Source: Gemmatimonadota bacterium
Lineage (GTDB): Bacteria > Gemmatimonadota > Gemmatimonadetes > Gemmatimonadales > GWC2-71-9
DNA: 36,361 nt
Assembly (NCBI GenBank): GCA_003222205.1
Contig: QHVC01000110.1
Coordinates: 1-36,361, forward strand
Direction: 5' to 3'
Of the stretch, positions 1 through 36,361 are shown piece after piece; within the stretch, counting starts at the first letter, position 1; each line of letters opens with the position of its first letter. The position numbers and the translations under genes were made by a program. The notes beneath the pieces were generated by a model. It saw nothing but the letters and a program-made list of their open reading frames with translations. It was not told the origin of the DNA and searched no databases.

Positions 1-1
1 G

Positions 2-508
2 ACGGTGGCGGAGCCGGAGGGTCCACTCGTCCTGCCAGGTGAGTACCGCCTGCGGCTCACGGCGGCAGGACGGACGCTCACCCAACCCCTGCGCGTGGAG
101 AATGATCCGCGCGTGCACGTAGCGGATTCGGCTCTCGCTAATCAGCTGCGGCTGGCGCTCGAGATCTGGAATATGATGGCGGAGCAATACGCGCTGCGCG
201 TCGCCGTGCGCGGCGTGCGGGACCAGCTCCGGCCCACCGCGGTACCGTCTCTCGACAGCATCGCGCAGGGCGCGGGGGACGGTGCGCTCGCGGGGTTGGA
301 GACGGTGGTGGAGAGCGCGGACCGGCAACCGACGCAGCAGTCGCGGGACGTCTTCGATGGCGCGCGAGCGCGGCTTGCCCGAGCACAGCGGCGGTGGCAG
401 GAGTTCGTAACAAAGGATCTGCCCGTGCTGAACGCCCAACGTGCCCGGCAGCACCTGTCGCCGGTGACCGCGCCGGCGCTGACACCGGACGCGATCGCAA
501 TCCCCTGA
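2..508 (+). CDS. C-terminal end of a sortilin/VPS10-like exported beta-propeller protein (5' truncated)
   Basis: The frame is open from the left edge and stops with TGA at 506-508, so only the last 168 or so residues are present. The visible part starts with a small beta-rich segment (GPLVLPGEYRLRL followed by TQPLRVENDPRV). This kind of segment closes large exported BNR/VPS10 propeller proteins often annotated as glycosyl hydrolases in Gemmatimonadota and Acidobacteriota. It is followed by a helical tail of about 120 residues rich in Arg, Ala and Gln. No catalytic residues can be judged because the propeller lies outside the window. The family call rests on recall of the C-terminal signature only. 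The gene converges on tRNA-Asn with a single base between them, and no terminator hairpin is visible. Confidence 0.55.
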   Translation, partial: TVAEPEGPLVLPGEYRLRLTAAGRTLTQPLRVENDPRVHVADSALANQLRLALEIWNMMAEQYALRVAVRGVRDQLRPTAVPSLDSIAQGAGDGALAGLETVVESADRQPTQQSRDVFDGARARLARAQRRWQEFVTKDLPVLNAQRARQHLSPVTAPALTPDAIAIP

Positions 509-509
509 G

Positions 510-582
510 CTGGGGCGGGAGGACTCGAACCTCCAACCTCCCGGTTAACAGCCGGGTGCTCCGCCAATTGAGCTACACCCCA
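510..582 (-). tRNA. tRNA-Asn (anticodon GTT)
   Basis: Read on the minus strand, the 73-nt cloverleaf starts TGGGGTG and its acceptor arm pairs with CGCCCCA (six Watson-Crick pairs and one G-T). The anticodon arm has stem CCCGG/CCGGG around a CTGTTAA loop, which gives anticodon GTT. The T-arm carries the usual GGTTCGAGTCC. The discriminator base is G, as expected for tRNA-Asn. The genomic sequence after it is CTC, so CCA is not encoded and must be added enzymatically. It lies one base from the stop codon of the convergent gene on its left. Confidence 0.95.
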
Positions 583-618
583 GTGCTCCCCATCACCAGA
601 ATGCCACCGCCGGGAAGT

Positions 619-624
619 TACCTT
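619..624 (+). promoter_or_regulatory. Putative -10 element before the acetyltransferase gene
   Basis: TACCTT lies nine bases before the ATG at 634 and no convincing -35 is visible 16-18 bases upstream. A start site 6-8 bases downstream would give a nearly leaderless transcript, a spacing that recurs at other starts in this window. The same hexamer is the -10 proposed for nrdJ. Confidence 0.35.
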
Positions 625-633
625 ATCCCTTCC

Positions 634-1071
634 ATGAACGTCGACATCGTCGCCGCCACGGCCGCCGACCTGAACGAGGTGCTCGAGCTGCTGGAGCACA
701 ATCATCTGCCGCGCGCCGAGATCGAGCGGCACCTGGGTACCCTGCTCGTGGCGCGCGAGGGCGAGCGCATCGTGGGCTGCGCCGCCGTTGAGCTGCACGG
801 CAAGGCGGGTCTGGTGCGCTCGGTCGCGGTGGACCTGCCGCATCGCGGCCTGGGCCTCGGCATCCAGCTCACGGACGCGATCCTCGCACTCGCCCGCTCG
901 CACGGAGTAAAGACCGTCTACCTGCTCACGGAAACGGCGGCGGGGTTCTTCCCGCGCTTCGGGTTCCGCTCGATCCGCCGCGAAGAGGTCGATCCGGCGG
1001 TGCGGCGGTCGGTGGAGTTCACGAAGGCATGTCCGGCGAGCGCGCAGGCGATGCGCGCTGAGCTGAGGTGA
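634..1071 (+). CDS. GNAT-family N-acetyltransferase, ArsN2 type
   Basis: A 145-residue single-domain acetyltransferase. It begins with the beta1-alpha1 segment (IVAATAADLNEVLELLE), has an acetyl-CoA-binding loop around RSVAVDLPHRGLGLGIQL (residues ~70-87), and ends with EFTKACPASAQAMRAEL. That C-terminal EFT.xCPASA signature is characteristic of ArsN2 proteins, which often accompany arsenic-resistance genes and are thought to acetylate amino-group-containing toxicants. No ars genes are seen here, so the substrate is uncertain. ATG 634 fits the family N terminus; an in-frame ATG at 601 would add 11 unconserved residues and precede the proposed -10. Its TGA overlaps the GTG of the next gene by four bases, implying translational coupling with the oxidoreductase. 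Confidence 0.82.
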   Translation: MNVDIVAATAADLNEVLELLEHNHLPRAEIERHLGTLLVAREGERIVGCAAVELHGKAGLVRSVAVDLPHRGLGLGIQLTDAILALARSHGVKTVYLLTETAAGFFPRFGFRSIRREEVDPAVRRSVEFTKACPASAQAMRAELR

Positions 1072-2081
1072 AGCAGCTCGTCATTCCCCGCTACGGGCCG
1101 CCCGAGGTCCTGGAGGTGCGGGAGGCACCTGAGCCACGCGTGGAGGCCGGAACGGTGCGGATCCGCGTGCACGCGGCCGGCGTCAACTTTTCGGACCTCC
1201 TCGCGCGCCAGGGTCTGTACCCCGACGCGCCCAAACCGCCATGCACCATCGGGTACGAGGTGGCGGGCGCGGTCGACGCCGTGGGCGAGGGCGTCACCAC
1301 GTTGCGCCGCGGAGATCTGGTCGTCGCGACGACGCGGTTCGGCGGCCAGAGCGAATTGGTGGTCGCCCCCGCCTCTGCGGTTTTCCCGCTTCCGACTGGA
1401 TGGACCTTCGAGCAGGGGGCCGCTTTTCCGGTCGTGTATCTCACCGCTCACCATTTGCTGGTGCGCGTGGCCGCCGTGCAACGCGGCGAGACGGTGCTGG
1501 TCCACGCTGCCGCCGGCGGGGTGGGGCTCGCGGTCGCGGAGTGGGGACGCATCCTCGGCTTCCGCGTGCTGGGACTCGCCTCATCGCCCAAGCACGAGAT
1601 CCTGCGCCAGTACGGTGTCGAGCCGCTCGACGGCCGGGATCCGCGGTGGTTCGAGGCTGTCCGCAGTGCCGCCCCGCACGGCGTGGACGTTGTGCTCGAC
1701 GGCGTGGGCGGCGATTCGTGGCGGCACGGCTACCGGCTGCTGGCGCCCGCTGGCCGACTCGTTTGCTACGGGGCGTCGGTACTATGCGAGGGGTCGAAGC
1801 GCAACCTGCTCAGAACGGTGTGGCGCGTGCTCCGCTTCCCCCGCTTCGGCCCCATGGCCCTGATGAACGACAACCGCAGCGTGGCGGGCGTGAACCTAGG
1901 ACACCTGTGGAAAGAACGGACGTTGCTCCAGCCGCAGATCGCGGCCCTGCTCGACTACGCGCGCGAGGGGAAGTTCACGCCGCGGGTGGACCGCGCCTTT
2001 CCGCTCGCCGAGGCGCCGGCCGCGCATCGGTACATCCACGAGCGGCGAAACATCGGGAAGGTGGTGCTCACGTTCGACTGA
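1068..2081 (+). CDS. Zinc-free MDR-family NAD(P)H:quinone oxidoreductase-like protein (VAT-1/QOR group)
   Basis: A 337-residue medium-chain dehydrogenase/reductase. The N-terminal GroES-like domain contains AAGVNFSDLLARQGLYP, and the Rossmann fold has the nucleotide-binding stretch HAAAGGVGLAVAEW at ~145-158. The cysteine and histidine ligands of zinc alcohol dehydrogenases are absent, which matches the quinone oxidoreductase/VAT-1 branch. Members reduce quinones or enals with NADPH; the physiological substrate cannot be read from sequence. It starts at a GTG that overlaps the preceding stop codon as GTGA. The 3' end faces dnaJ across an 18-base gap holding the perfect palindrome CAGACGTCTG (2086-2095). 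Confidence 0.85.
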   Translation: MKQLVIPRYGPPEVLEVREAPEPRVEAGTVRIRVHAAGVNFSDLLARQGLYPDAPKPPCTIGYEVAGAVDAVGEGVTTLRRGDLVVATTRFGGQSELVVAPASAVFPLPTGWTFEQGAAFPVVYLTAHHLLVRVAAVQRGETVLVHAAAGGVGLAVAEWGRILGFRVLGLASSPKHEILRQYGVEPLDGRDPRWFEAVRSAAPHGVDVVLDGVGGDSWRHGYRLLAPAGRLVCYGASVLCEGSKRNLLRTVWRVLRFPRFGPMALMNDNRSVAGVNLGHLWKERTLLQPQIAALLDYAREGKFTPRVDRAFPLAEAPAAHRYIHERRNIGKVVLTFD

Positions 2082-2085
2082 ACGC

Positions 2086-2095
2086 CAGACGTCTG
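2086..2095. repeat. 10-bp palindrome between convergent genes
   Basis: The perfect palindrome CAGACGTCTG occupies most of the 18-base space between the oxidoreductase stop and the dnaJ stop. It is built from the same CAGACGT word that is tandemly repeated downstream of nrdJ (23665-23722), so it may be a minimal copy of that intergenic repeat. No T-run follows on either strand. Confidence 0.5.
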
Positions 2096-2099
2096 AGGC

Positions 2100-3197
2100 C
2101 TAGTACTTCAGTCCCGTCTTCTCCGCAAACGCCTTCACCGCCGCTTCCTGCTCAGGGGTGAGCTTCTCGGGGATCTGCACGTGCACTTCGACAAACTGGT
2201 CTCCGCGCCGTCCGTTCTTCTCGATGCCCTGCCCGGGAATGCGGAACCGCTGCCCGTCCTGCGTGCCGGGCGGAACGCGGAGCACGATGCGGCGGTCGTC
2301 CAGCGTGCGGACGCGGATGCGGGACCCCAGCATCGCCTGGGCGAGGTTGATCGGCACCGTACACAGCACGTCGAGCCCCTCACGGCGGAAGAAGTGATCG
2401 GGCTCGACCCGGAAGATCGCCACGACGTCGCCCTTGCCCTTCGCCCCCTGGCCGTGCAGGCGGACCCGGGTGCCGTCCTCGGTCCCGGACTGGACCGTGA
2501 GCATCAGGCGCTTCTCCACCCGGACCTCGCCCGTTCCCTGGCACGTGGGGCAGCGCTCCGAGGGAATGTGTCCCTTGCCGCGGCACAGCGGGCAGGGCCG
2601 GTTCACGGCGAAACCGCCCTGACCGAACGACACCGTGCCGCGACCCTTGCACTCGGGGCACGTCTTGATCGTTGCGCCGGGCGCCGCCCCCTTGCCGCCG
2701 CAGGTAGGACACACCTCCGGCATCGGCAGAGTGATCGGGACCTTCCCGCCCAGCGCCGCCACCTTGAACGGGATCGAGACCGTGACCTCGATTACTTCAT
2801 CCGCGTCCTCCTCCTCCCGGGTCCCGCGGCGGCCGAAGATGGACGAGAACAGATCCCCGAGCCCACCGAAGGACCCGAGATCGGACAGATCGAAGTCGAA
2901 CCCCGCGCCCCCCGCCCCCGGTGGCGCCCCGCCCGAGCCAGGACGCGACCCCGCGCCGCCGTACCCCGCGAACGCGCCGTAGCGGCGCAGTTGGTCGTAT
3001 TTCTTGCGCTTCTCGGGATCGCTCAGGACGTCGTGCGCTTCGTTGATCTCCTTGAAGCGCTCGGCCGACTGCGGGTTGTTGGGGTTGCGGTCCGGGTGGT
3101 GCTGCTTGGCGAGCCGGCGAAACGCTTTCTTGATTTCGTCCGTCGTGGCCGTCTCCGAGACGCCCAAGATCTGATAGTAGTCCCGCTGGGGTGCCAT
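2100..3197 (-). CDS. dnaJ: Molecular chaperone DnaJ (type I Hsp40)
   Basis: A 365-residue co-chaperone that stimulates DnaK ATPase and delivers unfolded clients. The J domain is at 6-70 with the HPD triad at residues 34-36. A Gly/Phe-rich linker of about 50 residues follows (GYGGAGSRPGSGG onward). The zinc region spans ~163-224 with four CxxCxGxG modules (CPTCGGKG, CPECKGRG, CPLCRGKG, CPTCQGTG), then the C-terminal substrate domain. Length and order are normal for the family. Its ATG lies one base after the grpE stop, so the two are co-translated. dnaK and hrcA are not next to it. Confidence 0.97.
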   Translation of the reverse strand: MAPQRDYYQILGVSETATTDEIKKAFRRLAKQHHPDRNPNNPQSAERFKEINEAHDVLSDPEKRKKYDQLRRYGAFAGYGGAGSRPGSGGAPPGAGGAGFDFDLSDLGSFGGLGDLFSSIFGRRGTREEEDADEVIEVTVSIPFKVAALGGKVPITLPMPEVCPTCGGKGAAPGATIKTCPECKGRGTVSFGQGGFAVNRPCPLCRGKGHIPSERCPTCQGTGEVRVEKRLMLTVQSGTEDGTRVRLHGQGAKGKGDVVAIFRVEPDHFFRREGLDVLCTVPINLAQAMLGSRIRVRTLDDRRIVLRVPPGTQDGQRFRIPGQGIEKNGRRGDQFVEVHVQIPEKLTPEQEAAVKAFAEKTGLKY

Positions 3198-3198
3198 G

Positions 3199-3726
3199 CT
3201 ACGCTTCCGCCGTCCCCCTTCCCTCTTCGCCCGCCCATTTCAGGACCAGCACGCGCGCCGGCCGGACGAGTTGTCCGCCGAGCCGGTACCCCGCCTGCAA
3301 CACCTGGCCCACGGTGTTGTCCTGCTCGGGCGAGGCCGCTGGAGCGACCGTCACGGCCTCGTGGACGGCGGGGTCGAAGCGCACGCCCGTCTCGTCGAGG
3401 CGCCGCACGCCCAGCGTCTCCAGCTCCTTCCAGATCTTGCGCTCGACCAGATCCACGCCGTCGTGAATCGTTTTCGCGTCCGTGGCGGCGGGGTCGACGT
3501 GGGCGAAGCGCGCGAGGTCGTCCAAGGCGTCCACCAGGCGCTGCACCACGTCCGCCTGCGCCTTCCCCCAGGTCTCGGTCCGCTCCCGGCTCATGCGCTT
3601 CTTGTAGTTGTCGAACTCGGCGGCGAGCCGCAGGTAGCGGTCCTCGAGACGCGCCAACGCCTCGGCGGGCGGCTCGACGACCGCCGCCTCTTCGGGGGCC
3701 TCTGCCTCTTTGTCTTTCTTCGTCAT
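3199..3726 (-). CDS. grpE: Nucleotide exchange factor GrpE
   Basis: A 175-residue GrpE, the exchange factor that releases ADP from DnaK. It has an acidic N-terminal tail, then a long coiled-coil stretch with the family signature LAAEFDNYKKRMSRERTE, and a C-terminal beta domain with HEAVTVAP and GQVLQAGYRLGGQLVRPARVLV, the typical GrpE ending. I chose ATG at 3724-3726; the alternative in-frame start at 3747 is TTG and would add seven unconserved residues. It stops one base before dnaJ. The promoter at 3822-3850 lies between it and the alpha/beta hydrolase. Confidence 0.96.
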   Translation of the reverse strand: MTKKDKEAEAPEEAAVVEPPAEALARLEDRYLRLAAEFDNYKKRMSRERTETWGKAQADVVQRLVDALDDLARFAHVDPAATDAKTIHDGVDLVERKIWKELETLGVRRLDETGVRFDPAVHEAVTVAPAASPEQDNTVGQVLQAGYRLGGQLVRPARVLVLKWAGEEGRGTAEA

Positions 3727-3821
3727 GGTGATCCCGGTGCTAGGCAACCCGCGTGCCGCGGCAGTCGGCCGCAGTGGCGGCCCCCCCTGCCTACGACCAT
3801 CGGAAATTGAAGTTTCACAAC

Positions 3822-3850
3822 AAGATAGCCGGTCGCGTGGGGACTGTCGA
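3822..3850 (-). promoter_or_regulatory. Putative housekeeping-type promoter for grpE-dnaJ
   Basis: On the minus strand TCGACA (3845-3850) and TATCTT (3822-3827) are separated by 17 bases, matching the -35 consensus at five of six positions and the -10 at four. Transcription from about 3815 would give a leader of roughly 90 bases to the ATG at 3726. I see neither the CIRCE inverted repeat nor a sigma-32-type CTTGAA/CCCCAT pair in this spacer. Confidence 0.55.
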
Positions 3851-3855
3851 GCAGG

Positions 3856-4677
3856 TCAGCCGAGGCCCAGCGACCGCAGAAACTGGAACGCATCGCCGAG
3901 CGGCTGATCGGGCTGCGGGTCGTGGAGCAGCTCGTGAAACCGCTCGGCGTACCAGCGCACCTGCGCCGGCGCGTGGATGGAGTCGGCGAAGGCGCGCGAC
4001 TGGTGGGCGTCGGTGATCCGGTCGTCACCCGCCAGAAGAAACAACGCCGGCGTTTCGATGCGGTGGGCGTTGGCCGGCACCGCGCGATGGGCCCACTGGA
4101 TCTCGCGCCAGGCGCCGGCCGTCATCACGCGGTGCACGAGCGGGTCGGCGTCGTAGGCCGCTCCCACGGCGGGATCGCGGCTCAGGTCCGCGCTGGCCAG
4201 ATCGATCGGCAACGCCAGCGTCGGCCACAGGTCCGCGAGGATCCGGCCGAGCGCCTGTTTCCACCACCGGGGCTGGAAGGCGAGGCCGAGCCACGGCGAC
4301 ACGAGGATGGCCCCTGCCAAGGCATCGCCCGGCTGGGTTTCGAGGTAGCGCAGCACGACGAGGCCCCCGAACGATTGACCGAGGAGCACCTGCGGCGCGT
4401 CGGTACGTTTGCGGACGACGCGGCGGAACGCCTGCAGGTCGCCGAGCAGCTGGCTGAAGCGGGAGAGGTGGCCCCGTCGCCCGCTGGACTGCCCGTGGCC
4501 GCGCCAGTCGAGCGCGTACACCGCGAAGCGCTCGCCCCGCAGCCGCTCGGCGAGGTCGCTCCAGCGCCCGGCATGGTCCGACCAGCCGTGAAAGACGAGG
4601 ATCGCCGCCCGCGGCGACTGGGTCTCGACGGCCTCGTAGTGGAGCGGCAGTCCGTCCGGCGCGACGAGCGAGGGCAT
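3856..4677 (-). CDS. Alpha/beta hydrolase, monoacylglycerol lipase/lysophospholipase-like
   Basis: A 273-residue serine hydrolase. It has the oxyanion loop LVFHGWSDHAGRW near residue 28, the conserved YALDWRGHGQSSGRRGH block, and the nucleophile elbow GQSFGG (GxSxG) near residue 100. The acidic residue lies in LLLAGDDRITD and the catalytic His in the C-terminal FHELLHD segment. This layout fits the MAG lipase/PldB group, which cleaves glycerol esters or lysophospholipids. No signal peptide is seen, so it is probably cytoplasmic. Its ATG overlaps the cinA stop codon by one base (TGATG), so it is the distal gene of the pgsA-cinA string. The exact lipid substrate is unknown. Confidence 0.85.
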   Translation of the reverse strand: MPSLVAPDGLPLHYEAVETQSPRAAILVFHGWSDHAGRWSDLAERLRGERFAVYALDWRGHGQSSGRRGHLSRFSQLLGDLQAFRRVVRKRTDAPQVLLGQSFGGLVVLRYLETQPGDALAGAILVSPWLGLAFQPRWWKQALGRILADLWPTLALPIDLASADLSRDPAVGAAYDADPLVHRVMTAGAWREIQWAHRAVPANAHRIETPALFLLAGDDRITDAHQSRAFADSIHAPAQVRWYAERFHELLHDPQPDQPLGDAFQFLRSLGLG

Positions 4678-5936
4678 CAGGCGGCTCCGAGCAGCCGGCG
4701 CAGGAGGTCGAGCGCCGCCTGGGCGCCGCGCCGGCGGATTTCCTCGCGGTCGCCCGGGAAAATGCGTTTGAGCGCCCGCACGTGCTCACCCGCGGCGGCG
4801 GCGAGCCACACCGTGCCGACGGGCTTCTCCGCGGTGCCGCCAGTCGGCCCGGCGATGCCGGTGACCGCGAGCGCGCAGTAGGCGTTGAAGACGCGTTGGG
4901 CGCCCGCCGCCATCAGCCGGACGGCCTCTTCCGACACCGCCCCGTGCCGCTCGACGATCTCGGGCGCGACGCCGAGCAGGTCGGTCTTGACGCCGTTTGC
5001 GTACGCGACCACTCCGCCGACGAACACATCCGAGGCGCCGGGGATGGCGGTGAGCCGTTCCCCCAGCAGGCCGCCGGTGCACGATTCCGCCACGCCGAGG
5101 CGCCCGCGGCGACGGCGCACGGCATCGAGCACCACCGCCGCGAGATCGGCGCCGTCTTCGCCGTAGCAATGGTCGCCGGCCCGCGTCCGCACCCGCTCCG
5201 CGGCGTCGGCGAGGCGGCGCTCGGCGTCCTCGCGCGGCAGCGACCAGGCGGTGATGCGCAGATCCACGCCGTCCACCGACGGCAGGTAGGCGAGGGTGAG
5301 CGGCGCGATTTCCTCCTCGACGCCCGCGAGCCGCTCGGCGAGCGCGGACTCGGGGATGCCGGTCGTGCGCACGGTGCGCGACAGCACGACGGCGGGGGCG
5401 CCGCCGGCCCGCTGCTGCCGCGCGACCAGCCGGGGCAGCACTTCCTCGACGAGCAGGCCTCGCATCTCGCGCGGGACGCCGGGCAGCATCATGACCAGCC
5501 GCCCACGCTCGTCCTCCATCCAGAGCCCCGGGGCGGTTCCCCGCGGGTTGGGAAGCACGGTGGCGCCCTCGGGAATCATCGCCTGCGAACGGTTGACCTC
5601 GGGCATGGGCCAGCGGCCGAGCGTGCGAAAGCGCTCCTCCAGGCCGTGGAGCAGCGCGTCGTCGAGCACGAGCGCCCGGCCCAGCAGCTCCGCGACAGCC
5701 GTCTTGGTCACGTCGTCGCGGGTGGGCCCCAGCCCCCCCGTCGTGAGCACGGCGCCGGCGCGCGCGAGCGACTCCGCGACCGCACTGCGGATCGCGTCGG
5801 CGCGGTCAGCGACTGTGATGTGGCGGTCGATTTCCACGCCCGCGGCGGCGAGGGCCCGGCCCAGCTCGGCGGCGTTGGTATCCACGGTGTGGCCGAGCAG
5901 CAGCTCGGTGCCGACGGTCAGGAGATCGAGCTTCAC
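4677..5936 (-). CDS. cinA: CinA: competence/damage-inducible protein with NMN deamidase domain
   Basis: A 419-residue two-domain protein of normal length. The N-terminal MoaB/MogA-like domain (COG1058) begins LDLLTVGTELLLGHTVDTNA and carries LTTGGLGPTRDDVT. The C-terminal PncC/CinA domain has the active-site stretch GVAESCTGGLLGERLT and later VTGIAGPTGGT. Characterised relatives hydrolyse ADP-ribose and deamidate NMN, recycling pyridine nucleotides. The frame stays open far upstream, but that part is a shadow of pgsA; the real start is the GTG at 5934-5936, which overlaps the pgsA stop as GTGA and gives the family N terminus. Confidence 0.95.
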   Translation of the reverse strand: MKLDLLTVGTELLLGHTVDTNAAELGRALAAAGVEIDRHITVADRADAIRSAVAESLARAGAVLTTGGLGPTRDDVTKTAVAELLGRALVLDDALLHGLEERFRTLGRWPMPEVNRSQAMIPEGATVLPNPRGTAPGLWMEDERGRLVMMLPGVPREMRGLLVEEVLPRLVARQQRAGGAPAVVLSRTVRTTGIPESALAERLAGVEEEIAPLTLAYLPSVDGVDLRITAWSLPREDAERRLADAAERVRTRAGDHCYGEDGADLAAVVLDAVRRRRGRLGVAESCTGGLLGERLTAIPGASDVFVGGVVAYANGVKTDLLGVAPEIVERHGAVSEEAVRLMAAGAQRVFNAYCALAVTGIAGPTGGTAEKPVGTVWLAAAAGEHVRALKRIFPGDREEIRRRGAQAALDLLRRLLGAA

Positions 5937-6574
5937 CCGCGCCCCTTCAGGAGCGCGCGATAGCGGTAGAGGTACACGATCAGTGAGTAGACGGTCAGGA
6001 ACACGGCGCCGGCGAGCGTGATGGACACGAAGTAGCCGTGGAAGCGATCCCAGAAGTTGCGGAACGAGCCCGCCCAGCGGTGCGCCGCCAGCGCGTCCTT
6101 CCACGCGAACCACGCGATCGTCGCGCCGATGAAGACGTTCTGGACCACCGCCTTCGCCTTGCCCGGCCCCGCGGCCGGGATCAGAATCCCGCGCCGTTTG
6201 GCGAAGAACCGGAACGCCGTCATCAACACCTCGCGCCCGACCAGGAGCAGCGCGACCCAGAGCGGCAGGCTCCCCCACCACGGGATGCGGTAGTCGACGA
6301 GGATGGTCGGGTGCCGGGTGATCCAGAAGATGGGCACCAGGGTGGCGAACAGCAGCCACTTGTCGGCGATGGGGTCGAGCAGCTGGCCCAGCTCGCTGAC
6401 CTGGTGGTAGCGGCGCGCGAGGTAGCCGTCCACGGCGTCGGAGATCGCCGCGGCGAGGAACACCAGGAACGCGATGACCTTGGGCCAGTAGCCGGAAATG
6501 AACGGCAGCAGGGCGATGACCGGGGTGAGACAGATCCGGGCCAGCGTGAGGATGTTCGGCAGCGTCCACCGCAT
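5933..6574 (-). CDS. pgsA: CDP-diacylglycerol-glycerol-3-phosphate 3-phosphatidyltransferase
   Basis: A 213-residue integral membrane enzyme that makes phosphatidylglycerol phosphate. The CDP-alcohol phosphatidyltransferase motif DxxDGxxARx8GxxxDxxxD is complete, running from DAVDGYLARR to LLDPIAD (residues ~43-68). It opens with the usual MRWTLPNILTLARICLTPVIALL and has about five hydrophobic segments. I chose ATG 6574; the frame extends further upstream but overlaps mglA. A GGGGAGGGG purine run lies just before this ATG. It sits 20 bases after mglA and overlaps cinA by four bases. Another CDP-alcohol transferase activity cannot be excluded. Confidence 0.9.
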   Translation of the reverse strand: MRWTLPNILTLARICLTPVIALLPFISGYWPKVIAFLVFLAAAISDAVDGYLARRYHQVSELGQLLDPIADKWLLFATLVPIFWITRHPTILVDYRIPWWGSLPLWVALLLVGREVLMTAFRFFAKRRGILIPAAGPGKAKAVVQNVFIGATIAWFAWKDALAAHRWAGSFRNFWDRFHGYFVSITLAGAVFLTVYSLIVYLYRYRALLKGRG

Positions 6575-6594
6575 CAGGCCCCTCCCCGTCTCGA

Positions 6595-7269
6595 TCAGCT
6601 CAGCGTCTTCAACACCATCTTGCTGACCGCCTTGAGGGTGTCGAACACGCCATCGCCGCGGATCGCCACGGCTTCGTAGTATCCCGCCCGGCCGACCCAC
6701 TGCCCCCCCGCGTTCTCCACGAGGAACTCCCCCTGATGGGCGGGATCGGGCGTGACCTTCTGCTGCGCGGCCTCCTCCACCGGCCAGCCGGGGTTGAGCG
6801 CCGCCTGGAGATCCTTGATCGGGGCCGCGTTCGGCAGGTCGCGTTTGTTGTACTGGATCATGAACGGAATCCTGGTCAGGTCGTAGCCGTATTCCGCCAT
6901 GTTGTCGTAGAGGTTCTGCATGGATTCCACGTTGGCTTCCATGCGCTCCACCTGGCTGTCGGCGACGAACACGATGCCGTCGACGCCCTTCAGGATCAGC
7001 TTGCGACTGGCATTGTAGTACACCTGGCCGGGCACGGTGTAGAGGTGGAAGCGCGTCTTGAACCCGCGGATCGTCCCCAGGTCCACGGGGAGAAAGTCGA
7101 AGAACAGCGTGCGCTCGGTCTCGGTGGCGAGCGAGATCATCTTGCCGCGGGTGTTGGGCGAGACCTTCCCGTAAATGTGCTCGAGGTTCGTCGTCTTGCC
7201 GCCCAGGCCCGGGCCGTAGTAGACGAGCTTGCAGTTGATCTCGCGGGACGCGTAGTTGATCATCGACAT
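6595..7269 (-). CDS. mglA: MglA-type Ras-like GTPase (polarity/gliding switch) with an extra C-terminal loop
   Basis: A 224-residue small GTPase closely resembling Myxococcus MglA. The P-loop is GPGLGGKTT (residues 19-27), switch/G3 is TVPGQ (78-82, with the characteristic Thr-Val-Pro in place of the DxxG of Ras), and G4 is NKRD (141-144). The segment [19 protein letters not shown] is near-identical to the family. MglA-GTP marks the leading pole and drives motility or pilus machinery. Family members are about 195 residues; here roughly 30 residues are inserted at ~164-196 between G4 and the last helix, before the conserved GVFDTLKAV. It is read 15 bases after mglB, its predicted GAP. Confidence 0.93.
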
Positions 7270-7284
7270 GGATCGCGCGTCCCC

Positions 7285-7773
7285 TTACCCGAAGAGTTTG
7301 TCAATTTCGTCTTCCGCCCCTTCGAGGAGGCCGCCTTTCGGCTTGGCCGGGCCGGTCTGGACCCGGTTGAACATCTCCTCGAACACCTTGTTCAGGTTCT
7401 CGACGACCGCCTTCGCCTTCAGCTTGACGAGGCCCAGCGTGGCCCGGCTGTCAAAGAGCACGACCAGGATCACCCGCTTGGCCACGTCGGCGAGGTACAT
7501 GGACTCCCGCTCGCCCTGGTGGACGAGCGAGGCGAACTCGGGCTCGCCGATCATTTTCGCGAGCTGGTCGTTGGCGCTGAAATCGGCGGCGGTGAGGGAC
7601 GCGAAGGCCGTGGGGTCGAACTGCGGCGTCTCGCCCACGGTCGCGACGAGCTGGCCCGTGCGGTCCACGAGCAGCGCGCAGCGCGCGTTCGAATCCCGCA
7701 GATAGGCCTGCAGGTGCTGTTGGATCTGCTTGAAATCGTTCTCGCTGAACGACCAGCTGGCGGCACCCGTCAT
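7285..7773 (-). CDS. mglB: MglB: roadblock/LC7 GTPase-activating protein
   Basis: A 162-residue roadblock/LC7-fold protein. The core runs from FKQIQQHLQAYLRDSNARCALLVDRTGQLVATVG through SLTAADFSANDQLAKMIGEPEF to VILVVLFDSRATLGLVKLKA. A charged helical tail then ends EDEIDKLFG. MglB homodimers stimulate GTP hydrolysis by MglA and locate to the lagging pole in Myxococcus. The order mglB-mglA with a 15-base gap is the conserved arrangement. A purine-rich GAGGAG sits before the ATG. It follows recR by 13 bases, so it is probably transcribed with the recombination genes upstream. Confidence 0.92.
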   Translation of the reverse strand: MTGAASWSFSENDFKQIQQHLQAYLRDSNARCALLVDRTGQLVATVGETPQFDPTAFASLTAADFSANDQLAKMIGEPEFASLVHQGERESMYLADVAKRVILVVLFDSRATLGLVKLKAKAVVENLNKVFEEMFNRVQTGPAKPKGGLLEGAEDEIDKLFG

Positions 7774-7786
7774 CGCGCTCCTCGGC

Positions 7787-8386
7787 TCACTCCTCCCCCA
7801 TCTCGCGCCGCGCAGCCAGCGCTTGCGCGATCGTCACGCCGTCGGCGTACTCCAGGTCGCCGCCCACCGGCAGACCGCGGGCGATCCGGGTCACGCGCAC
7901 GCCCGTGGGGCGCAGCACCTGCTGCAGGTATGTCGCGGTCACCTCGCCCTCCATCGACGGATTGGTCGCGACGATCACTTCGCGCACACCGGAACCGTTG
8001 CGTACCCGCTCGACGAGCGGCCCGACGCGCAGCGCCTCGGGCCCCACCCCGTCCAGGGGCGACACCCGGCCGCCCAGCACGTGGTAGCGCCCCCGATACC
8101 GCCCCGCGCGCTCGATGGCGGCGACGTCCTTCGCCTCCTCCACGACGCACAGCAGCGTGGCATCCCGCCGCGGGTCGCGGCAGATCGCACACGGATCCTC
8201 GTCGGCGAGATTCCCGCAGGTACCGCACGCCATCACCTGCGAGCGCACGCGGCGGATCGCTTGCGCCAGCCGCTCGGCCGCCTCCGCCGGCTCCTTGAGC
8301 AGGTGGAATGCGAGCCGTTGCGCGGTCTTGGATCCGATCCCGGGGAGCCTGGCGAGCTCCGTCACGAGATCATCAATGGCCGACAC
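7787..8386 (-). CDS. recR: Recombination mediator RecR
   Basis: A 199-residue RecR of standard length. It has the N-terminal helix-hairpin-helix (LARLPGIGSKTAQRLAFHLL), the zinc finger with Cys at ~54, 57, 66 and 69 (CGTCGNLADEDPCAIC), a Toprim domain from ~77 (LLCVVEEAKDV), and the C-terminal Walker B-like region (VTRIARGLPVGGDLEYADGVTIAQAL). With RecO/RecF it loads RecA onto gapped DNA. It starts six bases after ybaB, the classical dnaX-ybaB-recR order. Confidence 0.97.
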   Translation of the reverse strand: MSAIDDLVTELARLPGIGSKTAQRLAFHLLKEPAEAAERLAQAIRRVRSQVMACGTCGNLADEDPCAICRDPRRDATLLCVVEEAKDVAAIERAGRYRGRYHVLGGRVSPLDGVGPEALRVGPLVERVRNGSGVREVIVATNPSMEGEVTATYLQQVLRPTGVRVTRIARGLPVGGDLEYADGVTIAQALAARREMGEE

Positions 8387-8392
8387 GTCGCG

Positions 8393-8710
8393 TTACAATG
8401 GCAACTGGAACGGGAAAGGTATACCCCCGGAGAGCTTCCGCACCTCGGCCTGCTGCAGCTCGGCGGCCCGCTTCTGCACCTCCGCCACCGCGGCCAGCAC
8501 CAGGTCCTCGAGCATTTCGACGTCCCCCTGGCGCACCACCTCCGGAGCGATCGTAATGGCCCGGATCTGGCCCCGACCGTCGGCCGTCGCTTGCACCATC
8601 CCCCCGCCGGCCGACACCGTCACCGTCTGTTGCGCCAGCTGTGACTGGATCTCGGTCAGCCGCCCCTGCATCTGCTGCCCCAACTGGAGCAGGCTGGATA
8701 AATCCGCCAT
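8393..8710 (-). CDS. ybaB: YbaB/EbfC nucleoid-associated protein
   Basis: A 105-residue homologue of the YbaB/EbfC DNA-binding family. It begins MADLSSLLQLGQQMQGRLTEIQSQL, contains VSAGGGMVQATADGRGQIRAITIAPEVV, and ends with an amphipathic helix of the tweezer-like dimer (LEDLVLAAVAEVQKRAAELQQAEVRKL). The longer upstream frame from 8746 is rejected because it would start inside the promoter proposed at 8718-8746. It lies between dnaX and recR, as in most bacteria. Confidence 0.95.
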   Translation of the reverse strand: MADLSSLLQLGQQMQGRLTEIQSQLAQQTVTVSAGGGMVQATADGRGQIRAITIAPEVVRQGDVEMLEDLVLAAVAEVQKRAAELQQAEVRKLSGGIPFPFQLPL

Positions 8711-8717
8711 GCGTCGA

Positions 8718-8746
8718 AAGTTACCCCGTGCCCTCAGGCGTCGCAA
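8718..8746 (-). promoter_or_regulatory. Putative leaderless promoter for ybaB-recR
   Basis: TTGCGA (8741-8746) and TAACTT (8718-8723) are 17 bases apart on the minus strand. The -10 ends seven bases before the ybaB ATG, so transcription would begin at or next to the start codon. It lies in the 37-base gap after dnaX. Confidence 0.5.
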
Positions 8747-8747
8747 G

Positions 8748-10421
8748 CTACTCCAGCAGCTCCAGATCGAGGGCGTCGATGGCCGCGCCCAGCGTCTGGT
8801 CCTTGCCGCGCAGCAGCTTCAACCGCTCCGCGTTGGCGGTCTCCGTCGTGAGCCGCGCCGGCCGCTCGGTGCGCCCGGGCTCGGCGCGCGCGGCGCCCTC
8901 GACGCGGATGCGCACGGGCTCGCTCACGTACTCCCCGACGAGTTTGGCGAGCGCGTCGCGCTTGTGGTCGATGCCCGTCGCGTGACCGGTGTTGGCGTCG
9001 AGCACCCGCACCGCGACGACTCCTCGCTCGGCGGCGACGACCGCCGTCTCGCCGAGCAGCGTGCCCAGCATCGGGCTCGTGGCGCGCGCGTGGGCGACGA
9101 CGCTCGGCCAGAGCGCTTGCAGTCGCTCGAGGGAGAGCGCGCCTTTCTCGGGAGGACGGTCCGCCGGCGGAGTCATTGTCGGACTGTCGGACCGACGGAC
9201 TGTCGGACTGTTAGACGTAGACGGAACCACGCCCCGCAGAACCGAGCTCGCTCCCGGATTCTGTCCGACAGTCAGACCGTCCGACTGTCCGACATTTTTC
9301 AGGGCTTCAAGCACCTCCGCCAGCTCCACCGTCCGGTCCATCATCGCCCAGCGCAGCAGCAGCAGCTCCACGACGAGCCGGGGGTTGCCGCTGCGGCGCA
9401 CCTGCGGCTCGCTGTCGGCGAGCAGCGCCAGCAGGCGCACTGCGTCGGCCGGCGGGAGGCGCTGGGCTGCGGCGCGCACCAAGTGGGCGAGGCCCTCGGT
9501 GAGACTCTCGGGCTCACCGCCCACCCCCACGAGCAGCACGGCCCGGAGCACCTCGCCCGCACCGCTCACGAATTCGCCGAGATCCGCTCCGGCCTCGACC
9601 AGGCGGTCCACGAGGGGAAACACCGCCGCCGCGTCGCGCTCGGCCACGAGGCGCAGGGTCTCGCCGTAGAGGTCGTCGGGGATGAGCCCCAGCACGTCCC
9701 GCACCCGCGCTGCGGTGATCGGGCCGTCGCCGAACGAGCCCACCTGATCGAGGAGCGAGAGCGCGTCGCGCATGCCGCCGTTCGCGCTCCGGGCGATGAG
9801 GCGCAGGGCATCCGCCTCCGCTTCAATGCGCTCGGCGGCACACACCTGCTGGAGACGCTCCACGATCGCGTGCGGGCCGATGCGCCGAAAGTCGAAGCGC
9901 TGCAGCCGCGAGAGAATCGGCGCCGCCGTCTGGGCGATCTTGAGCGGCTCCGTCGTGGCGAAGACGAACACGACCCGCGGCGGCGGCTCCTCGAGGATTT
10001 TGAGGAGGGCATTCCACGCCTCGCGGGTGAGCATGTGCGCTTCGTCCACGATGTACACCTTGTGGCCGTGCTCGACGCTGGCCGCGTACATCGCGCGCTC
10101 GCGCAGGTCGCGCGCGTCATCGACGCCGCGATTGGAGGCGGCGTCGAGCTCCACCACGTCGAGGTTCGCCTGACCGGTCCAGATACGCGTGCAGGAGTCG
10201 CAGGTACCATCGGGCTCCCCGTCGCGCTGGTTGGGGCAGTTCAGGGCCATGGCGAGAATACGCGCCGCGGTGGTCTTGCCCACGCCGCGGGGGCCCGCGA
10301 ACAGGTAGCCGTGGGCGGTGCGGCCTTGGGCGACGGCCCCCCGCAGGGCCGCGGCCACGTGATCCTGCACGATCAGCTCGGCGAACTTGCGGGGACGGTA
10401 CTTGCGGGCGAGAGCGATCAT
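8748..10421 (-). CDS. dnaX: DNA polymerase III subunit gamma/tau
   Basis: A 557-residue clamp-loader subunit. The AAA+ module has Walker A GPRGVGKTT (43-51), Walker B VYIVDEAHML (~122-131), sensor 1 FVFATTEPL (~153-160) and the SRLQRFDFRR block. The zinc module keeps Cys62, Cys74 and Cys77, but the usual fourth Cys is Asp71. Domain III ends near residue 375. A linker of about 50 residues then contains repeat-derived peptides (SNSPTVRRSDSPT), followed by a tau-specific C-terminal region. A run of five A's at codons 375-376 directly precedes the repeat DNA; reading in the -1 frame from there meets a TAA about 29 codons on. Whether a short gamma form is made is unknown. Confidence 0.96.
   Translation of the reverse strand: MIALARKYRPRKFAELIVQDHVAAALRGAVAQGRTAHGYLFAGPRGVGKTTAARILAMALNCPNQRDGEPDGTCDSCTRIWTGQANLDVVELDAASNRGVDDARDLRERAMYAASVEHGHKVYIVDEAHMLTREAWNALLKILEEPPPRVVFVFATTEPLKIAQTAAPILSRLQRFDFRRIGPHAIVERLQQVCAAERIEAEADALRLIARSANGGMRDALSLLDQVGSFGDGPITAARVRDVLGLIPDDLYGETLRLVAERDAAAVFPLVDRLVEAGADLGEFVSGAGEVLRAVLLVGVGGEPESLTEGLAHLVRAAAQRLPPADAVRLLALLADSEPQVRRSGNPRLVVELLLLRWAMMDRTVELAEVLEALKNVGQSDGLTVGQNPGASSVLRGVVPSTSNSPTVRRSDSPTMTPPADRPPEKGALSLERLQALWPSVVAHARATSPMLGTLLGETAVVAAERGVVAVRVLDANTGHATGIDHKRDALAKLVGEYVSEPVRIRVEGAARAEPGRTERPARLTTETANAERLKLLRGKDQTLGAAIDALDLELLE
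9176..9294. repeat. GTCGGACT-type repeat cluster inside dnaX, in inverted copies
   Basis: Two clusters lie in the dnaX linker. Words such as GTCGGACTGTCGGAC (9178-9192) recur to about 9216, and near-perfect inverted copies occur at 9261-9294 (for example GTCCGACTGTCCGAC at 9279-9293, one mismatch to the inverse of the first). They stay in frame and encode SPTVRRSDSPT and related peptides. They could fold into a long stem in dnaX mRNA. The same word occurs at 13473-13493 and 31036-31064. Confidence 0.8.
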
Positions 10422-10433
10422 CGAGGCACGCGG

Positions 10434-10439
10434 AACATA
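10434..10439 (-). promoter_or_regulatory. Possible -10 element for dnaX
   Basis: TATGTT lies 12 bases before the dnaX ATG on the minus strand, in the only gap (42 bases) after the upstream gene. No -35 is recognisable in the GC-rich sequence before it, which includes the 10-bp palindrome GCGGCGCCGC (10448-10457). Confidence 0.3.
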
Positions 10440-10463
10440 GCAGGGCGGCGGCGCCGCGCCTAG

Positions 10464-11762
10464 CTAGGGACGGCGGGCGCGCACCGAAGCGGTGAGATCC
10501 GTCCGCAGCCCCGAGGCCTGAACGGCGAGGTTCGTGGCGCTGCCGCCGGCGCGGCCGGGGCGCAGCGTCACGTGCCCGCCGAGACTGTCGGTCGCGACGC
10601 CAGCCACCTTGAGCACGCTCCCGTCCCCGACGGCGGCGAGCAGCCCGCGCACCGGCGCCGGGTTGCCGAACGCGTCGGTCGGCACCACCAGCAGGCTCGT
10701 CGCGACATCCGGGTCGAGCTCCAGCCGCTGCGTGACCGTGTCCCGGCCCCGCAGCACCAGCAGCCGCGCCGGCGGGCCGGCCGCCGGATACAGCGTCGCC
10801 TGCCGCACGAGCGCACCGAGGGTTGCCGTCACCGTCGTGGCCGCGGCGCGCGGACCGAACTCCAGGTCCACCCACAGCCCGCCCGCGGAATCGGTGCGGT
10901 CGGGGGGGGCCAGGAGCCGGCCGTTGGCGACCGCGAGCGCGACCGGTACCCCCGCGATGGGCGCGCCCGTCGAGTCCCGCGCCTCGAAGATCAGCGGCAC
11001 CGCCGCACGCCGGCCCACGATCCCCCGCTGGGAGGTGCCCGCGACCCAGCCCGTACCCGTTGGCGAGGGTCGCACCGCCCGCGACGGCCGTGTGGTCGTG
11101 ACCGGTACGGGCGCCGCCCGCGCGGCAGGGACCGTGATGAACTCCACCGTCGTTTGGCCGCTGAGCGTGGTTCCGTCCGCTGCCACAACCGTGAGCGACG
11201 TCGAGAACGGCGCCGGCCCGGCGCGCAGGCGGAACGACGCGATGCCTCGCGCGTCCGTTACTGCGATCGCGTCCGCACCCCCTCCCCCGGGGGTCGCCGC
11301 ACCCACACTGCCGCTCCCTCGGAGCACCAGCCGAGCGGCCGGCACCGGCTGCGCGCCCCGCCGCAGCGCGACGGCGACGATTGCGTCGGTCCCCACCTCC
11401 GCGGTGACGCGCGATTGCAGTGGGACGACCGCGATAAGGGCGGGGATTGGTGCCGGCGGCGGAGTGGTTGCGGGGGTCGGTCCCGCCTTTGCGGCGAGAC
11501 CGGTGGCGCGGCCCCGCCCGCAGCCCGCCATCCGCGCGAGGATCAGCGAGTCGGCCCCGAGCGCCGTGAGGTCCAAGCGGTCGCGCGAGGTCGGTGTGAA
11601 CGACAGACAGTTGCGCCCGATCAGATCAGCGATCTCGCCGTGCGAGAGCGCGCCGCCGGTGAGCAGCCGGATGAGATCCGTCTTGCGCAGCGGCTCGCTG
11701 GTCTGAGCAGCCGAGCCCAAGGCCGTCGCCAAAGCCAGAAGGACGACGAACGCCCCTCTCAC
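10464..11762 (-). CDS. Exported Ig-like (bacterial invasin-type) domain protein
   Basis: A 432-residue protein with an N-terminal signal peptide (MRGAFVVLLALATALGSAAQ). A helical segment of about 50 residues follows (RKTDLIRLLTGGALSHGEIADLIGRNCLSFTPT) and resembles a short module common in Gemmatimonadota proteins. After an Ala/Pro linker come three or so Ig-like repeats of the Big-1 kind, each with a phrase such as VTDARGIASFRL, DSTGAPIAGVPVALAV or DSLGGHVTLRPG. Such domains act as rigid surface or periplasmic spacers. The start is a GTG overlapping the upstream stop as GTGA, so it is coupled to the JAMM-like membrane protein. No enzymatic function is visible. The longer open frame upstream is a shadow. 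Confidence 0.75.
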   Translation of the reverse strand: MRGAFVVLLALATALGSAAQTSEPLRKTDLIRLLTGGALSHGEIADLIGRNCLSFTPTSRDRLDLTALGADSLILARMAGCGRGRATGLAAKAGPTPATTPPPAPIPALIAVVPLQSRVTAEVGTDAIVAVALRRGAQPVPAARLVLRGSGSVGAATPGGGGADAIAVTDARGIASFRLRAGPAPFSTSLTVVAADGTTLSGQTTVEFITVPAARAAPVPVTTTRPSRAVRPSPTGTGWVAGTSQRGIVGRRAAVPLIFEARDSTGAPIAGVPVALAVANGRLLAPPDRTDSAGGLWVDLEFGPRAAATTVTATLGALVRQATLYPAAGPPARLLVLRGRDTVTQRLELDPDVATSLLVVPTDAFGNPAPVRGLLAAVGDGSVLKVAGVATDSLGGHVTLRPGRAGGSATNLAVQASGLRTDLTASVRARRP

Positions 11763-13273
11763 AGCCGCCCGCACCCCGAGCGCTCGAAGTGCCGCTCCAC
11801 GCTGTCGACCCCTGCGTAGAGCGCGCGGTCGCGGCCCGCGCGCCCGGCGTCGAGTACGCCGACCTTGGACTTGCCGCGCACGTTGTAGACAGTCCACTCG
11901 GTTTCGAGCGCCGCAAGACCGCGGGCCAGGCCGGCGCAGTCCAGTTGGCGACCGTCGTAGAGCTTGGCGCGGTCGTTGTAGGCGCGGATCGTCAGCGCGA
12001 GAGTGTCGCCGAGACGGTCGAAGATCGGCAGGAGGAGGTCTCCAACCGGCGCCACGACGGCCGGCCGGGCAACCGCCGCCGGAGCGCCCGGGTGCGCGGG
12101 CCGATACACGAAGTACCAGTAGGCGGCGGCCGCGGCGAGGACGAGCACGACCAGCACGGCGAGCACGCCGCTGCGCTTTCCGCCCGGCGGCTCCGCGTCG
12201 GCCGCCGACGGCACCACAAAGGGGCGGTGCGCTGGACGTCGTGGAGGAGGCGACGGTCTTATCGCAGGCCGTGGCGGGGACGGCCGCGAGGCAGGCTCGG
12301 GCTCCTCCGGCATGTGCCCGACGTCGAGAAGCGGCAGATTGGCCACAGCCGGGGAAGGCTTGGGCCGCGGCGGCGGCGGCGGTGACGGTGGCGGCGGCGG
12401 TGACGGTGGCGGCGGTGGCGGCGGTGGCGGCGCAGGCGCTGACGGCTTCGGCGCTGGCGGTGGTGGTGGCAGCGGCGCGGGCCGCTTGGGAGGAGGCGCC
12501 GCCGGCTTCCGCGGCGCCGGCGGCGGTGCCGCGTGGCTGCCGAACGTCTCGAGCGTCGACCGAGGTTCCCCTGCCGCCTCGGGGGCCGCCCGAGCAGCCT
12601 CCGGCGCCGCGCCAGCCTGCGTGACGAGGGTGTCGTCGGTTTCGAAATTCGTCCACGGGAGGGACGACGCCTTGCGGCCCCCCGCCAGGTGCTCCTCCTG
12701 CTCGATCAGCTCGTAGAACGACAACGACACGCTGTGCCACGTCTCGCTCGGCCCGGGGCGAAACAGTCCGGCGACCGGGTGGCCCTCGCGGTCGGCGCCG
12801 AGCACGAGCGCCAGGTGCCAGGGCTGCGTGAAGTACTGCTCGTGGGTCTGCACATCCCCCGGCGCGAGGTCGACGGGGAGCGGCGGGTGGCTGTGGTACC
12901 ACCCGATGAGGTGGCCGCCCACCCGGCCCAGCTCCTCCTGGATCCGGTCCCACAGGCGGGATACGACGACCTGGGTCTTGTCACCGTAGATGGGCTGATT
13001 GAGGCGGATGGTGGAATCCACCACGGCGTAGCGCACCCTCGACGTCGGGCACTCGAAGAGGTCGCCCACGAGGAACCCGATCAGCGCCTGCCCCTTCACC
13101 GCGAGGAGATGCTCGTTGAGGGCAGTCAGGGCCTTCTGCTCGATAAAGACGGGATAGCGGCCGCCCGGGTTGCGCCGGCCGTTCGGGTTCCAGAGGATCG
13201 CCCGCGCGGTGGGGATCACCTGCTGGAGATGGGCCGGGCCGCCGGCCGGGGGACGAGGGGGAACGCCCGTCAC
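11759..13273 (-). CDS. JAMM/MPN-like protein with proline-rich linker, transmembrane segment and periplasmic tail
   Basis: A 504-residue fusion. Residues ~40-190 form an MPN-type domain with GFLVG and the metal motif HSHPPLPVDLAPGD (His127, His129, Asp140). Two usual features look altered: the Glu expected three residues before the GFLVG glycine reads Ala (ALIG), and the Ser of HxHx7SxxD is Ala. A Pro/Ala-rich linker follows (~245-350, SPPPPP repeats), then one membrane span at ~369-390 (VLAVLVVLVLAAAAAYWYFVY), and a tail of about 110 residues with few helices. The enzyme domain is thus cytosolic and the tail periplasmic. GTG 13273 overlaps the threonine aldolase stop. Domain identity is by motif; whether it is an active isopeptidase is open. 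Confidence 0.72.
   Translation of the reverse strand: MTGVPPRPPAGGPAHLQQVIPTARAILWNPNGRRNPGGRYPVFIEQKALTALNEHLLAVKGQALIGFLVGDLFECPTSRVRYAVVDSTIRLNQPIYGDKTQVVVSRLWDRIQEELGRVGGHLIGWYHSHPPLPVDLAPGDVQTHEQYFTQPWHLALVLGADREGHPVAGLFRPGPSETWHSVSLSFYELIEQEEHLAGGRKASSLPWTNFETDDTLVTQAGAAPEAARAAPEAAGEPRSTLETFGSHAAPPPAPRKPAAPPPKRPAPLPPPPPAPKPSAPAPPPPPPPPPSPPPPPSPPPPPRPKPSPAVANLPLLDVGHMPEEPEPASRPSPPRPAIRPSPPPRRPAHRPFVVPSAADAEPPGGKRSGVLAVLVVLVLAAAAAYWYFVYRPAHPGAPAAVARPAVVAPVGDLLLPIFDRLGDTLALTIRAYNDRAKLYDGRQLDCAGLARGLAALETEWTVYNVRGKSKVGVLDAGRAGRDRALYAGVDSVERHFERSGCGRL
12367..12439. repeat. 18-bp tandem repeat coding the proline-rich linker
   Basis: An 18-bp unit (GGCGGCGGCGGTGACGGT on the plus strand) occurs twice in direct tandem at 12372-12389 and 12390-12407. 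It decays into 9-bp GGCGGCGGT units to about 12439. On the coding strand this gives SPPPPP repeats, so the linker length can probably vary by slippage in steps of six or three residues without a frameshift. Confidence 0.8.
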
Positions 13274-14295
13274 CGCAGCACCTCGCGGATCACGCCCGCG
13301 GCGCGCTCCACGTCCGCGCGGCTTACATCCAGGTGGGTCACCGCCCGCAGCCGCCGGGCGGCGAACGGCACGACGAGGACGCCCCGCTCCGCGAGCCGGG
13401 GAATCACGCGGTCCGCGGTATCCGCCTCGCGCAGGAGATCGAGCATGACGATGTTCGTCTCGGGGGCGGACGGTCGGACCGTCGGACTGTCGGCCAACAG
13501 GTCGGCCAGGCGGCGCGCGTTCGCGTGGTCCTCGGCGATGCGCGGGAGGTTGTGCTCCAGCGCGTACAGTCCCGCCGCCGCGAGGATCCCCGATTGCCGC
13601 ATCCCCCCGCCCAACCGCTTGCGCATCTCCCACGCGCGCGGCCGCAGCTCGCGGGCGAACGCGAGGCAGGAGCCGACGGGGCAGCCCAGACCTTTCGAGA
13701 GACTCACCATCACGGTCGTGGCGCCGCGGGTGAGCGTCGCCGGAGCCGTCGTGAGCGCGGCCGCCGCGTTCCACAAGCGGGCGCCGTCCAGATGGAGGCG
13801 GAGCCCCGACTCGCGAGCGAGCGCCGCGATCGCCGCCATCACTTCCGGACGCATCACCTTCCCGCCGGCGGCGTTGTGGGTGTTCTCAACCGCGATGGCG
13901 CCGCTGCGTGGCAGACGCGGCGACGTGCCCCGCAGCGCGCCGCGCGCGAGCTCGGCGGTGAGCACGCCATCGGGCGTCACCACGGGGCGGATCTGCACGC
14001 CCGCGATCATCGCGACGCCGGCCAGCTCGTAGTGAACGAGGTGGGCGTTGGCCTCGATTACGAGCTCCGTGCCCCGCTCCGCGCACAAGCTCACGCCGGT
14101 CTGGTTGGCCTGCGTACCCGACGGAAAGAACAGCGCGTCTTCCATCCCCACGAGCTCGGCGACGCGCTGCTCGAGCTGCCGCACTGTAGGGTCGCCGTCG
14201 AGCACGTCGTCCCCGACCTCCGCGTCCGCGATGGCCCGGCGCATCGCCGGCGAGGGGCGAGTGACGGTGTCGCTGCGCAGATCGATCACGCTCAT
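13270..14295 (-). CDS. ltaE: Low-specificity L-threonine aldolase
   Basis: A 341-residue fold-type I PLP enzyme that splits threonine or allo-threonine to glycine and acetaldehyde. It opens with MSVIDLRSDTVTRPSPAMRRAIADAEVGDDV, has the aromatic/His segment NAHLVHYELAGV, ENTHNAAGGKV, and the PLP lysine in VSLSKGLGCPVGS (~residue 200). The order matches the LtaE family end to end. Near residue 270 the peptide DSPTVRPSAPETNIV is coded by a GTCGGACT-type repeat also found in dnaX. Start ATG 14295 overlaps the yihY stop (ATGA). The frame remains open far upstream, but this is a shadow of yihY. Confidence 0.94.
   Translation of the reverse strand: MSVIDLRSDTVTRPSPAMRRAIADAEVGDDVLDGDPTVRQLEQRVAELVGMEDALFFPSGTQANQTGVSLCAERGTELVIEANAHLVHYELAGVAMIAGVQIRPVVTPDGVLTAELARGALRGTSPRLPRSGAIAVENTHNAAGGKVMRPEVMAAIAALARESGLRLHLDGARLWNAAAALTTAPATLTRGATTVMVSLSKGLGCPVGSCLAFARELRPRAWEMRKRLGGGMRQSGILAAAGLYALEHNLPRIAEDHANARRLADLLADSPTVRPSAPETNIVMLDLLREADTADRVIPRLAERGVLVVPFAARRLRAVTHLDVSRADVERAAGVIREVLR
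13473..13493. repeat. GTCGGACT-type repeat inside the threonine aldolase gene
   Basis: Three consecutive 8-9-bp words (GTCGGACC, GTCGGACT, GTCGG) lie in the gene in a surface-type linker just before the conserved ETNIV strand. They code SPTVR in the gene frame, the same peptide as the dnaX copy. Confidence 0.75.
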
Positions 14296-15158
14296 CCGAG
14301 CACGACGCGCTGCGCGCGCCGCATGCGGATCAGATCGTACGTCTCCGCCACCTCGCCGCCGAGCAGGAACACGTAGGCCGTGAAGTAAATCCAGAGAAAG
14401 AACAGCAGGAACGCCAGCGCGTTGGCGTCCGAAGCCACGCGGTCGAACGTCACGAACCGAGCCAGGTACAGCGTGTAGAGCCGCTTCGCCACCTCGAAGG
14501 CGAGGGCGCAGAACGTCGCGGCGATGAGCGCCGTACGCCAGTAGATCCGGCGGCTCGGCAGGATCTTGAACACGAGAAAGAACAGCAGCGTGCTGAAGGC
14601 GAACGCCAACACCTCGAGGCCGAACCGCGAAGCCCATTCGGTGGCCCGCCGCGCCTCGAACGCAGGGAGCAGGGTGCTCGCAACCAGCAGCGCGGCAGTC
14701 GTGAACACCATCCCGAGGTCGATCAACTTCGCCATCGGCCAGGGGCGGTTCTCCTCGGTGTCGAACACCTCGTCCAGCGCGGCGCGCAGCCCACCGAACA
14801 AGCGCGTCGAGAACCAGAGGAAGAGCGGCACGCCGAACAAGGTCAGGCGCGCCCGCTGGGCGACCACGCCAGACAGCACGCGCTCGACCTGCTCGAACGC
14901 TCCGCCGCCGGCGGCGTCCGGGGCCGGCGGAAGAAACCGCTCCACAAGCTCGGAGAGCTGGAGCTGGTGCGTGGTCAGCTGGTGTTGGACGAGATAGCCG
15001 ATGAGGGCGAGCAGCAGGGCGAGGAACGGGATGGCCGTCAGGAGCAGGTCGAACGCGAGGGCGCTGGCGAGAAACGGGATGTTGTCTTCGAACGCGGCCT
15101 CGAGGGTGCGCCGCACCACGCCGCGGACGGACTGGTGCCAGCCGGCGGCGTGCCTCAC
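14292..15158 (-). CDS. YihY/BrkB-family integral membrane protein
   Basis: A 288-residue inner-membrane protein with about six hydrophobic segments. The first includes the family signature NIPFLASALAFDLLLTAIPFLALLLALIGY, and the last two are LAFLLFFLWIYFTAYVFLLGGEV. The conserved TRLFGGLRAALDEVF and WRTALIAATFCALAFEVAKRLYTLY blocks identify the YihY/BrkB family (Pfam Virul_fac_BrkB), whose function is not settled. It was long misread as ribonuclease BN. The start is GTG at 15156-15158, overlapping the upstream stop as GTGA, and its stop overlaps ltaE. Confidence 0.9.
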   Translation of the reverse strand: MRHAAGWHQSVRGVVRRTLEAAFEDNIPFLASALAFDLLLTAIPFLALLLALIGYLVQHQLTTHQLQLSELVERFLPPAPDAAGGGAFEQVERVLSGVVAQRARLTLFGVPLFLWFSTRLFGGLRAALDEVFDTEENRPWPMAKLIDLGMVFTTAALLVASTLLPAFEARRATEWASRFGLEVLAFAFSTLLFFLVFKILPSRRIYWRTALIAATFCALAFEVAKRLYTLYLARFVTFDRVASDANALAFLLFFLWIYFTAYVFLLGGEVAETYDLIRMRRAQRVVLG

Positions 15159-15496
15159 GCGACCGGTTCGTCCTCCTCGCCCTCCGCGGCGACCGTGGCT
15201 CCCCCACCCCGCGCCGCGCGCACCGCGTGGCGCCGCCGCCGCGCCTCGAGCACCCGCCGCTGCAGCTCTTCCTTGACGGTGGAGACGGCCGCCTGGTCCT
15301 CGCGCGCGGCCGCCACCAGTTCACCCAGCTCGCCCGCCTTCTCGGCGGCGAGCGTCTTGAGGTCCTCGAACTTGCGCGACACTTTGCGTCGGGTCGTGGC
15401 GCCCGCCTCCGGGGCAAACAGGAACCCGACCACCGCGCCGACCGCGAGCCCGACGAGGAAGGCGCCGAACGACGTGCCGCCTTCGCGCTCGCTCAT
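15155..15496 (-). CDS. YtxH-domain membrane protein
   Basis: A 113-residue protein with a single glycine-rich transmembrane segment near the N terminus (FGAFLVGLAVGAVVGFLFAPEAGATTR). A charged coiled-coil-like helix and a basic/acidic tail follow. The span ending in LFAPxxG.xTR is the YtxH/GvpP signature; these proteins are stress-associated and their role is poorly defined. ATG 15496 overlaps the stop of the aldolase upstream (ATGA); a longer reading from 15688 would be a shadow of that gene. Confidence 0.82.
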   Translation of the reverse strand: MSEREGGTSFGAFLVGLAVGAVVGFLFAPEAGATTRRKVSRKFEDLKTLAAEKAGELGELVAAAREDQAAVSTVKEELQRRVLEARRRRHAVRAARGGGATVAAEGEEDEPVA

Positions 15497-16857
15497 TCGC
15501 CCGCCTCGAGGTCGTCCGGGGCGTGGGCCGCCACGGGCCGCGGGGCCGCGTGGGATTGCAGCGGCGGCTTGACGATCCGATCCACCGCCGCGCGCGTGCC
15601 GGCGACGCGCAGTTGCTCGAACAGGAACGCGAAGGTCTTCTCCAGGTCCGCGCCGATCGCCTGGCGCACGTCCTCCGGAAGATCCCACATGCGCCGCTTG
15701 AACGGTCCTACCGCCTTCTTGCGGCTCTTATAGATGAACTGCTGCTCGGTATCGCCCTTCTTCCACTCGTCCTTGCACTCAGCTTTCACCCACGCGTTGA
15801 CCTCGGACCGCAGGTCGGCCGGGAGCCGGGGATGGTCGAACACGATCGTCTGGAAGTTGGTCGCGAGGTGGATCTCGATCGCCTCGCAAGCGGGAAAGGC
15901 CCCGAACGCCTCGGGCGGCAACGTGGAGGCGCCATGCTGCACCGCGCCGCCCAGGCCGTACTGCTCCCGCGCGTCCCGCGACAGCGCCTTCAGGGCGTCG
16001 AGGTCGATCTGCACCTTGGCGATGGAGCCGTCCGGCAGGACGACGCCGCCGTGGCTGGTGCCGGTCTGCACGGAGATCTTGCTGATCCCGACGTGGGGAC
16101 CGAGGCGTTTCAGCGTGCGGAGATAGCCGTCCATGAACGCCCGCAGCTCGTGGACGTCGCTGTTCTTGCCGCCCACCTCCCCGATCTCGGCGCCGACTGA
16201 GACGGTGACCCCCTCCGGCTCACGGTCGCGGATGAACTTGGTCGTCTCGGCGGCGCGCTCGAAGTTGACGCGCTGCTGCTCGTCGAGCGTCGGTTGCGAC
16301 AGGTCGACCAGCGTCGACGTGTCTACGTCGATGTTGTAGAACCCGGCCGCCAGCTCTTCCTCGATCAGGGCGCGGACCGCGGCGATCTCAGCATCCGGGT
16401 CGATCGCGTACTTCTTGGCGTTGACCTGGACGTGATCGCCCTGGATGAAGAGCGGGCCCGTGAACCCTTCGCGCAACGCCGCCGCGGTCACCACCGCCAC
16501 GTACTCGGGTGGCCGCTGCTCCGTATAGCCGATCTCGCTGCGGGCGATCTCGCAGATCAGGGCGCCCACGTCGAGCCGCCGGGCCGCGCGGAAGATCGCG
16601 CGGGCGGAGTCGTAGGACAGGACCCGGATATTCATCGCCGGCGTAGTGAACGGGGGCAGCTCGCCGCGGCCCCGCGCCAGGTAGAGGTCGTGGATGGACG
16701 CCGGCCGCACGCCCGCTCGTTGGCCGACCTCCCAGATCACCCAGCGTGCCTCTTCCCGTTCCGCGGTGCTCCCGAAGACTGCCCGTCGCACCAGCTCGTC
16801 CATCGCGGCGCTCTGGCGTACCGCCGCTTGCTGGAACCGCCGCAGCGTCTCGTGCAT
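15493..16857 (-). CDS. Class II fructose-bisphosphate aldolase-family protein (long form)
   Basis: A 454-residue zinc-dependent aldolase homologue. Metal and active-site blocks are FIQGDHVQ (His142), AEIGEVGG (~223-230), QTGTSHGG (His269) and VQHGAS (His308), in the order of class II aldolases, followed by EIHLATNFQ. The reaction would be cleavage of fructose 1,6-bisphosphate or a related ketose bisphosphate to DHAP and an aldehyde. It is about 100 residues longer than typical FbaA, with a helical N-terminal extension of about 65 residues and a C-terminal tail. Location in one operon with pyruvate kinase supports a glycolytic role, though tagatose-bisphosphate aldolase is possible. It begins 11 bases after the PhnP-like gene, with AAGG before the ATG. 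Confidence 0.85.
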   Translation of the reverse strand: MHETLRRFQQAAVRQSAAMDELVRRAVFGSTAEREEARWVIWEVGQRAGVRPASIHDLYLARGRGELPPFTTPAMNIRVLSYDSARAIFRAARRLDVGALICEIARSEIGYTEQRPPEYVAVVTAAALREGFTGPLFIQGDHVQVNAKKYAIDPDAEIAAVRALIEEELAAGFYNIDVDTSTLVDLSQPTLDEQQRVNFERAAETTKFIRDREPEGVTVSVGAEIGEVGGKNSDVHELRAFMDGYLRTLKRLGPHVGISKISVQTGTSHGGVVLPDGSIAKVQIDLDALKALSRDAREQYGLGGAVQHGASTLPPEAFGAFPACEAIEIHLATNFQTIVFDHPRLPADLRSEVNAWVKAECKDEWKKGDTEQQFIYKSRKKAVGPFKRRMWDLPEDVRQAIGADLEKTFAFLFEQLRVAGTRAAVDRIVKPPLQSHAAPRPVAAHAPDDLEAGE

Positions 16858-16868
16858 ACGCCTTGAAA

Positions 16869-17651
16869 TTAGACCTCGTCCTCTTCGACCACCAGCCCGT
16901 CGTAGGCGGGGACGATGCCGGCGGGCAGCTGCGCGGCGAGCTCGGCGTGCGGGAGGTCGTGCGTCAAATGCGTGAGGAACGTGCGTCGCGCGCCGATCTG
17001 CTGGGCGACCGCGATCGCTTCGGGGATCGAGAGGTGCAGCGGGTGTGGCCGGGGCAGCAGCGCGTTCAAGACGAGGATGTCGAGCCCGACGAGCCCGCCG
17101 CGCGCGCCCACGGGCACATCTTTGGCATCGGTGAGGTACGCGATCCGCCCCACACGATAGCCGAATACGGTGCCGCCGCCGTGCGGAAGCGCGATGGGGA
17201 GGACCGCGACGCCCGCGACGCGGGTCTCGCGCCCCGGCTCGAGCACCTCCGCCACGAGCTCGGGGAGGATGGTGCCCTCGGGCGCCGCGGCGTGGCGGTC
17301 GAAGATATAGGGAAACTTCTCCGCCAACTCGACCATTGTGGCGGCGGGTCCGTAGGCCGGGAGTCCCGACCCGCGCTTGACCGAAATCGCCCGGAGGTCG
17401 TCGATCCCGTGCACATGATCCGCATGGGCGTGCGTGTAGAGCACGGCGTCCACCCGGTCGATGTGCGCGGCGAGGAGCTGCAGCCGCAGCTCCGGCGGCG
17501 TGTCGATGAGCAGGCGGCGCTCGCCCGCCTCAATCAGCGCGGCGCTGCGGGTGCGCCGATCACGCGGATCGCCCGACGTACAGGTGCGGCAGCGGCAGCC
17601 GATTTGCGGGACGCCGAACGACGTGCCCGTCCCCAGGAACACCAGCCGCAC
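16869..17651 (-). CDS. MBL-fold metallohydrolase, PhnP/phosphoribosyl cyclic phosphodiesterase-like
   Basis: A 260-residue metallo-beta-lactamase-fold hydrolase. The N terminus FLGTGTSFGVPQIGCRCRTC has Cys19, Cys21 and Cys24 (the extra zinc site of PhnP proteins). The metal motif is THAHADHVHGID (His74, His76, Asp78, His79), and further ligands are in LPHGGG, LTDAKD and THLTHD. PhnP hydrolyses cyclic ribose phosphates; non-phosphonate relatives such as this one may act on other cyclic phosphodiesters. No phn genes are nearby. It starts with GTG one base after the pyk stop, so the two are translationally linked. Confidence 0.87.
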   Translation of the reverse strand: MRLVFLGTGTSFGVPQIGCRCRTCTSGDPRDRRTRSAALIEAGERRLLIDTPPELRLQLLAAHIDRVDAVLYTHAHADHVHGIDDLRAISVKRGSGLPAYGPAATMVELAEKFPYIFDRHAAAPEGTILPELVAEVLEPGRETRVAGVAVLPIALPHGGGTVFGYRVGRIAYLTDAKDVPVGARGGLVGLDILVLNALLPRPHPLHLSIPEAIAVAQQIGARRTFLTHLTHDLPHAELAAQLPAGIVPAYDGLVVEEDEV

Positions 17652-17652
17652 G

Positions 17653-19080
17653 TCAGACTTCCTCGACCTTGATGAGGTTGGTGCTCCCCGACACCTCCCA
17701 GGGGACGCCGGCGGTCATGACGATGCGATCGCCCCGGCGGGCGAGGCCGCCTTTGAGAATGAGGTCGCGGACGACCTCCAGCATCGCGTCGTAGCTCGGC
17801 ACGCGATCGACGCGCACCGGCTGCACGCCCCACACCAGGGCGAGCTGCCGGTACGTCGCGACCTCGGTCGTGACCGCGAGGATCGGGACGGAAGGGCGCG
17901 TGGCGGCGACCGTGCGGGCCGTGAACCCTCCCCGGGTGAGCGTGACGATCAGCGGCGTCTTCAGCATCCGCGCCACGGCGGCCGTGCCCAGGGCGATGGC
18001 ATCCTCGACGGTGACGTCCTCGCGGATCGCGAGGCGGCGCTCGTCACGTCCCGCCAGGGCCTGCGGCTCCATCGCCCGGATGATCCGGTCCATGGCCTTG
18101 ACCGCTTCCACCGGGTAGTCGCCGGTCGCCGTCTCCGCCGACAGCATCACGGCGTCGGTGCCGTCCAGGATCGCGTTGGCCACGTCCGAAGCCTCGGCGC
18201 GCGTCGGCCGCGGATTCTGTATCATGGACTCGAGCATCTGCGTCGCGGTGATCACCGGCTTGCCGTGGCGGTTCGCTTCCCGAATCAGCCGCTTCTGAAC
18301 CAGCGGGACTTCCTCGAAGGGCAGCTCGACGCCGAGGTCGCCGCGCGCGACCATCACGGCATCGGAGGTGCGGAGGATGCGTTCCAGGTCGTCGAGCGCC
18401 GTGGCCTTCTCGATCTTGGCGACGAGCTTCACCGCCGGTGGCACCAGCGCCCGCAACCCCACCATGTCCTCGGCGCGACGCACGAACGACAGCGCCAGGT
18501 AATCCACGCCGTGCGCCACGGCGTCGGCGACGTCCTCGCGATCCTTGTCGGTCAACGCCGGCGCGCTCACCTGCAGGCCGGGGAGGTTCATGCCCTTGTG
18601 CGCCGTGAGCGTCCCGCCGTCGACGACGCGCGCCCACACCCGAGGGGGTTCGACGCGGGTCACCTCGACGGAGAGCAACCCGTCGTTCAGCAAGATGCGG
18701 GCGCCCACCCGCGCGTCCTGCGCCAGCTCCGCGTAGGTCGTGGGGAGCTCGTCCTTGCGCGCCACCGCCTCAGGGGCGAACACGACCTCCTGCCCGCGGA
18801 CGAGCTCCTGCGGCGCCTTGAGGGCGCCGACGCGGATGCGCGGCCCCTGCAGATCCATGAGCACGGCGATCGGCGCGCCGCGCGCCTCCGCGATGCGGCG
18901 CACGGCGGCGATCCATTGCCCGCGCACCTCCGCCGTGCCGTGGGACGCGTTCACGCGCACCACGTTGACTCCAGCGTCGACCAGGGCGGCGATGCGCTCA
19001 TCCGTTCCCGTCGCCGGTCCCAGTGTGGCGACGATCTTGGTGCGGCGGGTCGCCACCCCTCCTGAAGGCTCGCGATTCAT
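17653..19080 (-). CDS. pyk: Pyruvate kinase
   Basis: A 475-residue pyruvate kinase, converting phosphoenolpyruvate and ADP to pyruvate and ATP. TKIVATLGPAT starts the barrel, NASHG lies at 44-48, and the catalytic block VKLVAKIEKATALDDLERI is followed by VARGDLGVELP and the signature ITATQMLESMIQNPRPTRAE. A complete C-terminal allosteric domain ends the protein. It heads a run of eight genes on the minus strand. A putative promoter and three TGTGGAA repeats lie directly upstream. No PEP-utiliser domain is fused. Confidence 0.97.
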   Translation of the reverse strand: MNREPSGGVATRRTKIVATLGPATGTDERIAALVDAGVNVVRVNASHGTAEVRGQWIAAVRRIAEARGAPIAVLMDLQGPRIRVGALKAPQELVRGQEVVFAPEAVARKDELPTTYAELAQDARVGARILLNDGLLSVEVTRVEPPRVWARVVDGGTLTAHKGMNLPGLQVSAPALTDKDREDVADAVAHGVDYLALSFVRRAEDMVGLRALVPPAVKLVAKIEKATALDDLERILRTSDAVMVARGDLGVELPFEEVPLVQKRLIREANRHGKPVITATQMLESMIQNPRPTRAEASDVANAILDGTDAVMLSAETATGDYPVEAVKAMDRIIRAMEPQALAGRDERRLAIREDVTVEDAIALGTAAVARMLKTPLIVTLTRGGFTARTVAATRPSVPILAVTTEVATYRQLALVWGVQPVRVDRVPSYDAMLEVVRDLILKGGLARRGDRIVMTAGVPWEVSGSTNLIKVEEV

Positions 19081-19086
19081 TTCACA

Positions 19087-19115
19087 AGACTACCGCGACC
19101 CTGTGGAAAAGTCGA
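19087..19115 (-). promoter_or_regulatory. Putative promoter of the pyk operon
   Basis: TCGACT (19110-19115) and TAGTCT (19087-19092) are 17 bases apart on the minus strand. The -10 ends six bases from the pyk ATG, giving a leaderless transcript. The TGTGGAAAA element at 19102-19110 falls in the spacer. Confidence 0.4.
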
Positions 19116-19140
19116 AGCCGTGTGGAAGGCGTGTGGAAGG
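19101..19140. repeat. TGTGGAA repeats upstream of pyk
   Basis: The 11-bp unit CGTGTGGAAGG occurs twice in perfect tandem (19119-19129 and 19130-19140). A degenerate third copy, CTGTGGAAAAG, lies at 19101-19111. They fill most of the 60-base gap between marR and pyk and overlap the proposed promoter, as expected for a regulator's operator. The third copy is one base away from the DnaA-box sequence TGTGGATAA. Confidence 0.6.
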
Positions 19141-19602
19141 TCAGCGGACAATCTCGATGGTCCGCACCTCGAGACGCTGCCGGAACTCCTCGAGGAGGTG
19201 CACGGCCCGCTGCAACGCCGACGCGGGAAGGCCCTCGATGGTCCGGGCGGCGAGGCGCCGCTCGAGCTGGCCACAGCGCAGCAGGACGTCGAGGCCGTGG
19301 CGGGTCAGGACGACGCGCACGCCCCGGTCGTCGTCGGGGTCGGGGGTGGTCTCGACGAGGCCTTTGGATTCCAGGCGCTGGATGAAGGTCGTCGCGGCGG
19401 CCCGAGAAACGCCGAGCTGCCCGGCGATCTCGCTCGGGCGGGCGCCGTCCGGTCCTCCCTGGTCCACCGCCTGCAGCGCCGCGTGGGCGCGGTGCGAGAG
19501 GCCGTAGGCGCGGCATGCCTTGTCCCCGGCGCGTTGCAGCGCCTGGAACGCCGCGCGCAGGCCGCCGGTCAGCTGCAGCGCCAGCTCGGCACGATCACCC
19601 AC
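19141..19602 (-). CDS. MarR-family transcriptional regulator
   Basis: A 153-residue winged-helix regulator. The recognition region is RPSEIAGQLGVSRAAATTFIQRLESKGLVETTPDPDDDRGVRVVLT (~56-101), with the MarR wing signature DDDRGVRVVLT. The flanking helices form the dimer interface. MarR proteins repress divergent transporters and release DNA on binding a ligand or on oxidation. The start is GTG at 19600-19602. It is divergent from an ABC exporter and shares an 85-base spacer holding an 11-bp inverted repeat nine bases from its start, so autoregulation and exporter control are likely. Confidence 0.9.
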   Translation of the reverse strand: MGDRAELALQLTGGLRAAFQALQRAGDKACRAYGLSHRAHAALQAVDQGGPDGARPSEIAGQLGVSRAAATTFIQRLESKGLVETTPDPDDDRGVRVVLTRHGLDVLLRCGQLERRLAARTIEGLPASALQRAVHLLEEFRQRLEVRTIEIVR

Positions 19603-19610
19603 GGAAAAAG

Positions 19611-19639
19611 ATTAACATATTGACCATTAATATACTAAT
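19611..19639. promoter_or_regulatory. AT-rich inverted repeat, probable MarR operator
   Basis: ATTAACATATT (19611-19621) and AATATACTAAT (19629-19639) match as inverted arms at 9 of 11 positions around a 7-base spacer. The element is strikingly AT-rich against the surrounding DNA. It lies between divergent marR and ABC genes and contains TATACT (19631-19636), a good -10 for the ABC genes, so a bound repressor would block it. Confidence 0.65.
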
Positions 19640-19687
19640 CATTTCTCCGCCCACCGCAAGGCCCCGGAGAGCCTAGATTCCCCGGCC

Positions 19688-20407
19688 ATGATCGAGGTGC
19701 GCGGCCTCACCAAGCTGTACGGCTCGCTCGTCGCCGTGGAAGACCTCTCCTTTTCAGTCGCCCCGGGCGAAGTGCTGGGGCTCGTGGGCCCCAACGGGGC
19801 GGGCAAGACCACGACGCTCCGCAGTCTTGTCGGGATCGTGCGGCCGACGCGCGGCACGATCAGCATCGGCGGGCGGGACCTCGATCGCGACCCGGTCGGC
19901 GCCAAGCGCCAGCTCGCCTTTATGCCCGACGAGCCCCGGCTGTTCGAATACCTGACCGTGGAGGAACATCTGCGCTTCACCGGCCGGCTCTACGGCGTCC
20001 GGGATTCCGACGGCCGCATCCCTGCCCTGCTCCGGGAGCTGGAGCTGGCCGAGAAGGCGGGCGCGCTGCCGGACGAGCTGTCGCGGGGGATGAAGCAGAA
20101 GCTCGCGATCGCGTGCGGGTTGCTGCACGAGCCCAAAGCGCTGCTGTTCGACGAGCCGCTGACCGGGCTCGACCCCGCCGGGATGCGGCGCATGAAACAG
20201 ACGATCGTCGAGCGCGCGCGGCAGGGGGCCGCGGTGATTCTCAGCTCTCACCTGCTGCACCTGGTCGAAGAGGTGTGCACGCGCGTGCTGGTCATTCACC
20301 GCGGGCGGCTGGTGGCGATCGGGACCATCGCGGAGATCGTCGGATCGCGCCCCGACCTCCAGGGTCGCAGCCTCGAAGAGGTCTTCCTCGCCTTGACCGG
20401 CACGTGA
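19688..20407 (+). CDS. ABC transporter ATP-binding protein
   Basis: A 239-residue nucleotide-binding subunit of an ABC-2-type exporter. Walker A is GPNGAGKTT (~35-43), the Q-loop region reads FMPDEPRLFEYLT, the signature is LSRGMKQKLA (a common variant of LSGGQ), Walker B is ALLFDEPLTGLDP and the switch His is in SSHLLH. It overlaps the permease by GTGA. A purine run GGAGAG lies about 10 bases before the ATG. Cargo is unknown; divergent MarR control suggests toxicant or antibiotic export. Confidence 0.93.
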   Translation: MIEVRGLTKLYGSLVAVEDLSFSVAPGEVLGLVGPNGAGKTTTLRSLVGIVRPTRGTISIGGRDLDRDPVGAKRQLAFMPDEPRLFEYLTVEEHLRFTGRLYGVRDSDGRIPALLRELELAEKAGALPDELSRGMKQKLAIACGLLHEPKALLFDEPLTGLDPAGMRRMKQTIVERARQGAAVILSSHLLHLVEEVCTRVLVIHRGRLVAIGTIAEIVGSRPDLQGRSLEEVFLALTGT

Positions 20408-22143
20408 TCAGCGCCGCGCTGTACCTGTCGCGGCGCTCGCTGGCGAATGCGACCCGGCGCCGGTTGGCCCGGCTGCGCCAGCCCAAGTATCTGATCGGGT
20501 TCGCGCTCGGGGTGTTGTACTACTACTGGTTGATCGCTCGACCGCGCTCCGGCGCCGCGGGGGGCGCTGCCGGACTGCCCGGCGCCGGCGGCGAAGTGCT
20601 GGCGATCCTCGGGCTCACGACCTTCCTGTTGATGAACTGGGTGTTCGGCAGCTCGCGCAGTCCATTCGCCTTCACGCCGGCTGAAACTCACTATCTGTTC
20701 ACCGCACCCCTGACACGCCGCCAGGTGCTGGACTTCAAGCTGCTGCGCTCGCAGCTGCCGCTGTTCCTCTCGTCGCTGCTGTCGGTACTGATCTTCTCCG
20801 GCGGCCACTTTACTCCCAGCCGCATCGTGCGCGTGCTGGGCCTGTGGCTCGTCTTCTCGGCGCTGCAGATGCACTACGGGGTCGCCGCGCTGGTGCGGCA
20901 GAGCCTCGAGGAGCACGGCGTGACGGCTGTGCGCCGGCGGCTGGGTGTGATCACGGTCCTGACGGGGGTCGCGGTGGCCGTGGCGCTGATCCTGCGTCGC
21001 CAGCTCCCGGAAGTGCAGGCGGCCTTCGCCGCCGGTCCCGCGGCCGGCCTCGACGCCCTGGGAGCAATCCTGCATCGCGGCGTGCTCGGCGTGATCGTGT
21101 GGCCCCTGTCGGCGCTCGTTCGCCCGCTGCTGGCACCCGACTTGGCGACGTTCGCCGCCCGGTTGCCGGCGGCGTTCCTCGTCGTCGGGCTGCACTACGT
21201 GTGGCTGGTGCGCTCCTCACTCGCGTTCGAGGAAGTGGCGGTGGAGTCCGCCGAGCGGATGGCGCGGCGCATCGCCGCATGGCGCAGCGGCCGGCGGCCG
21301 CCCCCGAGCGAGCGCCGGTCCAAGGGCGCGCGGCGCTCGCTCGGCCGCCTCGCCCCGGTGGGCAGCCCGGCGCGCGCCATCGCCTGGAAGAACGTGCAAG
21401 CCGAGTGGCGCGGCTCCGGCGTGCGGCTCCCGGTGATCATCGTCCTGGGCGTGGCGGCCGTCGCGTGGGTGGCGAGCCTCGGCGCCGCCGCCGGCACGGG
21501 CATCCAGGTTCTGGCGACGCTGCTCCTCGTGTTCGCGGGGATGGCCGTCGTGTTCGGCCCGTACATCCTGCGCAACGACCTGCGCGCGGACCTCCTGCTC
21601 TGGGACCTGCTCAAGAGCTACCCACTGCGCGGGGCCGATCTCGTCGCCGGCGAAGTCTTGGGCCCGGTCGCGGTGCTCACGGGCGTCGCGTGGGGGTGCC
21701 TGCTGGCGGCCTTCGCCGCCTCGCTCGCGATCGACCTGCCGGGCTTCCCGGTTCTCGACCGCCTCGCCGCCCTGCTGGCCACCGCCATCGCGGCCCCCGC
21801 CTTCCTCGTCGTCATCACGCTGATCCAGAACGCCGCCGCCTTGGTCTTCCCCGCCTGGGTCACGCTCGGGCCGGGACGGGCGGCGGGCGTCGAGATGATC
21901 GGCCAGCGCATGCTCACCATGATCGGGAGCCTGCTCCTGATGCTGCTCGCCTTCCTCCCCGCCGCCGTGGTCGCGGCTGTCGCGGTGGCGATCGCCGGAG
22001 TCGCCGGAGTCGACGGCGTGTGGCGGGCGGTGCCGGGAGCGATCGGCTTGACGGTGACGCTGGGCTTCGAGGGGATGCTGGCGGTGGCGTGGCTGGGGCG
22101 AGTGTTCGAGCGGTCCGATCCGGCGGCAGAGCTCGGCGGCTAG
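20404..22143 (+). CDS. ABC exporter permease (ABC-2 group)
   Basis: A 579-residue polytopic membrane protein with roughly 10-12 hydrophobic segments, for example YLIGFALGVLYYYWLIA, VLAILGLTTFLLMNWVF and a C-terminal LMLLAFLPAAVVAAVAVAIAGVAG. A soluble segment of about 80 residues, rich in Arg, splits the halves near residue 290-330. The cytosolic motif HYLFTAPLTRRQVLDFKLLRSQ is the coupling-helix signature of putative ABC exporters. It starts at GTG 20404 within the ATPase stop codon. The frame is open further upstream, but that is a shadow of the ATPase. Its TAG stop abuts the stop of the convergent zinc-ribbon gene with no spacer. Confidence 0.85.
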   Translation: MISAALYLSRRSLANATRRRLARLRQPKYLIGFALGVLYYYWLIARPRSGAAGGAAGLPGAGGEVLAILGLTTFLLMNWVFGSSRSPFAFTPAETHYLFTAPLTRRQVLDFKLLRSQLPLFLSSLLSVLIFSGGHFTPSRIVRVLGLWLVFSALQMHYGVAALVRQSLEEHGVTAVRRRLGVITVLTGVAVAVALILRRQLPEVQAAFAAGPAAGLDALGAILHRGVLGVIVWPLSALVRPLLAPDLATFAARLPAAFLVVGLHYVWLVRSSLAFEEVAVESAERMARRIAAWRSGRRPPPSERRSKGARRSLGRLAPVGSPARAIAWKNVQAEWRGSGVRLPVIIVLGVAAVAWVASLGAAAGTGIQVLATLLLVFAGMAVVFGPYILRNDLRADLLLWDLLKSYPLRGADLVAGEVLGPVAVLTGVAWGCLLAAFAASLAIDLPGFPVLDRLAALLATAIAAPAFLVVITLIQNAAALVFPAWVTLGPGRAAGVEMIGQRMLTMIGSLLLMLLAFLPAAVVAAVAVAIAGVAGVDGVWRAVPGAIGLTVTLGFEGMLAVAWLGRVFERSDPAAELGG

Positions 22144-22512
22144 CTAGCAGGTCGCCGACCAGTCCACCGCGCCGGTGTGCCCGCAGCGCGGACAGCGCAG
22201 GGTCCCCGGCTTGCCCTCGAAGTCCTGCCGCTCGTGACACGCGGGGCAGACCGCGTAGGTCATCACGATATCGCTGCTGTTCGAGCCGCCCAGCGTGGGC
22301 CGCAGCACGCCCGTGCGCACGACCACGCTCCACGTCGTGGGCGGCTCGCTGCGCATGGTCACGTCCTCGCGCTTCAAGCGCACCTGCACGCCCTGGCGGA
22401 CGTCCACCACCACGTGGCCATCCGGCGTCTCGTCGACGACCGGATACCACGCGCCGCGGCGCAAAATATCCGCTACGCTGTCCGTGATGCGGGCCCAGCC
22501 CCGTCGGGCCAT
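22144..22512 (-). CDS. Zinc-ribbon protein, paralogue A (function unknown)
   Basis: A 122-residue protein I do not recognise. It starts MARRGWARITDSVADILRRGAWYPVV, has a beta-rich middle with VVVDVRQGVQVRLKRED and a WSVVVRT strand, and ends in a zinc ribbon (CPACHERQDFEG, then CPRCG) followed by a short tail with AVDWSATC. The same layout recurs in 23214-23606: LRRGAWYPVV, TYAVCPAC..RQ.F, L.C.RC and a W..T ending. ATG 22512 is preferred over ATG 22521 because the latter falls on the -10 TATCAT. Convergent with the ABC permease. It is divergent from the MOSC gene with a spacer of about 35 bases. Confidence 0.7.
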   Translation of the reverse strand: MARRGWARITDSVADILRRGAWYPVVDETPDGHVVVDVRQGVQVRLKREDVTMRSEPPTTWSVVVRTGVLRPTLGGSNSSDIVMTYAVCPACHERQDFEGKPGTLRCPRCGHTGAVDWSATC

Positions 22513-22519
22513 GGCCCCC

Positions 22520-22525
22520 ATGATA
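22520..22525 (-). promoter_or_regulatory. Putative leaderless -10 for zinc-ribbon gene A
   Basis: TATCAT (five of six consensus positions) lies seven bases before ATG 22512 on the minus strand. The second paralogue has an identical TATCAT five bases before its own ATG, which supports both calls. Confidence 0.5.
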
Positions 22526-22536
22526 GCACGTTTAGG

Positions 22537-22542
22537 TAAATT
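22537..22542 (+). promoter_or_regulatory. Possible -10 for the MOSC gene
   Basis: TAAATT lies five bases before the ATG at 22548. No -35 is evident, and the sequence upstream is shared with the minus-strand promoter of zinc-ribbon gene A, so the two divergent promoters are interleaved. Confidence 0.35.
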
Positions 22543-22547
22543 GCGTT

Positions 22548-23126
22548 ATGCGCGATGTCGGTGCGATCGTCCGGCTCCAGATCCAACGCAGCTCCCTGAA
22601 AACGGGGGAGAAGCCGCACCGCCGCTACGACCCCGCCCCGCTGCTCTCGGTGGAGCGACTCGCCGTCACGCCCGACGGCGTGCTCGGCCTGAGTGACGGC
22701 GACGCCTGGCTGGTGGACGTCCATCATCGGGCCCACCCGCAGACCAAGAACGAGGACGGGCTCCACGGCGTGTCCGTGGGCTTCACCGCGCATTACGACG
22801 CGATGCGCGCGCGCTTCGGCGATCACCTCACGCCGGGCTGCGCCGGCGAAAACCTCCTCGCCGTCGCCGCCCGGCGGCTCGGCTACGACGAGCTGGCAGG
22901 GGGCATTGCCGTCGTGGACCGGGACGGCCGGGAGCTCGTCCGGCTTCAGGTGCTCCAGGTCGCCCACCCGTGCCGCCCGTTCACCGGCTGGGCGCTGGGC
23001 GGCACGGTCGAAGCCCAGGTGCTCAAGGAGCACCTGCAGTTCTTGGACGACGGGATGCGGGGGTTCTACTGCCGCGCCACGGGGACCGGGATCGTGGCCG
23101 TCGGCGACCGTTTGGTGTTGCCCTAG
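22548..23126 (+). CDS. MOSC-domain protein (molybdenum/iron sulfur-carrier fold)
   Basis: A 192-residue MOSC-fold protein. Family features are the start VGAIVRLQIQRSSLKTG, the GLHGVSVGFTAHYDAMRARFGDHLTPGCAGENLL block, and the conserved Cys in VAHPCRPFTGW (~residue 143), the predicted sulfur or cofactor ligand. MOSC domains occur in molybdenum cofactor sulfurases and in mARC and YiiM-type molybdoenzymes; single-domain forms like this are poorly characterised. It lies alone on the plus strand between two minus-strand zinc-ribbon paralogues. Its stop codon is inside the left arm of an inverted repeat. Confidence 0.85.
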   Translation: MRDVGAIVRLQIQRSSLKTGEKPHRRYDPAPLLSVERLAVTPDGVLGLSDGDAWLVDVHHRAHPQTKNEDGLHGVSVGFTAHYDAMRARFGDHLTPGCAGENLLAVAARRLGYDELAGGIAVVDRDGRELVRLQVLQVAHPCRPFTGWALGGTVEAQVLKEHLQFLDDGMRGFYCRATGTGIVAVGDRLVLP

Positions 23127-23217
23127 GAAAGCTCTGGATGTGCCCGCCGGGCGCCGTCGCGTATCGCGCCCTAGGCCCCACCCCCAGCGTCACATCCTAG
23201 GTGCAGAGGTTTCCTAG
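23123..23217. repeat. Long inverted repeat spanning convergent stop codons; possible structured RNA or bidirectional terminator
   Basis: Left arm 23123-23142 (CTAGGAAAGCTCTG then GATGTG) pairs with the right arm at 23191-23217 (CACATC, a 7-base bulge CTAGGTG, then CAGAGGTTTCCTAG). The outer 14 positions pair with one G-G mismatch and the inner six pair perfectly. Inside, GGGCGC and GCGCCC (from about 23149 to 23172) can form another stem, giving a branched fold. Both stop codons of the convergent genes lie in the arms. There is no T-run. CCTAGG occurs three times within 80 bases. Confidence 0.65.
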
Positions 23218-23606
23218 CTCAGCGTCTCGTCCCAGGACAGCGGGGCGATGGTGTGGCAGCGGTCGCAGGTGAGCTCGCTCGTCTGGGCGGCAAACGCCTG
23301 CCGGTGCCTGCAGGCGGGGCACACGGCGTACGTCAGCGGGAACACGCGGCCGACGCGCTCGATCATCCGCGGCTCGCAGCGCACGATGGTCCAGCGCTCG
23401 GGTGGGTGGTAGCGGATCTCGAGCAGGCGGCGGTCGCAGGGGATGTTCTGCCGGTTGACGTCCAGCACGACGATGTTACTCGAGGAGATGCGGACGACGG
23501 GATACCAAGCGCCGCGCCGCAGGGTGTGAGCGCCCGCCGGCCCGACGCGGGCCCAACCCTTCGGCTGCAGCCGCGTCGGTGTGAGGACCCGGGCCGTATC
23601 AACCAT
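23214..23606 (-). CDS. Zinc-ribbon protein, paralogue B (function unknown)
   Basis: A 130-residue paralogue of the gene at 22144-22512. Shared features in the same order are WARV, LRRGAWYPVV, a beta segment (NIVVLDVNRQNI), a W.IVR strand, TYAVCPACRHRQAF, LTCDRC (a four-Cys zinc ribbon), and a terminal SWDETLS. The N terminus is 10-15 residues longer than paralogue A and has no signal peptide. The family is not one I can name. It converges on the MOSC gene, its stop lies in the right arm of the inverted repeat, and its TATCAT -10 element is five bases before the ATG. Confidence 0.7.
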   Translation of the reverse strand: MVDTARVLTPTRLQPKGWARVGPAGAHTLRRGAWYPVVRISSSNIVVLDVNRQNIPCDRRLLEIRYHPPERWTIVRCEPRMIERVGRVFPLTYAVCPACRHRQAFAAQTSELTCDRCHTIAPLSWDETLS

Positions 23607-23611
23607 GCCGA

Positions 23612-23617
23612 ATGATA
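23612..23617 (-). promoter_or_regulatory. Putative leaderless -10 for zinc-ribbon gene B
   Basis: TATCAT lies five bases before the ATG at 23606 on the minus strand. A TTGATT occurs 14 bases upstream of it, closer than a normal -35. The matching element before paralogue A supports the call. Confidence 0.45.
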
Positions 23618-23664
23618 AACTCGCGCACTGGAATCAAGAGTGACTGAAGTCACACGGCGGGAAT

Positions 23665-23723
23665 GTCAGACGTCAGACGTCAGACCTCAGTATGTGACCT
23701 CTGACCTCTGAAGTCTGACGTCT
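23665..23723. repeat. GTCAGACGTCAGAC repeats forming a hairpin downstream of nrdJ
   Basis: Direct repeats GTCAGAC/GTCAGAC/GTCAGAC occupy 23665-23690. Arms 23675-23690 and 23708-23723 pair with a single mismatch over 16 positions around a 17-base loop that contains TGACCTC repeats. It is directly 3' of the nrdJ stop on the minus strand and may act as a terminator or 3' stabiliser; no U-tract follows. The rest of the 120-base gap to zinc-ribbon gene B holds its promoter. Confidence 0.7.
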
Positions 23724-23726
23724 CCA

Positions 23727-26216
23727 TCACCCGCACTCTGAGAACCCGCACACGTGGCACTTCACGCACCCCTCCACGTAGGCCAGCTGCGATCCGCAAT
23801 CCGGGCAGGCGCCCACGAAGTCCTGGGCGCTGTTGCGCTCGCGCTGCGCGGCGGTGCCCTCGGGACTGAGGGGCGGCGGGGGGACGGCCACGATTTCGCG
23901 CGACGGGACCCCGGGAGCGCCGGCGAGGAAGTCTTGCTGGACGCCCTGCTTGTCCTGCATCCAGCGCTCGATGGCGATCCCGATGGCATCCGGCACGGAT
24001 AGCACCTTGTTGGGCCCGAGCCCGACGGCCCGGTCGGACGAGATGCCGCGGAGCTGGCGATGGACATCCCGGAGGGGCACGCCGGCACGCAGGGCGAGCG
24101 AGATAAGGCGGCCGATCGCCTCCACGTCCGCCATCAGGGGCGCCCCGGCTTTGCCGAGGGAGATGAAGACCTCGAACGGCTGTCCCTTGTCGTCCTCGGT
24201 GATGGTCACGTACATCGTGCCGAGCGGGGACTCGAGGCGCCGGGTCACGCCGCGCAGCGCATCCGGCCGCGACCGCACCGCCCGGCGCTGGAGGTTCTCG
24301 GCTTCGACGTCGTGGAGCTGGGCGCGGGTGCGCTCCAGCTCGGTCTCGAGCTCGGCGATGCGGCCCAGCGCTTCGGCGAGCGCGCGCTGGCCGTCGTCGG
24401 TCGCGGCCCCGCTCTTCCCCTGCGCCTGCTCCTGCACCTTCTTGGCCGTCGCGCCAGTCGACAGCACCTGGAACTCTCGGGCGCCGTCGCGATAGACCGT
24501 CACGCCCTTGCAGCCCAGGTGATAGGCCAAACGGTAGATCTGCTCGACGTCGTCCTCGGTCGCCTCATGCGGGAAGTTGCAGGTCTTGGAGATCGCCGAG
24601 TCGGTGAACTCCTGGAACGCGGCCTGCATCCGGATGTGCCACTCCGGGGTGACGTCGTGCGCGGTGACGAACACGCGCTGCCACTCGGCCGGCACCTCGT
24701 CGAAGTGGATGTGGCCGGCCTCGGCGATGCGCTGCACGAGGGCGTCGGAATACCACCCCTCGCGCCGCGCGATAGCGACGAACTCCTCGTTCACATCCGG
24801 CATGAGGACGCCGGCCTGATTGCGCATGAACGCCACGGCGAACAGCGGCTCGATGCCCGAGCTGCAGCCGGCGAGGATCGAAATCGTGCCGGTCGGCGCC
24901 ACGGTCGTGAGGTTACAGTTGCGGAGGCGACGCATCGGGCGGATGCGCTGGCCGGCTGCGTCCCGCGCGCAGGTCGCGTCGGGGCCCCAGATGGAGCGCT
25001 CCCACTCGGCGAAGACGCCGCGCTGCTCGGCGAGCTTCTCGGAGGCTTTCTTGGACTCTTCGTCCACGAATTCCATCAGGCGGCGGCCGAGCGCCACGCC
25101 CTCCTCGGAATTGTACGGAATGCCCAGATGCACCAGGAGATCCGCCCAGCCCATGATCCCCAGACCGATGCGGCGGATGCGTTTGGCGAGATCGTCGATC
25201 TCGGCGAGCGGGTACTTGTTCGCGTCGATGACGTTGTCGAGGAAATGGGTGCACAGGTGCACGGCCGTGGCGAGGCGGTCCCAGTCGAGCTTTCCGTCGC
25301 GAACATACAAGCCGACGTTGATCGACCCCAGATTGCAGACGTCGTAAGCGAGCAGCGGCTGCTCCCCGCAGGGGTTCGTCGCTTCGTAGCCGCCGAGCTG
25401 CGGCACCGGGTTGTATTGATTGGCCCGGTCCACGAAAAACACGCCCGGCTCGCCGGTCTTCCACGCCCCGTGCACGATCTTCCGAAACACTTCCCGCGCC
25501 TCGAGCTGGCCGACGGCCTCCCCCGTGCGAGGATGGATCAGCTCGTAGCTGGTCCCGGCCTCGACCGCCGCCATGAACCGGTCGGTCACGGCCACCGAGA
25601 TGTTGAAGTTCGTCACCTGGGTGAGGTCGTCCTTGCAGGTGATGAACTCCAGGATGTCGGGGTGGTCCACCCGCAATATCCCCATGTTGGCACCGCGCCG
25701 CGTGCCGCCCTGCTTCACGACGTCGGTCGAGGCGTCGTAGAGCTTCATGAACGAGACGGGCCCGGAGGCGACTCCCATCGTGGAGCGCACGACGTCGTTC
25801 TTCGGCCGCAGGCGGGAAAAGGCGAACCCGGTGCCACCCCCCGACTGGTGCACGAGCGCCATCGCCCGCAGGGTGTCGTAAATGCCGCTCTTGCCGTTGG
25901 AGAGGGCGTCATCCACCGGGAGGACGAAGCACGCCGACAGCTGGCCCAAGGGACGGCCGGCATTCATCAGGGTGGGCGAGTTCGGCATCCACACCCGCGT
26001 GGCCATCAGCTCGAAGAACGTCTCCGCCAGGGTCTCGACCGCCTTACGGGAGGCCCCGTAGGAGGCATCCGGCTCGGCCACGGTGCGCGCCACGCGCCAG
26101 AAGAGGTCCTCGGGAGACTCGGCCGGGCGCCCCTGCTCGTCCTTCACGAGGTAGCGGCGTTCCAGCACCGTGATGGCGTTGGGCGTGAGATCGAGTTTTC
26201 GAGGAGCAGCGGTCAT
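23727..26216 (-). CDS. nrdJ: Vitamin B12-dependent (class II) ribonucleoside-diphosphate reductase
   Basis: An 829-residue adenosylcobalamin-dependent reductase, making deoxyribonucleotides without an iron radical cofactor or oxygen. An N-terminal module precedes the 10-stranded barrel, with VWMPNSPTLMNAGRPLGQLSACFVLP (Cys96 in the redox pair region), HQSGGGTGFAFSRLRP, and the active-site block NPCGEQPLLAYDVCNLGSIN (Cys on the finger loop). After the barrel come a coiled-coil-like linker (~615-650), a TSCPD domain (SLGKAGAPLMADVEAIGRLISLALRAGVP), and a C-terminal zinc ribbon CPDCG..CVKCHVCG carrying the redox cysteines. No intein is inserted. It stands alone with its own promoter and has no nrdR neighbour. 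Confidence 0.96.
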   Translation of the reverse strand: MTAAPRKLDLTPNAITVLERRYLVKDEQGRPAESPEDLFWRVARTVAEPDASYGASRKAVETLAETFFELMATRVWMPNSPTLMNAGRPLGQLSACFVLPVDDALSNGKSGIYDTLRAMALVHQSGGGTGFAFSRLRPKNDVVRSTMGVASGPVSFMKLYDASTDVVKQGGTRRGANMGILRVDHPDILEFITCKDDLTQVTNFNISVAVTDRFMAAVEAGTSYELIHPRTGEAVGQLEAREVFRKIVHGAWKTGEPGVFFVDRANQYNPVPQLGGYEATNPCGEQPLLAYDVCNLGSINVGLYVRDGKLDWDRLATAVHLCTHFLDNVIDANKYPLAEIDDLAKRIRRIGLGIMGWADLLVHLGIPYNSEEGVALGRRLMEFVDEESKKASEKLAEQRGVFAEWERSIWGPDATCARDAAGQRIRPMRRLRNCNLTTVAPTGTISILAGCSSGIEPLFAVAFMRNQAGVLMPDVNEEFVAIARREGWYSDALVQRIAEAGHIHFDEVPAEWQRVFVTAHDVTPEWHIRMQAAFQEFTDSAISKTCNFPHEATEDDVEQIYRLAYHLGCKGVTVYRDGAREFQVLSTGATAKKVQEQAQGKSGAATDDGQRALAEALGRIAELETELERTRAQLHDVEAENLQRRAVRSRPDALRGVTRRLESPLGTMYVTITEDDKGQPFEVFISLGKAGAPLMADVEAIGRLISLALRAGVPLRDVHRQLRGISSDRAVGLGPNKVLSVPDAIGIAIERWMQDKQGVQQDFLAGAPGVPSREIVAVPPPPLSPEGTAAQRERNSAQDFVGACPDCGSQLAYVEGCVKCHVCGFSECG

Positions 26217-26323
26217 GCTAGCTCGTCCCTTCAGGGTAGAGCGTTTCGTCCGACCCGGGAATGGAGAAATTTAACCAGCCTGCTTCGGGACCTACGAATG
26301 ACGGCCGAGAAGCGCGGAAGGGC

Positions 26324-26352
26324 AAGGTAGGCACGCGGGGTGAGCGAATCAA
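26324..26352 (-). promoter_or_regulatory. Putative promoter of nrdJ
   Basis: TTGATT (26347-26352) and TACCTT (26324-26329) are separated by 17 bases on the minus strand. The leader would be about 100 bases. An AAGGGA purine run lies before the ATG. I looked for a cobalamin riboswitch in this leader and the adjacent upstream sequence and saw no GCCACTG box. The remaining 26217-26398 spacer holds nothing else I can name. Confidence 0.5.
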
Positions 26353-26398
26353 GACTTGGGGAGGATGCAGCGGGGAGGCCGTCTCGCGGGAATTCACA

Positions 26399-26941
26399 TC
26401 ACAAACCTGTTCGCAGGGGCGGAAACCGTCCCCCGCGGTGCCGCTCCGCCTCGACCACGTAGTGCTCCCATGTCCCGCGGATGCGGGCGCGGAGCCCCTC
26501 GTCGACCGTGCGCGCCACCCGCCCCGGCACGCCCATCACGAGGGACCCCGGCGGCACCTGCAACCCTTCCGGGAGCACCGCCCCGGCCGCGACCACGCTG
26601 CCGCTGCCGACGCGCACCCCGTTCAGGAGCACGCTCCCCATGCCGATCAGGCAGTCGTCTTCGACGGTGCACCCGTGGATCACGGCGCGGTGGCCGATCC
26701 CGACCCGGGCGCCGATCAACGCGGGCAGCCCCGCGTCGACGTGCACGATGGTGCCGTCCTGGATGTTGCTCGCCTCGCCGACGACGATCCGGTCCATGTC
26801 GCCCCGCAGCACGGCGCCGTACCACACGCTGGAGCGGGGGCCGAGGGTGACGTCCCCCAGCACGATGGCGCCGGGGGCGACGAACGCCGTCGCATGGATG
26901 TTCGTTATTGCCTCACGGGCGGGAACTGCCACTGCACCCAC
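26399..26941 (-). CDS. Gamma-carbonic-anhydrase-like hexapeptide-repeat protein
   Basis: A 180-residue left-handed beta-helix protein of the YrdA/PaaY/gamma-carbonic-anhydrase family. Imperfect hexapeptides run from IHATAFVAPGAIVLGDVTLG. The three metal histidines are present in NIQDGTIVHVD and GHRAVIHGC, and the end is a short helix (RIRGTWEHYVVEAERHRGG). Function may be carbonic anhydrase or acyl-CoA-related hydrolysis. The start is uncertain: GTG at 26939-26941 (or 26932) is used because no later ATG keeps the first repeats. It overlaps the kinase stop by 37 bases, suggesting co-expression with the kinase, which lies upstream on the same strand. Confidence 0.85.
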   Translation of the reverse strand: MGAVAVPAREAITNIHATAFVAPGAIVLGDVTLGPRSSVWYGAVLRGDMDRIVVGEASNIQDGTIVHVDAGLPALIGARVGIGHRAVIHGCTVEDDCLIGMGSVLLNGVRVGSGSVVAAGAVLPEGLQVPPGSLVMGVPGRVARTVDEGLRARIRGTWEHYVVEAERHRGGRFPPLRTGL

Positions 26942-28800
26942 GCTTCGACCGCCTCCCCGTTCTTCTGGGCCGGGTTCCAGCGCAGGTTCTTCGCCATGTC
27001 GACGGCGGCGTCGTTGAACGTCGCCACGTTGGAGGGGACGTAGACGCGGGCCTCGAGCGTGCGGCCGTCCCGGGAAACCTTGAGCAGCAGGATCGCGGGC
27101 CGGGGCGTCACGGGCGCGTCGGCCCCGACCGGGATGAAGGTCGGGGTAAGCGGGATGGGCCGCGTGTCGAAGCAGATGTTGTCCGTGTTGTAGGCCGGGC
27201 CGGGCTGGTCGCAGGGGCCAACCGTGGGGCCGGCGGGAGTCGCCACCTGGAGGTTGACGGTCAGCACGGTCGTCTCCCCGGCGGTGATCGGCACCTGCCG
27301 ATCATACGCCAGATACCCTGCGGCGCGCACCGACACGCGGTGCGTGCCGGCAGCCAGGTCGGTCTGCCGCGCAGCGAGCGGTTGGCCGTCGAGCGTGACG
27401 CGCGCCGTGGCGGGCACGTTCTGGAGCAGCAGCTTGCCGGTGCCGGCGGCGGGGGGATGCGCGGCGGTGGTATCGTGACCCGTGGCCCCGGCGCCGCTGT
27501 CGGTCGTCTCCCCCGTCGAGTCACCGCCGCCGCCGCCGCCGAGCGCCACGTGGCTCGAGTCGCTGGTCGCGGTCGTGTCCGGCCGCGCCCCGCCGCCGAA
27601 CAGTCCGGTCAGGAGCCCCTTCTTGTACGCGAACAGGCCCCCCGCTCCAACGATGACGGCAACCATCACGACCCAGACGCCCACCGCCGCAGCGGCCGAC
27701 TTCTTGTGCCGGGGCGCGAACGCCGGCTCGGCTCCGGCCACCAGGCCCGCCCCCCCTGGCTGGCGGGGCAGCGGCGTCGAGGGAGGCAGGCCGATGCGGG
27801 CGCCCGAGAGCGAGGGGATGGCGCGCGTGGCCGCGGTGGAGATTCCTGCCGAGATGTAGCCGCCCCCTCCTTCGAGGACCGCGACCAGCTCTTCCGCGCT
27901 CTGGAAGCGCTCTTCGGGTTTCTTGGCCATCATCTTGCGGACGATCTCGAACAGCTCGCGTTTCTCGGCGCTGTCGAGCCGCGGCACCGGCAGCTCCTCC
28001 ATGATGTGCTTGTAGCCGATGGAGAAGGAATCCTCCCCGTCGAAGGGGACCACGCCGGCGAGGCACTGATAGGCCACGACGCCGAGCGAGTACAGGTCGC
28101 TGCGGCCGTCGAGCTGCTGCGCGCGCGCCTGCTCGGGACTCATGTAGTGCGGCGTGCCGATCGCCATCCCCGTTCCCGTGAGCTTGCCGCCGACGGCGGC
28201 CTTGGCGATCCCGAAGTCGGTCACCACCGCCTGCCCGTGCTCGTCGAACATGATGTTGTCGGGCTTGATGTCGCGGTGCACGATCCCGCTCTTGTGGGCG
28301 TAGGCGAGGGCGCGGCCGACTTCGATGAGCGTCTTCTTGATCTCGGGGACCGGCAGCGCTCCGCGCGTGCCCAGCACGGCGGAGAGCGGCTTGCCGCGCA
28401 GGAACTTCATGACGAAGTAGATGACGCGGCCGTTCTTCCCGACGCGGTAGATGGGGATAATGCTGGGGTGCTCGAGCTTGGCGGCGGTGCGGGCCTCGCG
28501 CTGGAAGCGCTCGACGAACTCCTTATCGAAGGCGAGGGAGAACGGCAGCACCTTGATCGCGACGTCGCGCTCGAGCTGTTTCTCGCGGGCCCGGAAGACG
28601 ATCGCCATCCCTCCGCGTCCCAGCTCCTGGAGGATCTCGTACTCCTCCTTGAGCTGGTCCCGGACCATGTCGATCTCGGTGAGCTCCTGCTGGACGCCCT
28701 GGACCTGCCCGAGGGGGGTCGTGGCGGTCAAGTCCATCCCGCAGGATCGACAGAACTTGAAATGCTCTTCGTTCTGGGTGCCGCAAGTGGGGCAGTACAT
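26905..28800 (-). CDS. Ser/Thr protein kinase with zinc ribbon, transmembrane span, PEGA and TonB-like C terminus
   Basis: A 631-residue Hanks-type kinase. Residues 3-20 are a zinc ribbon (CPTCG, CRSCG). The kinase domain spans ~54-315: glycine loop LGRGGMAIVF, Lys83, catalytic HRDIKPDN (Asp177) and DFG at 195-197. A Ser/Pro-rich linker leads to one transmembrane helix (~370-391). Outside are a Gly/Ser/Thr spacer, a PEGA domain (~455-518) and a C-terminal TonB-type domain (~565-628, ending LRWNPAQKNGEAVEAWVQWQF). The kinase is cytosolic, and the PEGA and TonB-like parts are periplasmic, perhaps sensing envelope state. The ATG is preceded by GGAG and a strong promoter. Confidence 0.9.
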   Translation of the reverse strand: MYCPTCGTQNEEHFKFCRSCGMDLTATTPLGQVQGVQQELTEIDMVRDQLKEEYEILQELGRGGMAIVFRAREKQLERDVAIKVLPFSLAFDKEFVERFQREARTAAKLEHPSIIPIYRVGKNGRVIYFVMKFLRGKPLSAVLGTRGALPVPEIKKTLIEVGRALAYAHKSGIVHRDIKPDNIMFDEHGQAVVTDFGIAKAAVGGKLTGTGMAIGTPHYMSPEQARAQQLDGRSDLYSLGVVAYQCLAGVVPFDGEDSFSIGYKHIMEELPVPRLDSAEKRELFEIVRKMMAKKPEERFQSAEELVAVLEGGGGYISAGISTAATRAIPSLSGARIGLPPSTPLPRQPGGAGLVAGAEPAFAPRHKKSAAAAVGVWVVMVAVIVGAGGLFAYKKGLLTGLFGGGARPDTTATSDSSHVALGGGGGGDSTGETTDSGAGATGHDTTAAHPPAAGTGKLLLQNVPATARVTLDGQPLAARQTDLAAGTHRVSVRAAGYLAYDRQVPITAGETTVLTVNLQVATPAGPTVGPCDQPGPAYNTDNICFDTRPIPLTPTFIPVGADAPVTPRPAILLLKVSRDGRTLEARVYVPSNVATFNDAAVDMAKNLRWNPAQKNGEAVEAWVQWQFPPVRQ

Positions 28801-28824
28801 CCCGGCTCCGGAGGGACGCGCGAT

Positions 28825-28854
28825 AACTTAGGGACCGCCGCGCGGGGGTGTCAA
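28825..28854 (-). promoter_or_regulatory. Promoter of the kinase gene
   Basis: The perfect -35 hexamer TTGACA (28849-28854) and TAAGTT (28825-28830) are 18 bases apart on the minus strand. They give a leader of about 17 bases with a GGAG ribosome site before ATG 28800. It lies just after the stop codon of the upstream gene. Confidence 0.65.
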
Positions 28855-28855
28855 C

Positions 28856-31102
28856 TTACGGGTGCGCGACCACCTGGAAACGCCGCGTCCGGACGAGCGC
28901 GCGGCCGCTGGCCGGATCGGTCAATCGTACCGTCAGCACGTAGTCCCCGCGGCTCACACCGCGCAAGTCCACCCCGCGGTGCACGCGCGTCGCCGGTCCG
29001 TCGGCGACGGCGTCGAAGGCGAGCAGCACCGGGGGATGCCGCCCGCCGAACAACCCACGGATCACCCCGAGCAGCGATGTCCCGCCCAGCTTCTGGAGTC
29101 GCACCTCCGTGTGATACGCGGCCCCGCGCTCCAGCCCGTACACCTCGTAGTAGAGCTCGGCGACGGAGCCCTCCGGGAAACGGTCCAAGGGATTGAGGAA
29201 GACGGTATCGTCGGGGAGCACCCACAGCAGGCCGGAGCCCGTCCGTCCCACGACCACATCGCTCGCGGCGAAGTGGCGGCCATCCAGTTGCTCGACCGTC
29301 AACGAGTCGCGGCCGACGATTTGTCCCGCGTCGCGGTCTTCGGTGGTGACGAGCACGCGGTAGCGGTACTCGCCGGGCGGGACGGGCACCGTCAGGCGAC
29401 CCGTGAGGTAGGCCGCGCCGCGCAGCGCCTCACGGGACGAGAAGACGCGCATGGTGTCGAGCTGCGCTACGACGTTGTCGCCGCTGTCGGCGACGAGGAT
29501 CCGGAACCGCAAGGGGTAGAGGACGCCCGTGCTCCCTGGCTGCGGGGCGAGCTCCGCGGCCGGGATCGCGAAGACGACGTGCAGCTCCTGGCCCCCGCCC
29601 GGCCCGGTCGCCCGGCGGCCCATCACGAAGTCGTTGACGATCAGGTCGAGCGCGACCGGGAAGCGCTGCCGGTAGCTGTCGGTCGAGGTGCCCAGCCGGA
29701 TCGCGCGATGGCCGCGCTCGCGCTCGTCCGTCGCGCTGCGCAGCCCCATGCGGGTGTACACCGGGTCTAAGTCAGCTCGGGACTCCCACAGCGCCGCGGC
29801 GGCCGGCGCGGACCCGGTTCGCTGGAAGCGCGCGGCCCACCCCATCGCGTCCAGTACGCTCTCGACCAGCTTGTAGTCCTGCACGTCTTCCCGCGACACG
29901 AAGTGGAAGATCAGGTTCCCCTCCGGGCGCCGGTACAGCCAGCTCTCGTTCGGCTCGAGCCCGGCCCCTACCGTCCCCGTGCCCGTAAAGAACGCGCGCC
30001 GGTCCGGCTCGCCGTGGCGCAGATAGATGATGCCGCGGTCGTCGAACTCCTGCTGGTCGGAGCGGTACACCTCGGTGATGTCGTAATGGCGGTGGCGGGA
30101 GACGAGGCGGAAGTTGCGCCAGGCGTAGAACCAGCGGCGGAAATGCTCGGCGAGACGCTCGCCCGGCTCACGCGCCTCCACCACATCGCGGCGCACCCAG
30201 AAGCGCTCCAGCCACGCCGCGCGGTCGGCCGGCGCCCGCAGCCCATCGAACGCCGCGAGCTCGGCGGTGTCGGCGACGTAGCCCAAGTCTCGGTGGTACA
30301 TCCCGAACGCGCCCACCGAGGCGCCGGCGCGGGCCCCGGCGAAGTAGGCACGCCAGCCGTCCGCCGGACGCCGCGCCCAGTAATAGGTGCGGGCCAGCTC
30401 GTACAGGCCCACGGCAGAGTCGCCGCCGACGTCGATGTACGCCTGGAAGCCGACGATCGCCGAATCGGCCTCGCCCACCTCTCGCTCCACGCGGCCGCGC
30501 GCGAGCTGTACGTCCGGGACGCGCCCCGCCGGCGACGCCGCGGCGAGTCGCACCGCCTCGAGGACGACCTGGAGACGCGCGTGGATCCGCTGGGTGAGCG
30601 CGGTCGTGGCGAGGTCGATGGTCGCGCGCGCGAAGGCCGGATCCGCCTGCACCGCTCGCGCGAACGCCGCCGCCGCTTTGGAGAGGTAGTCCTTGCCAAG
30701 CTGCTGTCGCAGGTTCTCGATCGCGAGCACCGAATGCTCGCCCTGCGCCAGCTCGGCCAGTCCCAGCCCGTACCAGGGGTACGGCCAGTCGGGCCGGAGC
30801 TCGGTAGCCCACTCGAATTCTCCCGCCGCGTCGTCGTAGTGCTTCTTGGAGTTGGCGAGCTCCCCCAGCCGGTAGGCGACGAACCCCAGCCGGAGGTGGA
30901 TGAGAGGGTTGTCGCGGTCGTGCTTGGCCACGTCGATGGCCCGCGCTTCCAAACGCAGCAGCGCCGTCGAATCCGTGACGGCTCCGAGCGAGTCGCGCAG
31001 CCCCTCGATGACGCGGCGGTCGGCGGGGTCTTGGGCAGACAGTCGGAACGTCGGACCGGCGGACAGGAAGGCGAGGAACAGCAGGCGGCGCGGGTGCCTC
31101 AT
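28856..31102 (-). CDS. GWxTD-domain exported protein
   Basis: A 748-residue exported protein. An N-terminal signal peptide (MRHPRRLLFLAFLSAG, cleaved near LSAQ) is followed by TPR-like helices (~60-260) and the GWxTD region, with FDGLRAPADRAAWLERFWVRRD, YRSDQQEFDDRGIIYLRHGEPD and WLYRRPEGNLIFHF. Beta-rich domains fill the last 250 residues (for example GDYVLTVRLTDPASGRALVRTRRFQVV). GWxTD proteins are widespread in Bacteroidota, Gemmatimonadota and Acidobacteriota with unknown function. ATG 31102 is chosen because a TATAAT -10 lies nine bases upstream; the longer reading from 31132 would include the promoter. A repeat of the GTCGGAC kind overlaps the signal-cleavage codons. Confidence 0.8.
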   Translation of the reverse strand: MRHPRRLLFLAFLSAGPTFRLSAQDPADRRVIEGLRDSLGAVTDSTALLRLEARAIDVAKHDRDNPLIHLRLGFVAYRLGELANSKKHYDDAAGEFEWATELRPDWPYPWYGLGLAELAQGEHSVLAIENLRQQLGKDYLSKAAAAFARAVQADPAFARATIDLATTALTQRIHARLQVVLEAVRLAAASPAGRVPDVQLARGRVEREVGEADSAIVGFQAYIDVGGDSAVGLYELARTYYWARRPADGWRAYFAGARAGASVGAFGMYHRDLGYVADTAELAAFDGLRAPADRAAWLERFWVRRDVVEAREPGERLAEHFRRWFYAWRNFRLVSRHRHYDITEVYRSDQQEFDDRGIIYLRHGEPDRRAFFTGTGTVGAGLEPNESWLYRRPEGNLIFHFVSREDVQDYKLVESVLDAMGWAARFQRTGSAPAAAALWESRADLDPVYTRMGLRSATDERERGHRAIRLGTSTDSYRQRFPVALDLIVNDFVMGRRATGPGGGQELHVVFAIPAAELAPQPGSTGVLYPLRFRILVADSGDNVVAQLDTMRVFSSREALRGAAYLTGRLTVPVPPGEYRYRVLVTTEDRDAGQIVGRDSLTVEQLDGRHFAASDVVVGRTGSGLLWVLPDDTVFLNPLDRFPEGSVAELYYEVYGLERGAAYHTEVRLQKLGGTSLLGVIRGLFGGRHPPVLLAFDAVADGPATRVHRGVDLRGVSRGDYVLTVRLTDPASGRALVRTRRFQVVAHP
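31036..31064. repeat. GTCGGAC-type repeat inside the GWxTD gene
   Basis: CAGACAGTCGGAACGTCGGAC followed by CGGCGGAC lies across the signal-peptide end of the gene and codes GPTFRLSAQ. It is a diverged copy of the words in dnaX and in the threonine aldolase gene, again in the frame giving a PT(V/F)R peptide. Confidence 0.55.
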
Positions 31103-31111
31103 GGCAGTCCC

Positions 31112-31117
31112 ATTATA
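31112..31117 (-). promoter_or_regulatory. Consensus -10 for the GWxTD gene
   Basis: A perfect TATAAT lies nine bases before ATG 31102 on the minus strand, so the transcript would start within two to four bases of the ATG. No -35 is seen. Confidence 0.55.
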
Positions 31118-31141
31118 CGCCGTCCCCGACATCGGGTTGCG

Positions 31142-33937
31142 TCAGAAATCGGCCGCCAGCGCCACGTAGCCCTGCGGCCGGCGTCCGCCGCCCCCGGGCG
31201 GCGCGACCAGCGGCTCGGCGACACCCGTCCGCAACCGCAGCGGCACGTCGTAATTCAGCGTCAGGTCGGCGACGAGCTCAACGCCCACCGAGCGCAGTCG
31301 ATTGAGGCGGGCCCGCGCGCCGGGCTCCCAGGCGTCGCCCGCGTCGGCGAACAACGCGGCCGACAACCGATCGGCCCCGAACGGGAGGTGGCCGAGCGCC
31401 TGCCCCACGAGGGCGAGCGGCATCCGGTACTCGAGGCTCAGCGTCGCGGCACGACGTCCGTTGACGCTCGACCCCGCGTAGCCACGCACGGGGAAGAACC
31501 GGCTCCCACCCAGCGTGGCCCCCAGCCCCAACGCCAGCACGCCCGACGACACGCCGCCGACGCCGAACGTCTCAGCCAAGGGCCCGGCGCGTCCGCCGGC
31601 CGCGGCGCGCAGCGCCAGCACGGAGTGTGCGAAGCCGCCGGGACCGGGGACCCGAGCGTACCACAGCACCCGTCCGAGGGCCTCGTGCTCCCAGCGCGGC
31701 GATCCCTGCTGCTCGCGGCGGCGCAGGGTGGCGGTCACCAGCGCGCCGTGGTCGGGAGCGATCGCGAGCGGCGCCGAAACGAGGTGGCCGAAGCTCAGGG
31801 TCGCCGAGCCGCCGACCTCGTCGCGCGTCGCGCACCCGATGCAGACGGCGGCGAGCGGCTGCGCCGGATCGGCGACGAAGTGGCGTCCTTTGTACTCGGC
31901 GGCGAGCCGCACGCGGGCGAACGACCGCCAGCGGCGGCCTTCGACCGTGACGCCGATCGCCGCATCGTCCCTCCGTTCCGACACCACGGTGCCCGCGCCG
32001 GTCACGCCCACGAGGCTCCACTGCCGCGCCCCCGAAACGTCGAGGCTGGGGGTCCGGAGCGCGTAGGAGACAACGGTGAACCCTCCCTCAGCCCTGAGCG
32101 GCGATGGCGCGACGGCGACGTCGAGGACGTAGACGTAGCGGCCCAGCGCGTCCGTCCCCGCCGTGAGGGCGCCGCCGAAGCGCCCGGCGTTCGCGGCATC
32201 GAAGAACAGCGGCACCCAGAAGTGCGGCTTGAGCGCGGGCCAGAAGCGGTAGCCCGTCTCGCGGACGGCGACCGCCGGGGCGGAATCGAACGGCGCTGCT
32301 GTGGGGAGCGCCGGGGCGACGCTCACGACCGGCGCCGCCCGCCACAGCTCCCAGCCGCTGGCCGTGAACGTCGTATAAAGGAGAGAGCCGTCCGGGAGCG
32401 CGGCGGGTGTCCTGGCCCCGAACGGAGCGGCGGTCACCCGCTCGAGCGCTGCGCCGGGCGCCCAGCGGTGGATCTGCGGCAGGCCCGTCCAGTCCGCGAC
32501 GAACAGCACCGCCTTGCCCTGCCAAGCGGGATCGCTCACGGTGCCCCCGTCGTCCACGAGCACGACGAGCGACTCCGGCGCGGCTGCGGGCCAGCGCACC
32601 AGCGACCAGTGCCCCGCGCGATGGCGAGTGGCCGCGATCCACTGACCGTCGGCGGAAGGGACGACCTCTCCCCACGTGACCCCCGTGGTGTCGAGTCCGG
32701 GGAGGTCCACGCGATTCCCGCCCGGCACCAGCCGCGGCACGACGAGGCGGCCGCCCCCCGCGCGCGGCTCGACCAGGCGGGCGTCCCACGTGCCGCGTCG
32801 CCACTCGTTCCCTGGCGGGGGAAGCCAGCGGTACAGGTCGCTGCGAATGCGCCAGCGCGTGGTGAAGTCGAGCTGCACCACGACGAGCGTGTCCCCGAGC
32901 CAGTCGTAGCGCACCCCACGGTTCACGCGGTGGCGGCGCAGCACACGCCAAGTCGCCGCGTCGGCGACGCGCAGCTCGGGCGCGCTCTTGCCGTCGTCCC
33001 ACAGGAACGCCACCCGCCGGCCGTCAGGGGAGACGCGCGGCGCGGGCTCCGTCCACAAGCGTCCGGCGAGGACCGTGCCGGTCGCGGTCCCCGGCTCGAC
33101 CTCGCGCCGCGCCGGCCCCGCTTGCCACTCGGTGAGCAGCTCGCGGCCGCTGGCGCGCCGCACCTGGCGACCGACGCGATAGGGAATGAGCTGGCCGGAC
33201 GTGCGCTCGACGAACCGCGGGATCACCGAGTCTCCCGCGGCCTCCGAGAGCCGCTCGAAGAACCGGCTGCCGTACGCGTACGGCGCGTAGCCGTCGGGCC
33301 AACGGGTGAAGAACACCGCGTTCCACGGCGTCCGCGAGCGGCCCGCCGCGGCATCGGCCAAGAGCACCTGGGTGTGGAAGCTGCCCGTCACCCGGCCGCC
33401 GCCCGTCAGCCGCGACTCGTAGTAGGTCGCCAGCCCCTCCGCCACCCAGCTCGGCTGATAGGCGTTTGGAAAGGAACCCGGGACGCGGCCGAACACGCTC
33501 TGGACCACGCGCCACACGCCCTTGGTGCGATCGAGATGGAAGACGTGCGTGAGCTCGTGCGTCGTGACGAGGCGCAGCCAGTCGTCGAAGTGCTCGAGGC
33601 CGGGGTCGGTCGTGGGGGGGGCGGCGAACACGGTGAACCGGTTCGTCGGGAACATCGTCGTGAAGCCGTTGGCCGCGTCGATGTCGTCGCCGAGCACGAC
33701 GTCGACGATACCGCGCGGCGGATGCAGCTCGCGGCTCAGCAACTCGTAGGCGCGCTCAGCCTCCCGCGCCTCGCGCTCGGCCGCCGCGCGCGCCGCGGGT
33801 CGGAAGTGGACCCGGAAGTGCGCGGTGTGCAGGGTGCGCCAGCGGCCGGACGGATCAACTTGAGCCGCGGCTCTCCCGGCAAGCATGCACCACAGGGCGA
33901 GTGCTCCCAGGCGCCACGACGGCACGGTGCACGTCAC
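31142..33937 (-). CDS. Gluzincin protease, TolB-like propeller and outer-membrane beta-barrel fusion
   Basis: A 931-residue exported protein. A signal peptide (LGALALWCMLAGRAAA) precedes a peptidase-MA-like domain (~30-290) with the gluzincin motif HELTH (127-131) and the third zinc ligand Glu167 in WVAEG, 36 residues on. A WD40/TolB-like beta-propeller follows (~290-600; blades with VSPDGRRVAFLWDD, SADGQWIAATRH, GTVSDPAWQGKAVLFVAD). The last 300 or so residues are amphipathic beta strands of a BamA/surface-antigen-type barrel, ending with a terminal Phe (VALAADF) as outer-membrane proteins do. It starts with GTG overlapping the amidase stop (GTGA). A much longer open frame upstream is a shadow of the amidase. 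Confidence 0.78.
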   Translation of the reverse strand: MTCTVPSWRLGALALWCMLAGRAAAQVDPSGRWRTLHTAHFRVHFRPAARAAAEREAREAERAYELLSRELHPPRGIVDVVLGDDIDAANGFTTMFPTNRFTVFAAPPTTDPGLEHFDDWLRLVTTHELTHVFHLDRTKGVWRVVQSVFGRVPGSFPNAYQPSWVAEGLATYYESRLTGGGRVTGSFHTQVLLADAAAGRSRTPWNAVFFTRWPDGYAPYAYGSRFFERLSEAAGDSVIPRFVERTSGQLIPYRVGRQVRRASGRELLTEWQAGPARREVEPGTATGTVLAGRLWTEPAPRVSPDGRRVAFLWDDGKSAPELRVADAATWRVLRRHRVNRGVRYDWLGDTLVVVQLDFTTRWRIRSDLYRWLPPPGNEWRRGTWDARLVEPRAGGGRLVVPRLVPGGNRVDLPGLDTTGVTWGEVVPSADGQWIAATRHRAGHWSLVRWPAAAPESLVVLVDDGGTVSDPAWQGKAVLFVADWTGLPQIHRWAPGAALERVTAAPFGARTPAALPDGSLLYTTFTASGWELWRAAPVVSVAPALPTAAPFDSAPAVAVRETGYRFWPALKPHFWVPLFFDAANAGRFGGALTAGTDALGRYVYVLDVAVAPSPLRAEGGFTVVSYALRTPSLDVSGARQWSLVGVTGAGTVVSERRDDAAIGVTVEGRRWRSFARVRLAAEYKGRHFVADPAQPLAAVCIGCATRDEVGGSATLSFGHLVSAPLAIAPDHGALVTATLRRREQQGSPRWEHEALGRVLWYARVPGPGGFAHSVLALRAAAGGRAGPLAETFGVGGVSSGVLALGLGATLGGSRFFPVRGYAGSSVNGRRAATLSLEYRMPLALVGQALGHLPFGADRLSAALFADAGDAWEPGARARLNRLRSVGVELVADLTLNYDVPLRLRTGVAEPLVAPPGGGGRRPQGYVALAADF

Positions 33938-35790
33938 TGCTGCGCCCGCTCCCGCAGGAACGCTTCGATGCCCGCTGCCACGCCACGCGCGTACTTCCAC
34001 TGCCCGTCCTCGCTCGCCAGCAGCGCCTCCTGTTCGGGGATCATGATGAACGCCGCCTCGGTGAGGGCCGCAGGCATCCACGTCGGACGCGCGAGCGCGT
34101 AGTCCCCCCGGCCCATGCCGAGGTCGCGCAGGCCCAGCTCGGCGATGAGAGCGCGATCGAGGGCACGCGCCAGATCGGCGCTGCGCGGCTGGAAGTAGTA
34201 CACGCTCGTACCGCTGTTGGTGAACGGATTGACCCCGTCGGGGAACGCGTTCGCGTGGATCGACACCAGGACGTCGGCGCCGTGCTGCTCGGCGAAGCGG
34301 GTGCGCGGAAACAACTCCATGGGGAACGAGTCGGTGCGCGTGAGCAGCACCTGAGCGCCGGCCCGCTCGAGCAGCGTCTTCGCCTTCAGCGCGACGGCGA
34401 GGGTCGCCACCGGCTCCCGGAGCCCCGTGGGCCCGGTGGCGCCGAGGGGCGGGTGGCCGGGGTCGAGCACCACCACACGGCCGCGCACCGGATGCTCGGC
34501 GTCGAGCGCCGGGGGTCGGCGGATCTCCAGCAACAGGTCGCGGCCGTCGAAGCGCACACGGTACCCCCAGACCCGCGGCGCCAGCTCCAGGGTGATCGTC
34601 AGCTCGTCGGCTGCTGGTTGGGCGTAGCTCATGCGCCGCACGAGCGGGTCGGTGCCGCCGTACTGCATCCAGTTGACGTCGGAGGCGACGCCGTAGAGCC
34701 GCAGCGTGACGCTGTGCTCGTCTTCCGTGACCTGGTACGGCACCAGCGCGGGGAGCGGGACGCGCAGCACCACGGAGCCGGATTCCGGCGTCAGACGCAC
34801 CGAGCCGACGGCGCCGCCGGGCGGCGGGGTTCCCTCCGGCAGGGGCACCACGTCGGCGGCATTCACCCACGCGACGGCACTCCGGGAGAGCTGCAGCCGT
34901 ACCTGATCGTTCCAGCGGCCGGACATTACCGCCGTGGTGCCGGTCGGGAAGAACCAGTTGTAGGTGCCGCCGGGCACGGCGCGTCCGGGCGTGAGGCTGT
35001 CGGTGGTCCCGGTGCGCGCGGTGTCGTCGTCGACCGTCACGACGACAGGCCGCGCGGGGTCGAGCAGCGTCACGCGCAGCGGCCACAGCGCGCGCACCGT
35101 GTCCGCGGCGGCCGCCACTTCGAGCACCGCGCACCCGCGACCGCCGGCGCTGTCGGCGCACAGCCACTGCGCGGGGAGCCAGCCGACGTACCGGTCCGGC
35201 GAGGCAGGCACGCGCAGGCCCGCCGGCACGGTGCCGAAGGCGCGCTCGCCCCACGCGGGCTCGCCGGGCAGCGGATCGCGCACGAGCGGCACGACCGTGC
35301 CCGAGGGCGTACGCAGCCGCACCGTCGCGCCCGGCGCCGCCCGCACCGCCAGCCGCACCCCTTCGCCGGGCGGCAGCGCGAGCACGCCAAGCGGCGCGAA
35401 GCTCGTCGTGTCGATCCACGCGGCGCGGCCGGCCGGCGGGTGGAAGCGCGCGACGATCCGCGCCGTGACATCCACGGCCTGGGTGTCACCCCGGACCGTC
35501 GCGACGAGCCGGAACGGCGCGATGGTGTCGTCGGGGAGCGGGACCCAAGCGATCCAGGCGCCGTTGGGGTGCACCGCGACCGCCGCGCCGTTCACGGTCA
35601 GGCTCGCGTCGCCGCGGCCTATGCTGCCGAACAGGAATGCGGAATCACGCGACTGGACGACGTCGGTGGCTTTGGGATAGACGACCGAGATGCGCAGCGC
35701 CGGCGCCGGGGCGGGCGCCGGCGCGGCCGCCGGAGGGGTGCCCGCGCACGCCGCGAGGGCGAAGCAGAGCGCGGCCGCGACCCATCGCAT
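33934..35790 (-). CDS. N-acetylmuramoyl-L-alanine amidase lipoprotein (AmiC/Amidase_3 type)
   Basis: A 618-residue predicted lipoprotein. A lipoprotein signal (MRWVAAALCFALAAC, lipobox LAAC with Cys15) is followed by beta-rich SH3-like/AMIN-type domains. The C-terminal Amidase_3 domain (~420-615) has VVLDPGHP (His), GLREPVATLAVALK (Glu), VSIHANAFPDG (His) and TEAAFIMIPEQEA (Glu), the zinc ligands and catalytic Glu. It cleaves the bond between MurNAc and L-Ala in peptidoglycan, likely at division or in envelope remodelling. ATG 35790 follows a -10 by eight bases. It overlaps the protease-barrel gene by four bases, so the two are co-translated. Confidence 0.92.
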   Translation of the reverse strand: MRWVAAALCFALAACAGTPPAAAPAPAPAPALRISVVYPKATDVVQSRDSAFLFGSIGRGDASLTVNGAAVAVHPNGAWIAWVPLPDDTIAPFRLVATVRGDTQAVDVTARIVARFHPPAGRAAWIDTTSFAPLGVLALPPGEGVRLAVRAAPGATVRLRTPSGTVVPLVRDPLPGEPAWGERAFGTVPAGLRVPASPDRYVGWLPAQWLCADSAGGRGCAVLEVAAAADTVRALWPLRVTLLDPARPVVVTVDDDTARTGTTDSLTPGRAVPGGTYNWFFPTGTTAVMSGRWNDQVRLQLSRSAVAWVNAADVVPLPEGTPPPGGAVGSVRLTPESGSVVLRVPLPALVPYQVTEDEHSVTLRLYGVASDVNWMQYGGTDPLVRRMSYAQPAADELTITLELAPRVWGYRVRFDGRDLLLEIRRPPALDAEHPVRGRVVVLDPGHPPLGATGPTGLREPVATLAVALKAKTLLERAGAQVLLTRTDSFPMELFPRTRFAEQHGADVLVSIHANAFPDGVNPFTNSGTSVYYFQPRSADLARALDRALIAELGLRDLGMGRGDYALARPTWMPAALTEAAFIMIPEQEALLASEDGQWKYARGVAAGIEAFLRERAQQ

Positions 35791-35798
35791 AGGCGCGC

Positions 35799-35828
35799 AA
35801 GCTACCACGCGCCCTTTCGACCCGTCAA
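35799..35828 (-). promoter_or_regulatory. Putative leaderless promoter of the amidase/barrel operon
   Basis: TTGACG (35823-35828) and TAGCTT (35799-35804) are 18 bases apart on the minus strand. The -10 ends eight bases before ATG 35790, so the transcript is predicted to begin with the start codon or one or two bases ahead. Confidence 0.55.
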
Positions 35829-35843
35829 TTTGCCCAATAGATT
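35815..35843 (+). promoter_or_regulatory. Possible promoter of the zinc-ribbon/FHA gene
   Basis: TTTCGA (35815-35820) and TAGATT (35838-35843) are 17 bases apart on the plus strand, with the -10 about 15 bases before the ATG at 35859. TACCTT at 35853-35858 also abuts the ATG. The element overlaps the divergent amidase promoter, so both compete for the same 45 bases. Confidence 0.35.
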
Positions 35844-35858
35844 GGCGTGCCATACCTT

Positions 35859-36361
35859 ATGACGACCTGCCCCTATTGCGGCCGCGCCAACGAAGACGGC
35901 GCGCAATTCTGCATGGATTGCGGGAAGCCGCTGACCAAGAGCGCGGCGGCCCGCACGCCTACCCCGGCCGGTGCGGCGACCGGCGCGGCGTCGTCACCCG
36001 CCGGGCAGATGATCCCCGACACGCAGATGCTCTCCGTCCCGACGACCCGGCCCGACGGTTCGAGCTGCCCGTTCTGCGGCGCCGTCACCCAGGGCCTGCT
36101 GCCCTACTGTCCCAGCTGCGGCCGCCGCCTCCTGGCCCCGGGCTCGGGGCCGGCCTGCTCGCGCTGCTACTCCCCGGTAGTCCCGGGCGCGAAGTTCTGC
36201 GCCACGTGCGGGGCGCCGGTCACCGGCCCGGGCGCCGCGCGCACCAGCGACCGCGGCTCGTACCACCCCGCCCGGCCCCTCGCCCTCGTGTTGCTGGATG
36301 ACACAGGCACCCCCGTCAAGCGCTACGAGCGCCACAGCGCCGATACGACGATCGGTCGGCA
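35859..36361 (+). CDS. Triple zinc-ribbon protein with FHA domain (3' truncated)
   Basis: An open frame from ATG 35859 to the window edge. The first 137 or so residues contain three zinc ribbons: CPYCGRANEDGAQFCMDCG, CPFCG..CPSCG and CSRCYSPVVPGAKFCATCG. Pro/Ala-rich spacers separate them. The next stretch, ALVLLDDTGTPVKRYERHSADTTIGR, is the beginning of an FHA domain, which binds phosphothreonine peptides and commonly reads Ser/Thr kinase output. The rest lies outside the window. It diverges from the amidase gene. A link to the kinase at 26905-28800, which also has an N-terminal zinc ribbon, is inference from domain logic only. Confidence 0.75.
   Translation, partial: MTTCPYCGRANEDGAQFCMDCGKPLTKSAAARTPTPAGAATGAASSPAGQMIPDTQMLSVPTTRPDGSSCPFCGAVTQGLLPYCPSCGRRLLAPGSGPACSRCYSPVVPGAKFCATCGAPVTGPGAARTSDRGSYHPARPLALVLLDDTGTPVKRYERHSADTTIGR

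Follow-up and report, generated by a model that had tools for sequence, protein, structure and literature searches.

In the window, that is, the whole stretch of 36,361 nucleotides that we analysed, a plus-strand gene for a stand-alone MOSC-domain protein lies between two minus-strand genes for members of one family of small proteins, P0001 and P0002, the second of which directly follows a ribonucleotide reductase gene. The features of the locus are the following.

22144..22512, minus strand: P0001, family member of 122 aa, divergent to the MOSC gene
22520..22525, minus strand: TATCAT, a −10-like hexamer 7 nt before the P0001 ATG
22537..22542, plus strand: TAAATT, a −10-like hexamer 5 nt before the MOSC ATG
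22548..23126, plus strand: P0003, stand-alone MOSC-domain protein of 192 aa with a conserved cysteine (HPCRPF); Pfam PF03473
23214..23606, minus strand: P0002, family member of 130 aa, on the same strand as nrdJ and directly downstream of it
23612..23617, minus strand: TATCAT, a −10-like hexamer 5 nt before the P0002 ATG
23639..23654, minus strand: Crp-type palindrome TGTGA-N6-TCAC, centred at −41.5 if the −10 element is set at −12 to −7
23727..26216, minus strand: ribonucleotide reductase, class II type (NrdJ, our own assignment); Pfam Ribonuc_red_lgC, lgN and TSCPD

The sequence-only reading had described two minus-strand genes with an ordered set of common motifs on either side of a plus-strand MOSC gene, and the gene coordinates confirm this layout. 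P0001 and P0002 are paralogues over their full length, with 38% identity across 119 aligned amino acids (E = 2e-23) and an alignment that spans WAR to the terminal W..T, so that their likeness reaches beyond a generic zinc ribbon. The middle gene is also what it had been taken for, as its product scores 34.9 bits against Pfam MOSC (PF03473), for which the cut-off is 22.7. P0001 and the MOSC gene are divergent, with starts 35 bp apart, and orthologues of P0001 at the same place make up 28 rows of our tree. The C-terminal tail of NrdJ, read from the translation, holds six cysteines. A search of positions 15000–30000 for Rfam RNAs, riboswitches included, returned none at the gathering score. An ABC exporter pair (19688–22143) lies between P0001 and a MarR gene in the window only, among the 24 loci compared.

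Purifying selection acts on all three genes. Third codon positions are the most variable (against 30 orthologues of P0002, 27 of P0001 and 26 of the MOSC gene), and in the five lowest-dN comparisons printed for each gene dN/dS was about 0.05–0.11 for P0002, 0.24–0.30 for P0001 and 0.18–0.27 for the MOSC gene, which makes P0002 the most strongly constrained of the three.

Predicted fold and spread of the family

AlphaFold2 models of P0001 and P0002 (pLDDT 86.0 and 87.8, pTM 0.77 each) place six strands within the first 66 and 76 residues, respectively, and a ribbon behind them. Both proteins carry two CxxC pairs with modelled strands around each, as in a zinc ribbon fold. In P0002, residues 16–66 superpose on SH3 domains (best Z 7.0, rmsd 1.7, 50 residues aligned; a Z within the range of common arrangements), and a Foldseek search against solved structures returned a KOW domain of Spt5 first (E = 0.042). 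The models thus suggest a small SH3-like barrel followed by a C-terminal CPxC/CxxC zinc ribbon, and our best guess is that such proteins act as nucleic-acid-binding adaptors.

The genome of the window holds at least seven copies of the family on five contigs, as found by genome search, and five of the seven lie away from the MOSC locus. Among related genomes the family is present in 16 of 41, with a maximum of 19 matched stretches in one relative (18 by profile). With P0002 as query and a threshold of E 1e-6, it was found in 45 of 395 genomes of the phylum, all of which belong to the same family or order as the genome of the window. Matches in the named collection amount to 73 loci, nearly all from Gemmatimonadota metagenome assemblies. 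Three loci carry other labels, namely L111 (Acidobacteria), L114 (Myxococcota) and L144 (Neptuniibacter), and each of these assemblies has one family match; since the NrdJ of L114 is 82% identical to that on a Gemmatimonadota contig, the L114 contig is likely mis-binned.

Curated collections gave little. P0001 reached the cut-off of no Pfam zinc-ribbon family (the best was Zn_ribbon_SprT, 18.7 against 28.1 bits), nor did P0002, and an alignment of 68 members run against Pfam and NCBIfam at E 0.01 yielded only generic ribbon-type and scattered weak matches; for P0001 and P0002 themselves no match came up to its cut-off. At E up to 0.01, none of P0001, P0002 and P0003 matched a PADLOC defence protein or a PHROGs phage family; tblastn with family alignment A2 returned no viral relatives at E 1e-3, and a fold search of BFVD nothing at E 0.001 or better. 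Literature searches, which covered open-licence PMC, turned up no description of this family or of a MOSC–zinc-ribbon pair, in keeping with the earlier impression that no system of this form has been described. Judging from these searches, the family is undescribed, lineage-restricted, multi-copy and part of no curated family.

We characterized the family in a sample of 164 distinct copies, counted once matches shorter than 75 residues had been dropped; it is enriched in P0002-like copies, with which the genome scan was seeded, and some of its contigs are cut short. The CPxC..CxxC pattern is kept in 160 of them, and in two (L074_5036 and L138_6079) serine takes the place of one ligand. No cysteine other than the four of the ribbon is conserved across the family, which also carries conserved aromatic and arginine residues. 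Most copies are basic (median pI 9.5, with 135 of the 164 above 8.5), and P0001 is just mildly so (pI 8.4). The near-constant set of zinc ligands would suit redox-sensing zinc-thiol switches or chaperones, a reading that we regard as very unlikely, given that no further cysteine is conserved, that one ligand is replaced by serine in the two copies named above and that the barrel would be left without explanation.

Dispersed copies mostly stand alone: a gene on the same strand lies 80 nt or less upstream of the domain in 9 of 86 cases, and by neighbourhood most copies appear to be separate transcription units. Among the rows listed we saw no neighbour common to them; the genes that do recur there are family members, response regulators, Crp-like regulators and kinases, mainly in orthologous clusters. 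At L118, L123 and L135, four to five family copies sit within about 5 kb amid response-regulator and Crp-like genes.

Promoter elements and a Crp-type site

The TATCAT hexamer 5–7 nt before the ATG of both family genes had been noted as a common mark of the pair. The element is indeed present at both, but it is not specific to them: TAAATT stands in the same place before the MOSC gene, and such hexamers are common in this genome. In 357 kb of the genome of the window, 29 TAnnnT hexamers lie 5–9 nt before the starts of 270 genes called by script, against about 5 expected from a background, taken further upstream, of 1.0 per offset. TAnnnT is found at the −10 place of P0001 in all 29 aligned loci, as judged by reading, and for the MOSC gene it lies 4–7 nt ahead of the start in 27 of 27. 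Hexamers right before start codons are the pattern of leaderless transcripts, and by this comparison TATCAT is the general leaderless-type −10 element of the genome.

What does distinguish P0002 is the palindrome TGTGA-N6-TCAC, which we found upstream of it in 31 of 32 loci (L080 departs from it by a single base), and upstream of neither P0001 (0 of 29) nor the MOSC gene (0 of 27). A search of both strands of 325,587 bases gave 31 matches to the palindrome, 30 of which were the sites upstream of P0002. A TAnnnT hexamer follows 22–23 nt behind it in 27 of 31 loci, the other four having none at that spacing; if the hexamer occupies −12 to −7, the centre of the palindrome falls at −41.5 or −42.5. 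Positions around −41.5 are those of class II Crp-type activators. The genome of the window encodes one clear Crp-family regulator, whose helix reads RETVSR and presumably recognises TGTGA, as in Crp. These observations point to P0002 being switched on, probably, from a leaderless promoter by a Crp-type activator. The site is confined to the close group of P0002: of twelve further loci (L106–L117) only L115, itself a member of that group, has it, and it is absent from the more distant nrdJ-linked loci. Across both strands a regulon scan returned 18 one-mismatch sites, where the reversed pattern gave 4; their contexts were mixed, with no clear theme. At L164 (G000:C199, 1501–1555) the Crp-type palindrome stands shortly before what looks by eye like a glycoside-hydrolase gene, possibly with a promoter of the same type.

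nrdJ, the MOSC gene and the conserved block

A dedicated system of a MOSC enzyme and its zinc-ribbon proteins had been proposed for this locus, and the linkage is real on the side of the MOSC gene. MOSC of this type occurs in 30 of the 395 phylum genomes; all 30 carry the family, and in all 30 the MOSC gene lies within 163 bp of a family gene (Fisher p = 4e-34 for the co-occurrence, in related genomes that are not independent). The family as a whole does not share this linkage: 15 of the 45 family-bearing genomes have no such MOSC, and among the 164 copies MOSC lies within 1.7 kb in 63 and is missing from 101, nrdJ lies within 1.6 kb upstream in 62, and 90 have neither nearby. Nor does the presence of the family follow the molybdenum cofactor, as had been suggested as a check. 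We detected moaA (PF06463) in 36 of the 41 relatives, in the genome of the window and in six of the seven relatives with this MOSC (the seventh, G010, is 56% complete), and it gave no match in the family-bearing G026 (95% complete), G028 (100%) and G038 (71%).

The surroundings of the locus bear on how this adjacency should be read. The clade of the window has the order kinase, hexapeptide protein, nrdJ, P0002, MOSC (reverse), P0001, MarR, pyruvate kinase and hydrolase, which holds with few exceptions in the 24 loci compared. In more distant genomes nrdJ is followed by a family gene and then by ispG, in many cases a sirtuin gene, and pyk (we named the ispG and sirtuin genes from their translations), with MOSC in between in some and absent from others, and L219 has the nrdJ-ispG-...-pyk block without the family. 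There are thus three stepwise states: the block without the family, with the family, and with both family and MOSC. The family gene, the MOSC gene and P0001 look like later additions to an old block, in which nrdJ is the older neighbour of the family gene. Since the surrounding housekeeping genes are also conserved, the linkage is weakened as evidence for a joint function; it largely reflects vertical inheritance, and the adjacency says little about function. In L235 (G014:C32:58692-73500) the block is rearranged, with about 10 kb between nrdJ and the P0002 orthologue.

A dedicated partnership, in which the zinc-ribbon proteins supply the MOSC enzyme with metal, sulfur or electrons, or act as its regulators, would account for the strict association with the family (30 of 30) and for the divergent arrangement of P0001 and MOSC, and such a co-occurrence could mean a real partnership. 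We nevertheless judge it quite improbable, for besides the copies and genomes without MOSC, the family-bearing genomes without a moaA match and the equal conservation of the flanking genes, the family offers no spare redox pair, because only the four ribbon cysteines are conserved, and the MOSC gene is broken in 2 of 28 loci with a MOSC match among L075–L105, where the family genes stay. In these two (L088, 6382–6878; L094, 4649–5187) the MOSC gene is split into two pieces and both family genes are present. The MOSC gene is most likely an inherited neighbour, not a proven partner.

Linkage to nrdJ raises a second possibility, that P0002 partners or regulates the reductase encoded just upstream. 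In the group of P0002, nrdJ lies just upstream in 39 of 47 rows, in L109 the family domain begins about 40 nt after the end of nrdJ, and of the three genes P0002 is under the strongest constraint. We still consider this reading unlikely: nrdJ is present in 37 of the 41 relatives and the family in only 16, the neighbourhood is conserved in general, P0002 has its own predicted promoter in the clade of the window, and more than half of the sampled copies lie near neither gene. Because both match TiaS, we considered whether the ribbon of the family is related to the tail of NrdJ and rejected the idea, as hhalign gave the pair a probability of 46 and an unrelated kinase ribbon 88. In L107, L113 and L116, nrdJ and the family gene are separated by a gene of 60–61 aa whose C-terminal half looks hydrophobic by eye.

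The pair had also been attributed to a duplication around the MOSC gene, or to insertion of MOSC between tandem copies, an origin compatible with any function. In a tree of 69 rows, P0001 groups with L064, L054, L133, L134, L122 and L127 (96/87), six paralogues without a MOSC neighbour, and P0002 with other nrdJ-linked copies (88/83). Forcing P0001 together with the close group of P0002 cost 14 log units and was not rejected (AU p = 0.124), and this, with the two tandem copies followed by MOSC in L108 and L110, leaves some room for duplication. Placing P0001 with all nrdJ-linked copies gave p = 0.037, and grouping it with the second copy of the tandem pairs in L108 and L110 was rejected (p = 6e-9). 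The tree favours separate origins of P0001 and P0002, and we see the duplication as improbable.

Proposed role and comparison with known systems

In the reading we prefer, to which we give about an even chance, the family consists of small, mostly basic barrel-and-ribbon proteins, expressed mainly as separate units, which bind nucleic acid or its machinery; MOSC is mainly an inherited neighbour, and P0002 is activated by Crp. One old branch of the family lies just downstream of nrdJ, and a stand-alone MOSC gene would have settled beside this branch, in the opposite direction, in some of the genomes. P0001, a copy from another branch, sits on the far side of the MOSC gene in the clade of the window. 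Through barrel and ribbon the proteins may bind nucleic acid, or the transcription or translation machinery, the paralogues possibly differing in target or timing, and a Crp-type regulator would activate P0002 from its leaderless promoter. No partnership with MOSC would be involved. A point against a binding role is that neither a basic charge nor a zinc ribbon is peculiar to nucleic-acid-binding proteins.

A bolder version, which we put forward as a long shot, is that the family are order-specific, gene-selective transcription or translation factors, with barrel and ribbon bound to RNA polymerase, ribosome or mRNA, expanded to about 20 paralogues in a lineage rich in genes of the leaderless type, and that the nrdJ-linked copy and the MOSC enzyme form a locus for nucleotide supply and base detoxification.

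An unnamed family of small proteins, matched 7 to 19 times in each of several genomes, represents an annotation gap in Gemmatimonadota, a common soil phylum, and the conserved Crp-type operator offers a concrete regulatory handle. For MOSC biology the locus calls for caution, as tight and repeated adjacency is here largely explained by an inherited gene block.

Several known systems share parts of this picture. NrdR is a small zinc-ribbon repressor found near ribonucleotide reductase genes, with an N-terminal ribbon and then an ATP-cone. The family resembles it as a small zinc-ribbon protein near such a gene but carries its ribbon C-terminally and, at E up to 1, matches no ATP-cone. The cysteine-rich C-terminal tail of NrdJ (PMC5704485) also has CxxC..CxxC, with six cysteines there and four in this family.

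As for P0003, E. coli YiiM is a stand-alone MOSC protein that confers hydroxylaminopurine resistance (PMC5818509), YiiM and YcbX reduce 6-hydroxylaminopurine (PMC5818509, PMC3831636), and an invariant cysteine is a feature of the MOSC family (PMC5818509). P0003 is likewise a stand-alone protein above the MOSC cut-off, and one PC[RK]PF cysteine, present in all 32 sequences aligned, fits this invariant residue and is the putative counterpart of YiiM C119/C120; against solved MOSC structures P0003 had no sequence match at E up to 1. YiiM has an extra C-terminal helix bundle, and the passages of PMC5818509 consulted describe no zinc-ribbon neighbour for it. By analogy, P0003 is probably a molybdenum-dependent reductase akin to YiiM and YcbX, and a link with dNTP supply by NrdJ is an attractive idea that the neighbourhood alone suggests.

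The ribbon itself finds its closest sequence counterpart in the PDB in archaeal TiaS (4rvz), the top match of the family profile (TiaS 340–378, E = 0.005), which shares CxxC..CxxC, a likeness of the generic ribbon only. KOW and SH3-like barrel proteins, such as the KOW domain of Spt5 and SH3 domains, differ in having no family match by sequence, in the zinc ribbon that here follows the barrel and in a Z below 8, and what they would share with this family is the predicted small six-stranded barrel, onto which residues 16–66 superpose.
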